Assembly: GCF_013036045.1 (NCBI RefSeq)
Contig: NZ_WTPX01000010.1
Coordinates: forward strand, 1-59,380
DNA from: Alienimonas chondri
Lineage (GTDB): Bacteria > Planctomycetota > Planctomycetia > Planctomycetales > Planctomycetaceae
Length of the DNA stretch: 59,380 nucleotides
Direction of reading: 5' to 3'
The notes below the pieces were generated by a model. It was not told where the DNA came from and ran no database searches. It saw nothing but the letters and a program-made list of their open reading frames with translations. The translations under genes and the position numbers were made by a program. Below are positions 1 through 59,380 of this stretch, piece by piece (position 1 is the first letter of the stretch; each line of letters opens with the position of its first letter).

Positions 1-1150
1 ACGTCAGGGTATCCGCCGACGACCAACCCGCGTAGCCCGCCGGCCAATCCAGCGGCGCCAGGCCCAAGGCCCGCTTCACTGCCGCGATCAGCGCCAGCAG
101 CACGGCCAGCAGCACGGCGATCACCAGCCCGGCCAGCAGCACGTACAGCCCGAGCGCGAAAAACGACCCGACCGCCGGCCACACGTCCTGCCAGAATAGC
201 ACCACGAACGCTGCGGCGAGCGCCAGCCAGGGGCCGTAGGGGAACTCTCCGCCGTTGGCTCGGCCGGTCGCGGCGTCGTACAGCTTCGCCGGTACGACCA
301 CGACCAGCGCGGCGACCGGGGCGAGGAAGAACACGGTCAGCACCGGCTGCCAGCCGAGGAACGCCCCGACCATCGCCATGAAAATCACGTCGCCCAACCC
401 CATCGCCTCCCGGCCCAGCGTGAGCGCCCCGATCCACCGGACGACCCAACACACGCCCGCCCCCGCGACGATGCCGGCCACGCTTGCCGCCAGCCCGTGC
501 AGGTGCGGGTGGTCGTAGATCCACGGCGGGACCGGCTCCACGTCCGGCCGGGCGCCGACCGGGGCAAAGCGGGAGATGCGGCCCTCTTCAAACCAAACCG
601 GCACCAGCCAGATCCGCCCGGAAACGCTCGCGGCGACCGCCAGCAGCAGGGCGGGGATCGTGGTGCCGTCGGGGATCAGCAAGCGTTTCAGGTCGATCAC
701 CGAAGCCGTCAGCAGGCTCAGCAGCATCGCCGCGTGCAGGGCGAAGGTGAACGTCGCGTCCCACGGGCACTCGAACGCCCGAGCCACGTCCGGCAGGAAC
801 AAACCGCCCGGCGGCGCCCACGTTCGCCAGTTCACGACTTCCTGCCAGAACAGCCCAGCGAGCAGCCCGCCCGCCGCCAGTTCGACGATCGCCGGGCGAA
901 TGCGGTCCCCCAGCGGCGCCGCGGCGAGCGGATGCGACCGCAGGAACCAGCCGACCACCGGCAGCTTCGACAGCCCCCGACCGCGAGTCAGGGCCGCTTC
1001 GTGCGGGGCGGGGAACCAGAGGCTGCGCAGTTGATCGCGCAGTCGTTCGCGCGGTCCGAACCGGACCGCGGCGACGTTCACAAACCGACCCGCGACGCAG
1101 CCGAGCAGGAAAACGCCGACGGTCAATGCGATCCAACCGATGTCGCTCAC
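1..1150 (-). CDS. Prepilin peptidase, A24 family (partial, C-terminus off window)
   Basis: Inner-membrane aspartic peptidase that cleaves leader peptides of type IV pilins and type II secretion pseudopilins. The gene reads from a GTG at 1150 off the left edge, so the C-terminus is missing. Seen: several hydrophobic helices, the first family aspartate in 'SVIDLKRLLIPD' (Asp about 153) and the second in 'GLGDVIFM' (Asp about 254), followed by the conserved 'FPYGPWL' segment. The N-terminal region has the 'LPVVGWF' signature, but no CxxC pairs, so the zinc-binding tetracysteine of classical PilD is absent. The GTG start overlaps the aroK stop by four bases (GTGA), implying translational coupling. 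Family assignment is firm; which pilin system it serves cannot be told. Confidence 0.88.
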   Translation of the reverse strand, partial: MSDIGWIALTVGVFLLGCVAGRFVNVAAVRFGPRERLRDQLRSLWFPAPHEAALTRGRGLSKLPVVGWFLRSHPLAAAPLGDRIRPAIVELAAGGLLAGLFWQEVVNWRTWAPPGGLFLPDVARAFECPWDATFTFALHAAMLLSLLTASVIDLKRLLIPDGTTIPALLLAVAASVSGRIWLVPVWFEEGRISRFAPVGARPDVEPVPPWIYDHPHLHGLAASVAGIVAGAGVCWVVRWIGALTLGREAMGLGDVIFMAMVGAFLGWQPVLTVFFLAPVAALVVVVPAKLYDAATGRANGGEFPYGPWLALAAAFVVLFWQDVWPAVGSFFALGLYVLLAGLVIAVLLAVLLALIAAVKRALGLAPLDWPAGYAGWSSADTLT

Positions 1151-1671
1151 GAGAGCGCCGATCGAACGATCCGTACGACCTCAGCGGGCGGCAGCGTCGC
1201 ATCGACCACGACGGTGGACGCGTCCCGATAGAACGCTTCGCGGGCATTGAGGACCGCGGCCATCTCCTCCGCAGCCGGTAGATCGGTCAGCGGCGGGCGA
1301 TTGGGGTCGCTGCCGACGCGGGCGTGCAGCGTGGCGGCGTCCGCTTGGAGATAGATCACCGGCCCGGCGGCGGCGAGGCGCTGCCGCGTCTCCTCCATCA
1401 GTACGGCTCCGCCGCCGGTGGCGAGGACGAGGTCGTCCCGTTCCAGCAGCGCCTTAATGACCTCGGCCTCCAACAGGCGAAACGCGACTTCGCAGTGGGT
1501 CTCGAAGAACTCCGGGATCGACCGCCCGGAGACGCGGACGATTTCTTCGTCGGCGTCCGCGAAGTTCCGACCGAGTTCCTCCGCGACCATCCGGCCGATC
1601 GTCGATTTGCCGCTGCCGCGCGCCCCCACCAGGGAGACGACGGAGGGGCGGTCCCCGTTGGAATCCGTCAT
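1147..1671 (-). CDS. aroK: Shikimate kinase
   Basis: Cytoplasmic kinase converting shikimate plus ATP to shikimate 3-phosphate, fifth step of the chorismate pathway. The 174-residue length is normal. Seen: Walker A 'GARGSGKST' near residue 17, the shikimate-binding 'DADEEI', the 'GGGAV' glycine triplet that contacts shikimate, and the lid region 'DPNRPPLT' with its Arg-Pro-Pro. The ATG overlaps the stop of the upstream aroDE gene (ATGA, 1668-1671) and its own stop overlaps the prepilin peptidase start, so three genes form one tight unit. Two consecutive shikimate-pathway genes confirm the role. Confidence 0.95.
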   Translation of the reverse strand: MTDSNGDRPSVVSLVGARGSGKSTIGRMVAEELGRNFADADEEIVRVSGRSIPEFFETHCEVAFRLLEAEVIKALLERDDLVLATGGGAVLMEETRQRLAAAGPVIYLQADAATLHARVGSDPNRPPLTDLPAAEEMAAVLNAREAFYRDASTVVVDATLPPAEVVRIVRSALS

Positions 1672-3182
1672 TTCGCCACCGACATTGCGTCAGCCAGCGC
1701 GGCCCGCATCACGCCCTTCGGGGCCGGGGCGCCGGTGAACATCTCGTATTGGGCTTCCGCCTGACGAACGAACATGTCGGCGCCGCCGATCGTGCGGCAG
1801 CCGCGGGCCTCCGCTTCCTTCAGGAACAGCGTGCGGTTCGGGTTGTAAATCGTGTCGAACACAACCGCGTTCGGGGGAAAGCGGTTCTCGGGCAGGGGAG
1901 ATTCGTCCATGTTGGGCCACATGCCGACCGGCGTGCAGTTGACGACGATTTGAAAGGTGCCCGTGCCGCGGTTCGGCCAGGTCTGGGCGATGCCGCCGAA
2001 GTCATCGACCAGCGGGCGAACCTTCTTCTCGCTCCGCCCGGCGACCGTGACGGCGCAGCCGACGCCGGCCAGCGCCGCGACGATCGCCCGGGCGACCCCG
2101 CCGTTGCCGAGGATCAACGCCCGCTGACCGTCGAGCCTCGCCCCGTCCTTCTCCCCCAACGCCTCCAGCAGCGAGCCGAGGGCGGCGTCGTGATCGGTGT
2201 TCGCGGCGTGCCAGACGGGGTTCCCCTCGTCCCGATCCGTCACCACCAGCGTGTTGGCGGCGCCGATGCGGCGGGCGGCGTCCGTCGCCATGTTCTTCCC
2301 GCCGGTCGCCAGTTCCAACGCGGCGGCTTTATGCGGGATGGTGACGCTGAACCCCTCGAAGCCCATCGCGGCGAGCGCCGGGATCGCGTCGTCCCACTCT
2401 TCGCTCGTCACCCGCAGCGGGAGGTAGCAGCCGTTGAAACCGGCTTCGCGGAACGCGGTGTTGTGCAACTGCGGCGAGAGGCTGTGGGCGACCGGATCGC
2501 CCAGCACGCCGAAGAAGCGCGTCCCCTTCTTGACCCGGTGGGCGCGGTACGCGGTCCGCATCGTGGCGAAGTCAGGCAGTCCCGGGGCGAGCGTTCGCTC
2601 CGAGGTGAACCCCGCGTAGGTCCAGGGCGCTCCTTTCGCACAGCACATAACGCGGCTGGCGAGGCCGGACTCGCCCATGCAGAAGGCGATCGTGGGCATC
2701 TTCGCCGCGGCGCCCACGGCCAGCACGCGGGCGTTGTCCGCCATGCAGGTCGCCGTCGTGACCAGCTTCACCACATCCGCGTTCGCGGCGGCGAGGCTCT
2801 TGTGGAGCTTCGCCAACTCCTTGACCGAGGGCGTCCCCTTCATGTCGTGATGGCTCACGACCCGCTTGGCCTTGCCAAACCGGGGCACCTTCGGGGCGAC
2901 GTCGCCCTCGAGATCGACGAACTCCGGTTCCGCGAGAATCGCCTGCCGCAGCAGGCCGAGGCGTTGCTCCTCCGTGCCCTTCCACTTGCCGCCGTCCTCA
3001 CGGCGGCGACAGGTCAGCACGACCGGGGTCGGACGGTCGGCGATCAGCGCCGCGACGTCGACCGGCCCCTTGAGCCAATCCAGTCGATATTCGACCAGCT
3101 TCGCGCCGGCCTCCGCCAGGGCGGCGTGTTCCGCCCGCATGCGGGCCGGGTGACTGCGGGCGATCGAGACGCACAGGGGCAT
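1668..3182 (-). CDS. aroDE: Fused type I 3-dehydroquinate dehydratase / shikimate dehydrogenase
   Basis: Bifunctional enzyme for steps three and four of the chorismate pathway: 3-dehydroquinate to 3-dehydroshikimate, then NADPH-dependent reduction to shikimate. Of 504 residues, about 1-215 form the type I dehydroquinase, with the catalytic His in 'SHHDMKGTP' and the Schiff-base Lys in 'DVVKLVTTA'. Residues about 222-504 form the dehydrogenase: substrate motif 'HSLSPQLHN', catalytic Lys in 'VTIPHKAA', 'NTDHDA', nucleotide-binding 'LGNGGVARA' and the late 'NCTPVGMWP'. AroD-AroE fusions are known in plants and some bacteria. It lies 46 bases downstream of mutL on the same strand and overlaps aroK. 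Confidence 0.93.
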   Translation of the reverse strand: MPLCVSIARSHPARMRAEHAALAEAGAKLVEYRLDWLKGPVDVAALIADRPTPVVLTCRRREDGGKWKGTEEQRLGLLRQAILAEPEFVDLEGDVAPKVPRFGKAKRVVSHHDMKGTPSVKELAKLHKSLAAANADVVKLVTTATCMADNARVLAVGAAAKMPTIAFCMGESGLASRVMCCAKGAPWTYAGFTSERTLAPGLPDFATMRTAYRAHRVKKGTRFFGVLGDPVAHSLSPQLHNTAFREAGFNGCYLPLRVTSEEWDDAIPALAAMGFEGFSVTIPHKAAALELATGGKNMATDAARRIGAANTLVVTDRDEGNPVWHAANTDHDAALGSLLEALGEKDGARLDGQRALILGNGGVARAIVAALAGVGCAVTVAGRSEKKVRPLVDDFGGIAQTWPNRGTGTFQIVVNCTPVGMWPNMDESPLPENRFPPNAVVFDTIYNPNRTLFLKEAEARGCRTIGGADMFVRQAEAQYEMFTGAPAPKGVMRAALADAMSVAK

Positions 3183-3228
3183 GGGGGGAGAATCCGGGTT
3201 CGCTGCGAGGGGTGCAAGGGGAGACGCG

Positions 3229-5067
3229 CTAACCCATCCGGCCGAATTGGCGGTCGAGATCGTCCCGGGAGAGCGTCAGCGCCGTCGGTCGTCCGTGCGG
3301 ACAGTGATGTGCGTCGTCGACGAGGTGCCGGGCGGTCAGCAGGGCGTCGATCTCCTCCGGGCTGAGGCGTTGCCCCGCCTTCACGGCCGCCTTGCAGCTC
3401 ATCATGTGCAGCAGGGAATCGAGCAGGTCGCGGCGGTCCGGCGTCTTTGGACTGTCGGCGAGCGCGTCGGCGGCGTCCGACAGCACCGCCGTCGGATCGG
3501 CCCGCTTCAGCAGTACGGGGAACCCGTTCAACAGCACCGTCGTGCCGCCGAAGTCCTCCACCTCGAAGCCCAGTTCGCCCAACGTGTCCGCATGCTCCAG
3601 CACCGCGGCGTGACGCTTGGCGTCCAATTCGACGGACTCCGGCACTAACAGGCGTTGAATTTCGACCCCCTCGCCCAGCACCCGCCGGCGGAGCGTTTCG
3701 TACATCACCCGCTCGTGCAGGGCGTGCTGGTCGATGACTTGTAGGCCGGCGTCCGTTTCAAGTACGAGGTATGTGTCGAGCACCTGCATGGCGCGGGTGA
3801 TCGTCACATCTTGGGGCTTCGGCTTCTGATTCGGCTCCGTAACGCGGAGGCTCTGCGGAGCCTCCGCGTTATGAGGGGGACTCTCCGTAGAAGCGACCGG
3901 CAGATCGGGGAGGGGGGGCGATTCGACCTCCGGGACGGGTTCGCTCTCCGCTTTCATCAGCGCCGCCCGCGCCCAGTCAGCGAAGCCGTCGGCGAGTTCA
4001 GCTTGTTTCTCTGGAAGAGACGCCGGTTGCTCTTTCGCCTTCGCCGGGTCGCCGGGGAGGTGAAAGCGTTGTTCGAAGTCTCGCTTCAAGAACTCCGTGC
4101 GCAGCGTGCCGAGCAGTTGGCGATACAGGCTGGAGCTATCGCGGAACCGCACCTCGCACTTCGTCGGATGGACGTTGACGTCCGCCGCGTCCGGGGCCGT
4201 TTCGAGGAACAGAAACGAGATCGGGTGCCGGCCGATCATCACCAGCCCGCGGTACGCCTCGCTGAGGGCGTGCTGGAGGCTGCGATCGGTGATCCAACGG
4301 CCGTTGAGGAAGAGGTAGTTCCCCTTCCGGCTGCCCTTCGAGTCGCCCGGGTGGCCGGCGAACCCCCACAGGCGGGCGATGTCCGACTCGCTGGAAACCG
4401 GGATCAGGCGCTCCGCGATCTTGGAACCGAAGAAGGTCGCCAGTCGGTCCCGCAGATCGACGGCGGGGGGCAGGTCGTAGACGACCTTGCCGTTGTGCCG
4501 CAGCGTGGCGTGCAATCGGGGGTTCGCCAGCGCGACGCGGGTGAACTGTTCCGCGAGGTGGCCGAACTCCGTGGCGTTCGTCTTGAGGAACTTGCGGCGG
4601 GCGGGCACGTTGAAGAACAGATCGCGGACCTCCACCGTCGTCCCCAGCGGCCCGCCGCGGGGGGTGACCGGGGTGATCGAACCGCCCTCCGCGGCGATCT
4701 CCGCGGCGAGTTCCTGTCCCTCGGGGCGACTGCGAAATTTGAACCGGCTGACGCTGGCGATGCTCGCCAACGCTTCCCCCCGGAAGCCCATGGTCGCGAC
4801 GGTGAACAGGTCCGCGGGGGTCCGCAGCTTGCTGGTCGCATGCTGGGTGAGGGCCAGCGGCAGATCCTCCTCCGGCACCCCCTCGCCGTCGTCGGCGATG
4901 CGGATCAGCTCGGTGCCGCCGGCCGCCACGTCGACTTCGATCCGGGTCGCGAGGGCGTCGAGACTGTTCTCGAGCAGTTCCTTCGCGACGGACGCCGGGC
5001 GTTCGATCACCTCGCCGGCGGCGATCTGGTTCACCACCTCCGGGGCGAGCGGTTGAATACGGGGCAA
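3229..5067 (-). CDS. mutL: DNA mismatch repair protein MutL
   Basis: Mismatch-repair mediator linking MutS recognition to strand incision. The 612-residue protein has an N-terminal GHKL ATPase (about 1-330) with 'NQIAAGEVIERP', the 'ENSLDA' ATP-lid motif, 'DDGEGV' and 'TMGFRGEAL'. A variable linker (about 330-420) follows, then the dimerisation/endonuclease domain. The metal-site motif DQHA(x)2E(x)4E is present as 'DQHALHERVMYE', and 'CPHGRP' occurs near the C-terminus, so this is a nicking-type MutL as in organisms lacking MutH. The start is a TTG: no in-frame ATG or GTG lies just upstream and the protein begins directly at the conserved N-terminus. A palindromic element sits in the linker-coding part. 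Confidence 0.95.
   Translation of the reverse strand: MPRIQPLAPEVVNQIAAGEVIERPASVAKELLENSLDALATRIEVDVAAGGTELIRIADDGEGVPEEDLPLALTQHATSKLRTPADLFTVATMGFRGEALASIASVSRFKFRSRPEGQELAAEIAAEGGSITPVTPRGGPLGTTVEVRDLFFNVPARRKFLKTNATEFGHLAEQFTRVALANPRLHATLRHNGKVVYDLPPAVDLRDRLATFFGSKIAERLIPVSSESDIARLWGFAGHPGDSKGSRKGNYLFLNGRWITDRSLQHALSEAYRGLVMIGRHPISFLFLETAPDAADVNVHPTKCEVRFRDSSSLYRQLLGTLRTEFLKRDFEQRFHLPGDPAKAKEQPASLPEKQAELADGFADWARAALMKAESEPVPEVESPPLPDLPVASTESPPHNAEAPQSLRVTEPNQKPKPQDVTITRAMQVLDTYLVLETDAGLQVIDQHALHERVMYETLRRRVLGEGVEIQRLLVPESVELDAKRHAAVLEHADTLGELGFEVEDFGGTTVLLNGFPVLLKRADPTAVLSDAADALADSPKTPDRRDLLDSLLHMMSCKAAVKAGQRLSPEEIDALLTARHLVDDAHHCPHGRPTALTLSRDDLDRQFGRMG
3840..3871. repeat. Palindromic element inside the mutL linker
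   Basis: A perfect inverted repeat with 14-base arms (3840-3853 and 3858-3871; arm TAACGCGGAGGCTC) and a 4-base loop TGCG. It lies in frame in mutL and encodes roughly residues 399-410 of the variable linker (peptide 'NAEAPQSLR'). A degraded relative lies in purL at about 47948-47984 and encodes 'NAEAPRS' in the same reading frame. Arm symmetry is read directly; the idea that it is a dispersed palindrome inserted into genes is inference from two copies. Confidence 0.6.
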
Positions 5068-5115
5068 GAGGCAGCCGAAGGGACGGGAGAATCGGGGCGA
5101 GAGGCGAACGGGATT

Positions 5116-5994
5116 CTACTCGCCGCCCCCGTGCCGAACGGGCGTCGAGGCCGCTTGGAGGTCGTCCGCGACCGCCGTCCGCGCCGGTTCCGCGGGAGAA
5201 TCGGGCTGGTCGTCGCTCGAGGCGTTCGAAGCCGTCTGCGGCGCGGGAAGCGGGCAGGCCGCCCCTTGAACGAGTTCGGCCCGCAGTTCCGTCACCAGCT
5301 TGGCCCGGTCCGCGGCAATTTTGGCATCGAACGCCGCCAGCACGCTCGCGGCTTCCTCCTTGCTCGCCATCAGACCCATGATGAGATACTGCGTGATCGC
5401 CGCCCCGTAGCAGCACCAGCCAGCGATCCACTCGTCCTCGCGGCCCGGAGGGATGGCGCCGTTCTCGTCGACGACCCCGCCGACCACGCAGGCGAGGATC
5501 GCCAGCACCGGACTCGATCGCGCCAAATGCTGGCAGAGAAATCCCTTGAGGTAGGCCGGAGCGATTTTCCGCAGCCCGAACCAGCGCTTCCGCCAGCCGA
5601 AGTCCGACTTGCCGGGGATCTTCGGTTTGGGGTGCAGAACGGGGAACAGGGCGACGTCCGGCATCGCTTCGACCACGCCGATCGCCAACAGCAGTCGAAA
5701 GCCCAGCGAGATCCAGTCGCGCGGTTCGAAACCGAGCTGCTGGAAGAGAAGCTGCTCCATATTCGCCGTGCACAGCAGCAACAGGGCGCTGGCGGCGAAC
5801 CACTCCTCGAGATCCTTCTCCAGCTCCCGGTCGAAGTGCTGCAACTTGACGGACTTGAGCGTCCATCGAAACAGCGGCACCGCCACCAGACCGACGGCGA
5901 ACCGCGCCCCCGGCTTCAAGGTGCGACCGACCAGCGGCCGCAGGAACTCGGAGTTCAGCAACAGCCGCAGCGCCGTGGGGATGACCGACCACAT
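5116..5994 (-). CDS. Membrane protein of unknown function
   Basis: 292 residues, family not recognised. Seen: an N-terminal region with hydrophobic segments (about 28-45 and 65-80), an amphipathic stretch 'DRELEKDLEEWF', a hydrophobic segment near 'LGFRLLLAIGVVEAMPDVAL', another near 'VLAILACVVGGVVDENGA' and a fifth near 'CCYGAAITQYLIMGLMA', followed by a charged helix and a Ser/Asp/Ala-rich tail. This suggests an integral inner-membrane protein with a cytoplasmic C-terminus. It lies 48 bases upstream of the mutL start on the same strand and may be cotranscribed with it. No catalytic motif seen. Confidence 0.75.
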   Translation of the reverse strand: MWSVIPTALRLLLNSEFLRPLVGRTLKPGARFAVGLVAVPLFRWTLKSVKLQHFDRELEKDLEEWFAASALLLLCTANMEQLLFQQLGFEPRDWISLGFRLLLAIGVVEAMPDVALFPVLHPKPKIPGKSDFGWRKRWFGLRKIAPAYLKGFLCQHLARSSPVLAILACVVGGVVDENGAIPPGREDEWIAGWCCYGAAITQYLIMGLMASKEEAASVLAAFDAKIAADRAKLVTELRAELVQGAACPLPAPQTASNASSDDQPDSPAEPARTAVADDLQAASTPVRHGGGE

Positions 5995-6111
5995 CGGCGT
6001 CGTCCCTCGCTGCGTGGGGTGAAGGGTCGGAACGGGAACGTGCGGAGCGACGCCCCGGGCGACTTCGGATCGTGACCGGCTCGCCCACCGGGAACAACGC
6101 TGAACCGCGTT

Positions 6112-6137
6112 GATCGGATCACGAAATGATCCCGATC
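6112..6137. promoter_or_regulatory. Imperfect hairpin in a divergent intergenic region
   Basis: Left arm 6112-6121 (GATCGGATCA), loop CGAAA, right arm 6127-6137 (TGATCCCGATC): ten base pairs with a one-base bulge. It lies in the 268-base gap between the divergent genes starting at 5994 (minus) and 6263 (plus). It could be an operator or part of a leader transcript; no promoter hexamers could be assigned with confidence. The rest of this gap shows no other structure I can support. Confidence 0.3.
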
Positions 6138-6262
6138 GCCGGCAGGATCGTTCCGTCGAGTCTCGAACATCGCCCGCCGGTTGTGCCGGGGCGGGCGGGT
6201 TCTATCGTGCCGGCCCCCGTATCGTCACGTTCCGTCGCCCCTCCGCCTCAAGCGCCGCCCGC

Positions 6263-6973
6263 ATGCTCGGACTGCCCAACCCGACGCCGTTGGATCTCCG
6301 ATTTTCGCTCTTCGGGGTGCCGGTGTGGGTCTCCGCGTGGCACTGGCTGGGGGCAGGCTACTTCGGCTGGCAACTCGCCGAAGCGTTCGGTCCGGGGAAC
6401 CTCGGCGGGGTGACGCTCGCCACGCATCTGGCGATGGGGATGCTGTGCGTGTTCCTGTCGATCCTCCTGCACGAGATGGGCCATGCAATGGCCGCCCATT
6501 GGTTCGGGATGAACCGTGCGATCCTGATGACGATGCTCGGCGGATTGGCCTACGGCCCGCTGCGGCCCGGAACAAAGTGGTGGCAACTGGTTCTGATCGC
6601 CCTGGCGGGGCCGTTCGTGCAGTTTTTGTTCGCGGCGATCCTGTTCGGCGGGATGCTGGCCGCGAGCGTCGCCAACGGCGGCCCCGTCGGCGGCAGCCCG
6701 CTGGCGGTGACGCTGTTCCAATCGCTGTTGCTGGTGAACATCGTCTGGCCGCTGTTCAACCTGCTGCCGATCGTCCCGCTGGACGGCGGGCATGTGCTGC
6801 AATACACGCTGGGCCGGTTCATGGGACGCCGCGGCGACGTATGGGCCGGTCGGCTGGGCCTGCTGCTGGCGATCGGCTTCGCGGCGCTGTTCCTGGTCAT
6901 GCGACAGACCTACATGACCGTCCTGTTCGGGTTCTTAGCCGTGCAGAACTACCAAATGATGCGGTCGTCCTGA
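6263..6973 (+). CDS. Site-2 protease (M50) family membrane metallopeptidase
   Basis: Intramembrane zinc metalloprotease family, 236 residues from the ATG at 6263. An in-frame ATG at 6110 exists but would add a basic, low-complexity leader without family character. Seen: the zinc motif 'HEMGHAMA' (HExxH) in a transmembrane helix, the third ligand region 'NLLPIVPLDGGH' (NxxPxxxLDGG), and four to six hydrophobic helices. It is a short S2P-like form without PDZ or CBS domains, as in sporulation SpoIVFB-like and archaeal-type members. Substrate unknown. It converges on the VWA gene ending at 7002. Confidence 0.85.
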   Translation: MLGLPNPTPLDLRFSLFGVPVWVSAWHWLGAGYFGWQLAEAFGPGNLGGVTLATHLAMGMLCVFLSILLHEMGHAMAAHWFGMNRAILMTMLGGLAYGPLRPGTKWWQLVLIALAGPFVQFLFAAILFGGMLAASVANGGPVGGSPLAVTLFQSLLLVNIVWPLFNLLPIVPLDGGHVLQYTLGRFMGRRGDVWAGRLGLLLAIGFAALFLVMRQTYMTVLFGFLAVQNYQMMRSS

Positions 6974-7001
6974 GCGATCCGACGGCCGGCCGGGCGAACT
7001 G

Positions 7002-9539
7002 TCACGCCAGCCGCGAGAGCTTGCGGATCAGCCATTCGAGGCTGAACAGGCCGACGATCAGGAACAGCATCCAGCGAACGTCCCACAGCGCCCGGACCGA
7101 CTCCTCGACCGTGACGGTGCGGTCCCGGGATTCAATCAGCCCCGGCAGCGTCGCCGCGGCGTCGGCGAGCAAGACGTAGCGGCCCTCGGTGCCCTCGGCG
7201 AGGGCGGTCAGCGTGGGGACCTCTTGCCGCACCGTGGACAGTTCCAACTCCGGCAGCGTGGCGGTGATCGAAGCCACGACGTCCTCCGGCGACCCCACGT
7301 CATCGCCGTCGAGCGTCAACGTGAATCGACCGGCCCGCGGCGGGGTGAAGGGCGATTCAAACCGTCCCGGACGGCCCGGGACCGGCGAGAGCGTCAGCGG
7401 GCTGCCCGGCACCGGGAACCCGTCCGGCCCGTCGACCGTCACCCGCACCGTCCCAGCTTCGATCGGCTCACCACGGGCGTCCCGGAGGCCGACCGCGATC
7501 CGCACCGGCTCGCCGACGGGAACCTCGGAGCGGTCGATCAGAAACAGCGCCGGTTCGTCCCCTTCCGTGGCCCGGCCTTCCGCCGCGGAGCGGATCAGGT
7601 TGGTCCAGAAGCGCTCGAATAACTCCGGCCCATTCGCCCGCAGTCGCCAGAACTCAGTCGTACCGAGGTAGAAGACTCGTCCTCCGCCGAATCGTTGATC
7701 CGCTATCAGCACCGTCGTGCCGTCGCCCGTGTTGCGTGGGTCGCCGTGCAGCATCAGGACCGTGGCCAGATCCTTCACGCCTCGCGTCGGATAGGCCCGA
7801 TAAAACCCTTCGAACTGTGACCAGGCGCTGAGATCCCCGGGCTGCTCCGGATCGAGGTCCAGCACGCCGTCCTCCGCCGCGGCGTCGGTTAGTTCCGGCT
7901 GCCAGGGGCGGGTGCTCTCGTCCGAGGCCTCGACCAGGCTCCGCGGCGCCAGCCGCACGGGGAGCAGATTGCGGACGCCGGCGAACGCCGCATCGTCAGT
8001 GAGTTGCGGGGAGTAGACGTCGCCGGCGGCGAAGATCAGCCCGCCGCGCTGCCGATCGACCCATCGCGACAGCGCTTCGACGCTTTCCGGTGAGATGCGG
8101 GACCAGTCCGCGTCGAGGGCCAGCACCACGTCGTAGCGATCCGGGCTGGATTCCGGCCGGGCGTCGCCGGGCGGCCGCAGGGGGAAGGACTCCGGGAACT
8201 CCGCCAGCAGCGCATCGCCGTCCTGCGTCACGCCGGGCAGCTCCGCCGGATCGACCGATTGCAGCAGCACATCCACCTCCGCAGTCGCCTGCCGGGCGAG
8301 GGCGGTCTGCAGGAACCGGTAGTCGCGGTTTGGTCCGCCGGCGATCAGCAGCACGCCGGTCGGCCGGCTGCGGGCGTTGACGACCGCTGAGCGGGCGTTG
8401 TCGTCGGTGCGGGCCTCCCGCGCCCCGGGCGGCGGCGAAAGGGTCACGGTGTAGCGAAAGCGGCCGGTCTCGGCCGGTTCCCGCTCGAAGGTCACCTCCG
8501 CGGATTCGCCATCGGCGGGGAGGGCCAACGTGCGGGTCTCCAACGTTTCGCCCGGAGTCTCGGCGGGGTCCGAGCCGGCCGGGGAGCGGGTGAGGACGAC
8601 CGTCGCCGTCTGCCCCGCCAGCCCCTCAGCTGCGAGAAAGGCACGGATCTCGAAGGGGTCCTGCCGTTCCCTCTCCGGAGCGAAACGGACGTCGGTCGGG
8701 GCGGACAGATCGGTGACCCGCACGTCGGCCGGGCGCTCCGTGCTTCCCACGCCGACAGGGTACAGCGGGACGCCGTCTCGGGCCGCCCGGCCGACCGCGG
8801 CGTCCGCCCCGGCGCCGGCGTTCTGCCCGCCGTCGCTGATCACGATCGCCCCGGCGAGCGTCGGCCCGCGGACCTGCCGCAGCGCATCAGAGATCGCTTC
8901 GCCCAGCCGTGTCTCCCCGCCGTCCGGCTCCAATCGGGCGAGCGCCGCGGCGGCTCCGTCGGCGGGCGAGTCCTCGACCGCAGCGGTCCCGCCGGTGGAC
9001 GTCTCCTCCGGCAGATCGCCGTCGCGGGGCAGTTCCGCGATCAATTCGGCGCCGGCGTCGAAGCCGAAGATCTGCACCTTGTGCGTCCGACGCAGTTCTT
9101 CGATCAAATCCGAGTCGGCGAGTTCCCTGGCGACGGCTTCGGCGCGGGTCTCGCTCACGTCGCCGGACGCTCCGCCGGTGGGGTCGGCGGGCAGTTGCAT
9201 GGACTGGCTTGTATCGACCAGCAGCGCAACCCGACTCGGACGGACGGCCGTCGTCTGGGTCCGCTCGCGGGGATCGAACGCGATCACGCCGAGGCACACG
9301 ATCACCCCAATCCGCAGCGCCAGCAGCCCCGCCCGCAGCGGGCGGGGAAGGGAACGGGTGTCGCGGACGTACAGCCAAACCGTCCACGCCAGCAACGCCG
9401 CGGCGACGCCGAGCAACAGGCTCCAGCCCAGCGGCGTGCGGGGCGGGTTCCACTCGGTCGCGGTCAGCGATTCCAGCCCCGGACCGGACGGCGCCGAACC
9501 GGATTGGGCGAGCAACGAGAGATGGGCGAAGCTGTTCAT
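7002..9539 (-). CDS. Large VWA-domain membrane protein (glutamine amidotransferase-like fold)
   Basis: 845 residues from the ATG at 9539, two bases after the BatA stop. Seen: two transmembrane helices (about 38-58 and 70-88), a von Willebrand A domain from about 102 with MIDAS 'DTSQSM' and 'AIVISDGGQN', a long region of beta-sandwich and class I glutamine-amidotransferase-like segments ('RPTGVLLIAGGPNRDYRF', 'GGLIFAAGD', 'RVFYLGTTEFWRL'), and a C-terminal helix ('WMLFLIVGLFSLEWL'). This architecture is common beside BatA genes in Planctomycetes; no active-site Cys triad is evident, so amidotransferase activity is unlikely. It is the last gene of the MoxR-DUF58-BatA group and probably acts on the periplasmic side of the inner membrane. 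Confidence 0.82.
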   Translation of the reverse strand: MNSFAHLSLLAQSGSAPSGPGLESLTATEWNPPRTPLGWSLLLGVAAALLAWTVWLYVRDTRSLPRPLRAGLLALRIGVIVCLGVIAFDPRERTQTTAVRPSRVALLVDTSQSMQLPADPTGGASGDVSETRAEAVARELADSDLIEELRRTHKVQIFGFDAGAELIAELPRDGDLPEETSTGGTAAVEDSPADGAAAALARLEPDGGETRLGEAISDALRQVRGPTLAGAIVISDGGQNAGAGADAAVGRAARDGVPLYPVGVGSTERPADVRVTDLSAPTDVRFAPERERQDPFEIRAFLAAEGLAGQTATVVLTRSPAGSDPAETPGETLETRTLALPADGESAEVTFEREPAETGRFRYTVTLSPPPGAREARTDDNARSAVVNARSRPTGVLLIAGGPNRDYRFLQTALARQATAEVDVLLQSVDPAELPGVTQDGDALLAEFPESFPLRPPGDARPESSPDRYDVVLALDADWSRISPESVEALSRWVDRQRGGLIFAAGDVYSPQLTDDAAFAGVRNLLPVRLAPRSLVEASDESTRPWQPELTDAAAEDGVLDLDPEQPGDLSAWSQFEGFYRAYPTRGVKDLATVLMLHGDPRNTGDGTTVLIADQRFGGGRVFYLGTTEFWRLRANGPELFERFWTNLIRSAAEGRATEGDEPALFLIDRSEVPVGEPVRIAVGLRDARGEPIEAGTVRVTVDGPDGFPVPGSPLTLSPVPGRPGRFESPFTPPRAGRFTLTLDGDDVGSPEDVVASITATLPELELSTVRQEVPTLTALAEGTEGRYVLLADAAATLPGLIESRDRTVTVEESVRALWDVRWMLFLIVGLFSLEWLIRKLSRLA

Positions 9540-9541
9540 CG

Positions 9542-11860
9542 TCAGGCTCCCGCCCCGTGATAGCCGCAGCGATAGGCCAACGCCGATTCCGCCGCCATGA
9601 GCGCGGCCATCAGGCCGAGCAGCCACCAGCGGATCTCGCGGGATTGCTCCCCGCCGCCGGTCCACGCGGAATCGCCCGCCTCTTGGATCGTGACGTTCTT
9701 CGTCCCGGAGAGCGCGCTCGTGAGCGCCGCGGGGGCGATCAAGGCCAGACGGCTCTCATCCGGGGGGAAGTTCAAAGCGGTCCAGCGATCGACCGGCTCC
9801 CCTTCCGCGGTGGTCAAACGGGACTTGTAGACGCCCGGCAGGTCAGTCTCGTTGTAGCGCGCCGTGAGGAGCAATTCGTCCCCCATGCCCGTGTCCGGCG
9901 GGGCGTCTTCGCCGGGGACGTTCTCCGGCCGCGCCGGCGTCGCCGTGAGCGTCGCGGAGATGTCGTCCGGCTGTTCGATCAAGATGTCCGGCCGGAACCG
10001 GGCGGCGTCGAGGGCGAACTCCAGCGGTTCGCCCGTGATCCCGACAGCGTCGCCGGTGTCGATTCGGGCGGCCCACTCCTGGGCGGGCAGATGGAACAGG
10101 ATGAAGGGCGGCTGCCGCGGCCAGTTCGTCCACTCCGGCTCCTCGTCGGCCACGCTCGTGGCGGCCGTGGTGAGGACGGTCACGATTCGGCCTTCGCCCA
10201 GCGTGGAGACGAGCGCCAGCGGCGAACCGTCCTTGAGCGTGGCGATCGTATTGACGCCGTCGTTCCGGGCGAGGTCGTCCCGTTCCCAATCCGCGGGGAC
10301 CGGCAGATAGCGGGAGACCGTCAGCAGATCGGCGAACAGGTTCTCCCCGACCGTCAACGCCTTGGTGACCGGGTGCTCGGCAAAGCGTACGTCCGGTCCG
10401 GAGCCGGCGTCGGCCGGCAACTCGACGGACGAACCGGACAGCGGCACGGGGAACAGGCCCGCGGGGTACAGCGTGTTCGTGTAGTGGTCGACGTCCACTT
10501 CCCCCCCGAACCAGATCAGGCCGCCGCCGTTCTCGACGTAGCGGGTGAGCGGCCCGACGGCGTCCGCGGGGAGCCGGGGGACGTTCACGACGTAAATCGT
10601 CCAGAACTCCGACAGATCCTCTTTTCGCAGCAAGTCGGTGCCGCCGACGCGCACCTCGCGGCCGGTGAGATCGGGATCGAACAGACGGCTGATCAACGTC
10701 GCCGCGGCGAGGTCCGAGGCGCCGTCCACCACCAACACCGGCACCCGGGGCAGCGCCAATACGGGGCGGGTGAAGGAGTCGTCCTCGACGAGCGTGTCGC
10801 CCGGCAGGGAGACGGTGACCTGGTGCCGGCCCGGGTCGTCGAACTGAACGTCGAACTCGCGTTTGACCGAATCGCCCGGCTCCAGCACCGGGATCGATTC
10901 GCCGAGCGGCAAGGGCTGTCCGTCCAGCGAGGCGGTGAGGTCGAGCCGTTCGCTGGCGACGTCCGCGTCGTTCGTGACCGTCACCTGCACGCGGAGCGGC
11001 ACGCCGACCGCGGCGGTCGCGGCGCCGAAGGACACGTCGGCGACGCGGCGATTCGCCGGAGCGTTCTCGGCCAGGCGAACGAGATTCACCTGCACGCCGG
11101 CGGCGTCCAACCGGGCGACCGCGGCGGCCGTGTCGCCGGCCGCGGTTCCCGTGTCCGAGGCGGGCGCTGGTTCGGCGTTCGGGGCGATCTGGCCGCCCCA
11201 GTCGGCGACGCGGAAGTCAGACAGCAGATGCACCACGCGCTCTCCGGCGTCCTGCTCGGCGGCCAATCGCCGCTCCGCCGCGGCGAGGCCGGCGGCGGGC
11301 CGCAATCGGGAACGCGTCGGTTCGAGCGCGTCGAGTTTCTCCGCCAGATCCGCGAGGAACGCGCTGTTCACGTCCTCGCGGGCGAACAGGGCGCCGTCCG
11401 CTTCGGAGCGGCTCAGCAGCAGCACGGACAGCCGCAGCGAACCGGGCGTGCGGGCCGCCTCGGCGGCGAAGTCTCGCAGCGTGCGTTTCGCGGACTCGAA
11501 AACGTCGCCTTCCTCGCCGGCGGCCCGCATCGAGCCGCTGTCGTCCAGAATCACGACATGATGGGCGACGTTGCCGTCCCGCAGGACGGACAGCGTGCCC
11601 GGATCCAGCACGAGCCTTGCGATCAACGCGGCGGCGGCCAGCACCAGCAGGATCCGCAGCAGCAGCAACAGCAGTTGCTCGATCAGCACCCGCCGCCGGT
11701 TCCGTTGTTCGGACTGGAGCAGGAACTCCATCGCCGCGAACCGCACCTTGCGGAACCGCAAGCGATTAATGAGGTGAATGATGATCGGGGCCGCCGCGCA
11801 CGCCGCCCCGGCCGCGGCGATGCCGGGGTGCAGGAAGAACGGGGCGAGGGTTTCAATCAC
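9542..11860 (-). CDS. BatA-type protein: BatA N-terminal helices plus VWA domain
   Basis: 772 residues with a GTG start at 11860. The N-terminus is the BatA (aerotolerance regulator) signature: a helix, 'HLINRLRFRKVRF', then 'EQLLLLLLRILLVLAAAAL' as a second membrane helix (about 62-83). A VWA domain follows with MIDAS 'ILDDSGSM' near 104-111. Later parts include repeated Ig-like stretches and a glutamine-amidotransferase-like segment ('GGGLIWFGGEVD'); a last transmembrane helix 'IRWWLLGLMAALMAAESAL' closes the protein. Domain order parallels its downstream neighbour, suggesting they form a heteromeric membrane assembly. Function is inferred from the Bat/MoxR family (envelope or redox stress, chaperone-like metal insertion). 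Confidence 0.85.
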   Translation of the reverse strand: MIETLAPFFLHPGIAAAGAACAAAPIIIHLINRLRFRKVRFAAMEFLLQSEQRNRRRVLIEQLLLLLLRILLVLAAAALIARLVLDPGTLSVLRDGNVAHHVVILDDSGSMRAAGEEGDVFESAKRTLRDFAAEAARTPGSLRLSVLLLSRSEADGALFAREDVNSAFLADLAEKLDALEPTRSRLRPAAGLAAAERRLAAEQDAGERVVHLLSDFRVADWGGQIAPNAEPAPASDTGTAAGDTAAAVARLDAAGVQVNLVRLAENAPANRRVADVSFGAATAAVGVPLRVQVTVTNDADVASERLDLTASLDGQPLPLGESIPVLEPGDSVKREFDVQFDDPGRHQVTVSLPGDTLVEDDSFTRPVLALPRVPVLVVDGASDLAAATLISRLFDPDLTGREVRVGGTDLLRKEDLSEFWTIYVVNVPRLPADAVGPLTRYVENGGGLIWFGGEVDVDHYTNTLYPAGLFPVPLSGSSVELPADAGSGPDVRFAEHPVTKALTVGENLFADLLTVSRYLPVPADWERDDLARNDGVNTIATLKDGSPLALVSTLGEGRIVTVLTTAATSVADEEPEWTNWPRQPPFILFHLPAQEWAARIDTGDAVGITGEPLEFALDAARFRPDILIEQPDDISATLTATPARPENVPGEDAPPDTGMGDELLLTARYNETDLPGVYKSRLTTAEGEPVDRWTALNFPPDESRLALIAPAALTSALSGTKNVTIQEAGDSAWTGGGEQSREIRWWLLGLMAALMAAESALAYRCGYHGAGA

Positions 11861-11941
11861 GCGATCAGCCTAGCGGAAGGAAAGTCGTTCGTCCCCGCAT
11901 GCTCTGCGGCCGATCCGGCGAGTCGTCGCGGGGAGAACCCT

Positions 11942-12886
11942 TCAACCCCGTGCGCTTTTGCGGAAACCGAGGCGGGAGTTGAGGAAGCGGCTGAGGCTGG
12001 CGTCGAACGGCTCGCTGGTTCGCACGATCTGATAGTCGATCATGTTCGCGGCGCACCGCTTCCGCGTCTCCTCGCAGAAGGCTTCCATCGCCGCGAGGTA
12101 TCCGGCCTTCAGACTGCGGGGATCGCAGGTGACCTCGCCGGTCTCCTCCATGCCCACAAACCGGGTGGTGCCCTGAAAATCGAAGTCGAGTTCCTCGTCG
12201 TCCAGCACATGGAACACCAGCACGTCGTGTCCCCGACTGCGAAGCATCCGCAGGCCGCGGTAGGTGGCGTCGCGGTCGGAGAACAGATCGCTGAACAGCA
12301 CGACCATTCCGGGGCGGCGTTGCTCCTCCGCGGTGCGGGCGAGGATCCCGCCGAGGTCGGTCTTCTCCGCGGGGGCGGTCGAACCGAGCGTGCCCAGCAG
12401 GGTGTTGAGGTGCGTCTTCTTCCCCCGATGCGGCACCGCGGCTCGCACGCCTTCCCCGAAGACTGTCATCCCGACGGAGTCCTGCTGTTTGAGCAGCAGA
12501 TAGGCGATCGCTGCGGCCAGCGTGGCGGCGTAATCCGCCTTGTTCATCGGGCCGTTGCCGTAGCCCATGCTCTCCGAACCGTCCACCAGCAGCGTGGTGC
12601 GGAGGTTCGTGTCCTCCTCGAACAGCTTGACGTAGTACTTGTCGGTCTTGCTCCAGACCTTCCAGTCGATGTGACGGGCCTCGTCGCCGGGGACGTATTC
12701 CCGGTGCTGGCTGAACTCGACGCTCTGCCCGAAATACGGACTGCGGTGCAGGCCGTCGAGCACGCCCTCCACGACTTGCCGAGCCCGGACCTCCAACTTC
12801 CCAATGCGGGCCAACGCCTCAGGCGTGAGGTGATCCCGCCCCCCCGGGGGACCGGTGCGGCGGGCGGCGGGGGACGTGTCGGCCAA
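11942..12886 (-). CDS. DUF58 domain protein (VWA-like)
   Basis: 314 residues. Seen: the DUF58 signature 'YVPGDEARHIDWKVWSK' (Gly-Asp-x-x-Arg-x-Ile-Asp-Trp), preceded by 'HREYVPG', then a VWA-like fold beginning 'TTLLVDGSESMGYGNG' with an intact DxSxS. DUF58 proteins almost always pair with MoxR ATPases. The start is TTG at 12884-12886: an AGGAGA Shine-Dalgarno at 12895-12900 lies eight bases upstream, which decides it. An 81-base gap separates it from batA, with no structure seen. Confidence 0.85.
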   Translation of the reverse strand: MADTSPAARRTGPPGGRDHLTPEALARIGKLEVRARQVVEGVLDGLHRSPYFGQSVEFSQHREYVPGDEARHIDWKVWSKTDKYYVKLFEEDTNLRTTLLVDGSESMGYGNGPMNKADYAATLAAAIAYLLLKQQDSVGMTVFGEGVRAAVPHRGKKTHLNTLLGTLGSTAPAEKTDLGGILARTAEEQRRPGMVVLFSDLFSDRDATYRGLRMLRSRGHDVLVFHVLDDEELDFDFQGTTRFVGMEETGEVTCDPRSLKAGYLAAMEAFCEETRKRCAANMIDYQIVRTSEPFDASLSRFLNSRLGFRKSARG

Positions 12887-12894
12887 GGCGCTGT

Positions 12895-12900
12895 TCTCCT
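12895..12900 (-). promoter_or_regulatory. Ribosome-binding site for the DUF58 gene (TTG start)
   Basis: AGGAGA on the minus strand, eight bases before the TTG at 12886. It is one of few strong Shine-Dalgarno sequences in the window and supports a TTG as the true start. Confidence 0.6.
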
Positions 12901-12956
12901 GCGGGCCGACATCCTATGCGATCGAACCTCGCGTCACACCGGGGGAGGGCGACGAC

Positions 12957-13667
12957 TCAGCGAGGATTCTCAAAGCCGAAGCGTTCGCCGGCTTTCCAGG
13001 CGCTGCGGTCGTTGCCCTCGTTCGGCAGGCCGCCGGCGTCTTTCAGCAGGCGGGCAAGGTGCATCAGGTTCCACGACATGATCGTCGCATTGCGCTGGGT
13101 GAAGTCGTTGTCGAAGCCCACCCGCGTGCCGTCCTCCTTCTCGTCGCCGTAGGAGGCGCCCGGTCCCGCCTCGCCGATCCAGCCGCAATCGGCCTGCGGA
13201 GGGATCGTGAAGCCCAAGTGGCTCAGGGCGTAGCAGACCGTCATCGCGACATGCTTGATTCCGTCCTCGTTCCCGGTGACCACGCAGCCGCCGACCTTGC
13301 CGTAGAAGATCGACTGCCCCTTCTCGTTCAGGTCGCCGGACATCGCGTACAGCCGTTCGATCAGCACGCGGCAGACGGAGCTTTCCTCCCCCAGCCACAG
13401 CGGCGTGCCGACGACGACGATGTCCGCCGCGCGCACCTGTTCCCAGATCTCCGGCCAGTCGTCCTGTTCCCAGCCGTGGTCGGTCATGTCCGGGTAGATC
13501 CCCGGCGGCACGTTCCGGCCGACCAAATGCACATGCTCCACGCCGACGCCCTGCTTCTCCATCACGTTCGCGCAGGCGCCGAGCAGCAGCCGCGTGTGGC
13601 TTTGCTCCGAATCGCGCTTGAGCGACGTGTTGAAGTAGAGTGCGGTGAGGCTGGAGAAATCGCTCAT
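12957..13667 (-). CDS. NAD(P)H-dependent FMN reductase / flavodoxin-like protein
   Basis: 236 residues from the ATG at 13667. Seen: an opening beta strand 'LTALYFNTSLKR' leading into a phosphate-binding loop ('SLKRDSEQSHT'), then 'AADIVVVGTPLWLGEESS' corresponding to the flavin-binding loop after beta-3, and 'YGKVGGCVVTGNEDG' after beta-4. This is the fold of FMN-dependent NAD(P)H reductases of the flavodoxin_2/FMN_red type. It probably reduces quinones or other small acceptors; substrate unknown. It sits between the MoxR gene and DUF58 but has no known family link to that system. A 70-base gap separates it from DUF58. Confidence 0.82.
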   Translation of the reverse strand: MSDFSSLTALYFNTSLKRDSEQSHTRLLLGACANVMEKQGVGVEHVHLVGRNVPPGIYPDMTDHGWEQDDWPEIWEQVRAADIVVVGTPLWLGEESSVCRVLIERLYAMSGDLNEKGQSIFYGKVGGCVVTGNEDGIKHVAMTVCYALSHLGFTIPPQADCGWIGEAGPGASYGDEKEDGTRVGFDNDFTQRNATIMSWNLMHLARLLKDAGGLPNEGNDRSAWKAGERFGFENPR

Positions 13668-13784
13668 TAGGCTGCGGCGCGCGGCACGACGGCAGGTCCG
13701 GGCTTGCGGCAATAATAGACGGTCAGGAAACGAAATCGCCCGCGGAGGTTGGGCCGCGGGCGAAGTCGATCAATACCTAACGCG

Positions 13785-14135
13785 TCAGGCGTCGTATTTG
13801 TACTCATAGGAGTGGCGGATGTACGGCCGATCGCGGTCGTAGTCGCCGTCGTAGTCGGACCGCAGCGTGGCGTCGAGCTTGTCGGACCAGCTCGGATGGT
13901 CCGTGCCGTAGCGACGCTTGGCCGTGTGCCCGAAGCGGAAGGCCTGTTCGCGGTTCTCGAAGGCGTCGTCGGAGCCGACCGCCTGTTTGACCGTGTCGTC
14001 GACGTCTTGGTCCATATCGCGGGCGGAGTCCGAACCGAAGTCGGCCTTCGTCTGTTCCCAGTCGTTGGCGAACGCTTTCTTGACGCGTTCCCAGGCGGAG
14101 AGATCGTCGTCGGTGTGATAGGTGGCGGCAGCCAT
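13785..14135 (-). CDS. Small acidic protein of unknown function
   Basis: 116 residues if the ATG at 14135 is used ('MAAATYHTDDDLSAW'); an in-frame ATG at 14150 would add five residues and neither has a clear ribosome-binding site. Very rich in Asp, Tyr, Arg and Lys, soluble, no Cys. Contains 'SAWERVKKAFANDWEQTKAD', a helix resembling those of small stress-induced CsbD/YjbJ-like proteins, and a C-terminal Asp/Tyr-rich tail 'YDGDYDRDRPYIRHSYEY'. I do not recognise the family; a stress-related role is only suggested by composition. Flanked by gaps of 117 and 178 bases, so possibly monocistronic. Confidence 0.65.
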   Translation of the reverse strand: MAAATYHTDDDLSAWERVKKAFANDWEQTKADFGSDSARDMDQDVDDTVKQAVGSDDAFENREQAFRFGHTAKRRYGTDHPSWSDKLDATLRSDYDGDYDRDRPYIRHSYEYKYDA

Positions 14136-14313
14136 CGGTGAGCGCTTCATATGCGAGTGCAGGGATCGACCGGCGAGCGCCGGCCATACACCAAGCATTG
14201 AACCGCACCGGGAGCGACTCGGTCAGAAGCGATTGCCGGGCGTTGGCATGGGACGATCGCCCGGGTGTACCGTCCTCGAATTCGCATCTACTCGGCCCGT
14301 CTGCACGCCCGGA

Positions 14314-14907
14314 TCAGGCCGTCACGTCATAGTTCTGGTGGTAGAAGTACAGCATGCCGCCCTCGCGGTCGTACGCCAGGATGAACCACAACATCAGCCT
14401 GGAGCTATCGTCTCTATTGTAATGCCATGCATGCCATTCCATATGTCTGGCAGCCGGTTTAGGCCAGTCCTTGGGGAAGTTGAGGAACATCTTCGAGACG
14501 GCATGATCGCCGGCCTCCGCCGGCTCTAGGTCGAAAGCCCGGACGTGCGCATCAACCATCGCCTGATCCGCCGGCATCCGCCAATGTCGTGCGAACGCTG
14601 TATTCCGGCTCAGATCGTTCTGACTGGTCGTCTCGCCCGCGTCGGAATCCCGGATATCGGGTACCGGTGCGTGTCCCCGCTGTCGCAGATCATCGATCAG
14701 GATCGTCAATTGTTGCGGCCAAGCCTCGGGCGGCACCTTCTTCGCCTCTTTGAATGCGGAGGGCGCCGATCCATCCTGCGGCGTTGCGACGGCCGGCGTC
14801 GGCCGAGAAACGCGTGTGTCCGCGAGATCCATTTGCTCGTCTCCACCGTCCCGCCCGCAGCCCGCGATGAAGAGAAGAACGGCTGAGGCGATGTAGCGTG
14901 CTCTCAT
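14314..14907 (-). CDS. Putative lipoprotein of unknown function
   Basis: 197 residues. Seen: a short lipoprotein signal peptide ending in the lipobox 'FIAGC' with the lipidated Cys at 17, then a low-complexity polar stretch and a soluble domain rich in Trp and His ('ARHMEWHAWHYNRDDSS') ending 'LYFYHQNYDVTA'. No family recognised. The gene and its flanks (14199-15006) have visibly more A/T, including at third codon positions, than everything around them, hinting at later acquisition or relaxed selection. It lies between MoxR and its usual partner genes. Confidence 0.7.
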   Translation of the reverse strand: MRARYIASAVLLFIAGCGRDGGDEQMDLADTRVSRPTPAVATPQDGSAPSAFKEAKKVPPEAWPQQLTILIDDLRQRGHAPVPDIRDSDAGETTSQNDLSRNTAFARHWRMPADQAMVDAHVRAFDLEPAEAGDHAVSKMFLNFPKDWPKPAARHMEWHAWHYNRDDSSRLMLWFILAYDREGGMLYFYHQNYDVTA

Positions 14908-15006
14908 GGCGAGACAACCGGGGCGTGTTCGGGCAGTCGGGGTCCTTTTTGATAGGAGCCTTACAGACCAGCTTGTGCTTCAAACGAGCTCCCCCTAATC
15001 GGCTAG

Positions 15007-16074
15007 TCACGCCGCTTTCTGGAAAACCCCCGCGAAACGCGGGTCGCTGGTCAGCTTGCCTTCGGCTTGCGGGGTCTCATTGACGAGGCGTTCGACGACT
15101 TTGTCCGTGGTGACGCCGTCGGACTCGGCGGCGAAGTTGCAGACGATGCGGTGACGCAGCACCGGGGCGGCGAGGGCGGCGATGTCCTCCGTGCTCACGT
15201 GCGTGCGGCCGGCGAGCAGGGCTTTCGCCTTGGCGCCCAGCAACAGCATCTGCACGGCCCGCGGGCCGGCGCCCCAGCTGAGCGATTCCTTCATGAACTC
15301 CGGGGCGCCCGGTTCGTTGATCCGCGTCTGACGGACCAACGCGAGGGCGTATTCGATCACGTGGTCGCTGGCCGGCACCTGACGGACCAATTTTTGGAGC
15401 TCCACGATCTCCGGGCCGGAGAGGACCGGGTCGATCTCGTCGGCGCTCACGCCGGTGGTGGCGCGAGCGATCTGCTTCTCTTCCTCAAAGCTCGGATAGC
15501 CGACGTAGACCTTGAACATGAAGCGGTCCTGCTGGGCCTCGGGCAGCAGGTAGGTGCCTTCCTGCTCGATCGGGTTCTGCGTCGCCAGCACGAAGAACGG
15601 GTCCGGCAGGGCGTGCCGTTGTTGGCCGACGGAGACCTGCCGTTCCTGCATCGCTTCCAGCAGCGCCGCCTGGGTTTTGGGCGGGGTCCGGTTGATCTCG
15701 TCCGCCAGCACCACGTTGTGGAACAGCGGACCGTTGAGGAAGCGGAACTCGCGATCGCCGGTGTCCCGGTTCTGCTGGAGCACGTCCGTGCCGGTGATGT
15801 CCGCCGGCATCAGGTCGGGCGTGAACTGAATGCGGGCGAAGCTCATGGAGAGCGTCCGCGCCAGCGTGGAGATCATCAGCGTCTTCGCCAGCCCCGGCAC
15901 GCCTTCCAGCAGGCAATGCCCCCGGCTGAATAGGGCGATCAGCAGCTGGTCGATTACCTCGTCCTGCCCGACGATGATCCGGCCGACCTGAGCCTTGATG
16001 TCCCGGTACGCGGCGCCGACGCGTTCGATGGCGACGTCGGGGTTCTCTTCCAACTTGATGTCCGGGGCGGTCAT
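15007..16074 (-). CDS. MoxR-type AAA+ ATPase
   Basis: 355 residues from the ATG at 16074. Seen: Walker A in the MoxR-specific form 'EGVPGLAKT', Walker B '[21 protein letters not shown]', the pre-sensor region 'MQERQVSVG', sensor 1 '[20 protein letters not shown]' and 'DRFMFKV', and a C-terminal lid domain with 'ISWGAGPRA'-like '[14 protein letters not shown]'. MoxR ATPases act as chaperones that remodel or activate partner complexes, usually with DUF58 and VWA proteins encoded next door. Here the partners start 2.1 kb downstream on the same strand, after three unrelated genes. Confidence 0.93.
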
Positions 16075-16201
16075 GTCGGCGGCTCGGGGTGTCGGGGGCG
16101 GGTCGCGGGGAGGGCACAGCATCCGCGGGGGGACGTTGGTCCGCCAGTCCCCGCGCCCCCGCCCCGCGCTCGCATGCCGCGCCCGGGCCGCGGCGCCGCG
16201 G

Positions 16202-18301
16202 TCAGTCGCCGACCGGAGCCAGTTGGACCGCATCGGCGATCGTGTAGCCCTCGCGGCCCGCTTCGAGCGTGACCGTCACGGTCGAGCCGGGCCGCACGGA
16301 GATGCCCTCCAGCGTCCGCCACGGCCCTTCGCCGCCGGCGGCGGTCTGGTCGATCGCGGTGCCGGCCGTCTCGCGGCGGACGCCGTCGTCGACGGTCAGA
16401 AAGGCGGACCGCGTGCGGTTCGGGTGGGGCACGGAAGCGACCCGCAACTCGTAGCGGCCTTCCTCGGGAACCTTCAGCGTGAAGACGGCGGTCGGGGGAT
16501 CGCCTTCGCCGTCCCACGTGACCGCCCGATAGCCGCCGTCGATGTAGGGGCCGACGGCGCCGCTGTTCACCCAAGCGCCGGTGAACTTGGCCGATTCATC
16601 GTCCACGACGACGCCCTTCAGGGAGGCGGACCGAATCCGCTTCACGCCGCCGGTCCATTCCAGCACCTGTTCGTCGGCCAGCAGGCGCTCCCGGAGGACC
16701 TCGTAGTCCACCTGTTGCACGGGCTTGTCGCCGTCCACCGCCATCACCGCGGCGGTCGCGGCGCTCTGGCCGAGAACCATGAACACCGGTTCCATGCGAA
16801 TGGAGCCATAAGCGATGTGGGACGCGGCCATCGCGACGGGCACCAGCAGGTTCGTCGCTTCTTCCTGTTTCGGCACGATCGAGCCGTAGCCGATCGGGTA
16901 GGGGGGGAAGCCGCCCTGTTGCACGTCGCCCTCGTTCTGCACGTGGCCGTTTTCGTCCACGTACCGCCAGACGTTGTGCGAATCCATCGTGTAGGCGGCC
17001 AGGCCGACGGGGTCGTCCGCGACGACGTCGCCGACGCAGTCCGCCTGGGTCATCACCCGCTGGCCGACCATCCGCCGAGCCTCTCGGATATACAGCTGCG
17101 GCGGCCAGCCGCCGGTCGCTTCGAATTCATCCGCGGCCAATCCCCAGTTGCTGTAGTAGTTGCGGACGGACTCCGGCACGCGGGGGTGATTGGCGAGGGA
17201 CCACATCAAGCCTTTCTGATAGCGCTCATGGGCGGCGATGATGGCGGCCCGTTCTTCGTCGGTGGCCTCGGGATAGTCGTGGTTCTGGCCGATCCAGTCG
17301 GTGGAGACGGCGTGATTGTTGTTCGAGTCCGTCTTGCGATTCGGCATCATCACCGGGTTCCACGGCTTACGGAGGTCGCCGGCCTCGAAGTTGCGGAACA
17401 GCAATTCGTACAGGCTCTCGTCGTACCCCTCCGGCTTCGGCCACGCTTTGCGGTTGGCGGCGACGTCGGTCGCGCACAGGCGGAAGCAGTAGGCCTGCAC
17501 GCCGTCGTCGCCGGCGCCGGAGGGCGGCAGCGGTTCGGTCCGCACCTGCGGCAGGATGCCGGCGTTCGGATCGCCCGCGACGACGTACGGATCGACCGGC
17601 ACGACGAAGCGGTGATTTTTGTAGTTCAGTGCCGGCCGCACGCCGTTGTAGGTCTCGCCGTAAACGGATTCGCCCTCGCGGCCGACGTGGTAGCTCACGC
17701 CCGCGGCGGCCATCAGATCGCCCTCGTAGGTCGCGTCGATGAAGACCTCGCCTCGGACGTCGGCGCCGTTCTTGAGGCGGAACGACACGATGCGGCCGTC
17801 TTCCATCGTCACCCCGCCCTCGCTGCGATCGAGGGGCGCCTCCATCATCGGTTCGACGTCGACTTCCGCCAACATCTCTCGGTAGATGTTCATGGCGACG
17901 TGCGGCTCGAAGGTCCAGAACGGCTCCGGGTTGTCGGGGTCGAGGGCCGGGGCGGCGCCGCGTTTATTGCGATAGTCGTTCGGCGCTTCCTGAACCCAGC
18001 TGGCCGAGTCGGCGTAGTGCTTGCCGACGCGGGTGTAGAACTCGCGGGAGATCCCGCCGATCGCCGCTTTGTTGCCGATGTCGGTCGCCCCCAGGCCGCC
18101 CGTCGTCAGCCCGCCGAGGTGGGAGGACGGTTCGATCAGCAGCACGCTCTTGCCCATCCGACGCACCTGGATCGCGGCGGCGATGCCGCCGCTGGTGCCG
18201 CCGTAGATCACGACGTCCGCTTCGTATCCCGCCTGAACGGGGGCTTCCTCTACCCCCGTCGGGGCGGCGAAGGCGACAAGTAACAACGCGGACGACAGCA
18301 T
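16202..18301 (-). CDS. Secreted FAD-dependent oxidoreductase with C-terminal golvesin/xanthan-lyase-type domain
   Basis: 699 residues from the ATG at 18301, chosen over one nine codons upstream because GGAG (18309-18312) lies seven bases before it and a signal peptide '[14 protein letters not shown]' follows at once. The FAD domain (about 25-540) has a dinucleotide-binding motif '[17 protein letters not shown]' and the conserved '[14 protein letters not shown]'; the family (FAD-dependent oxidoreductase, PF12831) is abundant in Planctomycetes and usually extracytoplasmic. Residues about 570-699 form a beta-rich domain like those in golvesin and xanthan lyase-associated proteins ('AVTWDGEG', 'YELRVASV', 'ADAVQLAPV'), probably carbohydrate-binding. 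Substrate not known; a sugar is plausible. Confidence 0.85.
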
Positions 18302-18308
18302 CGGGCGA

Positions 18309-18312
18309 CTCC
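18309..18312 (-). promoter_or_regulatory. Ribosome-binding site of the FAD oxidoreductase
   Basis: GGAG on the minus strand, seven bases upstream of the ATG at 18301. It decides the start in favour of the shorter form, whose first residues are a signal peptide. Confidence 0.5.
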
Positions 18313-18396
18313 GGGGGAAATGGACCACGAATCATGCAAACCTGATTCGTTCGTCGCCAGCGTTGCGGTTCCGCCGGAGGACCGCACACTTCCGCC

Positions 18397-18795
18397 ATGT
18401 GGAACGACCGCCCCGAGCGCCTCAAAGCCGAATGGACCGGCCGCACCGTCGCGGTGCGGTCGCCGGTCGGCACTTTGGCCCGGTTCGCCGGCCTGACGGG
18501 CCGGGTGCGGGCCGTCAACATGAACGGCCGCGCGCTCGTGCAGTTCGACGGCGCGGACGAAACGTGGTTCGATCTCGATCCTGCGGCGCTGAAGGAGGTC
18601 GAACCGACCCCGGAGACGCCTCCCCCGGTGCGGGCCGCGGTGGGCGAAGAGCCGCGGGGCGAACCGGAGCCAGGAGCCCTCGCCAAACCGCCGACCAAGA
18701 TGCGGCCGGCGACGCCCGCCGAGGCGAAGGCCGAGGGCGGCAAGAAACTGTCCGTGCTGGAACTGGCCCGTCAGCAGGGCGCCGCGAAAGATTGA
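18397..18795 (+). CDS. Small protein of unknown function with SH3-like N-terminal half
   Basis: 132 residues. The N-terminal half (about 1-68) reads as short beta strands: 'TVAVRSPVGTLARFAGLTGRV', 'GRALVQFDGADETWFDL', typical of small beta-barrel domains that accommodate 'ground-level' or nucleic-acid ligands. The C-terminal half is Pro/Glu-rich and ends with a short helix 'LSVLELARQQGAA'. No catalytic motif. Transcribed divergently from the FAD oxidoreductase (95-base gap) and converging on the AAA ATPase. Unrecognised family. Confidence 0.65.
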   Translation: MWNDRPERLKAEWTGRTVAVRSPVGTLARFAGLTGRVRAVNMNGRALVQFDGADETWFDLDPAALKEVEPTPETPPPVRAAVGEEPRGEPEPGALAKPPTKMRPATPAEAKAEGGKKLSVLELARQQGAAKD

Positions 18796-18814
18796 CGCCT
18801 CAGCTATGGCGTTA
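18793..18814. terminator. Short hairpin between convergent genes, overlapping both stops
   Basis: TGACGCC (18793-18799) can pair with GGCGTTA (18808-18814), seven pairs with one G-T, loop of eight. The left arm contains the TGA stop of the plus-strand gene, the right arm contains the stop of the minus-strand AAA gene. No U-tract. Sixteen bases separate the two genes, so it could be a shared bidirectional terminator. Confidence 0.4.
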
Positions 18815-20116
18815 CAGGTCGCTGAAGTAGTTCTTGACCGCGATCGTCAGCGCCTCCGTCGTCGCGATGGGGGGGAGGCCCTCGAAGCTCGCCCGGCGCT
18901 GCACCTGCAACAGCAGATCGCGCGGATGGCAGAACCGCATCGGGCGGTCGACGCTCACGAAGTGATCCGTCGCCAGCGCCTCAACGGCGCCGGGTTCGAT
19001 CGTCAGGCCCATCTGCGGGGCGAGAGCCTCGAAGATCGCTTTGAACTCCGCCGGCGACGGATCGCCCGCACGGATTTTGAACGGGATGCGACGCAGGAAC
19101 GCCTCATCCACCAGATCGGTCGGGCGGAGGTTCGTGGCGAACACCGTCAGCAGATCGAACGGCACCTTCACTTTCTTCCCGCCGGGCGTATTGAGGAAGT
19201 CGTAGCCGCGTTCGAGCGGCACGATCCAGCGGTTCAGCAGGCTGTCCGGGTTCATCTGCTGACGGCCGAAGTCGTCGATCACCAGCGTGCCGCCGTTCGC
19301 CTTCAGTTGGACCGGCGCCTCCATCACCCCGCTGACGGGATTCATGATCAGTTCGAGGTGCTCCAGCGTCAACTCGCCGCCGACGACGACGGTCGGGCGG
19401 CGAATGCGGACCCAGCGTTCGTCGCAGGCGGGGCGCTCGTCCACCGCGGCCAGCTCCTCATGCACGGCGGCGTCGAACAGCCGGACCGTCTCTCCGCCGA
19501 TCTGCAGCGCCCGCGGGATCCACAGCTCCTCGCCGTAGGCCCGGGTGAGCCGCTCCGCGATCGTCGTTTTGCCGTTGCCCGGATCGCCGTAAAGGAACAT
19601 CGCCCCGACGCTGCCCAAGGCGGTTCCCAACTGACTGAACGTCTCCGGGGAGACCTGCAGGCCGCGCAGCGCATCGCGGAGCGCCGCCGGGGTGATCGTC
19701 TGACTGCGAAGCGTCTGAGCGGCGACGCTTTCAACGTATTGACCGAGCGTCACCGGGGCGCAGCCGTCGTACCGGCAACGATCGTGGGCGCGGGCGGCGC
19801 GAACGGCGCCGACGTCGGTCAGCTCGTGGAAATAGTCGTTCGGGCCGGCGTCTCGCCGGTAGGTGACGACGTTCTCGCGCTTCAATTCCCGGAGGAAATC
19901 GGCGATCAGCCCGCCCGGTAGTCGGATCTGACGAGCGACGTCCCGACCGCTGGTCGGACCGCGGTTCAGCAGGATTTTCAGAACGAGCGTCTCGACCTCC
20001 GCGATCGGCAAACCGGCCGCTTCGAGGGTGGCGGGGCGGTGGGGAAAGAACGCCGCCGGCTCCTCGTGCGACGACTCGGCGGGGGCGGCGGGCGGCTCGG
20101 CGACGGCGGCGGTCAT
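18812..20116 (-). CDS. AAA ATPase with N-terminal winged-helix domain
   Basis: 434 residues from the ATG at 20116. Seen: an N-terminal segment with a helix-turn-helix-like stretch 'LKILLNRGPTSGRDVARQI' (about 47-100), then an AAA core with Walker A 'LYGDPGNGKTT', Walker B 'LVIDDFGR' and a sensor 'LTVFATNL' followed by an arginine-finger-like 'LRRIPFKIRAG'. This is a family I know from Planctomycetes and other bacteria as 'ATP-binding protein', often with no assigned function. Cytoplasmic. It is divergent from larC with a 113-base gap. A regulatory or remodelling role is inference from the domain pair. Confidence 0.8.
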   Translation of the reverse strand: MTAAVAEPPAAPAESSHEEPAAFFPHRPATLEAAGLPIAEVETLVLKILLNRGPTSGRDVARQIRLPGGLIADFLRELKRENVVTYRRDAGPNDYFHELTDVGAVRAARAHDRCRYDGCAPVTLGQYVESVAAQTLRSQTITPAALRDALRGLQVSPETFSQLGTALGSVGAMFLYGDPGNGKTTIAERLTRAYGEELWIPRALQIGGETVRLFDAAVHEELAAVDERPACDERWVRIRRPTVVVGGELTLEHLELIMNPVSGVMEAPVQLKANGGTLVIDDFGRQQMNPDSLLNRWIVPLERGYDFLNTPGGKKVKVPFDLLTVFATNLRPTDLVDEAFLRRIPFKIRAGDPSPAEFKAIFEALAPQMGLTIEPGAVEALATDHFVSVDRPMRFCHPRDLLLQVQRRASFEGLPPIATTEALTIAVKNYFSDL

Positions 20117-20229
20117 GGGCGTTTCTGTGAAGGAGATTCGTGAACCTAGGTCACGGCGGCGCCCCCCGCTTGCGGTTTCGCCGGATGCGATCACCCTTCA
20201 CCTTCCGTCCCCCGGCACGACCGATCGAT

Positions 20230-21543
20230 ATGAAGCTCGCCCACCTCGACACCCCCACCGGCATCGCCGGCGATATGACGCTCGCGGCGCTGCTGGACGC
20301 CGGCGTCGACGAGGCCGCGGTCCGGTCGGCGATCGACTCGCTGGGGCTTGAAGGCGTCGAACTGCGGTGCGAAGACGTCGTGAAGTTCGGCTTTCGCGCC
20401 AAGACGGTGCACGTCGTTCATCCCCCGCAGCACGCCCATCGGCATCTGTCGGACATCCGCGAGATCCTCGACCGGGGCGCCCTCACGCCGACCGCCCGTG
20501 ACCTCGCCGACCGTCTGTTTTACGCCGTCGCCGTCGCCGAGGCTCGGGTGCACGGCAGCACGCCGGATGCGATTCACTTCCATGAGGTCGGGGCGATCGA
20601 TTCGATCGTGGACATCGTCGGCTGTGCGGTGGGGTTCGACCTGCTGGGGGCGGACCGCGTGACCTGCTCGCCCGTGCCGACAGGGCGGGGGCGGGTGAAG
20701 ATCGCCCATGGCATCTGCCCGGTTCCGGCGCCGGCGACTGCAGAACTGTTGAAGGGCGTGCCGCTGGATGCGGTGTCGGTCGACGCCGAACTGACCACGC
20801 CGACCGGGGCGGCGATCGTCTCGGTGATCGCCGACGGCTTCGGCGATCTGCCGGCGATGACCGTCAGCGAGGTGGGCCTGGGCGCCGGCGACCTCGACCT
20901 GCCGGATCGGGCAAACCTGCTCCGACTGTTCGTCGGGACCGCGGAGGACGTGCCGCGGGGTTTTGGCCAGGATCGGGTGTTCCTGCTCGAAACGAACCTC
21001 GACGACGAGACGCCGGAAACCGTCGCCCATGCCTCGGCCAAGCTGTTCGACGCCGGCGCCGTGGATGTGTTCGCCCTGCCGGCGACGATGAAAAAGGGCC
21101 GCAGCGGCGTCGTGCTGAGCGTGCTGTGTCCGGTTGCGAAACGGGAGGCCTGCGAGGGCGTGCTGTTTGCGGAGACGGCGACGTTTGGCGTGCGTCGCCG
21201 GCTGCTGGATCGCACGACGCGACCGCGACGGGAGGCGACGGTGGAGACCGCCTTCGGTCCGGTGCTGGGCAAGGTCGGGGCGAAACCGGGCGGGGGGGAA
21301 CTGTTCTCGCCGGAGTTCGACGCCTGTGCGAAGATCGCCGCCGACCGCCGCGTCCCCCTGCGGGACGTGTACCGGGCGGCGGAGGCGGCGTTCCTGTCGG
21401 CGCCGCCCGCGTCCGCTGCGCCGCCCGCCGGCGCGGGGAATGATCACTCGCACGGCCTCGATCACGACCATTCCCACGGTCATGACCACGACCACTCGCA
21501 CGGTCATGACCACGACGGCGGGCACGACCACTCTCACGGATGA
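20230..21543 (+). CDS. larC: Nickel-pincer cofactor biosynthesis protein LarC
   Basis: CTP-dependent cyclometallase that inserts nickel into the pyridinium-3,5-bisthiocarboxylic acid mononucleotide, last step in making the lactate-racemase type cofactor. 437 residues in one frame, whereas in Lactobacillus plantarum two parts are joined by a programmed frameshift. Seen: the conserved N-terminus 'LDTPTGIAGDMTLAALLDAG', 'FHEVGAIDSIVDIVG', 'SPVPTGRGRVKIAHG', 'LTTPTGAAI', 'LETNLDDETPE' and 'MKKGRSGVVLSVLC'. A 34-residue histidine-rich tail with 14 His ends the protein. No larA, larB or larE lies in this window. The ATG at 20230 begins exactly at the family start. Confidence 0.93.
   Translation: MKLAHLDTPTGIAGDMTLAALLDAGVDEAAVRSAIDSLGLEGVELRCEDVVKFGFRAKTVHVVHPPQHAHRHLSDIREILDRGALTPTARDLADRLFYAVAVAEARVHGSTPDAIHFHEVGAIDSIVDIVGCAVGFDLLGADRVTCSPVPTGRGRVKIAHGICPVPAPATAELLKGVPLDAVSVDAELTTPTGAAIVSVIADGFGDLPAMTVSEVGLGAGDLDLPDRANLLRLFVGTAEDVPRGFGQDRVFLLETNLDDETPETVAHASAKLFDAGAVDVFALPATMKKGRSGVVLSVLCPVAKREACEGVLFAETATFGVRRRLLDRTTRPRREATVETAFGPVLGKVGAKPGGGELFSPEFDACAKIAADRRVPLRDVYRAAEAAFLSAPPASAAPPAGAGNDHSHGLDHDHSHGHDHDHSHGHDHDGGHDHSHG
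21439..21540 (+). repeat. Histidine-rich repeat at the LarC C-terminus
   Basis: Encodes 34 residues built from 'HDHSHG'-like units with 14 His and 9 Asp, the last residues before the stop. At DNA level, units around CATGACCACGACCACTCG recur. Such tails bind Ni2+ or other divalent metals in nickel-handling proteins, so it is probably a nickel store or delivery element for the cyclometallase. Confidence 0.85.
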
Positions 21544-22013
21544 CCCGGCTCATGCTCGTTCCGCCGACGTTCCCCCCGCTGGCCGTCGACCCCGCCAGCT
21601 GGCTGGCGCCGCTGGGCATTGCGGTGCTGACCTTCACGCTGCTGCGTCGCTACCGGGTGCGTTCCTCGCCGAAGCAGAAGTCAGCGAAGGTTCGCACCGA
21701 TCCCACGACTGCGGTGAGGGATGCGGTTCGCGAATCGGCCGGGGCGTGGGAACTGCGTCTGCACGACGCAGGTCGGGCCGCGGAGGCGTCGCTGCACACC
21801 AAGGCGGCGGAACTCGACGCCCTCGCCGAACGGGCGGAAAGCGCCGCGTTGCGTCTCCGGGTGGTGTCCGACGAGCCGGACGTGCTGCCGGTCGCCCTGC
21901 CGGAGGGGGACGAACGGGTGCGGTTGCACCTCCGCCAGGCCGGCTACGACGACCGGCAGATCGCCGTCATCCTGGCTCGCGACGAACCCGGGGAGCAGCG
22001 GCGGGCCGCCTGA
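21540..22013 (+). CDS. Small membrane-anchored protein of unknown function
   Basis: 157 residues; ATG overlaps the larC stop (ATGA), so it is translationally coupled. Seen: one N-terminal transmembrane helix ('WLAPLGIAVLTFTLL'), a basic stop-transfer region 'RRYRVRSSPKQKSAKVR', then a long helix predicted coiled-coil (about 55-105), and a C-terminal 'RLHLRQAGYDDRQIAVILA'-like helix-turn that resembles small ubiquitin-associated-type folds. Probably inner membrane with a cytoplasmic coiled coil. No link to nickel can be seen apart from the coupling. Confidence 0.72.
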   Translation: MTRLMLVPPTFPPLAVDPASWLAPLGIAVLTFTLLRRYRVRSSPKQKSAKVRTDPTTAVRDAVRESAGAWELRLHDAGRAAEASLHTKAAELDALAERAESAALRLRVVSDEPDVLPVALPEGDERVRLHLRQAGYDDRQIAVILARDEPGEQRRAA

Positions 22014-22028
22014 CGGCTCGCTCCGCGG

Positions 22029-22988
22029 TCACCGTTCCTTGAAGGTCGCCCCGCGGTTGCGGGTCGCGGTGACCAGCACCTTCACTTCGTCGCCGAGCAA
22101 CTGACGCACCCGCCGAGCCTCGGCCTCCGCGACATCCGAGTGGCCGAACACGGCGCAGGCCGTCGGCCCCCAACTCGATTGAGCGGGCGGGGGCAGGTTG
22201 CGGTCCTTGCGATCCGCAGCCCACTCCCGAATCGCCGGCGAGGCGAACACGCCGCCCTGCAGGGGTGCAAAGTGCTTCCCGACGCGCATGCCGTAATCGG
22301 CGAGGACGCGGGCGAACAGGACCGGGTCGGGCGGAGTCTCGCCCAATCCGGCGGCGATCGGCAAACTTTGCAGCACCATGCGACGCAGCCCGCCGCTGAA
22401 CGGCCGGGTCATCTCCGGCATCCGTCGCAGGGCCGCCGCTTCTTCGGAGCCGGTCATGCCGCCGCCCTGCTTCGGGATGACCACGACCCAACGCCATTCG
22501 GCGGGCAGGGCGACGCTGCGAACCCCCGTTCCGTGGGCGGCCGCGACCGCGCCCTGCGGATCGAGCAGCATGCCGCCGGACTGAAATCCCGCCGCGCCCA
22601 AGCGGCTGCGGTTCGCCCGGCCCAGCGATTCAAACAGCGGTCCGGCGATCGGGTCCGGCTCCCCGAACAATCGGGCCGTCGCGGTCGCCGCCGCCAGCGC
22701 GATCTGCGTGCCGGACCCCAGACCCGAGTGGGCCGGCGGCGAGGTGAGCAATTCCGCCCGCAGCGGTCGGTCCCCAGCGATCTCGACCGCGGCGGCCCGG
22801 AGGCGATCGACTTCGCTCTCCACCGCGAGGAACTCCGCCTTGCCGTCGGTGCGAGAGACCGTCACCCGCGTGACCGGCGCCTCAATCGTCACGCCGGCGC
22901 CGCTCCACTCCGGGGCGAGCGCGCACAAGCCGAAGTGCAGCCGCGCCCCCGCGGTGACCGTCACCGATTCGCGGAGGGGCAGCGTCAT
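22029..22988 (-). CDS. mptG: Beta-ribofuranosylaminobenzene 5'-phosphate synthase family (GHMP)
   Basis: Beta-RFAP synthase condenses 4-hydroxybenzoate or p-aminobenzoate with PRPP, the committed step to methanopterin-type cofactors. 319 residues from the ATG at 22988. Seen: the start 'TVTAGARLHFGL', the GHMP-type loop 'PPAHSGLGSGTQIALA', 'RSRLGAAGFQSGGMLLD', 'WVVVIPKQGGGM' and 'SSWGPTACAV', all features of the family. The start codon overlaps the stop of the DUF447 gene by four bases (ATGA). Together with fae and mtd it shows that this organism runs H4MPT-linked C1 metabolism. Confidence 0.9.
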   Translation of the reverse strand: MTLPLRESVTVTAGARLHFGLCALAPEWSGAGVTIEAPVTRVTVSRTDGKAEFLAVESEVDRLRAAAVEIAGDRPLRAELLTSPPAHSGLGSGTQIALAAATATARLFGEPDPIAGPLFESLGRANRSRLGAAGFQSGGMLLDPQGAVAAAHGTGVRSVALPAEWRWVVVIPKQGGGMTGSEEAAALRRMPEMTRPFSGGLRRMVLQSLPIAAGLGETPPDPVLFARVLADYGMRVGKHFAPLQGGVFASPAIREWAADRKDRNLPPPAQSSWGPTACAVFGHSDVAEAEARRVRQLLGDEVKVLVTATRNRGATFKER

Positions 22989-23638
22989 GAGCGAGCGACA
23001 GGGGGGTGTTCTGTGGCGGCGGATCCTTTCGCGGCGCTGGGCTCGTCCGCGGCGGGGCGGCGGGCGATCTCGGCGACGAGGTCCGCCCACACCGCGGCGT
23101 CGCGGGCCGTGCCGGTTTTTTGCACGAGGGGTGCCAGGTCCGTGAGGCGTCGGTCGAGTTCCGCCCGCGGCATGAGGAAGGTCCGCGTCGCGAGAATCGC
23201 CCCCTCAACGAGCGCGAACGCGGCTCGGTTCAATCCGACGCCGTCCCGCACTCGCCCCCGGCGGCGCACCTCCGCCGTCAAACGATAGAGCCCGCGGTCG
23301 TCCGGGCCGACCGCCTCCGTCACGTCGAAGGCGAGCCACCGACAGCAATCGACCAGCCGCACGTCCTCGCGGTCGGGGAGGGCTTGGACTTCCGCGTTCG
23401 TTTCGCCGATCACCGCGCGGGCGATCAGCGCCGCGTCGTCCGTGACATGCCACACGCCCCGCCGGGTCGCCAGCAGGTTCGCGCAGGTCGTCGAACCGGC
23501 GAACGGACGGATGACGAAGCGATCGGCGTGCCGGTCGCCGCTCGGCTCGTCTGCGGCCTCCGGCCAGACGGTCCCCAGCGGGGCGAGGTTCACCCGCCCC
23601 GCGGCGTCGGTCGTCGTCGCCAGTCCTTCGAGAATCAC
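22985..23638 (-). CDS. DUF447 family protein (methanopterin-linked)
   Basis: 217 residues with a GTG start at 23638. Seen: 'ILEGLATTTDAAGRVNLAPLG' at the N-terminus, then 'FVIRPFAGSTTCANLLATRRGV' and 'RLVDCCRWLAFDV', matching the DUF447 family, a predicted flavin-binding split barrel known in methanogens and H4MPT-using bacteria. Its exact role in cofactor biosynthesis is not established. The C-terminus (last 25 residues) is low-complexity. Overlaps the beta-RFAP synthase gene and lies 82 bases after bamA on the same strand. Confidence 0.82.
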   Translation of the reverse strand: MILEGLATTTDAAGRVNLAPLGTVWPEAADEPSGDRHADRFVIRPFAGSTTCANLLATRRGVWHVTDDAALIARAVIGETNAEVQALPDREDVRLVDCCRWLAFDVTEAVGPDDRGLYRLTAEVRRRGRVRDGVGLNRAAFALVEGAILATRTFLMPRAELDRRLTDLAPLVQKTGTARDAAVWADLVAEIARRPAADEPSAAKGSAATEHPPVARS

Positions 23639-23720
23639 GCGGGAAGCGTGCCCTTGAATCGATCCGTTGCCAACCGAGATCGGGCCGCCGCATCCGTCGG
23701 CCCGACGTTCCGGCCGCGGC

Positions 23721-26700
23721 TCAGCGGGTCACGCCGATGTTGAAGCTGAAGAGCTGCTCGTCGTCGTAATCCGGACCGGCGACCGGGACGGCAAAGTCGA
23801 ACGCCAGCGGGGCCGGGCCGAACGCCTGCGGCAAGCTGATCCGCAGACCGGCGCCGACCGACGCCCGAAAGTCGTCGAGGCTGACGCTTTCGTTCACCGT
23901 ACCGAAGTCGCTGAAGACGACGCCCTGCAAGGCATCGTTCACCAGAATCGGGAAGCGGTACTGGAGGCTGCCGAAGGTGCTGAACCGTCCGCCGACCCGC
24001 ACCCCGTTCTGCAACGGGCTGACGCCGCGGAAGTCGTACCCGCGAAGCGTCTGGTAGCCGCCGAGGTAGTAGCTTTCGAAGATCGGCAACTCGTCGCCGG
24101 CGATGCCGACGCTGCCGTTGAGGCTCAGGACGTGTTGGCCGGTGCCGTCCGGGCGTTCCATCAACGTCCAGTACTGGGCCGCTTCCGCGTCGAAGCGAGG
24201 ATAGACGAAGTCGCCCAGGCCCTGGGTGTAGCCGAACTCCGCGAAGGAGCCTTCGCTGGGCAGGATCGCCCGGTCGCGGCTGTCGTATTTGAGGCTCGCC
24301 CCGACGGTGAACAGCGTGTTGTTGCCGACCGCTTCCGCCAGCTTCGGCGGGGTGGGGACGGTCGGATCGAAGATCTTCACGTCTTCCAAACGGCTGCTGC
24401 CGACGATGCTCCAGAACGGCGTGAGCTGCCGACCGACCGTCAGTCGCCCGCCGAGCCGCTGCTCGTTGAATTCGTCGTAGTACCGGCTGTAGTAGAAGCC
24501 GCTCACGCCGACGCTGTAAAGACTGTCGAGGAAGTACGGGTCCGTCAGGCTGACGAGGTAACGGCTGACCTCGGCGCCGGGCACCGCTTCGATCCGCAGG
24601 CGCTGCCCGCGACCGCGGAAGGCGCTGCCGTTGCGGACTTCCTGGAAGCTGCGGGGGAATCGCCAGATGTCGAAGTTGTCTTCTTGCAGGGTCACCTGAC
24701 CGACGAGGCCGCTCGAACTATTCACCGCGGCGCCGACCATGAACCGACCGGTGCGTTCTTCACGGGCGCGGACGTCGATGTCCACGTAGCCGGGCGGCTC
24801 TTGGAACGGTCCCTGAAACGGTCCGCCGTTGGGGCTTTGGGGCAGCAGCGGGTTCGAGACCCCCGGCCCCATATCGCCGCCGGTCTGCTGGACGGTCTGA
24901 AACGGATCGTAGGCGCCGTCGGCGGTGACGACGGGACTGGGCGCGACGCTGGTAACGACCGGCGCCGGCTCCCACTGGCCGCCAGGCGACGATTGCGGGG
25001 CGGGGCTCTGGGCGCGATAGACGGGCTTGATGAAGCCGTTCTCTTCCCGCGTCGGGATCTTAGGGGTGACCTGCGCGATCGGGGTCTCCGCGAAGCCGTC
25101 GAACGTCGGCAGACTCGGCTCCCACGCCGGTTCCAGCAGGGTCGGCAACGTGTGAGCGGTTCGGGGTTCACGCGACAGATCGAACAGATCCTGCTGGGCG
25201 ACCCAACCGGCGGGGTCGTTCTCCGGCGTCGGCGGTTCCAGCGGCGAAGGCAGGCGCTGCACCTGCTCCTGTTCGGCGTCGCGTCGGGCAGCCTCGCGTC
25301 GAGCGGCGGGCGGGATCGGCCGGAGGGACGCCGTGCGGACCGTCAACTCGTTCAGCGGGGCCGGCCGCGGCCGCAGATAGCCGGTCCGGCGATCCTGCGA
25401 CTCGGGCGCCGAAGGAGGAGTGGACTGCGGCGCCGGCGGGGCGACGTAGCTCCGGGGCGAGACGACCGGGTCCGGGCTTTGCCCGCGGTAGGCGCCGGCG
25501 GGGAGAATCGGTTCCTCGTCGACGGGGACGATGGTGAACTCGACCTGGGAATTGAACACCGACGAGCCGCCGATGCGGGCTTTGCTCTTGTTCAGCATCA
25601 GCGGGTCCGCTTTGTCCCCGGGGCTGACCAGCATCTGGTTGTGGATCAACGCCCGCTGAGTGTGCGGGTTGTCGCCGATCACGCTGGCGTTGATGTGCCG
25701 GATATAGCGGACCTTGTCCTCTTCGATCTGGTACGTCAGGTCGATCATGCCGGGGGTATCCAGGAACGACGGGGCAGGCTGAATCTTCGTGAACAGCCGG
25801 CCTTCGGCGCCGTACAGCTTCTCCATTTTCGCACGGTCCTGATGGAGGAATCGGGCGTTGTAGTAGTCGCCGGGGGCGAGCGCTGGCCCATCCGGACCGA
25901 AACCGAAGGCGGACGCCAGAACGTTTTTTGAGGAGTCGGGCAGCAGCACCGCGTCCGGCAGCTTCTCGTTCCCCTCTAGATTGATGTTCCGAATGCGATA
26001 CCGCGGACCCTCAGCCACCAGGAACGTCACGTAAATGTCGGAGCGGTCCTCGCTCTCCGAGACCTCCGCCGACACCTTCACGTCGAAGTAGCCAAGGTCG
26101 CGGTAGTAGTCGGTCAGGGCCGCTTCGTCCCGCGGGACGGTGGTCGGATCGAACAGGCCGAAGTTGAACAGATCCACCACCCCCAGCGGCTTCGCCTTGG
26201 TCTCGAGATCACGCTTCAAAACCGCGGCGGAGAACGCTTCGTTTCCCGCAAAGGCGACCTTCGCGACCCGCACCTTCGGTCCTTCGACGATCTGGAACAC
26301 CACGTCCCTGTGCTGCTCCTGATCGCCGCGAGTCAGTTCGACCTTCGCGTGGCGATAGCCTTTTTCGACGTAGTAGCGTTTGATCTGCTCGGCGGCGTCG
26401 CGGTTGAACATCACCCGGTAGGGGCTGCCCGGCTCCAACCCGGTGACGCGGGAGAGCTGCTCGTCCGAGACCTTGTCGTTGCCGCGATACTGAATGGAGG
26501 CGACCTGCGGCAATTCCTTGACCAGGAACACCACGACCGGCCCCTCGGGCGTGTCGCGCACCTCGCGCTTCACCCGGCTGAACCACTTCGTTTCATACAG
26601 GCTGCGGACGTCGTCCAGCATCTCGTGGTCGGTGACGACCCGGCCGCTTTTGATCGAAATGCGTTGCAGGATCACCGCGGAGGGGATCGTTTCGTTTCCC

Positions 26701-26837
26701 TCGACGCGGACCCCGACGATCGGCTTGTCCGGCGCGGTCTGTGCGCTCAGAACTCCGGCCGGCAGCGCGATCAAGGCGCCTGCCGCGAGGCAGAGCAATA
26801 GCAGGGCCGGGACGCGTCGGCGGAGCGGTGGCGACAT
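23721..26837 (-). CDS. bamA: Outer-membrane assembly protein BamA/Omp85 with a long Pro-rich insert
   Basis: Inserts beta-barrel proteins into the outer membrane. 1038 residues from the ATG at 26837. Seen: signal peptide 'ALLLLCLAAGALIALPAG'; about five POTRA domains (residues 38-440; e.g. 'VRVEGNETIPSAVI', 'IQYRGNDKVSDEQL', 'VAFAGNEAFSAAVL', 'INLEGNEKLPDAV'); an insert of about 240 residues (440-682) rich in Pro, Gln, Ser and Arg; then the 16-strand barrel, with the loop-6 motif 'YQTLRGYDFRGVSP' and a C-terminal strand ending 'FNIGVTR'. The insert is not part of BamA in Proteobacteria. It sits inside the H4MPT gene run, with 151 bases upstream and 82 downstream. Confidence 0.92.
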   Translation of the reverse strand: MSPPLRRRVPALLLLCLAAGALIALPAGVLSAQTAPDKPIVGVRVEGNETIPSAVILQRISIKSGRVVTDHEMLDDVRSLYETKWFSRVKREVRDTPEGPVVVFLVKELPQVASIQYRGNDKVSDEQLSRVTGLEPGSPYRVMFNRDAAEQIKRYYVEKGYRHAKVELTRGDQEQHRDVVFQIVEGPKVRVAKVAFAGNEAFSAAVLKRDLETKAKPLGVVDLFNFGLFDPTTVPRDEAALTDYYRDLGYFDVKVSAEVSESEDRSDIYVTFLVAEGPRYRIRNINLEGNEKLPDAVLLPDSSKNVLASAFGFGPDGPALAPGDYYNARFLHQDRAKMEKLYGAEGRLFTKIQPAPSFLDTPGMIDLTYQIEEDKVRYIRHINASVIGDNPHTQRALIHNQMLVSPGDKADPLMLNKSKARIGGSSVFNSQVEFTIVPVDEEPILPAGAYRGQSPDPVVSPRSYVAPPAPQSTPPSAPESQDRRTGYLRPRPAPLNELTVRTASLRPIPPAARREAARRDAEQEQVQRLPSPLEPPTPENDPAGWVAQQDLFDLSREPRTAHTLPTLLEPAWEPSLPTFDGFAETPIAQVTPKIPTREENGFIKPVYRAQSPAPQSSPGGQWEPAPVVTSVAPSPVVTADGAYDPFQTVQQTGGDMGPGVSNPLLPQSPNGGPFQGPFQEPPGYVDIDVRAREERTGRFMVGAAVNSSSGLVGQVTLQEDNFDIWRFPRSFQEVRNGSAFRGRGQRLRIEAVPGAEVSRYLVSLTDPYFLDSLYSVGVSGFYYSRYYDEFNEQRLGGRLTVGRQLTPFWSIVGSSRLEDVKIFDPTVPTPPKLAEAVGNNTLFTVGASLKYDSRDRAILPSEGSFAEFGYTQGLGDFVYPRFDAEAAQYWTLMERPDGTGQHVLSLNGSVGIAGDELPIFESYYLGGYQTLRGYDFRGVSPLQNGVRVGGRFSTFGSLQYRFPILVNDALQGVVFSDFGTVNESVSLDDFRASVGAGLRISLPQAFGPAPLAFDFAVPVAGPDYDDEQLFSFNIGVTR

Positions 26838-26988
26838 GGGCGGCGTCCAATGGCGGCGAATCAACCCGATCAGTCGAGCCGACGGATCAGGACCGGGCGC
26901 GATCCCCCTGAAAATGCCAGGGGGCGGCCGGAATGCGGGGGCATAGCAGCCCCCCGCCGTCCGCTCCAACCCGGAACCTCGCGCGGCG

Positions 26989-27774
26989 TTACTTCGCGCG
27001 CGACAGACCTTCACCCAACGCCAGCGCCTCGGATGCCCCGAGCACGCGCTCGTTCGACTCGAACAGCGCCCGGATCGCGGCTTTGTGAATCTTCATCTTC
27101 AATCCGCCGATCGCCAAGGCGCCGTAACAGCGGACGCCGTCGCGGTCTTCACCGTCGTCCTGCGACTCGACGCCCGCGATCCCCGTGGGGGGAACCGCGT
27201 TCAGGTCGACCGCCGTGGTCACGCCGGCGGAACGCAGGGCGTCTAACGTCGCGATCTCCACGCCCGCGGGACCGCAGACGAACGCCGCGGTCGCCCCGTC
27301 CAAGGCTTCTTGGACCGAATCGGCGTTTGGCCCGCGCTCCGGCGTGGGATCGTAGGTGCGAACCGTGACGCCTTCCTCGGCCAGCAGGGCCGCGACGCGG
27401 CTGCCCACCGGTCCTAGTCCCAGCACCGCGGCTTCGCCCTCGAACTTCGCGGCCAACACCGCCGCCGCCGCGGTCGTGCTGGACCCGTTCGGATCGCACA
27501 GCAGGCTGACCCGCAGCGGACCGAAGAAGGCGTGCGACACGGCGTCCGCGACCTCCTCCGCCTCCCAGGCGTCCGAGCCGCCGACGAAAATAGCCGTGTG
27601 CTTCAGATCCTGAGGACCGCGGGTGAAGATGGTGCCGTGCACCAAGGCGACGGCGTTCTCCGGGGTGACGCCGCCGTACGACAGAACCTCATCCGCCCCC
27701 GCATCCAAGGCGACGATGCGGTCGAACGCGGACGGGTGAGCGTCCGCGTCGAGGTGCAGGAGGATGCGTTTCAT
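26989..27774 (-). CDS. mtdB: NAD(P)-dependent methylene-tetrahydromethanopterin dehydrogenase
   Basis: Oxidises methylene-H4MPT to methenyl-H4MPT with NAD(P)+, the step after Fae in formaldehyde oxidation. 261 residues. Seen: 'LHLDADAHPSAFDRIVALDAG', 'YGGVTPENAVALVHGTIFTRG', 'HTAIFVGGSD', 'FFGPLRVSLLCDPNGSSTTAAA', Rossmann motif 'LGLGPVGSR' and the end 'FGALAIGGLKMK'-like 'YGALAIGGLKMKIHKA'. It is about 25-30 residues shorter than MtdB of Methylobacterium, the loss lying after the Rossmann motif. Planctomycetes carry both MtdB and MtdC types and I cannot tell which this is. 52 bases downstream of fae. Confidence 0.87.
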   Translation of the reverse strand: MKRILLHLDADAHPSAFDRIVALDAGADEVLSYGGVTPENAVALVHGTIFTRGPQDLKHTAIFVGGSDAWEAEEVADAVSHAFFGPLRVSLLCDPNGSSTTAAAAVLAAKFEGEAAVLGLGPVGSRVAALLAEEGVTVRTYDPTPERGPNADSVQEALDGATAAFVCGPAGVEIATLDALRSAGVTTAVDLNAVPPTGIAGVESQDDGEDRDGVRCYGALAIGGLKMKIHKAAIRALFESNERVLGASEALALGEGLSRAK

Positions 27775-27826
27775 CGGACGAGCACCCTGTCGTTGGAGCG
27801 TCGGCGGAACTTCAACGTCAGCGAGC

Positions 27827-28324
27827 TTAAACGTCGGCGAAGGGGTGCTTGGCGGTGTCCTTTTTGGAGACCACTTCGGCGACCTTCGGCTCCTGCTTCA
27901 TCGCCCGTTGGATGCTCAGCTTCGTCGCTTCGTAGTTGTATTCGTAGATCTTGGCGTCGTCGTCCGCTTCCCAGTGGATGAACACGCCGCAGACGATGCA
28001 CAGCGTTTCGGCCTGATCCTGCGGAATCGTGCCGTCGGCGACGCAGTCCGCGACCGCCTTGGCGACCGCGTACTGGGCCGGGCCGAACATCTGGACCGCT
28101 TGCTTCGCGCCCTTGATGGTCACCTTGGTGATCATGACGGTGTCGGGCTTCACCGCGAGGTTCGGCTCCAACACAGCCAGCAGGTTGCTGTGGCCCTGCG
28201 ACTGCCGGGACAGGGCGTTGGCGAACGCGATCCCGACGGGGCCGGTTTTCTCGCCGATCATCAGATCGATGTGGGCGACTTCGTTGCCTTCGCCCACCAG
28301 GGCTTCGCCGACGTGCAGGGACAT
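27827..28324 (-). CDS. fae: Formaldehyde-activating enzyme
   Basis: Catalyses condensation of formaldehyde with H4MPT to methylene-H4MPT in the cytoplasm. 165 residues from the ATG at 28324, near the family length of 170. Seen: '[20 protein letters not shown]' with the catalytic His (position 18 here), '[21 protein letters not shown]' and '[20 protein letters not shown]', nearly identical to characterised bacterial Fae. It is the first gene of the minus-strand C1 run; the 95-base gap to the divergent ATP-grasp gene must contain its promoter. Excellent family match. Confidence 0.96.
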
Positions 28325-28365
28325 AGATTCGTTCTCGTAGAGATTTCGGGGACGCCGCGAGAGGG

Positions 28366-28371
28366 TACGAT
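28366..28371 (+). promoter_or_regulatory. Candidate -10 element (TACGAT) before the ATP-grasp gene
   Basis: TACGAT, preceded by GG, 48 bases before the ATG at 28420. The same hexamer occurs 60 bases before the start at 31181 and, again as GGTACGAT, 38 bases before the start at 54890. No matching -35 box is clear. Recurrence and position, rather than sequence strength, are the evidence. Confidence 0.28.
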
Positions 28372-28419
28372 CTTCCCCCGAGCGTTTCACCCGACCCGGC
28401 AAAGCCCCGCCGCTCTCCG

Positions 28420-29691
28420 ATGGCGTCCCCCGACCTGCTGATCGTCGGCGGCAGCGCCCGGGCCGCGGCGTGGTGCGCGGTGCGAGCCGGCCTGCAGGTC
28501 GCGGCGCTGGACCGCTACAACGATCTCGATCTGCTCGCCGTCGCCGACCCGTGCTTCCTCTGGGACGGCAGCGACGGACAGGTGGAACGGGTCGTCGGCG
28601 AACTGGGCGTGCCGTGGATGTACGTCGGTCCGTTGGAGAACCGGCCGGACCTGATTGACCGCTGCGCGAAGCTGGCTCCGCTGCGGGGCAACGGGGGCGA
28701 GACGCTCCGCGCGGTCCGCGATCCCGTGCGGCTGCAACAGGCCCTTGCCGACGCCGGCCTGCCGACGTTGGAGGTGCGGGAGGAGCACGACCCGCCCCCC
28801 ATGGACGACACTTGGTTGCTCAAACCGCGAGCGAGTTGCGGAGGGCGCGACGTCGTCGTGTGGCGAGCCGCGACGATGAACTATCCCGCGCGCCAAGAAC
28901 CGCACTATTTCCAGCAGCTTGTCCCGGACAGCGCCAGGGCGACCGAAAGCCTTGTCGGCCAGGTGAGCGACGGTTGGGAAGAGCCGTGCCGGAAGTTCAC
29001 AAGCGGTTTGCGGTTCAGCGAATTTCCATCGCCGCCCCATCACGACGGTCCACTTTCGGCGATCCGCTTCGGTCAGTGCGTCGGGCCGGCCGCGTCACGC
29101 TTAGCGTTGCCGCCCGAACGCACCGTTTTTCAGACGATCGGCGAGGCCTTTTCGCTTGACGGCCTGTTCGGCGTCGACTTCCTCTCCTTTTCCAGGCCGC
29201 ACAGACCCAAGACGGGGCCGTTTAAGGGAAGGTTGGGGACGAAGCCGACGCTGGGCGTGCTCGAGGTCAACCCGCGGTGGACCGCGTCCATGGAACTCTT
29301 GCCGGCTCGGTTACTGCCTTTCGAGACGTGGAGCGGGAAAGGCTTGAATTCGTCCGCTTCTGGCCCTGACGAAGGATCGGTTCATGCGAAGCGTGTCGTC
29401 TACGCACGGCGAACCGTCCGCGTCGGACGTTTGCCGGTTTACGGTCCGACCGACGCATTTTGGATCGCGGACGTACCGGCTCCCGGTTCGATCGTGCACG
29501 AAGACGAGCCGGTGTGCACCGTCTTCGCCAGCACGCCCTGCTCGCCCGTTTCTTCGATCGCACCATGGGAGAGGCTGAACGGAACGGAACGCCTCCACAC
29601 CGAACTGGACGAGCGGGAAAAAGAGGTGCGTTCGATGCTCAAAGCGGAACACAGCGGACTCGAGCGGTGGGGGCTACAATTGCCGGTATGA
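28420..29691 (+). CDS. ATP-grasp protein of the H4MPT gene cluster
   Basis: 423 residues. Seen: an N-terminal Rossmann-like domain '[19 protein letters not shown]', a central ATP-grasp fold with '[19 protein letters not shown]' (nucleotide-binding Lys and glycine-rich loop), '[18 protein letters not shown]', and the metal-binding end 'GVLEVNPRW' (Glu-x-Asn). ATP-grasp ligases of this kind occur in bacterial H4MPT gene clusters, where they are thought to add amino-acid or other side groups to the cofactor. A sarcinapterin-type ligation is possible but inferred. Divergent from fae; its stop overlaps the next gene's start. The Arg-, Ser- and Pro-rich stretch at residues about 240-310 lies between conserved blocks. 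Confidence 0.82.
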
Positions 29692-31064
29692 GCAACCCCC
29701 ACGACGTCCGCGTCGTCGCCTGCGAGGTGACGTTCGAGCCGGTTCCCTTTCGCGCCCCGCTGAAGTTCGGCGGGCGGGTCGTGGACCGCACGGACCTCAT
29801 CAACGCCGCAGTGACCGTCGAACGCCGCGACGGCAAAACCGCGACCGGGCACGGCTCGATGCCGGTGGGGAACATCTGGGCCTGGCCAAGCGAGGAGGTG
29901 TCCGCCGATCAGGCGGAAGCAGCAATGAAGCTGTTGGCTGAGTTGGCTAGCGAGGGATGCGTCGATCTCACCGATAGCGATTCCGCCTTCCCGCCGACCT
30001 TTTGCGATGTGGTGGAACTTGGTTCTGTGTTGATGGAGGCCGGCGAAGGCGAAGAATTGTTCGCGGCGACCTCGACGACCCCGGTCGACTTCATCCCGCC
30101 CCTCGCTCGGCTGGTGGCGCTGTCCTCGGTTGATGCCGCCCTGCACGACGCCGTCGGTCGCGTGCACGATCGCAGCAGCTTCGACGTGCTGGGGCCGGAC
30201 TTCTGTAATCAAGATCTCTCGACCTACCTCGACGACCGCTTCGCCGGCGAATACCTCGACCAGTACACGCTGCGGGCACCGAAGCCGACGATGCCGCTGT
30301 ATCACCTCGTCGGCGCCCTCGATCCGCTGACGGATGCGGACGTCAACGAGCCGATCGGCGACGGCCTGCCGGAGACGCTGCCGGAGTGGATCGCCGCGGA
30401 CGGGATCACGCATTTCAAAATCAAACTGGCCGGCGACGACCTCGATTGGGACGTGGACCGCGTGCTGAGCATTGAGCGGATCGTCGCGGAGGCTCAGTCA
30501 AAACGGGGCGTGAACGAGTGGTTCTACTCCTGCGACTTCAACGAGAAGTGCCGCGACGCGGCCTACGTGGTCGCGTTTCTCGATCGGGTGATGGGCGGCA
30601 GCCCCGCAGCGTTCGAGCGGATCCAGTACCTCGAACAGCCCACGCACCGCGATCTGGAGGCTCACCCGATCCCGGTCCACGAGGCGGCGAAGATCAAGCC
30701 GGTCGTGATCGACGAATCGCTGACCGGCTACGGGGCGCTGTTAGAGGCCGTCGAACTGGGGTACAGCGGCGTGGCCCTCAAGGCGTGCAAGGGGCAGACG
30801 GAGAGCCTGCTGATGGGCGCCGCGGCTCAGAAACTGGGGCTGTTCCTCTGCGTGCAGGATCTGACCTGCCCGGGAGCGTCGTTCCTGCACAGCGCCAGTC
30901 TCGCCGCCCGCATCCCGACGGTCGCGGCGATCGAGGGGAACGGCCGGCAGTATTGTCCCGGTCCGAATGCGGCGTGGGCGCCGCGATACCCGGGATTGTT
31001 CGACATCTCGGACGGCACGGTGAACACCGCCGAGTTGGACGGTTCCGGGCTGGGATTTGCCTGA
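29688..31064 (+). CDS. Enolase-superfamily enzyme, muconate-lactonizing subgroup-like
   Basis: 458 residues from the ATG at 29688, which overlaps the ATP-grasp stop (ATGA). An in-frame upstream start would run through the neighbouring gene and is rejected. Seen: the K-x-K motif 'HFKIKLAG' (Lys244, Lys246), metal ligands Asp283 ('CDFNEK', D-x-N), Glu316 ('YLEQP') and Asp342 ('VIDES'), and Lys365/Lys368 in 'LKACKG'. These are the catalytic lysines and metal ligands of the MLE-like enolase subgroup (dipeptide epimerases, o-succinylbenzoate synthase, muconate cycloisomerase). Substrate unknown. The N-terminal capping domain is longer than usual. Coupling to the H4MPT ATP-grasp suggests a shared pathway. 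Confidence 0.85.
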   Translation: MSNPHDVRVVACEVTFEPVPFRAPLKFGGRVVDRTDLINAAVTVERRDGKTATGHGSMPVGNIWAWPSEEVSADQAEAAMKLLAELASEGCVDLTDSDSAFPPTFCDVVELGSVLMEAGEGEELFAATSTTPVDFIPPLARLVALSSVDAALHDAVGRVHDRSSFDVLGPDFCNQDLSTYLDDRFAGEYLDQYTLRAPKPTMPLYHLVGALDPLTDADVNEPIGDGLPETLPEWIAADGITHFKIKLAGDDLDWDVDRVLSIERIVAEAQSKRGVNEWFYSCDFNEKCRDAAYVVAFLDRVMGGSPAAFERIQYLEQPTHRDLEAHPIPVHEAAKIKPVVIDESLTGYGALLEAVELGYSGVALKACKGQTESLLMGAAAQKLGLFLCVQDLTCPGASFLHSASLAARIPTVAAIEGNGRQYCPGPNAAWAPRYPGLFDISDGTVNTAELDGSGLGFA

Positions 31065-31114
31065 GGGACGGCCGCCGGAATGACGCAACGCCTTTCGTCG
31101 GAACCTTCCGCCGC

Positions 31115-31120
31115 TACGAT
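31115..31120 (+). promoter_or_regulatory. Candidate -10 element of the seven-gene operon
   Basis: TACGAT lying 60 bases before the ATG at 31181; TTTCGT sixteen bases upstream of it could be a weak -35. It lies in the 116-base gap after the enolase-superfamily gene. The rest of the gap shows no hairpin with a U-tract. Confidence 0.3.
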
Positions 31121-31180
31121 GCGTCCGCCTTGTGAACGGTCCGTGAAGGCCGTCGGCCGCCGCCCCTGATCGAAGCGCCC

Positions 31181-33625
31181 ATGCCCCCGCCGCCCGCCAC
31201 CGCGGAGATCGCCGGCCGGCCGTCCGCCGCGTTGCGGCCGGAACTCCACGGATTGCTCTCCGCGGTCCGCGGTCGCCTGCGTCGCTACGTCCTCCTCCGC
31301 GGGCTGGCGATCCTGGCGCTCACCGCCGTCGGCGTGTTCTGGGCGGCGCTGTGGCTCGACGACTTCTGGTTCTTCCTCACCCGGCTCGAACTACCGAACT
31401 GGCTGCGAATCGGGTTCGACGGCGCCGCGATCCTGCTGCTGCTGGGGGTGGCGGCGGTCTGGTTGATCGGGCGCTTGGTCATCTCCGCCGGCCCCCGCGA
31501 CCTCGCCCTCGCCGCGGAACGACGGTTCCCGGATCTCCGCGGCCGGCTCGTGCTGGCCGTCGAGCGCGCCCAGAACCCCGGATTGGCGCAGCAGGAATCG
31601 CATTTCACCGCGGCCCTCGCCGATCGCGCCGCGGCGGACGCCGCCGAACGCGTGCGGTCGCTTCCGCCGGGCGAGTTGTTCGACCCTGTCCCGCTGCGTC
31701 GCTCCCTGGCTCTGGCGGTCGTGCTGACGGTCGGCACCGTCGCGTTCGGTCTCTGGCAGACGGACGCTGTGCGGCGGTTGTCCGACGCCTACGTTCAATT
31801 GGCGGACATCTACCGGGTTCGCGAGACGTCGCTGACCGTCGCCGCGGTGCTTCCGCCGGGCGAAGAAACGAAGCCGTTGACGCCCGGCGAAGCGCACCGG
31901 CATCCCCGCGGGGCGGACCTCGTCCTGTTGATCGACACGCCCTCCGGCGAGCGCCCCGGCGGCGGCCCGTGGCGTGCGCCGGAGCAGGTCACCGTCACCC
32001 GCGAGACCGCCGGCGGCGCCACCGGCCGCAGCTTCGCGCTCCCGGACGGCCCGGGCCGATTCCGCTTCGCCCTCGATGAAGTCCGCGACGGCATGACCGT
32101 CTGGCTCTCCGGCGGCGATTTCGTCACCCGAACGCCGTACGTCATCGACGCCGTCGATCCGCCCCGCCCGAGTCGCGTGGCCGTCTCCGCGAAGTTTCCG
32201 CGATACACCGGGCTGAACAGCGAGGACGCCGACGGCAATTTGCTCCCCGAGGTTCGCCCGGTTCGCGGCGCCAAAGCGACCGTGCCGGTGGGGACGGAGT
32301 TCGAACTGGTTCTCGACGCCAACAAGCCTCTCGCCGCCGCCCGGGTGACGATCGACGGCGAGGCCGTGCCGACGGTGATGGATTCTGAGGACGGAGAGAC
32401 GGCCGTTCGGATCCCGCTGACGATGCTGCCCCCGAAGTCCGACGCCCCGGACGCGCCGGAAGATCCGTTTAGCGCCGCCGAGGGGACCGTCGGCGTCCGA
32501 CCCGGCGCCCGGGTTGCGGTGGAATTGGAAGACGCCGACGGCATCCGCAGTCAGTCGCCGGTCCGGCTGGTGTTGGCCGGTGTGGTCGACGATCCGCCCG
32601 CCGTCCGCGCGGAACCCACCGGCGTCTCCGACGCCCTCACCCGCACCGCGTCGGTGCCGTTCGTCGGCACGATTGCGGACGACTACGGCGTCGCCACCGC
32701 CCGCTTTCTCTACAAGTTGGTTGAGGAAGCGAACGAGGCGACGGACGGCGTGGCCGAGGCGGACGGCGAGGACGCGGACGATCCCCCGGAATCGGCCTCG
32801 GAGTGGCGGGAACGGCGCTTCCGCGTTCGTCCCCGCGGCCTGCCGGAACAATTCGACGTCGGCGATCCCGACCCGGCCCTCACCGCCGACCGCGACGCGG
32901 AGCGATTCGAGATCGCCGGGCTCGACCTGAAAGTCGGCCAGACGCTGACCGTGGTGGTCGCCGCGTCGGACGCCAACGATCTGACCGGTCCCGGCGAGGG
33001 CCGCGGCCCCGAACGCTCCTTCCGCATCGTCACCCCGGAGGAACTGCTCGCGCGGTTGTTCGACCGCGAAGTCAACCTGCGGCGGATCTTCGAGCGCAGC
33101 TTGGAGGAGGTCACCGCCTCCGGCGACGACCTCTCACTGATCACTGCGGAGACCTCCGCGGCCGACGTCCGCCGCACCGCGGGTCTCGCCTCGAGCGAAC
33201 TGGGGCAGAACGCCGGCCAGGCGGAGGCCGTTCGCAGCGGATTCCGGGAGATTCTCGCCGAACTGGTCAACAACGCGGTGCAGAACTCGTCGGCGGTGTC
33301 TCGATTGGAGGAGCTGATCCTCGAGCCGTTGACCGTGATCACCGACGACCTGTTCCCCGAAGCGGATCGCGCCGCGGGCGCCCTGGGGGCGGCCGCGGAA
33401 ACCGGCGCTTCGGGGCCGGAACGAGCCGCCGCCGCCGCCGCCGCCGCCCAGGCCACCGAGCGTCTCGCCTCCGCGATGGCGAAGGTCTTGCAGGAGATGG
33501 AAGACCTCGCGGAATACCATGAAGCGGTGCGAGACTTGCAGTTGCTGGTGCAGGCGCAGGAGGAACTGCTCGAACGCACCAAGCGTGAACAGAAGACCGA
33601 CCTCATCGACGGACTCTTTGAATGA
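31181..33625 (+). CDS. DUF4175-like membrane protein
   Basis: 814 residues, first gene of the operon to 42514. Seen: three transmembrane helices near the N-terminus ('LRGLAILALTAVGVFWAALW', 'GAAILLLLGVAAVWLIGRL', 'SLALAVVLTVGTVAFGLW'), then a large extracytoplasmic region of beta-rich Ig-like repeats (e.g. 'RVAVSAKFPRYTGLNSED'), the 'PFVGTIADDYGVATARFLY' segment typical of DUF4175, and a C-terminal helical part with a run of eight Ala encoded by eight GCC codons (33425-33448) followed by a coiled coil. Families of this type sit next to BatA/VWA genes in Planctomycetes. It probably spans the inner membrane with its bulk in the periplasm. Its stop overlaps the next start (ATGA). Confidence 0.8.
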   Translation: MPPPPATAEIAGRPSAALRPELHGLLSAVRGRLRRYVLLRGLAILALTAVGVFWAALWLDDFWFFLTRLELPNWLRIGFDGAAILLLLGVAAVWLIGRLVISAGPRDLALAAERRFPDLRGRLVLAVERAQNPGLAQQESHFTAALADRAAADAAERVRSLPPGELFDPVPLRRSLALAVVLTVGTVAFGLWQTDAVRRLSDAYVQLADIYRVRETSLTVAAVLPPGEETKPLTPGEAHRHPRGADLVLLIDTPSGERPGGGPWRAPEQVTVTRETAGGATGRSFALPDGPGRFRFALDEVRDGMTVWLSGGDFVTRTPYVIDAVDPPRPSRVAVSAKFPRYTGLNSEDADGNLLPEVRPVRGAKATVPVGTEFELVLDANKPLAAARVTIDGEAVPTVMDSEDGETAVRIPLTMLPPKSDAPDAPEDPFSAAEGTVGVRPGARVAVELEDADGIRSQSPVRLVLAGVVDDPPAVRAEPTGVSDALTRTASVPFVGTIADDYGVATARFLYKLVEEANEATDGVAEADGEDADDPPESASEWRERRFRVRPRGLPEQFDVGDPDPALTADRDAERFEIAGLDLKVGQTLTVVVAASDANDLTGPGEGRGPERSFRIVTPEELLARLFDREVNLRRIFERSLEEVTASGDDLSLITAETSAADVRRTAGLASSELGQNAGQAEAVRSGFREILAELVNNAVQNSSAVSRLEELILEPLTVITDDLFPEADRAAGALGAAAETGASGPERAAAAAAAAQATERLASAMAKVLQEMEDLAEYHEAVRDLQLLVQAQEELLERTKREQKTDLIDGLFE

Positions 33626-35499
33626 CGTTCCTCGTCACGATCGCCTCCCGGGCGCCTCGGTGCGGCCTGCTGTTCGCCTTGGTCCTCGGCGCAGCATGGC
33701 TGCCCGCCGGCACGGCAGCGGCGGAGGACGAACCGCCTCGGCCGAGTCTCGAAGAGGAAGAACGGGCGCTCGCCGCGCAGTTCGGCCGCTTGGAGGACAC
33801 GCTGCTGAAGATGGCCCGTTACCTCCGCAAAACGGAGCCGGAGCGCTCTGATTTGCTCGTGCGGGCGTTGCAGAAGGCCCGTGAGGAGCGGATCGAGGTG
33901 CGGATGAAATCCGTCGCGGATCTGCTGCGCAGCGACGCCGCCGCCGGGTTGTCGCCGAACTTCGGGGACGCCATCGATCAGCAGGCCCAGCTCGTCGACG
34001 GGATGCGGAGCGTGCTCGGGTTGCTCCGCAGCGAGGACCGCAGGAAGGAGATCGATTCCGAGCAGGAACGCCTCGCGGCGATTCTGAAGGATGTGAATCG
34101 CCTCTCCAGCGCTCAAAAAGCTAACAGCGCCGCAAATCGACGCGGCGAAGCCGCCTCCCGAGTTGCCGGCAAGCAGCGCGACACCGCCGAACGCACCGGC
34201 GAACTGCTGGACGACATCAAACAGGACGACGCCGGAAAAGCCGCGGGCGAAGAATCCGCCGAAGGCGAGCCGGGCGATCCCTCCGACGCTTCCCCCGACA
34301 TGCAGGGCGACCCCGGCGAGGGCGAGCCGAACGAAGGCGAAGCGGGCGAGTCCTCTGAAGGGGAGCCGGGCGATGGCGAACCGAAGAAACCGGGCGCAGG
34401 CGAACCCAAAGAACCGGGTGAGGGCGAACCCAAGGAACCTGGCGAAGGGGAACCGAAGGAGCCGGGGGAAGGGGAACCGAAGGAGCCGGGGGAAGGAGAG
34501 CCGAGCGAAGGCGAAGCGGGCGATCCGTCGGACCCCGGCGAGCCGGAACCCTCCGACAGCCCCCCGGGCGAACCGGGGCAGCCCGGCCAGCCGGGGCAGC
34601 CCGGCCAGCCGGGGCAGCCTGGCGAACCCGGCGAGCCGGGAGAGAGCGGCGAACAACCGCCGTCCGACGAACCGCCGCCGGACTCCACGCCCGGCAAGGA
34701 GGAGTTGGAGGCCGCCAAGAAGGCGATGGAAGATGCCCTCAAGGAGCTGGAGCAGGCGGAGCGCGAGGGCGCTCAGGAGGCCCAGGAAGAAGCGATCAAG
34801 AAACTCGCCGAAGCGAAGGAGCGCCTCGAAGAGATCCTCCGCCAGCTCCGCGAAGAGGAAGCCGAACTCGTGCTGCGGGCGTTGGAAGTTCGGTTCCAAA
34901 AAATGCTTTCGATGCAGCAAGCCGTGCTGACCGATACGCTCGCCGTCGCTCGGGTCGAAGAGATTACCGATCGCGAGCGAACCAAAGCCCGCGATCTGGC
35001 CCGTCGTGAACGCGCGATCGGACTGGAAGGGGAGAAAGCGTTGCAGTTACTGCGCGAAGACGGTTCGAGCGTCGCCTTCCCCGAAGCGCTGCAACAGATC
35101 GCCGCGGACGTCGAGTTCGCCTCCGAGTTGCTCCTCAAGGCCCGTGTCGACGACCTCACCCAGCAGGTCGAGCGGGACGTCATCGAGTCGCTCGAAGAGT
35201 TGATCGATGCGTTGCAGGCCGAACTCGAAAAGCTCCAACAGCAGAAGTCCGAGAGCCAGCAACAGCAGCAACAGGGACAGCCGGGCGAAGAGGCTCTGAT
35301 CGACAAAATTTCCGAGCTGAAGATGCTGCGGACCCTTCAGAAAGGCATCAATCGGCGGACTCGACTGCTGGGATTGGAAGTCCCCGCGCCGGGCGATGCG
35401 GCGGACGTCGACGTGACGTCTCGACTGCGCGCGTTGTCCGGCCGTCAGTCGCGGATCGAGTCGGCGACGTATGATCTGGCGGTCGGCAAAACGAACTGA
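33622..35499 (+). CDS. Secreted coiled-coil protein with GEGEPKEP and GQP repeats
   Basis: 625 residues with signal peptide 'RCGLLFALVLGAAWLPAGTAA'. Three parts: an N-terminal helical domain (about 38-200), a disordered acidic Gly-Glu-Pro segment (about 208-352) containing five 8-residue GEGEPKEP-type units and five GQP triplets, and a C-terminal long coiled coil (about 352-560; 'EELEAAKKAMEDALKELEQA', 'AELEKLQQQKSESQQQQQQG') ending in a basic helix. No enzymatic motif. The pairing with the DUF4175-like gene (4-base overlap) and the shared coiled coils suggest the two proteins interact in the periplasm, with the acidic segment as a spacer. Confidence 0.8.
   Translation: MTFLVTIASRAPRCGLLFALVLGAAWLPAGTAAAEDEPPRPSLEEEERALAAQFGRLEDTLLKMARYLRKTEPERSDLLVRALQKAREERIEVRMKSVADLLRSDAAAGLSPNFGDAIDQQAQLVDGMRSVLGLLRSEDRRKEIDSEQERLAAILKDVNRLSSAQKANSAANRRGEAASRVAGKQRDTAERTGELLDDIKQDDAGKAAGEESAEGEPGDPSDASPDMQGDPGEGEPNEGEAGESSEGEPGDGEPKKPGAGEPKEPGEGEPKEPGEGEPKEPGEGEPKEPGEGEPSEGEAGDPSDPGEPEPSDSPPGEPGQPGQPGQPGQPGQPGEPGEPGESGEQPPSDEPPPDSTPGKEELEAAKKAMEDALKELEQAEREGAQEAQEEAIKKLAEAKERLEEILRQLREEEAELVLRALEVRFQKMLSMQQAVLTDTLAVARVEEITDRERTKARDLARRERAIGLEGEKALQLLREDGSSVAFPEALQQIAADVEFASELLLKARVDDLTQQVERDVIESLEELIDALQAELEKLQQQKSESQQQQQQGQPGEEALIDKISELKMLRTLQKGINRRTRLLGLEVPAPGDAADVDVTSRLRALSGRQSRIESATYDLAVGKTN
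34393..34512 (+). repeat. Five 24-base tandem units encoding GEGEPKEP
   Basis: Five consecutive 24-base units at 34393, 34417, 34441, 34465 and 34489, encoding GAGEPKEP, three times GEGEPKEP, and GEGEPSEG. Units three and four are nearly identical at DNA level (GGSGAAGGGGAACCGAAGGA), others differ mostly at third positions. The in-frame unit length makes copy-number change harmless to the frame. Confidence 0.85.
34576..34620 (+). repeat. Five 9-base units encoding GQP
   Basis: Alternating GGGCAGCCC and GGCCAGCCG codon triplets forming an 18-base repeat, encoding Gly-Gln-Pro five times between two Gly-Glu-Pro-rich stretches. A collagen-like pattern, here in a bacterial secreted protein; part of the disordered spacer of the coiled-coil protein. 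Confidence 0.8.
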
Positions 35500-35534
35500 C
35501 GCCCGCCCCCGTCCCCTCCAGCCCCGGAACCGCC

Positions 35535-36575
35535 GTGCCTTTCGCCGAACTGTTGCTGGTCGTCGTCGCCGCACAGGCTGCCCCGCCCGACGTGAGCGAG
35601 GCGCCCTTCGAGACCTTCACCCCGCCGTCGATCGGCGAGGTGCGGGAAGCGGTCTCCGCGTATCTCGACCGCCGCGCCGAGGTTCGGCAGGAGCCGTTGC
35701 CGAACCGCGAGGATCTGCTCGCCTCCTGGGACGGGATGACCGAGGAAACGCCGCCGGCGGAACGGCTCGACCTGCTCGCCGTCACCCTGCGGGCCGCCGA
35801 TCCGGCGATTGAGGACCTGCTCGCCGCGCTCGACCCGCTTGGCCGCCCGCCTGAGGAACGACCGGACGTCGACTTTGCCGTGGACTCCTCCGATCCCTTC
35901 GCGCGGGATCATCTCCGGCTGATCGTCGGCCGCACGCTGGTGCGGCTGGGGATGTACGACGAAGCCCTCGGCGAACTGGAAGGGCTGGCCCCGGCGGAAC
36001 TCATCGATCCGGCGACCGCGCTGTATTGCCGCGCGGTGTGCGAGCATCAACTGCTGATGCGGGGCGAGGCGTTGCAAACCCTCGCGACGCTGCTGGACCG
36101 AACGGCCCGCGTGCCGGAGTCGGTCACCGCGTTGGCCGGCCTCATGCAGGCGGAATTGAACGAAACCGAACCCGAGTCGCTCCGTGAAGTGGCCGGGATG
36201 ATGCGGGACGTGGAACGCCGCCTCGACCTCGGCCGCAGCGGCCCGAAGGTTCGCAAACAGGAAGAGGAGATCATCGCTCGCCTCGATGCGATCATTGAGA
36301 AGCTGCAGGCCCAGGCCGGCGGCGGCGGCGGGGAGGGCGGGGGCAACAGTCCGTCGCAATCGAATCAGTCCGCCAATCCCGGCTCCGACTCCGCCCTGAA
36401 GGGCGGACCTTCGGACGGCATCGCGGACGACAAGCCGGCGGACGGCGCCGGGGGATGGGGCGACCTGCCGCCTCGTGAGCAGGCCCGGGCTCGCTCGCTG
36501 CTCGACCGCGACTATCCCGGTCACTATCGCCGCGTCGTGGAAGAGTATTTTCGTAAGTCCGCGGAGGAAGATTGA
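35535..36575 (+). CDS. Secreted TPR-like helical protein
   Basis: 346 residues with a GTG start. Seen: an N-terminal hydrophobic signal 'FAELLLVVVAAQAA', then helix-rich sequence with TPR-like pairs ('LRLIVGRTLVRLGMYDEALGELEGL', read in two parts; 'DPATALYCRAVCEHQLLMRG') over about 120-200, a Glu-rich coiled coil 'GPKVRKQEEEIIARLDAIIE' and a Gly/Ser-rich linker (about 262-310) before a final conserved 'LPPREQARARSLLDRDYPGH'. The last motif occurs in BatC-like partners beside Bat genes. It lies 35 bases after the coiled-coil gene and its stop is next to a GGAGG for the next gene. Confidence 0.75.
   Translation: MPFAELLLVVVAAQAAPPDVSEAPFETFTPPSIGEVREAVSAYLDRRAEVRQEPLPNREDLLASWDGMTEETPPAERLDLLAVTLRAADPAIEDLLAALDPLGRPPEERPDVDFAVDSSDPFARDHLRLIVGRTLVRLGMYDEALGELEGLAPAELIDPATALYCRAVCEHQLLMRGEALQTLATLLDRTARVPESVTALAGLMQAELNETEPESLREVAGMMRDVERRLDLGRSGPKVRKQEEEIIARLDAIIEKLQAQAGGGGGEGGGNSPSQSNQSANPGSDSALKGGPSDGIADDKPADGAGGWGDLPPREQARARSLLDRDYPGHYRRVVEEYFRKSAEED
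36563..36567 (+). promoter_or_regulatory. Ribosome-binding site for the NPCBM-domain gene
   Basis: GGAGG lying inside the end of the preceding gene, ten bases before the ATG at 36578. An in-frame TTG at 36572 would be only four bases away, so the ATG is preferred. Confidence 0.55.
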
Positions 36576-36577
36576 AT

Positions 36578-37792
36578 ATGAAGTCGTCGTCGATGCCCCT
36601 CGCCCCGTGGTGCCTCGTCGTTCCCTTGTTCTGCGCCGTCGGGGTGGCGGCGTCGGCGGACGTTCAGGTCGAAGCTCTGCCGCTCAACGGGGCCGCCGCG
36701 TCGGGATCGCTGGTGGGAGCGGAGAACGAGCGGGTGCGGCTGCTCACGGAAGACGGCGAACGCCTGTTGCCGTTCGATGATCTCGCGGAATTGCGTCTGC
36801 CGCTCCCGGAGGCTCCCCCCGCCGTCGCGGAGTCCGCCGTGTTGCTGGCCGGGGGCAGCGTCCTGCCGGTGTCCGCCGTCACGCTGGTCGACGGCGTCCT
36901 CCAGGCCTCCTCGCCGGGTCTCGGGACCGTCAGCCTGCCGGGAGCGGCGGTACGAGCGATTCGCTTTCGCCCGCTCACCGGAGCGGATCTCGAACGCTGG
37001 GACGAATTGGCGACCTCCGGCCCGGACGGGGACTTGGTCGTCGTCCGTCGCGGCGAACGATTGGACAAGCTGGTCGGCAGCGTCGGCGGGGTCGGCGAGG
37101 AGACCGTGCCGTTCCTGTTGAACGGCTCCGAGGTGCCGCTGCCGCGCGGGCGGTCGAACTTCATCGGCATCGTGTTCGGCGGCACCGACCTCGATGCGAA
37201 GCCGGTGGCGATCCTGCATCCGCACGTCGGCGGAGCCTTGAGGGCGGCGTCCCTCAACATCACCGCGGAGGGGATGGCCGAGATGAAGCTGGTCGACGGG
37301 CCGAGCGTCACCGTCCCGCTGTCCGGCGTGGCGTCGATCGATTTCGCCGCGGGGTCGGTCACCCCGCTGGCGGATCTGCCGCTGCGGGGCGGGCCCGACC
37401 CGGACTCCGTCTGGGCGGACGATCAGTGGATCGTCGGCCGCAATCTCAATCTCCAAAGCGAGCCGATCGGCATCGCCGGCCGCACCTTCGATCGCGGGCT
37501 CGTGCTCCATGCCCCGACGTCCTACGAGTGGCGCCTGCCCAAGGACACCGGCCGGCTGCGGGCGACCGTCGGGATCGAAGACGCCCGCCGCACGCTGGGT
37601 GTGGGCGCGGTCGATTTGACGATTTCCGGCGACGGTCGGGAGTTGTTCGCGCAGCGGGTGACGCATACGGATGCACCCTTGGAACTGAACGTGGACCTCA
37701 CCGGGGTCCGCACCCTGACGATTGCAATCGGCGTCGCGGGCGACCCCGTGGGCGATCACCTCGCGCTCGGCAACGCTCGATTCACCCGATGA
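36578..37792 (+). CDS. Secreted NPCBM-domain protein
   Basis: 404 residues from the ATG at 36578, which overlaps nothing but follows the preceding stop by two bases. Seen: signal peptide 'WCLVVPLFCAVGVAASA', an N-terminal beta-rich region (about 30-250; resembles repeated SH3-like strands 'GSLVGAENERVRLLTEDGE'), and a C-terminal NPCBM-type jelly roll (about 285-404) with 'FDRGLVLHAPTSYEWRL', 'RLRATVGIEDARR' and 'LTIAIGVAGDPVGDHLALGN'. NPCBM domains are carbohydrate-binding modules found on glycosidases. Suggests cell-surface or periplasmic glycan binding. The next gene begins 11 bases after its stop, or overlaps it if an earlier in-frame ATG is used. Confidence 0.8.
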   Translation: MKSSSMPLAPWCLVVPLFCAVGVAASADVQVEALPLNGAAASGSLVGAENERVRLLTEDGERLLPFDDLAELRLPLPEAPPAVAESAVLLAGGSVLPVSAVTLVDGVLQASSPGLGTVSLPGAAVRAIRFRPLTGADLERWDELATSGPDGDLVVVRRGERLDKLVGSVGGVGEETVPFLLNGSEVPLPRGRSNFIGIVFGGTDLDAKPVAILHPHVGGALRAASLNITAEGMAEMKLVDGPSVTVPLSGVASIDFAAGSVTPLADLPLRGGPDPDSVWADDQWIVGRNLNLQSEPIGIAGRTFDRGLVLHAPTSYEWRLPKDTGRLRATVGIEDARRTLGVGAVDLTISGDGRELFAQRVTHTDAPLELNVDLTGVRTLTIAIGVAGDPVGDHLALGNARFTR

Positions 37793-37803
37793 GGCAGATT
37801 GAC

Positions 37804-39492
37804 ATGAACGTTCGAGCTTCGCTCGCCGTCGCGATTCTCGCGTGCGGCGCCTCCGCAAACCTTCGCGCGGCGGACGTTCCGCTCGAAGTGGCCCCCTCCG
37901 TCCTGGAGGCTCAGGCCGCCCGGGCGGCGGTGATCGAACGCATCGCCCCGACGGTCGTCGCGATCTTCGGTCCGGACGGCGGCGGGGGCGGGTCGGGCGT
38001 GCTGATCTCCGCGGACGGATACGCCGTCACGAACTTCCACGTGACCGACGGCTGCGGCGACGCGATGAAGTGCGGGCTGAACGACGGCAAGGTCTACGAC
38101 GCCGTCATCGTGGGCACCGACCCGGTCGGCGACGTGGCTCTGATCAAACTGCTGGGTCGGGACGACTTCCCGGTCGCCGAATTCGGCGACAGTGACGCTG
38201 TCCGCCCCGGCGACTGGTGCCTGGCGATGGGCAACCCGTTCCTGTTGGCGAAATCGGACTTCGCCCCGACCGTCACCTACGGCCTGGTCAGCGGCACGCA
38301 TCGCTATCAGGAGCCGGCCGGCACCTTTCTCGAATACACCGATTGCCTGCAGATCGACGCCAGCGTGAACCCCGGCAACTCCGGCGGGCCGTTGTTCGCC
38401 GCGGACGGCGCCGACGCCGGCAAGCTGATCGGCATCAACGGCCGGATCAGCATCAAGCGGGGCCGGGTGAACAGCGGCGCCGCCTATGCGATCAGTTCCA
38501 ATCAGGTGAAGTACTTCCTGGGCCATCTCCGCAGCGGGCGAGCGCTGGATCATGGGACGTTGAATGCGACCGTCCGCACGAACTTCGACGGCGACGTGCT
38601 GTTCGATCGCATCCTCGACGGCTCTGCGGCACAGATTCGCGGGGTGAAGGAGGGCGACGAGCTGGTCGCCTTCGCGGGGCGGCCGATTCGCAGCGTGAAC
38701 CAATTCAAGAACGTTTTAGGCGTCTATCCGGCCGGCTGGCCGCTGCCGTTGACCGTGCGGCGAGGCACGGAAACGATCGACCTGATCGTGCGCACCCGCG
38801 GCCTGAACCGCCGGACGGATCTCCTCAAAACCGTCGCCCCCAAACCGGGGCCGCCGCCGAACGACGTGGTCAAACCGCTGTTGGAGAAGCGCCCGGGCTA
38901 CGTGAACGCCCACTTCAACGAGGTGGAGAGGGATCGCGTGCTCGCCTCCCTGGGTTCGGCGCTTCCCGCCGCCGGCTGGCGAATCGCCGGCGCCGACGCC
39001 GACGGGGTGGAGGCGGAGTTCACCCTCAGCGACCGCGGCGTCGGTTTGAAGCTGGGGGCCAACCGCTTCCTGCAATCGCTGGAGGACGACGCCGAGGTGC
39101 TGAACGAGCCGCCCGGGAGCGGCGGGCTGCTATTCGCCCTGCGGCAATGGCAACTGCTGCGAAGCGGCCGCACGACCGACTTCGCCGATCTGCACTACGT
39201 CGGGACCGAGCCGCTCGACTGGGACGGCCCGACCGTCGACGTGCTCGAAGCGGAGAACCGGGGCGTCGTGACCCACTTCTATATCGAAGTCGGCCAAGAC
39301 GGGACCGGCATGCTGCGCGGCTTCGATTCCTGGCAGGAGAACCGCGGCGCCGCCACGGAGGTGCGCTTTGACGGCGACCGGCTCGACGGCTCGTTGCCGG
39401 TCCCGTCGCAGATGCGCGTCGCGGCCGGCGGTGCGCCTTACCGCACTTTCAAGTTCACCACCGCGACCGTTGCGTCGGGAGAGAGCGAATGA
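37804..39492 (+). CDS. HtrA-like trypsin-type serine protease with PDZ domain (intact triad)
   Basis: 562 residues from the ATG at 37804: GAGG (37791-37794) lies nine bases upstream and a signal peptide 'SLAVAILACGASANLRA' follows. An in-frame ATG at 37789 adds five residues. Seen: full catalytic triad His79 ('VTNFHVTDG'), Asp110 ('PVGDVALIKL') and Ser193 ('NPGNSGGPLF'), then a PDZ domain (about 265-345) with 'GVKEGDELVAFAGRPI', and a C-terminal region of about 200 residues of unknown fold. A periplasmic quality-control or signalling protease. First of three tandem homologues; stop overlaps the next start by four bases. Confidence 0.9.
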   Translation: MNVRASLAVAILACGASANLRAADVPLEVAPSVLEAQAARAAVIERIAPTVVAIFGPDGGGGGSGVLISADGYAVTNFHVTDGCGDAMKCGLNDGKVYDAVIVGTDPVGDVALIKLLGRDDFPVAEFGDSDAVRPGDWCLAMGNPFLLAKSDFAPTVTYGLVSGTHRYQEPAGTFLEYTDCLQIDASVNPGNSGGPLFAADGADAGKLIGINGRISIKRGRVNSGAAYAISSNQVKYFLGHLRSGRALDHGTLNATVRTNFDGDVLFDRILDGSAAQIRGVKEGDELVAFAGRPIRSVNQFKNVLGVYPAGWPLPLTVRRGTETIDLIVRTRGLNRRTDLLKTVAPKPGPPPNDVVKPLLEKRPGYVNAHFNEVERDRVLASLGSALPAAGWRIAGADADGVEAEFTLSDRGVGLKLGANRFLQSLEDDAEVLNEPPGSGGLLFALRQWQLLRSGRTTDFADLHYVGTEPLDWDGPTVDVLEAENRGVVTHFYIEVGQDGTGMLRGFDSWQENRGAATEVRFDGDRLDGSLPVPSQMRVAAGGAPYRTFKFTTATVASGESE

Positions 39493-40556
39493 TCGTCGCC
39501 GCGACCCTTCTCGCCTGCGGGCTGTTCGCGGAGGACCCGGCGATCGAGGACGCGGGCGTCGCGACCTCCGCCCGGGCCGTGACCGCGGAGACGCTGCCGA
39601 AGGTGGTCAAGATCTTCGGCGCCGGGGGCCTGCGCGGACTGCCCGCCTACGGGACCGGGTTCCTCATCTCGCCGCGTGGGCATGTCGCGACGGCGTGGAA
39701 CCACGTGCTCGACGCCGATCCGAACATCCTCGTCGTGCTGGACGACGGGCGCCGGCTGACCTGCAAGTTGCTGGCCGCCGATCCGTCACGTGGCCTCGCA
39801 GTACTGGAGCCGGAGCGTGACGACCTCGACCTGCCCCACTTCGATCCCGCGACCTTCGCCCCCGCCGAAGCTGGCGCCCGCGTGCTGGCGTTCTCGAACT
39901 CCTACAAAGTGGCCGGCGGCGATGAACCGGTCGCGGTGCAGCGGGCGGTGATCAGCGCCGTTGCGGAACTGGACGCCCGCCGGGGAAGGAACGCCGCGGG
40001 CATCGCCGGGCCGGTGCTGATCCTCGACGCCCCCACGAACAACCCCGGCTCCGCGGGCGGCCCGATTGTCGATCGTCGCGGTTCGTTGGTCGGGATCATC
40101 GGCCGCGAACTCAAGAACGACGCGACCAACGTGTTCGTCAACTACGCCTTGCCGGCCGAGAAGATCGGCGAGACGCTGACGGCGATGATGGAAGACGATT
40201 TCGTCGCGACGTCCTCGGCGTCGATCGCGCTATCTGGCGGTCCGCAGCCGGCGGATCTCGGCGCGTTGCTCGTCCCGGACGTCGTCCGCCGCACGCCGGC
40301 TTACGTCGAACTCGTTCAACCCGACTCCCCCGCGGCGGCCGCCGGTCTGCGAGCCGGAGACCTCATCGTGTTGATCGACGGCGAACTCGTGCCCTCGATC
40401 CGCCTGCTGCGGTCCCGTTTGGCCGCCGTGGAGCCGGGCGAACCGGTGGACCTCGTCGTTCGCCGCGACGGCGAACTGGTGCCGCTGACCGTCGCCGTGC
40501 CGGAGGTCGAAGACCTCCGCGATCCGCCCGCCGAACTTCCCCGCGACCGCCGCTGA
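39489..40556 (+). CDS. HtrA-like pseudoprotease with PDZ domain (Asp and Ser lost)
   Basis: 355 residues. Seen: a short signal 'IVAATLLACGLFAEDPA', a trypsin-like fold with His72 retained ('ATAWNHVLDADP'), but Gly102 where Asp belongs ('ADPSRGLAVLEP') and Ala189 where the nucleophile belongs ('NNPGSAGGPIVD' aligning with NPGNSGGPLF in the upstream gene), so it cannot work as a serine protease. A PDZ domain follows ('VELVQPDSPAAAAGLRAGDL', about 275-340). Overall architecture otherwise matches its upstream neighbour. Probably a regulatory or scaffolding paralogue. Start overlaps upstream stop (ATGA), stop overlaps downstream start by one base (TGATG). Confidence 0.85.
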   Translation: MIVAATLLACGLFAEDPAIEDAGVATSARAVTAETLPKVVKIFGAGGLRGLPAYGTGFLISPRGHVATAWNHVLDADPNILVVLDDGRRLTCKLLAADPSRGLAVLEPERDDLDLPHFDPATFAPAEAGARVLAFSNSYKVAGGDEPVAVQRAVISAVAELDARRGRNAAGIAGPVLILDAPTNNPGSAGGPIVDRRGSLVGIIGRELKNDATNVFVNYALPAEKIGETLTAMMEDDFVATSSASIALSGGPQPADLGALLVPDVVRRTPAYVELVQPDSPAAAAGLRAGDLIVLIDGELVPSIRLLRSRLAAVEPGEPVDLVVRRDGELVPLTVAVPEVEDLRDPPAELPRDRR

Positions 40557-42514
40557 TGACTTCGTCTCTGTTGTTCGCCGCTCCGCTGTCCGCGGCCCTG
40601 CTGTGCCTGGTTCAGTCCGAGCCGGCCGACGTGGCGGCGCAAGAGGAGGCCGCGTTCAAGGCCGTGGCCGCCGCGGTGGCGCCCTCCGTCGTGCGGATCG
40701 AAACGCTCGGCGGCGTCGATACCGCGGACGGACGTCTGCTCGCGTCCGGACCCTCGACCGGCACGGTGGTCCGGGCGGACGGGTTGATTCTCACGAGCAG
40801 CGAGAACCTCGCCGGCGATCCTACGTCGATCCTGATTCGCCTGCCGGATGGCCGCCGCGTGACGGCCGAGCGGCTCGGCGAGGACGAGCCGCGCCAATTG
40901 ACGCTCCTGCGGGCGAACCTGCCCGAGGACGGGGGCGGCGTCTCTCCCGCGTCTCCCGCTGCGATCGACGAAGTACGAGTCGGCGATTGGGCGATCGCCG
41001 TCGGACGGACGTTCTCCGCGGAGAACGTGAACGTCTCCGTGGGCGTCGTCAGCGCCAAGGGGCGTATTCTCGGCCGGGCCGTGCAGACGGATGCGAAGAT
41101 CAGTCCGGCGAACTACGGCGGGCCGCTGGTCGATCTGACGGGACGCACGATCGGGATTCTGGCGCCCCTCACCGCGGACGGCGGATCCGGCGGCGTGGAG
41201 TGGTACGACAGCGGGATCGGATTCGCGGTGCCGCTGGCGGATCTCGAACCGGTGCTCGACCGTTTGGCGGCCGGCGAGACGCTCCAGGCGGGCCGGTTGG
41301 GGGTCACGTTCAAGAGCGCGAGTCTCGATGCCGAACCGATCGTCGATACCGTCCGCCCGCTCTCACCGGCGGAGGCGGCCGGGGTCCAACCGGGCGATCG
41401 CCTGGTGACCGTCGCTGGCCGGCCCGTCTCGCGGCCCGACGAAGCGAAACTGGCGTTGGGTCCGCACTACGCCGGGGACGAAGTCACGCTGGTGGTGGAG
41501 CGGGACGGCAAAGAAGAGCGGCTCTCCGCGACCCTCGTCGCCGAGTTGCCCCCCTGGCGGCCGAGCGACCTCGGCGTGCTGCCCGCCGATCCGAGGGACG
41601 CCGATGAGGCAGAGGCCGAAGGTGAGGAGGCCGACGCCGTTGCCGGGGTCGCGATCGCACACGTCTTTTCGGAGACAGCCGCCGACGGGGTCTTGGAGGT
41701 GGGCGACGTCGTCGTGGAAGCCGCGGGGGAATCGGTGGAGACGGGGGACGATCTTCGTCGGATCGTTTCCCGCCGGCCCCCGGGCACGGAACTCCTACTC
41801 AAGTTGGTGAATGGGGACACCGCGACTGCGACGCTCGGCGAGCCGCCGTCGACCGTGCCAGACACGGCGCCGTCGACGATCGATCCCAAGTCGGATCCGC
41901 TGCCGGCGGATCAGAGCGGTCGGCTGCCCCTGGAGGTGGCGGGCTTCGAGGGCCGATCGGGGGCACTGCTGGTGCCGAAGCGAGCGGGCCGCGGGGGCTT
42001 GGGACTGCTGGTGTGCTTGCCGCCGAAGGGATCGCTCACCGCCGACGACCTCTTTGATCGTTTCGGCCCCGCCGCGGAGCGCGAGGGGGTGATCCTGTTG
42101 GCCCCGAATCCCGAGAATCCGGATGGGTTCCAGCCCGGCGACCTGCCGTTCTTCGCCGCGGCGCTGGAGCAGATGCGAGAACGGTATGCCGTCGAACCGG
42201 TCCGCACGGCTCTGTACGGCACCGGGGGGCAGGGACAGACCGCTTGGCGCATCGTTCTCACGGCGAAGAGCGACTATCGAGGTTTGGTGACAGACGTGGC
42301 GCCCGCGCAGCTCGCCCCGAACGAGCCGGATCAGGCGATTGTGCCGCTGTTGATCGGCGAACCGCCGGAAGAATCCCGCGAGGCGATGCGCGAGGCCGGC
42401 TATCCGTTCGCCTATATCGAGGTGAAGACCGAGGGCGAGGAGAGCGACGCTGATCTGTCGGACGAGGCGATCGACGCGATCGTGCGGTGGGTGACGGTGC
42501 TTGATCGCATCTGA
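40556..42514 (+). CDS. HtrA-like pseudoprotease with two PDZ domains and an alpha/beta-hydrolase-like tail
   Basis: 652 residues. Seen: signal peptide 'LLFAAPLSAALLCLVQSEPA'; a trypsin-like domain (about 30-240) in which His, Asp and Ser are replaced by Glu83 ('LTSSENLAGD'), Gln114 ('DEPRQLTLL') and Tyr187 ('SPANYGGPLVD'); two PDZ domains (about 240-325, with 'PLSPAEAAGVQPGDRL', and about 350-425, with 'SETAADGVLEVGDVVVEAAG'); then a region (about 455-652) with strand-helix order of an alpha/beta-hydrolase ('LGLLVCLPPKG', 'GVILLAPNPENPDGF', 'ALYGTGGQGQTAW'), whose nucleophile elbow has Gly instead of Ser. Both halves look non-catalytic. Last gene of the operon. Confidence 0.83.
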   Translation: MTSSLLFAAPLSAALLCLVQSEPADVAAQEEAAFKAVAAAVAPSVVRIETLGGVDTADGRLLASGPSTGTVVRADGLILTSSENLAGDPTSILIRLPDGRRVTAERLGEDEPRQLTLLRANLPEDGGGVSPASPAAIDEVRVGDWAIAVGRTFSAENVNVSVGVVSAKGRILGRAVQTDAKISPANYGGPLVDLTGRTIGILAPLTADGGSGGVEWYDSGIGFAVPLADLEPVLDRLAAGETLQAGRLGVTFKSASLDAEPIVDTVRPLSPAEAAGVQPGDRLVTVAGRPVSRPDEAKLALGPHYAGDEVTLVVERDGKEERLSATLVAELPPWRPSDLGVLPADPRDADEAEAEGEEADAVAGVAIAHVFSETAADGVLEVGDVVVEAAGESVETGDDLRRIVSRRPPGTELLLKLVNGDTATATLGEPPSTVPDTAPSTIDPKSDPLPADQSGRLPLEVAGFEGRSGALLVPKRAGRGGLGLLVCLPPKGSLTADDLFDRFGPAAEREGVILLAPNPENPDGFQPGDLPFFAAALEQMRERYAVEPVRTALYGTGGQGQTAWRIVLTAKSDYRGLVTDVAPAQLAPNEPDQAIVPLLIGEPPEESREAMREAGYPFAYIEVKTEGEESDADLSDEAIDAIVRWVTVLDRI

Positions 42515-42596
42515 ACGAGAGTCTCACGCGAAACTGACGTCCGGTCCGATCCCGCGGGGCGTAGGCTGCGTCGACCCTTTCCTCTGAAGCCCCGCC

Positions 42597-43436
42597 GTGT
42601 CGTCGCCGTCGCACTATCTCGAAGCGATCGTTCTGGGAACGGTGCAGGGGGTGGCCGAGTTTCTGCCGATCTCCTCCAGCGGCCACCTCGTCATCCTGAG
42701 CGCCGTGATGGACGCAGCGACGGGGCGGGAGATCGATCCGGAGGCGAATCGCCTGTTGGTCGTCGTGCTGCACCTGGGGACGCTGGGCTCCATCCTCTGG
42801 GCCTATCGAAGGGATCTCTGGTCCGTCGCGACGAGTCCGCGATACGTCGCCGCGGTCGTCATCGCGACGTTGCCCCTCGTCGCGGTGGCGTTCTCGCCGA
42901 TCAAAGACTTACTGCAGGAAGCGTTTGATCGGCCGGACTTCGCGGGCATCTGCCTGCTGGTGACGGCGGCTTTACTCCTCGCGGGCCAGGCATTGGCGAA
43001 CCGGCCAAACGATCTGTCGACGACGGAGGACCCTTCCAACCCATCGGACGGAGGCGTCAGTCTGCCGGCGGCCGTGGCGATCGGCCTCTTTCAATCGCTC
43101 GCCCTGCTTCCAGGGATTTCGCGGAGCGGCAGCACGATCGCCGGCGGGCTGATGAGCGGCGTCGCCCGCGCGGACGCGCTGCGGTTCAGCCTGATGATCG
43201 GGATTCCCGCGATCGCCGGAGCCGGCCTCTTAGAGGCCAAATCGGTCTTCGAGACGGGCGTCAGCGTGTCCGAACTGCCGGTGGGTCCGCTGCTGGTCGG
43301 CGCGGCCGTCTCTTTTGCGGTCGGGGTCGGTGCGATCTCGCTCTTGAAGAAGGCGGTGTCGAACGACCGGCTCCACTGGTTCGCCGCGTATTGTGCGGCG
43401 GTCGGCACGGCGACGCTCGTTTGGCAGGCGCTTTAG
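42597..43436 (+). CDS. uppP: Undecaprenyl-diphosphatase
   Basis: Integral inner-membrane phosphatase that recycles undecaprenyl pyrophosphate to the monophosphate lipid carrier of peptidoglycan and other glycans. 279 residues with a GTG start at 42597. Seen: 'GTVQGVAEFLPISSSGHL' with the conserved (E/Q)xxxE and SSSGH, 'LHLGTLGSILW', and the second signature 'LLPGISRSGST'; about eight hydrophobic helices. 82 bases lie after the pseudoprotease gene. It runs into the inositol-phosphatase gene on the opposite strand, their stops overlapping by two bases. Confidence 0.95.
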   Translation: MSSPSHYLEAIVLGTVQGVAEFLPISSSGHLVILSAVMDAATGREIDPEANRLLVVVLHLGTLGSILWAYRRDLWSVATSPRYVAAVVIATLPLVAVAFSPIKDLLQEAFDRPDFAGICLLVTAALLLAGQALANRPNDLSTTEDPSNPSDGGVSLPAAVAIGLFQSLALLPGISRSGSTIAGGLMSGVARADALRFSLMIGIPAIAGAGLLEAKSVFETGVSVSELPVGPLLVGAAVSFAVGVGAISLLKKAVSNDRLHWFAAYCAAVGTATLVWQAL

Positions 43437-44224
43437 GCGTTCGCCAACTCCGCGGCCGTGGCGTCGGCCAGTGCGGCGGACGAGCAGGCCAGCAAGTTCG
43501 GCTCGGCGATGCGGAAGGGGCCGCCGTCGATCGCCCGCATTACGCCGCCCGCCGCCTCGACCAGCACGGCGCCGCCGGCTTGGTCCCAAGGTTTCAAGCT
43601 CGTGCTCCAGTAGCCGTCCAGCCGACCGCAGGCGACGTAGGCGAGATTCAACGCCGCCGATCCGCTCCGCTGAACGGTTTCGCAGCGATTCAGCATGTGG
43701 GTGAATCGGCGGACGGCGGGGTCGTCGGGGGGACTGTCGCGGGGGATGCTGCTCATCAGGAAGGCCCGCGGCAGCGTCGTGCAGGCGGAGGCCTTCATCG
43801 GGCGGTCGTTCAGCATCGCCTCGCCGCCTGCCGTGGCGAGGAATAGTTCGTCGCGGCTGGGATCGAAGACCGCCCCGACCGCGGGAACCGGGCCGTCATC
43901 GGTCAGTCGCTCCACGCCGATCGAGACGGCGTAGAACGGAAAGCCGTGGACATAGTTCCCCGTGCCGTCGAGCGGATCGATCGTCCAGCGATAGTCGCCG
44001 CCCCGTTCCTCCCGCAGTCCCTCCTCGCCGAACAGATCGTGTCCGGGGAAGGCGTCCGCGATCGCCTTCACCACCGCATCCTGCGCGGCAAGATCGGCGT
44101 CGGTGACGAGATCCTGCGGACCCTTCTCTTCGATCTCGAATCGACCGCGAAACGATTGCAGCACCGCGCCCGCCGAGCGAGCCGCGGCCGCGGCGGTGTG
44201 GGCGATTCGATCGAGGTCGGACAT
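43433..44224 (-). CDS. Inositol-monophosphatase family phosphatase
   Basis: Mg2+-dependent phosphatase of the IMPase/CysQ/HisN superfamily. 263 residues from ATG at 44224. Seen: 'LVTDADLAAQ' (first Asp), 'FGEEG' (metal Glu), 'WTIDPLDGTGNYVHG' (metal Asp cluster) and 'WDQAGGAVLVEAAGG' near the end. These are all metal ligands. Substrate could be inositol phosphate, histidinol phosphate or 3'-phosphoadenosine 5'-phosphate; the sequence alone does not decide. It follows the 2-hydroxyacid dehydrogenase gene by 70 bases on the same strand. Confidence 0.87.
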   Translation of the reverse strand: MSDLDRIAHTAAAAARSAGAVLQSFRGRFEIEEKGPQDLVTDADLAAQDAVVKAIADAFPGHDLFGEEGLREERGGDYRWTIDPLDGTGNYVHGFPFYAVSIGVERLTDDGPVPAVGAVFDPSRDELFLATAGGEAMLNDRPMKASACTTLPRAFLMSSIPRDSPPDDPAVRRFTHMLNRCETVQRSGSAALNLAYVACGRLDGYWSTSLKPWDQAGGAVLVEAAGGVMRAIDGGPFRIAEPNLLACSSAALADATAAELANA

Positions 44225-44294
44225 CACGTCGGGTCCGCGGTGCGGACCGGTCTGGGGGTGGGGCGGTGCGGGCGAACGGTCTTCGTCGCGGACG

Positions 44295-45263
44295 TCACAC
44301 GCCGTGGGGCAGAGGATCGCCGCGGAGACCGGCGAGCACGTTGTCTGCTGCCATCAGGGCCATGCCGCTGCGGGCGTGCACCGTGGCGCTGCCGATGTGG
44401 GGAAGGACGACGCAGTTCGGCAGTTCCAGCAGCGGCGAGTCCGTCGGCAGCGGCTCGGGCGTCGTGACGTCCAGCCCCGCGGCGAAAATCTTCCCCCCGG
44501 ACAGCGCCGTGTGCAGAGCGTCCTGATCGATGACCTCACCGCGAGCCGTATTGACCAGCACGGCGGTCGTCTTCATCTGGTGTAACGCATTCGCGTCGAT
44601 CAGCCCCGCGGTCGCCTCCGTCAGCGGGCAGTGCAGGGAGATGAAATCACTGTTCGCCAGCAGTTCCGGCAACTCGACATGCTTGGCGCCGAGGTCGCGA
44701 TCGGCGTCCGGCTTGGGCGAATTCGCCGTGTAGAGCACCTTCATGCCCCATCCGCCGTGACAGCGGTCCGCGAACGCGCGGCCGATCCGGCCGAGGCCGA
44801 TCACGCCCACGGTCTTGCCGGCGAGTTCCATGCCGAGGTGATCCATTGGCGCCCAGGTCTTCCAACCGCCGTCCCGCACGCTGGCGGCGGCGGGGGTGAA
44901 GCTGCGGGCCGCCGCGAGCATCAGCAGTACGGCGACGTCCGCGGTGGCGTCCGTCAGCACGTCCGGGGTGTTGCCCACCGCGACGCCATGCTCCCGACAG
45001 GCGGCGACGTCGATGTTGTTGTAGCCGACAGCGTAGTTCGCGACGACTTTCAGATCGTCGCCCGCCGCGGTCAGCACCGTTTCGTCCACCTTGTCGGACA
45101 GCATCGTCACCAGACCGGCGCACCCACGCGCCTTGTCCAGCAGGGTGTCGCGACGGGGCGGCTTCGGCTTCGGCCAGACTTCCACCTCGCAAACCTCCCG
45201 CAGACGGTCGAGACCGGCTTTGGGGATCGTGCGGGTGACGAATACGCGGGGTTTGTCGGACAT
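44295..45263 (-). CDS. D-isomer-specific 2-hydroxyacid dehydrogenase (glyoxylate/hydroxypyruvate reductase type)
   Basis: NAD(P)H-dependent reduction of a 2-oxoacid such as glyoxylate or hydroxypyruvate. 322 residues. Seen: 'VVANYAVGYNNIDVAACREH', Rossmann motif 'VGVIGLGRIGRAFADRC', then 'NTARGEVIDQDAL' (catalytic Arg), 'AGLDVTTPEPLP' (catalytic Glu) and 'LPHIGSATVHAR' (catalytic His). The 'GLDV..PEPLP' and 'PHIGSAT' signatures are closest to glyoxylate reductases; the cofactor is not certain. Four bases after purL, so cotranscribed. Confidence 0.9.
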   Translation of the reverse strand: MSDKPRVFVTRTIPKAGLDRLREVCEVEVWPKPKPPRRDTLLDKARGCAGLVTMLSDKVDETVLTAAGDDLKVVANYAVGYNNIDVAACREHGVAVGNTPDVLTDATADVAVLLMLAAARSFTPAAASVRDGGWKTWAPMDHLGMELAGKTVGVIGLGRIGRAFADRCHGGWGMKVLYTANSPKPDADRDLGAKHVELPELLANSDFISLHCPLTEATAGLIDANALHQMKTTAVLVNTARGEVIDQDALHTALSGGKIFAAGLDVTTPEPLPTDSPLLELPNCVVLPHIGSATVHARSGMALMAADNVLAGLRGDPLPHGV

Positions 45264-45267
45264 CGAT

Positions 45268-48201
45268 TCAGTATCCGGCGAAAGTGGATTGCCAAGCGGC
45301 CTTCAGGTCGGCCAGGGAAGCGTCGATCAGGGGCGAGCCGTCGGAGCCGCGGATGACGAGTCGATCGCCGTCCGTCACGGAGCCGATCTTCACGTACGGG
45401 ACGCCGGTCAGGTGCCGCTCCAGCGTCGCGGTGAGTTCGGCGGGCGCTTCGAGAAGGAACCGCGTGTTCGATTCGCTGAACAGGGCCGCGGCGTCGGAGA
45501 GCCGGTCGCCGCCGTCCGGGACGTGCTCGACGGAAAGTTCCGCCCCCAAGGCTCCGGCGAAGGCCATCTCGGCCGCGGCGACCGCGAGCCCGCCTTCGCT
45601 GAGGTCGTGGCAGGCTCTCACGCAGCCTTCGGCGATCGCCCGATGCACGGCGGCGAAGACGGCGGGGGCGGCTTCGGCATCGACGGTCGGCGGCGTGCCG
45701 CCGGTCTGGAAGAGGACGAGTCCGAGGTGCGAACCGCCCAACTCGTCTCGCGTTTCGCCGACGAGGTACAACGCATTGCCGGCCTGTTTCAGATCCATCG
45801 TCACGGCCCGGCCGCTGTCGGGCACCTGCCCCATGGCGGTGACGAGCAGCGTCGGCGGAATGGCGACGGTCTGCCGTTCGCCGCTCTCGTCGCTGTAGGC
45901 GAATTCGTTGTAGAGCGAATCCTTTCCGCTGACGAACGGCGTGCCGAGGGCGACGGCGTAGTCCTGCAGCGCGACGGCGCTGCGAACGAGCGACCCGAGG
46001 GTCTCCGGACGCTCCGTGTTGCCCCAGCAGAAGTTGTCGAGGACGGCGATCCGGCTCGGATCGGCGCCGACGGCGACGACGTTGCGAACCGCTTCGTCCA
46101 ACGCGGACTCCGCCATGCGGGCGGTGTCGAGATCGCCCAGCCGCGGGTTGATCCCGCAACCCACTGCCAGCCCGCGGTTCGACGCGTGCAGCGGCCGAAT
46201 CACCGCGGCGTCGCCGGGGCCGTCTTCCGCCTCGCCGACCAGCGGTTTGACCACGCTGTGCGCCTGCACCTCTTGGTCGTACTGCCGAATGATGAACTCC
46301 TTGCTCGCGACGTTCGGCGCCGCGAGGATCGCCAGCAGTTCGTCGGTCCAATCCGACTTGTCCGGCAGAGCCAGCGGTTCGACGGTCGCCGGGGCGTACG
46401 TCGCGGCGCGGACGATGTGGGGGCGGCCGTCGTGCAGGAAGGCCATCGCCATATCGGCGACGGTGTGTCCCTCGTACTTCAGCACGAGCCGTCCCGTGCC
46501 CGTGAACTCGCCCAGTTCGGCCACGCCCACGCCCTCGGATTCGGCGAGCGCGACGAACGCCGCGACGTTCTCCGGCGGCACGGCGAACACCATGCGTTCC
46601 TGGGCCTCGCTGATCCAGATCTCCATCGGCGACAGACCCGGGTACTTCAGCGGGGCGCGATCGAGATGCACCTCCGCCCCCGTTTCCTCGCCCATCTCCC
46701 CGACCGCCGACGAGAAACCGCCGGCGCCGCAGTCCGTGACGGCGGAGTACAACCCGCGGTCGCGGGCTTGCAGCAGCACGTCGGCGACCATCTTCTCGGT
46801 GACGGCGTCGCCGATCTGCACGGCGCCGCCGCTGACGGATTCGCTTTCCTCATGCAGATCGACGGAGGAGAAGGTCGCCCCGTGGATGCCGTCCCGTCCG
46901 GTCGCTCCGCCGAGGGCGACGATGCGATCGCCGGGCGAAACCTTCTTCGCCACTTTGTCCGCGGGAATCAGGGCGACGTTCCCGCAGAACACCAGCGGAT
47001 TGCCGAGGTAGCGATCGTCGAAGCAGACCGCGCCGTTGACGGTGGGAATGCCCATGCGGTTGCCGTAGTCCCGCACGCCGGCGACGACGCCCGACATCAC
47101 CGTCGCCGGATGCAGCACGCCCGGGGGCAGCGAATCGGCCGGGGTCGTTGGCGAGGCGAAGCAGAACACGTCCGTGCTGCACAGTGGTTTCGCGCCGAGA
47201 CCGGTGCCGAGCGGGTCGCGGATCACGCCGCCGATGCCGGTGTTCGCCCCGCCGTAGGGTTCGATGGCGCTGGGGTGGTTGTGCGTTTCGACCTTGATGC
47301 AGACGCACTGCTCGTCGTCGCCCTCGCCCTCGAAGTGCACGACGCCGGCGTTGTCCGAGAACACGCTGCGGCACCAGTCGTCGTCGCCGAGATTCGCCCG
47401 GATCGCGACCGTCGCGGCGAAGATCGTCTCCTTCAGCATGTTGCCGAATTCGACCGTCCCGTCCGGCCCCTCGTAGCGGATCGGACCGGCGAGCGTTTTG
47501 TGGGAGCAGTGCTCGCTCCATGTCTGGGCGACGCTTTCGAGTTCGCAGTCCGTCGGGTCGCGGCCGACTTCGGCGAAGTGGTCGCGGACCGTCTGCATCT
47601 CGGCCAGAGACAGGCTGAGCTGCCCCTCCTTCGAGAGCCGCAACATCGCCTCGTCGTCCATCCCCCGCAGCGGGACGACGATTTTTTCGAAGCGATACGG
47701 CTTGCCGAGGGCGAGGGTGTCGAGCGTCAGCTGACCGCGGACGACATGCTCGATGCTGTCGTTCGCCAACACCCGTCGGCACAGGCGGTCGAGCGCCGCC
47801 GGGTCGGCGCCCGGCGCCACCCAGTACTTGCGGACGCTGGCCACGTTCGTCGCCGGCACGTTCAGCCGTTGCAGCGCCCCCTTGGCGCTGCGGGCGACGT
47901 TGTCCGTCACGCCCGGCAGGAACAGGACGTTGAGAAGTTCGCCGTCTCCGATCGCGGGGGCGCTCCGCGGGGCCTCGGCGTTACACGCTGTGACTTCTGC
48001 GGTCTCGATGACGGAATCGCACAGCAACGGCACGGCGTCCCGTTCGATCTGCTCCCGGGTCAGGTCGCCCTCGATGAGGAACGAGCGGGCGGACGCCGTC
48101 GGTTCGACGGACAATCCGAGGCCCCGCGCCAGCTCCGCGGCCCGTTCGGCCTCCGCATCGCGGCGACCGGCGGCCGGGCGAATTTCGACTTCCCACAACA
48201 T
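45268..48201 (-). CDS. purL: Phosphoribosylformylglycinamidine synthase PurL with fused PurS-like N-terminus
   Basis: ATP-dependent conversion of FGAR to FGAM in purine synthesis; glutamine-derived ammonia is normally supplied by PurQ. 977 residues from the ATG at 48201. Residues about 1-170 hold two PurS-like repeats ('LWEVEIRPAAGRRDAEAE' and 'NVLFLPGVTDNVARSAKGAL'), after which comes the PurL core with 'SEHCSHKTL', 'VETHNHPSAIEPYGGANTG', 'GDRIVALGGATGRDGIHG' and 'ATDCGAGGFSSAVGEMG'-like 'VTDCGAGGFSSAVGEMG'. No C-terminal glutaminase, so a separate PurQ is required. A degraded palindrome lies between the PurS-like repeats. Start overlaps the tyrA stop by one base. Confidence 0.93.
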   Translation of the reverse strand: MLWEVEIRPAAGRRDAEAERAAELARGLGLSVEPTASARSFLIEGDLTREQIERDAVPLLCDSVIETAEVTACNAEAPRSAPAIGDGELLNVLFLPGVTDNVARSAKGALQRLNVPATNVASVRKYWVAPGADPAALDRLCRRVLANDSIEHVVRGQLTLDTLALGKPYRFEKIVVPLRGMDDEAMLRLSKEGQLSLSLAEMQTVRDHFAEVGRDPTDCELESVAQTWSEHCSHKTLAGPIRYEGPDGTVEFGNMLKETIFAATVAIRANLGDDDWCRSVFSDNAGVVHFEGEGDDEQCVCIKVETHNHPSAIEPYGGANTGIGGVIRDPLGTGLGAKPLCSTDVFCFASPTTPADSLPPGVLHPATVMSGVVAGVRDYGNRMGIPTVNGAVCFDDRYLGNPLVFCGNVALIPADKVAKKVSPGDRIVALGGATGRDGIHGATFSSVDLHEESESVSGGAVQIGDAVTEKMVADVLLQARDRGLYSAVTDCGAGGFSSAVGEMGEETGAEVHLDRAPLKYPGLSPMEIWISEAQERMVFAVPPENVAAFVALAESEGVGVAELGEFTGTGRLVLKYEGHTVADMAMAFLHDGRPHIVRAATYAPATVEPLALPDKSDWTDELLAILAAPNVASKEFIIRQYDQEVQAHSVVKPLVGEAEDGPGDAAVIRPLHASNRGLAVGCGINPRLGDLDTARMAESALDEAVRNVVAVGADPSRIAVLDNFCWGNTERPETLGSLVRSAVALQDYAVALGTPFVSGKDSLYNEFAYSDESGERQTVAIPPTLLVTAMGQVPDSGRAVTMDLKQAGNALYLVGETRDELGGSHLGLVLFQTGGTPPTVDAEAAPAVFAAVHRAIAEGCVRACHDLSEGGLAVAAAEMAFAGALGAELSVEHVPDGGDRLSDAAALFSESNTRFLLEAPAELTATLERHLTGVPYVKIGSVTDGDRLVIRGSDGSPLIDASLADLKAAWQSTFAGY
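47948..47984. repeat. Degraded relative of the mutL palindrome, inside purL
   Basis: CCGATCGCGGGGGC then CTCCGCGGGGCCTCGGCGTT resembles the mutL element in the same orientation and in the same reading frame (peptides 'NAEAPRS' versus 'NAEAPQS'). The right half matches 18 of 21 bases; the left half has a one-base indel and more mismatches, so its dyad symmetry is mostly lost. It falls between the two PurS-like repeats, again a linker. Confidence 0.45.
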
Positions 48202-49160
48202 CAATTCGTTCCTTTCAGGTCGCCGGCAAACGGCTGGCCGGCGGACGTTCTGCCGGGATGGGTCAAACTGGCCCCGATCAGCTCCGCCCGCCGATTTGCG
48301 GCGTCGGCGAGCCAAGTTTCGATGGCGTCACGATCCCGAGCGGTAAGGGCGGACCGAAGTTCGCCCAACCGATCGGTCAGACGGTCGATCGCGTCGCGGA
48401 CGGGAAACGCATTTGCGTGAAAGATGTCCGCCCACAGCCCCGGATCGCCGGCGGCGACGCGGGTGGTATCGGCGAAGCCGGTGCTGGTCAGTCGGCCGTC
48501 GCCGTGGTTCTCGCGCGAGTCCGCGTCCACGGCGAGGCAGAGCGCCGCGGCCATCGCGTGCGGCAGATGCGAGGTGCGGGCGAGCCGGGCGTCGTGGTCG
48601 CAGGCGTCCAAGACTTCGACGCGGCTCCCCAATGCCTGCCAAAAACCGGCGACGGTCGCGGTTCGCTCGCGGCTGGGGGTGCGGCAAACCACCGTCACGC
48701 GACCCTCGAAGAGGTCGGCGTCGGCATGCTCCCAGCCGGATTTCTCCGAGCCGGCGAGCGGATGGGCGGGCACGAACCGCGGTTCGTCCGGCAGGTCGTC
48801 CACGATGCTCTGTTTCACGCTGCCCGCGTCGGTGATGCAGGCTTCCGACCTGAGATGCGGAGCGTACCGGGCGATGTCCGCCGCGATGCGGCCGACGGGC
48901 GTGCACACGACCAGCAGATCGACCGACGACGCCTCCGCCGGATCGACCGCGGTGCGGGTGAGCAGCCCCGCCTCGCGGGCCGCTTCGAGCCGGGCCCGAT
49001 CCCGGCCGAATCCAATGACCTGCTTCGCGGCGCCCCGTTTCAACGCGGCGGCGGCGATCGATCCGCCGATCAGGCCGACGCCGACCACGCCGAGCGTGCG
49101 GACCGCCGGCCCGGCGCTGCTCGAATCGACCGGCGGCGGGGACGGGGAAGGGACGGGCAT
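48201..49160 (-). CDS. tyrA: Prephenate dehydrogenase
   Basis: NAD(P)-dependent oxidative decarboxylation of prephenate (or arogenate) towards tyrosine. 319 residues. Seen: a short Pro/Ser-rich leader, Rossmann motif 'LGVVGVGLIGGSIAAA', 'DLLVVCTPVGRI', 'ITDAGSVKQSI', catalytic region 'FVPAHPLAGSEKSGWEHA' and 'TSHLPHAMAAAL' (catalytic His pair). No chorismate mutase or ACT domain, so feedback control is not evident. Heads the run tyrA-purL-2-hydroxyacid dehydrogenase-IMPase. 194 bases separate it from the divergent giant gene. Confidence 0.93.
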   Translation of the reverse strand: MPVPSPSPPPVDSSSAGPAVRTLGVVGVGLIGGSIAAAALKRGAAKQVIGFGRDRARLEAAREAGLLTRTAVDPAEASSVDLLVVCTPVGRIAADIARYAPHLRSEACITDAGSVKQSIVDDLPDEPRFVPAHPLAGSEKSGWEHADADLFEGRVTVVCRTPSRERTATVAGFWQALGSRVEVLDACDHDARLARTSHLPHAMAAALCLAVDADSRENHGDGRLTSTGFADTTRVAAGDPGLWADIFHANAFPVRDAIDRLTDRLGELRSALTARDRDAIETWLADAANRRAELIGASLTHPGRTSAGQPFAGDLKGTN

Positions 49161-49354
49161 CGGCGCGGGAGTCTACGGCCCCCGGCCGTCCATTACAGCC
49201 TCGCCAAGCCGCATCAAACCTTGCCGCTGCGACCCGTTTCCACCGACGCAACCTCACCGGCACGACCGCCGCCGTCATCGACATCTACGGAGCGCGTCGA
49301 TGGGAGTGACCGGGGCCGGGTTGAAAAGCCCGCTCCGCCTGCGCTAATGCCAGG

Positions 49355-52300
49355 GTGACGAACCCGACCCCGAATGCCGACCCCCTCGCGGCTCCGCCTT
49401 CCACGGCGCCGACCGCGACCGAAGCCTGCGACCGCATTCTGGGGACGTTGAACTTCTCCTCCGGCGGGAACGACGGCCCGCTGGCGACGGGATTCTGCGA
49501 ACTCGCGACGGCGCTGAGCGCCGGCTCCGGAGCGGTTCCCCTGTATCCCCGCGTGCTGTCGACGCTGTCGGAGCGGTTGGAGAGCCTCGCCGCGGAACGC
49601 TCCGCGTTCGCCGACGCCACCCAGGCCCGGGCGGTGCTGAAGGGGCTGGCGAACCTGCCGGGCGACTATCGGCGCTACCACCGCGATCTGCTGCCGGACC
49701 TTACGGAGTCGGATCTGTCCGCCCCGCTGTTCCTCGCCGCGGCGGCGGATGCGTTGCTGCAGGTGGGCGAAGCGGGCGGCGAGTCGGCCGACGGCCCCGG
49801 CGCCGTCCGGGCCGCGGTTCTGCGACTGAACGACTACGTCGGCCATCGCCCGATTCCCGTGCTGGAAGGGGGCATCCGCAGCGAAGTGCATCCGCACGAG
49901 CGGCACCGCCCCGTCCCGCTCTGGCGGCCGGAGGTCGGCAGCGCTCCGGGGCCGGCCGCGGAGGTGCTGGACGCCACGCTGGCGCTGCTCCGCAAGACGC
50001 CGGCCGACATGCTGGACGAGGCGGAGTACCACCCGGATCGCATGGTCGAGCTGGCCCTCGATCTGAGGACGTACGACGACCGTCACCCCGTCTTCAAACG
50101 CACGAACTACCTGTTCGGCGAATGGGACCCCGAGAGCCACCGGTCCGCGGGGCTGTCCCGGCTCAGCGACGATGACGGCGAGGACGACTCTTCCGCCGGC
50201 GACTACACCCGGTTCGTCCTGCGTCGACCCGTGCTGACGGCGATCTTGCAGTGGGTCGAGCAGGACGGCGACGGCACGCCGGCCGAGCGGCTCTTCGACG
50301 GCTCCGCGGCGCTCGCCGGCACCGTGTTGATGGCGGCGGCGGTCTCCGGCCGAGACCCGCATGCGCACGATTCGGCTTCCTCGCTGATGACGCTGCTTCC
50401 CCGGATCGCCGCGCTGCGGGATCGGTTCTACGACTGGCTGATTGATTCCCAGTCCGGCGAACGGGCGGAGCGACTCGCGGAGGTCACGAGACGCACCCGC
50501 CAGCCGTTTGGCCATGTCCGCCAATATCTGAACCTCAGCCTGTCGGACCTCACCGCGCGGCAGGCGCAGGGCCGCGCCGTCGCCACGCAGTACGCGCGAC
50601 TCGATCAGCCGGATGCGGCTCGGGAAGAAGCCGCCGCCAACCCGAGCGCCGCCGGTCGTCTCGAAGCGGGGATCGAATGTGCGCTCGCCGAAGGGTTCGC
50701 CGCGGCCAAGGACACCGCCGGTCGCCTGCGGGACGCGGCGGACCGTTGGGACGCCGCCGCGGGTCTGATCCGCCGGGGCGTCGACTGCGGCTTGTTGCCC
50801 GATCCGTGGACCGTGATCGGCTATCAGGGGCAGTACCCGTTGTTCCGGGCGCGGGAAGACAGCCTGCCGGATCCGCGGCTCGAGACGCTGATCGAACTGG
50901 TCGGGGAGACCCTGCGACTGGGCGGGGAGGTGCGGATTGAATCCGCCGCCCGGGGCGTCTCCGCGGACGATCCCGCCCCGGAAGCGGGACAACGCGGCGA
51001 GGCGGGGGCCGGCGTGGGGTTCGCCTCCCGTCTGGAGCGCTTCGCCGACTGGTGGGATCGTTTCGCCACGACCACCGTCGACGGCCTGCCCGCGGTGCAG
51101 GGAGCGGCGGCGGTCGAAAGCGCCGCCCGGGTGGCGGGCGTCCTCGGCGAATGGCACGCCGCCGGCGGGGCCGACGCCGGTCTCGGCTTCTGGGCGCAGC
51201 GGCTGGACGAACTCGATCGCGGCGCCTCGTTGGCCCGCGCCGCGGATCTGCTGCTGCGCACCGATCAACCCGCCGCGGCCGCCGGTCTTCTTTATTACTG
51301 GGTCGGCGAGACGGAGCAGTTCGGCGCCGGGCCGGAGGGGAACACGGTGTTCCACCTCCTCCGCCGCAGCCTGCTTGGGCAGCTTGCCGCAGCGGGGGAC
51401 GGAAACGCGGCCGATCCCGCGGCGAAGTTCTTCGAACGGCTGGAACCGAACACCGATCACCTCGCCCTCGAACTGCCGGACGCCGACCTCGCCGCCCCCC
51501 GCAAGGGCGGTCGGGAGCTGCTGGGCGGCGGGCCGGAGGAGGGAGAGGACGAAGAGGACGGCGACGAGTTCGCCGCCGCCTACGAGGGCGTCACCTTTGA
51601 GGACAGCTCCGACGATGGCGTCGAGGGCGACCTGTTGGACGGCGGCGGCCCGCCGGCCGACCTGGACGAACTGCTGCCGGAGTTGGTCCGCGGCTGGGAC
51701 GTGCCGATCCGCTATCGGGAAGCGGTCGCGGCCCTCTGGCGCGATGCGATCGCCGCCGTGCCCGCCCCGGCGTTGTTCGAAGGGGAAGAGCCGCCTGAGG
51801 ACGACGAAGCGGATCCGTACACGGAGGTTCTGAAGCACTGGACCGGAGAACTCACCCGGCTGCGTGACGAACTGACCTCCGCCGCCGCGCTGATCCACGA
51901 ACGACCCGTGGGCGAGGCCACCGGCGACGAAATCGAAAACATGCTGCGGGACGAACGCCTGCAGATCCGGCATCGCCTGGTACATCGCCTGATCGGAGCG
52001 GCGGCGGAACTTTCGCTGACGACCCGGCTGGCCCGCGCGCGAATCGGCGAGCCGGAGGAGGATCCCACGGAGTTCGATACCGCGGCCCATCGCCTGCTCG
52101 TCGCCGTGCAGCGTCGTGACCGGGTCGGCGCCCGCCGCACCTTCGCCGCCTTCGCCGCCAAGCTGCGTCGGCGTCGGCTGCTGTACGTGCCGCCGGATCG
52201 AGGGGGCGACCCGGTCGCCGCGGCCCAGAGTCGTGCGGATTGGCGGCTGCTGGATCACCTCGCGGTCGAGCTGCCGCGATTGGGACTGATCTCGCAAACC

Positions 52301-53473
52301 CACCGGCTGCTCGCCGCGGTGCTGCACGCCGAGCGCGGCAGTCGGGTCGGCGGCCCGGTGGTGACGGAGTTCGATCGCCTGTTCCGTCGGGCGCTCAGCG
52401 CGGCCACGGCCGCGGCCGTCCGTTCGACGGCGCCGCCCGACCGGCCGACCCCGCCGAACTTCGGCCGCATGCCGCTCGACCCGCGCGAGGTCGGCCGCCG
52501 GAGCCTCTACGAAAGTCCTTTGGAATCCCGTATCCGCACGCTCGCGCGATTGCTGCGACCGTTCCGCGCCTTGTGGATCGGCCACAGCAAAACGCTGCGG
52601 CTCAGCGTCGCGGAGAACCTCCGCAACCCGGGGCTGCGTCGGGATCTCAAGGACTTCATCACGAAATACGGCGGCGAACTGCTGCATGCCCGCAATTTGA
52701 CGCTGGGGCATGTCCGCATGGTGCTGCACACCGGCGTCGGGCCGTATCTCGATACGCTCGTGCGGAACCCGGATCCGCTGAAGCCGAGCGAGCTGGTGAA
52801 CGACCTGCTCGACGCCCGTATCGAACGTCCCAAGGCGGAGAAGCTGCTCACGCTCATCCTGCAGATCGTGGTGGAGAAGGTCGATCGCTGGATCGAATAC
52901 AACTCCCTCACCACGCGCAGCGATTACGGCGAACGGTTCTACTGCCTGCTGGACTTCCTGCGGGTCGAAGTCGACTACGACCGCGACGAATGGCACCGCG
53001 TCCCGCGGGCGGTGATGTTTCGAGCGTTGGCGCGCACCGGGGAACTGGATCTCGCGGACCGCTGGCTGCGGATGATGCGTCGGGACAACCGCCGGCGGGG
53101 CGAAATGCATCTCGCCCGATTGGCCGAACGCGAGGAGCACTACGGCGTGCGCCTCCCGGGCGTCCGCGACAAGCTTGAGGAACGCCTCGTCGGCCCTCTG
53201 ATCCGAGAGCGGCTGTACGCACTGGTGAAGCCCAGCCTGAAGGGGGGCCACGGCCGTCCCGCCCGTGCCTGGTTCGCGGAGCTGCGCGGCGAGGTGGATC
53301 GGCTCCGTGAACGCAGCCGACCGAGCGGCCCCGAGCCGCCGGAGTGGCTGGAGGGACTGGAGGACGAGGTCGGCCGCCAACTGCGAGCCACCGCGGACCC
53401 GGTCCGGCTGCCGCCCGCGCCGCTCGGTTACGGCGAATTGGTCGGACAACTCCGCCGCCTCAACCGGCGATAG
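49355..53473 (+). CDS. Giant cytoplasmic protein of unknown function
   Basis: 1372 residues from a GTG at 49355 (no ATG near). No signal peptide, no transmembrane helix and no domain I recognise. Seen: mostly helical, Ala/Leu/Arg-rich sequence, a highly acidic insert near 727-775 ('GEDEEDGDEF', 'DSSDDGVEGDLL'), and a more conserved-looking C-terminal third (about 1050-1330; 'YESPLESRIRTLARLLRP', 'LRRDLKDFITKYGGELL', 'EYNSLTTRSDYGERFYCLLD'). A long opposite-strand frame covers the same bases, but its product is Arg/Gln/His-rich and without structure, whereas this one has normal hydrophobic periodicity. Divergent from tyrA; converges on the membrane gene at 53526. Confidence 0.8.
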   Translation: MTNPTPNADPLAAPPSTAPTATEACDRILGTLNFSSGGNDGPLATGFCELATALSAGSGAVPLYPRVLSTLSERLESLAAERSAFADATQARAVLKGLANLPGDYRRYHRDLLPDLTESDLSAPLFLAAAADALLQVGEAGGESADGPGAVRAAVLRLNDYVGHRPIPVLEGGIRSEVHPHERHRPVPLWRPEVGSAPGPAAEVLDATLALLRKTPADMLDEAEYHPDRMVELALDLRTYDDRHPVFKRTNYLFGEWDPESHRSAGLSRLSDDDGEDDSSAGDYTRFVLRRPVLTAILQWVEQDGDGTPAERLFDGSAALAGTVLMAAAVSGRDPHAHDSASSLMTLLPRIAALRDRFYDWLIDSQSGERAERLAEVTRRTRQPFGHVRQYLNLSLSDLTARQAQGRAVATQYARLDQPDAAREEAAANPSAAGRLEAGIECALAEGFAAAKDTAGRLRDAADRWDAAAGLIRRGVDCGLLPDPWTVIGYQGQYPLFRAREDSLPDPRLETLIELVGETLRLGGEVRIESAARGVSADDPAPEAGQRGEAGAGVGFASRLERFADWWDRFATTTVDGLPAVQGAAAVESAARVAGVLGEWHAAGGADAGLGFWAQRLDELDRGASLARAADLLLRTDQPAAAAGLLYYWVGETEQFGAGPEGNTVFHLLRRSLLGQLAAAGDGNAADPAAKFFERLEPNTDHLALELPDADLAAPRKGGRELLGGGPEEGEDEEDGDEFAAAYEGVTFEDSSDDGVEGDLLDGGGPPADLDELLPELVRGWDVPIRYREAVAALWRDAIAAVPAPALFEGEEPPEDDEADPYTEVLKHWTGELTRLRDELTSAAALIHERPVGEATGDEIENMLRDERLQIRHRLVHRLIGAAAELSLTTRLARARIGEPEEDPTEFDTAAHRLLVAVQRRDRVGARRTFAAFAAKLRRRRLLYVPPDRGGDPVAAAQSRADWRLLDHLAVELPRLGLISQTHRLLAAVLHAERGSRVGGPVVTEFDRLFRRALSAATAAAVRSTAPPDRPTPPNFGRMPLDPREVGRRSLYESPLESRIRTLARLLRPFRALWIGHSKTLRLSVAENLRNPGLRRDLKDFITKYGGELLHARNLTLGHVRMVLHTGVGPYLDTLVRNPDPLKPSELVNDLLDARIERPKAEKLLTLILQIVVEKVDRWIEYNSLTTRSDYGERFYCLLDFLRVEVDYDRDEWHRVPRAVMFRALARTGELDLADRWLRMMRRDNRRRGEMHLARLAEREEHYGVRLPGVRDKLEERLVGPLIRERLYALVKPSLKGGHGRPARAWFAELRGEVDRLRERSRPSGPEPPEWLEGLEDEVGRQLRATADPVRLPPAPLGYGELVGQLRRLNRR

Positions 53474-53519
53474 CGGACCTCTTTTGGCGAGCGGGGGGCG
53501 TCAGCCCTCCGAGTCCGCT
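53472..53519. terminator. Nested hairpin between convergent genes
   Basis: Outer stem AGCGGAC (53472-53478) with GTCCGCT (53513-53519), seven perfect pairs; inside it GGGGGGC (53493-53499), loop GTCA, GCCCTCC (53504-53510), seven pairs with one G-T. The outer arm overlaps the TAG stop of the giant gene. Located in the 52-base gap between convergent genes, suiting a bidirectional terminator. The left side has CTTTT between the arms but no U-run after the stem. Confidence 0.55.
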
Positions 53520-53525
53520 GCCGTG

Positions 53526-54731
53526 TCAGAACGGCTTGGGCGTGAAAAATCCCGGCTGTCGCAGCGTGGCGATCGGGCCGTCGGCGCTGGTGAACTGCGT
53601 CAGGAAGAGCATGCCCGCGTAAGCCAGCGAGATCGCCCAGCCCAGGGCCAGCCACGGATACGTCCACCACCACCGGGGCCGGGGACCGGTCGGGTCGATT
53701 CCCCGCCGCGTCCATCCCGCGAGCAGCCGGCTCGGCAGAATCCCGGCGATGCAGGCCGGCGTCAGCAGCCAGCCGGCGTCGGAGGGCAGTTCGACCACCG
53801 CCAGCGAATACAGCGGCAGCGAACCGACGACCACGGCCGCCAGCACGCCGGTCCACCGCGCCGGTCGGCGACGCCACGTTCGCCAGGCCGCACGCGGGTT
53901 GAGACCGGCCCATAGGCTCCGCCACGCCCCCGCGTGTCGGGCGACGACGAGATTCGCCTGAGCCGCCGGCACCAACGGGAGCACAGCCGCCAGCCAGAAC
54001 GCCCCCAGGATGCGGACCAGCGCCCGCCCGCCGCCGTCCCCTTGGACGGCCAGCAAGACCGTCGGCAGCAACAGCCACCCGCCGGCGACGAGAAATCCTC
54101 GCACGCCCAGCCAAACCGAGCGCAACGGCGCGAGCTCCGACCAGAGCCAGCCGCACTTGGCGCCGAGCCGATCCGCTGCTTCCCCCGGCGAACGCAGCGT
54201 CCGTAAAAGATTGCGGAGCGGCCGGAACCACCCGGTTCGTCCCCCCGCGTACATCCACAAGATGAGGTGCACCGCGACGGCGACGGCGACGACTCCCGTC
54301 GCAATCTGCCATCCGCCCGCCGCGGCGGAACCGGGGGCGATGACCGCCGCGTCCGACGCCACGCCGGCGAGAATGCGAATTGGCTGCGCGGCGATCCACA
54401 CGATCGCCGCGACGCCCGCCAGAATCGCCGCGGCCCGCAGCAAGCGGCCGAGCGGGGGCCGCATGTCCGCGCGGGCTCGTCCCTCAGGATCGACTCGCAC
54501 GCCGTTCGCCGCCCGGCCTTCCGCCTCCAACATCCACCCCAGCGCCAACAACGGCCCGCCCGGGACGGCCGCGACCGCGGCCAACAATCCTCCGAAGCTG
54601 AGCACGCCCACCGTCGCCCGGACCGCCGCCGTCGTCGCGCTCCAAATGCGGCGACCCCAGCCCACCCGCTCCGACGGCGGTACGACCTGCGCCGGAGTTG
54701 AGTCGATCGGCGGAGCGAGCAGGGCCGTCAT
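53526..54731 (-). CDS. Multi-spanning membrane protein of unknown function
   Basis: 401 residues from the ATG at 54731. Seen: about seven to eight hydrophobic helices, including 'VGVLSFGGLLAAVAAVPGGP', 'LLRAAAILAGVAAIVWIA', 'WQIATGVVAVAVAVHLILWM', 'VRGFLVAGGWLLLPTVLLAV' and 'LALGWAISLAYAGMLFL', separated by short basic loops. Composition and spacing resemble DUF4013-type planctomycete membrane proteins, but I cannot assign a family firmly. No catalytic motif. Divergent from the DUF1549 gene with a 158-base gap in between. Confidence 0.75.
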   Translation of the reverse strand: MTALLAPPIDSTPAQVVPPSERVGWGRRIWSATTAAVRATVGVLSFGGLLAAVAAVPGGPLLALGWMLEAEGRAANGVRVDPEGRARADMRPPLGRLLRAAAILAGVAAIVWIAAQPIRILAGVASDAAVIAPGSAAAGGWQIATGVVAVAVAVHLILWMYAGGRTGWFRPLRNLLRTLRSPGEAADRLGAKCGWLWSELAPLRSVWLGVRGFLVAGGWLLLPTVLLAVQGDGGGRALVRILGAFWLAAVLPLVPAAQANLVVARHAGAWRSLWAGLNPRAAWRTWRRRPARWTGVLAAVVVGSLPLYSLAVVELPSDAGWLLTPACIAGILPSRLLAGWTRRGIDPTGPRPRWWWTYPWLALGWAISLAYAGMLFLTQFTSADGPIATLRQPGFFTPKPF

Positions 54732-54845
54732 GGGACACCGATCGAAAGTTCGGACGTACCTCGGACGATACCCGTCCAAGATTGCCGGCGTTGCAGCGAA
54801 TCCCATGGAAATCGCGTTGCCGAAACCTCGACGGCCCCCAAGGGG

Positions 54846-54851
54846 TACGAT
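54846..54851 (+). promoter_or_regulatory. Candidate -10 element before the DUF1549 gene
   Basis: GGTACGAT (hexamer 54846-54851), 38 bases before the GTG start at 54890, in the 158-base divergent gap. The same GGTACGAT occurs at 28364-28371. No clear -35. Nothing else in this gap stands out. Confidence 0.3.
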
Positions 54852-54889
54852 GGGGCAGCCGTCGCTCCGTTCTTAATTCGGACGTCTCC

Positions 54890-56533
54890 GTGTCGTTCTT
54901 CCGCCCCTCGCGTCGTTGGTTCGGCCTCGTCGCCGTGGGGGTGGTGTCGGCGGTGACGTTCGCCTCCGCGCGGCTCGACCGATCGCCGGGCACGCCGAGA
55001 GTGCGACATCCTGTCGATGCGGCGGCGATCGATGCGTTCTTCGAAACCCGATGGGAAGAGGAAGACGTCACGCCGGCCCCCGAGGCGGACGACTTGATCG
55101 TGCTGCGACGGCTGTCGCTGGCGCTGCACGGCACGATCCCGTCCTTGGAGGAGATCCGCGCGTTCGAAGCGGACGCCGGCCCGGATCGACTCGATCGCTG
55201 GACGGATCGGATGCTCAGCGAGCGGCGATTTGCCGATTATTGGGCGGAACGCTTGGCCCGGGCGCTGGTCGGCGTGCACGAGGGGAATTTGATCCTCTTT
55301 CGACGCGACCGGTTCAAAGCGTGGCTCGCGAATCGACTGCACCAGGACGCCCCCTGGGACGAGACCGTCCGCCGCATGATCGGCGGAGACGGGATGTGGA
55401 CCGCGAAGCCGGAGGTGAACTTCGTCACGGCGGAGATCGAGAACGACGTCTTGGACCGTGAAGCCCTCGCCGGCCGCACGGTGCGGGCGTTTCTGGGGCA
55501 GCGGATCGACTGTGCCCAGTGCCACGATCATCCCTTCGCGGAGTGGTCGCAGGACGACTTCGAGGGACTCGCGGCGTTCTACGGTCGCACGCAGTACGGC
55601 CTGACGGGCGTCCGGGATCACGTGAAGAAGGACGGCGAACCGCTGGAGTTCACCGTGCAGGACCGGGAGACGCTGGAGGATCGCGTCGTGATGCCGGCCG
55701 TCCCCTTCGCCCCGGATCGCTTACCGGAGACCTTCGCCGCCGACTCCGAACGTCGTCGGGCGGCCCTCGCCGAGTGGGTCACGCATGCGGACAATCGCCG
55801 GTTCGGCCGGGCGACGGCCAATCGGGTGTGGGGGCTGCTGTTCGGTCGCGCGTGGAGCGAACCGGTCGACGATCTGCCCGACCCGGAGCCGCTCGCGCCC
55901 GGCGAGGACGGCGATCTGCTGGACCGGCTCTCCGCGACGTTCACCGGTCCCGGGGAGTATCGCTTGAAGCATTTGATTCGCGTCATCACGCGGTCGCGGG
56001 CTTTCCGGCTGTCGTCCGCCGCTCCGGAGGCGAACGAGGACGAGTACGAAGCGATGGCCCGAGCCAACGCGCTGTTCCCGCTCACCCGGCTGCGGCCGGA
56101 ACAGATGATCGGGGCGATGACGCAGGCCGGCAGCGTGCGGACGTTGGACGCGGACAGCCCGTTGTTCGTGCGGGCGATTCGATTCACGCGGTCCGTCGAT
56201 TTCGTTCGAGACTACGGGGACCCGGGCGAGGAGGAACTGACCCGCGAACCCGGCACGGTGCCCCAGGCGCTGCTGCGAATGAACGGCAACCTCCCGCGGG
56301 AACTGTCGAAGGCCCAGCCCTTCGGGGCACCGTCGCGGCTGACGTGGTTCGCCGGCCCGCCGCCGCGGCAGGTCGAAGCGGCCTTCCTCTGCGTGCTCTC
56401 CCGCCGCCCGGCGCCCGCGGAGACCGCGGCGCTCGTCCGTTATTACGAACCGACGCCCGGCGAGGCCGGCTATCCGATCGAAGACGTTTACTGGACCCTG
56501 TTCAACGCGCCGGAGTTCTCATGGAATCATTGA
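54890..56533 (+). CDS. DUF1549/DUF1553 planctomycete cytochrome-associated protein
   Basis: 547 residues from a GTG at 54890, which puts a signal-like hydrophobic segment 'WFGLVAVGVVSAVTFASA' at the N-terminus; longer in-frame forms would add a basic non-hydrophobic leader. Seen: DUF1549 (about 45-260: 'VLRRLSLALHGTIPSLEEIR', 'ADYWAERLARALVG') ending in a heme-type motif 'DCAQCHDHPFAEWSQDDF' (CxxCH), and DUF1553 (about 290-540: 'LAEWVTHADNRRFGRATANR', 'HLIRVITRSRAFRLSS'). This pair is characteristic of Planctomycetes and always coupled to DUF1501. Precise biochemical role is unknown; an extracytoplasmic redox or polymer-degrading role has been proposed. Overlaps the next gene by 13 bases. Confidence 0.88.
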   Translation: MSFFRPSRRWFGLVAVGVVSAVTFASARLDRSPGTPRVRHPVDAAAIDAFFETRWEEEDVTPAPEADDLIVLRRLSLALHGTIPSLEEIRAFEADAGPDRLDRWTDRMLSERRFADYWAERLARALVGVHEGNLILFRRDRFKAWLANRLHQDAPWDETVRRMIGGDGMWTAKPEVNFVTAEIENDVLDREALAGRTVRAFLGQRIDCAQCHDHPFAEWSQDDFEGLAAFYGRTQYGLTGVRDHVKKDGEPLEFTVQDRETLEDRVVMPAVPFAPDRLPETFAADSERRRAALAEWVTHADNRRFGRATANRVWGLLFGRAWSEPVDDLPDPEPLAPGEDGDLLDRLSATFTGPGEYRLKHLIRVITRSRAFRLSSAAPEANEDEYEAMARANALFPLTRLRPEQMIGAMTQAGSVRTLDADSPLFVRAIRFTRSVDFVRDYGDPGEEELTREPGTVPQALLRMNGNLPRELSKAQPFGAPSRLTWFAGPPPRQVEAAFLCVLSRRPAPAETAALVRYYEPTPGEAGYPIEDVYWTLFNAPEFSWNH

Positions 56534-57804
56534 TCGCTCCGCCCACCCATTCGACCGACGCTCGCCTCGGTCGTCGCTCCGTCCTCGCGGCCGCGGCGTC
56601 GCTGGGACTGTCGTTCGCACTCCCGCCGCTTCCCGCCCGCGCGGCCGATCGGCGCGGCGAGGAACGCGAGAAGAGCCTGCTCGTCCTGTGGATGCAGGGC
56701 GGGATGAGTCAGTTGGAGTCGTTCGATCCGCACCCCGGTTCGCCGATCGGCGGGCCGACGAAGGCGATCGCCACCTCGCTGAAGGGGACGCAGTTCGCCG
56801 ACCTGTTCGAACGCACCGCCGAGCATGCGCACAAGCTGAACCTCATCCGGTCGATGACCAGCGCGGAGGGCGATCACGAGCGGGCCACCTATTTCCTCAA
56901 AACCGGGTATCGACCCGACCCGACCGTGCGGCACCCGGCCGCCGGAGCGGTCGCGGCCTCGGCGAAGCCGGCGGAGGGGTTGGCGATTCCCGCCCACGTC
57001 GCGTTGAACCCGGGCCAGTGGCCGCCGCGCGGCGGCTATCTCGGTCCGGGGCTGGACGCCTTTCAGGTGCACAACCCCGGCGGTCCCCCGGCGAATCTGC
57101 GGGACGTCGCCCAGCCCGGTCGCCGCGCTCGTCGACTCGCGGGGCTGGACGTGCTCTCGCAGTCCTTCTCGGCCGGTCGTCCCGGTCAGTTGCGGCGAAC
57201 GCGACACGCGGAGGCGACTGATGAAGCGGTCACGATGATGGACTCGCCGCAGGTCAAAGCGTTTGAGATTGAAGACGAACCGGACGTCCTCAAAGCGGCC
57301 TACGGCGACACCCGTTTCGGCCGCGGCTGCCTCGTCGCCCGCCGGCTGATCGAGACCGGCGTGCGGGCGGTGGAGGTCACGCTGAACGGCTTCGACACCC
57401 ACGCCGACAACTTCGGCGGGATGGCGACGCAAGCGGAAACGCTCGACCCGGCCCTCGCGGCGCTGTTGGGCGATCTCGCCGACCGCGATCTGTTGGAGAG
57501 CACCGTCGTGCTCGTGATGACGGAGTTCGGCCGCACGCCGCGGATCAACCCTCTCGACGGTCGCGATCACTGGCCCAAGGGGTTTTCGTGTATGGTCGGC
57601 GGCGGCGGACTGGCCTCCGGCCGGGTGATCGGCGGGACCGATCCGCTGGGCGAGAAGGAACCGACCGACCCGGTCAGCGTGCAGGATCTCTACGCGACGG
57701 TCTATTCCGCCCTGGGCATTGAACCGGACTACGAAGAGATGACGCCGATCGGTCGTCCGCTCAAACGCGTCGAGGGGACGCCGTTGGCGTCGCTGTTCGC
57801 CTGA
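56521..57804 (+). CDS. DUF1501 protein with Tat signal
   Basis: 427 residues from the ATG at 56521, which lies inside the end of the upstream gene. Seen: a twin-arginine leader 'LGRRSVLAAAASLGL', then 'LLVLWMQGGMSQLESFDPHP', 'HAHKLNLIRSMTS', 'LNGFDTHADNFGGMATQAE' and 'VVLVMTEFGRTPRINPLDGR'. These are features of the DUF1501 family, related to the alkaline-phosphatase/sulfatase fold; metal ligands are plausible at the Asp/His positions. Coupled with the DUF1549 gene, as in most Planctomycetes. Predicted to be exported folded. The start is firm, with the Tat motif near residue 17. Confidence 0.9.
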   Translation: MESLIAPPTHSTDARLGRRSVLAAAASLGLSFALPPLPARAADRRGEEREKSLLVLWMQGGMSQLESFDPHPGSPIGGPTKAIATSLKGTQFADLFERTAEHAHKLNLIRSMTSAEGDHERATYFLKTGYRPDPTVRHPAAGAVAASAKPAEGLAIPAHVALNPGQWPPRGGYLGPGLDAFQVHNPGGPPANLRDVAQPGRRARRLAGLDVLSQSFSAGRPGQLRRTRHAEATDEAVTMMDSPQVKAFEIEDEPDVLKAAYGDTRFGRGCLVARRLIETGVRAVEVTLNGFDTHADNFGGMATQAETLDPALAALLGDLADRDLLESTVVLVMTEFGRTPRINPLDGRDHWPKGFSCMVGGGGLASGRVIGGTDPLGEKEPTDPVSVQDLYATVYSALGIEPDYEEMTPIGRPLKRVEGTPLASLFA

Positions 57805-57939
57805 CCTCAGGGGAACGTTTCGCGGGCGAAGCATCGCCCCGGAGCGGGATGGACCGGCGGGGGCCGCGGCTGCTAGGAACCGCGCCGCCGCCCGGAGGCT
57901 CCGGCGTCGGCGATCGCCCCCGGGTCCGAGGCGTCCGCG

Positions 57940-59196
57940 TTGTTGAAACTGCTCACATCCCCCGCGGCCATCGCCGCGGCGCTGACCGCCGGCTTCCTCG
58001 TCGCCTGCGGCGAGGGCGGCCCGCTGACGCATTCGCTCATCACCCGCTACGCGCTCGGTCACCCATTGGCCGTCGCCACGGTGGCGCTGTTCTTCGCGGG
58101 CGCCGCCGCGGTCGCCATGCGGGCGGTCGGCCATCGCTCGGAGCGAAGCGCCGTCGCCGCGCTCGCAGAGTGCCGGTTTGAATACGACGCCGACGCGCTC
58201 ACTTGGGCAGGTGATTCGAAGCTGGCCGCCCCGGCCCGCGTGCGAGGGCTGCTCCTCGACCCCCCGCCGGCCGATCGGGCCGAAGCGCGCCTGACCACGC
58301 TGCACGAAACTGCCGCCGACCGCCTGCACGATTCCTACGGGCTGGTCCGTACGATCACCTGGGCCGTGCCGATCCTGGGGTTCCTGGGCACGGTCGTGGG
58401 GATCACGCTGGCGATCGCGGGGATCGACCCCGACGGATTGGGCGAATCGCTGGGCGAAGTGACGGGTGGCCTCGCCGTCGCGTTCGACACTACCGCGCTC
58501 GCGCTGGCCCTCTCGCTGGTGCTGGTCTTCAGCACCCATGCGGTGCAGGGGGCGGAGCTGAGCAACCTCGAACGACTGCGGGACGCGGCGTTCCGCACCC
58601 TGCTGCCCCTGTGTCCGGCGGTCGAAGACGACCCGATACGAGCAGCCGCTTCGGACGTGGCCGATCAGATGCGCCGTCGCGCCGGCGATCTCGCCGAGGT
58701 GCACGCCGCGGCGTGGCGCGGCAGTTTGGAAGAGATGCGAACCGCCTGGTCGGAGACGCTGAGCGAAAGCCGAGCCGTGTTCGCCGAGGGCGTGCGGGCG
58801 GAGACCTCCGCCGTCGTCGAGGCCGCCGAACGCCGCCAGCAAGCCGCCGCGAACGAGTTTCTCTCCGCCGTGCGGGCCGCCTCGGAGAGCATGACGGGCG
58901 CCGTGTCACGCTGGAGCGACGGCATCGAACGCGCGGCCGACGCGGAGATCGACCGGGCCGACCGACTCGGCCAACTCGCCGAATCCATGGAGCGACTCGC
59001 GGAGCGGGCCGAGGCTCAGGCGATGATCGCCGGCCGGATCGACGCGGGACTCGCCAGCGTTCACGAAGCCGGCCAGTTCGAGGAAGCCGTGCATTCGCTG
59101 ACCGCGGCGGCTCACCTGCTGACGGTGCGTCTCGGCAGCGTGCAGACGCAGCAGGGCGCCGCCTCCGCCCCCGCCCCGTTGAGGCGGGCGGCCTAA
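57940..59196 (+). CDS. MotA/TolQ/ExbB-like proton channel protein
   Basis: 418 residues. Seen: 'AAALTAGFLVACGEGGPL' and 'PLAVATVALFFAGAAAVAM' as N-terminal helices, the channel signature 'VPILGFLGTVVGITLAIAGI' and 'GLAVAFDTTALALALSLVLV', then a long coiled coil (about 230-400). TolQ/ExbB proteins use the proton-motive force to energise outer-membrane or periplasmic work. The start is TTG at 57940 or 57943: no ATG or GTG lies in frame after an upstream stop at 57874. The ExbD-like gene follows 24 bases downstream. A 135-base gap separates it from DUF1501; nothing obvious in it. Confidence 0.85.
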   Translation: MLKLLTSPAAIAAALTAGFLVACGEGGPLTHSLITRYALGHPLAVATVALFFAGAAAVAMRAVGHRSERSAVAALAECRFEYDADALTWAGDSKLAAPARVRGLLLDPPPADRAEARLTTLHETAADRLHDSYGLVRTITWAVPILGFLGTVVGITLAIAGIDPDGLGESLGEVTGGLAVAFDTTALALALSLVLVFSTHAVQGAELSNLERLRDAAFRTLLPLCPAVEDDPIRAAASDVADQMRRRAGDLAEVHAAAWRGSLEEMRTAWSETLSESRAVFAEGVRAETSAVVEAAERRQQAAANEFLSAVRAASESMTGAVSRWSDGIERAADAEIDRADRLGQLAESMERLAERAEAQAMIAGRIDAGLASVHEAGQFEEAVHSLTAAAHLLTVRLGSVQTQQGAASAPAPLRRAA

Positions 59197-59220
59197 CGGC
59201 GCCGGCAGAACCCTCCGCCC

Positions 59221-59380
59221 ATGCGACGCGCCAGCGGTCCGAACGTCAGTCTGTTCCCCTTCCTGACGGTGCTGCTCTGCGCCAGCGGGACGCTGATCGT
59301 GCTGTTGATCGCACTCTCGCAGCACGTTCGCGACGCTCCCCCGACGGCCCCGCCGGTCGTGGAGACCCCGCCTGTCGCCC
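59221..59380 (+). CDS. ExbD/TolR-like protein (partial, C-terminus off window)
   Basis: The first 53 residues, running off the right edge. Seen: a basic start and one transmembrane helix ('SLFPFLTVLLCASGTLIVLL') followed by a Pro-rich linker, matching the N-terminus 'NVSLFPFLxVLLC' of planctomycete proteins found after the TolQ-like gene. It would be the third-helix partner of a TolQ-TolR-like motor. The rest must be read outside the window. Confidence 0.7.
   Translation, partial: MRRASGPNVSLFPFLTVLLCASGTLIVLLIALSQHVRDAPPTAPPVVETPPVA

Follow-up and report, generated by a model that had tools for sequence, protein, structure and literature searches.

An HtrA-type protease and two HtrA-fold pseudoproteases conserved as a gene trio in Planctomycetota

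The window analysed here, the whole stretch of 59,380 nucleotides from Alienimonas chondri (contig NZ_WTPX01000010.1), encodes three consecutive HtrA-type proteins, HtrA1, HtrA2 and HtrA3, of which HtrA1 has a complete catalytic triad. In relatives, the conserved traits are the missing serine of HtrA2 and a tyrosine at the same position in HtrA3. From the sequence comparisons below we consider it probable, at roughly 60%, that the three form one functional unit outside the cytoplasm, in which an active HtrA1 would be served by two dedicated non-catalytic partners.

Catalytic positions and domains of the three proteins

All three genes lie on the forward strand. HtrA1 (37804-39492; 562 residues) has a weak PDZ domain and a C-terminal domain of ∼220 residues, HtrA2 (39489-40556; 355 residues) has one PDZ domain and HtrA3 (40556-42514; 652 residues) has two PDZ stretches and a degenerate α/β-hydrolase tail. 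Each begins with a hydrophobic stretch, as judged by eye. A sequence-only reading had described three tandem HtrA-like proteins at 37804-42514 with genes overlapping at start and stop codons, and its coordinates, residues and overlaps are exact: HtrA1 and HtrA2 share ATGA (39489-39492), and HtrA2 and HtrA3 share TGATG (40554-40558). From the sequence and alignments, the triad of HtrA1 is His79 (codon 38038-38040), Asp110 (38131-38133) and Ser193 (38380-38382, in the motif NPGNSGGP). The corresponding residues are His72, Gly102 and Ala189 in HtrA2 (Ala189 at 40053-40055, motif NPGSAGGP) and Glu83, Gln114 and Tyr187 in HtrA3 (Tyr187 at 41114-41116, motif SPANYGGP). Alignment with Escherichia coli DegP, DegQ and DegS gave the same Asp and Ser positions as the earlier reading; its His72 is less secure, as one gap decides whether Asn71 or His72 of HtrA2 stands in the His column. 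HtrA3 has no His in this column with either placement of the gap.

The Pfam Trypsin_2 scores of HtrA1, HtrA2 and HtrA3 are 100.2, 76.2 and 69 bits, all above the cut-off of 27.6. That all three keep PDZ domains, as had been proposed, holds above the Pfam cut-off for HtrA2 (one) and HtrA3 (two stretches) and is weakly borne out for HtrA1 (18.1 bits versus a cut-off of 23.2). The NCBIfam Do model covers residues 62-332 of HtrA1 at 192 bits, and all three proteins score under its cut-off of 416 bits. HtrA1 thus has the trypsin-like domain and the His-Asp-Ser triad of the HtrA (Do) serine proteases; HtrA2 and HtrA3 have the trypsin-like domain and PDZ, lack a complete triad and are, as judged from their sequences, HtrA-fold pseudoproteases. 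Among the 11 other Trypsin_2 proteins of the genome, taken as a control, ten align with His, Asp and Ser (L194 weakly), and the remaining one (L195, a weak member of the family) aligns with Arg, Gly and Ser.

AlphaFold models were made of HtrA2 and HtrA3 as single chains. The HtrA2 model (pLDDT 84.5) resembles solved HtrA structures, among them PDB entry 4ynn (Z 25.3, r.m.s.d. 15.0, 274 residues aligned) and, for the protease part, 3stj (Z 24.5, r.m.s.d. 2.7, 197 residues aligned). For the HtrA3 model (pLDDT 86.4) the comparison, which concerns mainly model residues 21-332, gave a match to 1y8t (Z 27.6, r.m.s.d. 4.2, 273 residues aligned).

The tail of HtrA3 (41882-42511) had been described as α/β-hydrolase-like with Gly as its nucleophile. 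A profile of 21 orthologues bears out the likeness, with LC-Est1C as the best match (E 3.5e-17); the tail of the window as a single sequence gave no hydrolase match, and in single-family searches with the 21 orthologues any one family matched at most six of them. The view that the tail is unrelated or a new fold was dropped since the profile search matched known esterases. In the alignment of tails Gly557 (codon 42224-42226) occupies the nucleophile elbow. The motif GxSxG occurs in one of 110 scored tail rows, and Ser stands at the nucleophile position in ten of 113 aligned rows (gapped rows counted).

Distribution and conservation in Planctomycetota

At the chosen cut-offs, on which the counts depend, 392 Planctomycetota genomes contain HtrA1 in 69 cases, HtrA2 in 66, HtrA3 in 67 and all three in 66. 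At the same cut-offs HtrA2 and HtrA3 never occur in the 392 unless HtrA1 is there too, and no genome has only HtrA1 with HtrA2 or only HtrA2 with HtrA3; one (G226) has HtrA1 and HtrA3 and lacks HtrA2. Blastopirellula marina DSM 3645 and Planctomycetales bacterium 10988 are among the named strains with the trio. That all three are nearly always retained suggests an enduring partnership of the inactive two with the active protein.

Residues were scored in two overlapping samples: the window's own locus together with those of 32 relatives (33 loci), and 80 named loci. HtrA1 has His, Asp and Ser in 27/27 loci of the first sample and in 55/59 of the second, the remaining four being gapped. The serine position of HtrA2 is Ala or Gly in 28/28 loci of the first sample and, among 62 rows of the second, Ala in 46, Gly in 14 and Gln in two. 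That of HtrA3 is Tyr in all 33 and all 80 loci, and Asn-Tyr-Gly-Gly is invariant in the aligned HtrA3 rows. His is retained in all 19 same-family HtrA2 rows scored in the first sample; position 102 of HtrA2 carries an acidic residue (Asp or Glu) at 22 of 27 loci scored there and at 57 of 62 in the second sample. Glu83 of HtrA3 is, among the 33 loci, confined to the window and its genus-mate; Gln114 recurs in a few loci besides the window. Relatives share the gene order (1-2-3 on one strand in 60 of the 66 complete trios) and the serine losses; Gly102, Glu83 and Gln114 are uncommon. Full triads in all three homologues were found at no residue-scored locus. Because the relatives retain them, the triad losses are more than chance. 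For the protease domains of HtrA1, HtrA2 and HtrA3 the dN/dS values between the window and the genus-mate, a single genome pair, are 0.08, 0.09 and 0.14; by this measure, those of HtrA2 and HtrA3 are under purifying selection.

In the tree each of the three proteins has a clade of its own, distinct from the E. coli Deg rows; the branching within the three is broadly alike, and the losses are therefore older than the split of the compared lineages. The 'stepwise loss' of the sequence-only reading does not stand as an evolutionary series: HtrA2 and HtrA3 are old, separately conserved pseudoenzymes, and position 102 of HtrA2 is mostly still acidic. These comparisons support the reading's proposal of two dedicated pseudoproteases, both selectively maintained, beside one HtrA with a whole triad.

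Possible joint action and its alternatives

In six genomes HtrA1 and HtrA2 are encoded in one open frame, each time with the whole triad first and the broken one second; none of the six fusions includes HtrA3. Two genomes (G125 and G143) have a complete but dispersed trio in which the same residues are retained. HtrA3 lies away from HtrA1-HtrA2 in G340, G377, G397, G007, G011 and G021 and in nine of the 80 named loci with >6 kb upstream; as it is separately encoded in several genomes and loci, its tie is looser than that between HtrA1 and HtrA2. Other members of the phylum have a second arrangement, which also combines one whole triad with two broken ones; one of its pseudo-members may be an HtrA2 orthologue, but in the tree it groups beside HtrA3, and HtrA2 is on a long branch. 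G290 has one pseudo-domain and no active partner within the 8 kb read, and G045, a locus that does not belong to the main trio, has Thr at the serine position of one pseudo-domain. The fusions, the dispersed but complete trios and the second one-plus-two arrangement are hints of joint action, and fusions and co-retention together suggest a mixed oligomer; co-retention may also arise if the proteins serve the same pathway but do not touch.

The trio stands at the end of a conserved gene cluster of envelope type. Upstream on the forward strand lie the conserved neighbours P4, an NPCBM-domain protein (36572-37792), P5 (35535-36575) and P6, with a low-complexity middle (33622-35499), the last two having no Pfam family above cut-off, and U814 (31181-33625; 814 residues). 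An assignment of U814 to DUF4175 was rejected as sub-threshold (E 0.0012, 17.4 bits versus a cut-off of 27.3). On the opposite strand, ∼15 kb from the cluster, the window encodes a MoxR-type AAA ATPase (15007-16233), a DUF58 protein (11942-12886), a BatA-type protein (9542-11860) and a VWA-like protein (7002-9665, under cut-off). Nine relatives with upstream DNA were compared: in seven the counterparts of these genes are contiguous with the trio cluster, MoxR directly preceding it, and in G001 and G027 they are not beside it. Pfam analysis of the upstream genes of one relative, G002, likewise left VWA under cut-off.

In the reading that we favour, HtrA1 would be the cutting subunit outside the cytoplasm, and HtrA2 and HtrA3 would join it in a common complex, of which the simplest form is a mixed trimer, possibly a 1:1:1 heterotrimer. 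The dead subunits could keep HtrA1 in a conformation that is active or regulated and recruit substrate through their PDZ domains and the dead hydrolase tail of HtrA3. The client may be an envelope machine whose assembly involves the NPCBM protein and the unnamed proteins encoded nearby, and which in several relatives would also involve the MoxR/DUF58/BatA/VWA-like module. The stricter proposal of an obligate heterotrimeric HtrA in Planctomycetota, in which the active subunit and two distinct inactive ones would each fill one position of the trimer and form a set that outlasts gene-order change and fusion, we advance tentatively.

HtrA2 and HtrA3 might instead form separate homo-oligomers with a chaperone, adaptor or scaffold role in the envelope machine, sharing clients with HtrA1 rather than being its subunits. 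Proteins of the DegP type can work as chaperones with no proteolysis involved, and the sometimes distant gene and separate tail of HtrA3 fit such a role; the six fusions, the recurring one-plus-two count and the dearth of two-member sets at the cut-offs used (G226 alone, with HtrA1 and HtrA3) speak against it, and we regard it as rather unlikely. Distinctly less probable is a new non-proteolytic role, such as binding of a metal or ligand near the former active site as in MamO, a known case in the available text of PMC4794232: the invariant Asn-Tyr-Gly-Gly of HtrA3 resembles a kept rather than a decayed site, but no ligand motif was found. Catalysis by HtrA2 and HtrA3 through residues outside the classical triad could draw on the retained His and the usually acidic position 102 of HtrA2, but it is very improbable, as no scored main-trio row of either protein has Ser, Thr or Cys where the catalytic serine would stand. 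Decaying duplicates or sequencing errors have a negligible chance, no point in their favour having been found, and pseudogene decay is ruled out by residue conservation and purifying selection in a trio retained by 66 of 392 genomes.

Relation to known systems

The nearest precedent is MamE/MamO of magnetotactic bacteria, likewise an active HtrA protease with a pseudoprotease, where, in the accessible portion of the report, promotion of MamE activity requires that MamO be present but does not require the MamO triad (PMC4794232). That system has one pseudoprotease and magnetosome genes, whereas the trio has two pseudoproteases. The three proteins lie far under the NCBIfam MamO and MamE cut-offs, and with MamO scores of 51.5, 41.0 and 15.2 bits against 800, membership in MamO is ruled out; the structural matches of the HtrA2 model include MamO structures and likewise many active HtrAs. 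DegP, DegQ and DegS (Do family) share the fold and domain order, and HtrA1 also their triad; they are homo-oligomers of active subunits, and the present proteins fall into three clades apart from the E. coli rows, two of them without a triad. The plant proteins Deg5 and Deg8 form a mixed hexamer. As described in the part of PMC3640471 available, these are two HtrA paralogues with a synergistic effect, but each has a catalytic triad. A dead HTRA1 variant rescues an assembly mutant in mixed trimers, according to the accessible text of PMC11252331; those trimers are engineered, whereas the Planctomycetota trio is a dedicated gene set.

The gene types that adjoin the trio cluster in seven relatives resemble those of Bat or MoxR-DUF58-VWA clusters, and the available part of a study of Leptospira Bat proteins (PMC3557215) does not mention an HtrA trio. 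A survey of PDZ proteins reports many in planctomycetes, and its accessible text contains neither 'inactive' nor 'catalytic triad' (PMC6411480). A 2024 review of Gram-negative HtrA (PMC11642142) contains none of 'pseudo', 'inactive subunit', 'heterotrimer', 'hetero-oligomer', 'mixed' or 'Planctomycet'. Among the matches listed from the open-licence literature (for mixed trimers, 8 of 868), no title or start of an abstract concerns the trio.

The roles of pseudoenzymes are hard to assign, and here a protease and two distinct dead paralogues are kept across many lineages of a phylum. The trio allows a direct test of whether an HtrA trimer can consist of subunits dedicated to catalysis and others dedicated to regulation. 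It also points to a so far uncharacterised machine for envelope quality control in Planctomycetota.

Triad positions in the three HtrA-type proteins

Three consecutive HtrA-type genes lie at 37804–42514 of the window: HtrA1 (37804–39492), HtrA2 (39489–40556) and HtrA3 (40556–42514). HtrA1 and HtrA2 overlap at ATGA, and HtrA2 and HtrA3 share one base at TGATG; the assembly comprises 355 contigs (5.3 Mb in total). All three products pass the Trypsin_2 cut-off. The triad positions are occupied by His79, Asp110 and Ser193 in HtrA1, by His72, Gly102 and Ala189 in HtrA2 (where the alignment of the His column could shift by one residue) and by Glu83, Gln114 and Tyr187 in HtrA3. Alignment with DegP, DegQ and DegS from Escherichia coli agrees with this assignment, and the sequence-only reading of three HtrA-like genes with the triad lost in the second and third is borne out. 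As a control, 11 other Trypsin_2 proteins of the same genome were examined, and His, Asp and Ser aligned in ten of them (weakly in one, locus L194). The eleventh, a distant Trypsin_2 protein (locus L195; G000:C307:5600-8300), has Arg and Gly in the His and Asp columns, with Ser in the third, and is perhaps another pseudoprotease.

HtrA3 also carries two PDZ stretches and a tail that is related to esterases, according to a profile built from 21 orthologues. The nucleophile elbow of this tail is GTGGQ, and GxSxG is kept in one of 110 scored tail rows; taken with Glu83, Gln114 and Tyr187, this makes HtrA3 look inactive twice over.

We compared the triad positions in two sets of loci, which have genomes in common, so that their counts are not additive. 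The first comprises the window and 32 relatives. All three genes occur in the order 1-2-3 at 27 of these 33 loci; of the remainder, three (genomes G006, G019 and G020) are at contig ends and three (G007, G011 and G021) have HtrA3 with HtrA1 and HtrA2 not nearby. The triad is complete in HtrA1 (27/27), the serine position is Ala or Gly in HtrA2 (28/28, including one partial gene from G020) and Tyr in HtrA3 (33/33). The second set, from another collection, consists of named loci from the best 80 of at least 559 relatives: 59 have the order 1-2-3, three have 2-3 and 18 have HtrA3 alone. Among the 21 incomplete loci, nine have more than 6 kb of DNA upstream of HtrA3, which is therefore truly separate there; the others have less than 3 kb. 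Here HtrA1 has the complete triad in 55 of 59 rows (the other four are gapped), the HtrA2 serine position is Ala in 46, Gly in 14 and Gln in two of 62, and HtrA3 has Tyr in 80 of 80. The other positions of HtrA2 vary, with Asp or Glu at the Asp position (22 of 27 scored rows in the first set and 57 of 62 in the second) and His (32/62) or Tyr (27/62) at the His position in the second set. In the same 80 loci HtrA3 has Phe at the His position (75/80) and Met at the Asp position (62/80). Gly102, Glu83 and Gln114 of the window are uncommon among relatives, and in distant families Pro, Gln, Phe, Tyr or Asp is also found at the HtrA2 serine position. On these alignments, the trait in common is the loss of Ser.

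Co-occurrence, gene arrangement and phylogeny

Profiles for the three proteins were run on the same 392 genomes, with cut-offs picked from earlier scores. That for HtrA3 was set by hand in the gap from 3.4e-81 to 1.1e-70; that for HtrA2 was 1e-48 (the weakest among the matches listed being 7.1e-54); that for HtrA1 was 1e-85, with no clean gap (second matches were 5.1e-87 in G082 and 5.7e-86 in G156). At these chosen cut-offs HtrA1 is found in 69 genomes, HtrA2 in 66, HtrA3 in 67 and all three in 66; G226 lacks only HtrA2, G045 and G060 have HtrA1 only, and none of the 392 has HtrA2 or HtrA3 without HtrA1. The hypergeometric value for this co-occurrence is tiny, but cannot be read as a probability because related genomes are not independent. 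The same-strand order 1-2-3 holds in 60 of the 66 genomes with all three genes. The genes are dispersed in G125 and G143, HtrA3 is apart from the other two in G340, G377 and G397, and HtrA1 is on a different contig in G253; the pattern of complete triad, Ala/Gly and Tyr is maintained in the first five of these.

HtrA1 and HtrA2 share a single open frame in six genomes from four families (G075, G413, G395, G263, G283 and G082), always with the whole triad in the first domain and Ser missing from the second. The frame in G082 (L235; G082:C31:12500-19500) has 1045 residues. One family with a fusion, f51, has separate HtrA1 and HtrA2 genes in G162 and G092.

A second arrangement was found elsewhere in the phylum, at loci chosen by eye from the search list rather than sampled at random. 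Six have the order pseudo, pseudo, active (G044, G077, G223, G235, G313 and G122), G051 has a single frame with both pseudo-domains followed by the active domain, and G045 has the order active, pseudo, pseudo. At all eight loci there is exactly one complete triad, although a fourth gene is possible in G313, as its contig of only 3.2 kb is filled by three genes; in one pseudo-domain of G044 His alone is missing, with Asp and Ser retained. The loci in G197 and G346 are truncated by the contig start. Running counter to the pattern of one active and two dead domains, G290 (L209, at a contig start) has just one pseudo-HtrA domain, in which Glu replaces the catalytic serine, and an active partner was not found in the 8 kb examined.

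A quick maximum-likelihood tree, with SH-aLRT as its only support measure, places HtrA1, HtrA2 and HtrA3 in one clade each (90, 100 and 99, respectively, the last excluding the G045 rows); branching within the three is broadly similar as judged by eye. With the second arrangement included, its active members group with HtrA1 (89) and its pseudo-members beside HtrA3 (93), and HtrA2 is still on a long branch of unsettled placement. Between the window and a genus-mate, a single genome pair, the protease-domain dN/dS is 0.082 for HtrA1, 0.087 for HtrA2 and 0.137 for HtrA3 (Nei–Gojobori counts by custom script). The C-terminal domain of HtrA1 (38824–39489, residues ∼341–562), which is without a Pfam family, evolves faster than the protease part (dN/dS 0.26).

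Gene neighbourhood

The trio is preceded by U814 (sub-threshold similarity to DUF4175), P6 and P5 (no Pfam family above the cut-off) and P4 (an NPCBM protein), a block that several further families of the phylum also have. The middle of P6 (33622–35499) is of low complexity, with EGEPKEPG-type repeats. Contiguous counterparts of MoxR, DUF58, BatA and VWA-like genes directly precede the block in seven of the nine relatives for which upstream DNA was taken (G002, G013, G018, G023, G024, G028 and G037; Pfam check in G002 only), and are not directly before it in G001 and G027. In the window the four genes lie at 7002–16233 on the reverse strand and are separated from the HtrA cluster by about 15 kb. 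At locus L215 of G056, MoxR and DUF58 genes are within the cluster, between the NPCBM gene and HtrA1. The function of Bat proteins is described as unsettled in an excerpt of PMC3557215. The window also encodes a large Omp85/POTRA protein (23721–27014, reverse strand), adjoined by a gene with a methylene-tetrahydromethanopterin dehydrogenase N-terminal domain (26989–27774).

A putative mixed trimer

The safest statement is that the trio comprises one protease and two dedicated noncatalytic paralogues. The sequence-only reading had proposed an active protease with two dedicated pseudoprotease partners; the complete triad of HtrA1 and the loss of Ser in the HtrA2 and HtrA3 orthologues support this in part, and the partnership can now be put more sharply. 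HtrA enzymes are trimers. We favour a putative mixed trimer, in which HtrA1 would assemble with HtrA2 and HtrA3, because HtrAs are trimeric, the paralogues retained number three, HtrA1 can be joined to HtrA2 in one chain and one active domain with two dead ones recurs in another gene order. Two precedents show that such a trimer could be feasible: according to PMC4794232, promotion of MamE activity needs MamO but not the MamO triad, and according to PMC11252331 an assembly mutant of HTRA1 is restored by a dead subunit in mixed trimers.

The trio was not found among the titles and abstract starts listed in searches of open-licence papers. The combination of active and pseudo HtrA proteins is of a known kind, and this trio is a new variation on that theme; on the boldest reading, HtrA1, HtrA2 and HtrA3 would form a heterotrimer, which is testable.
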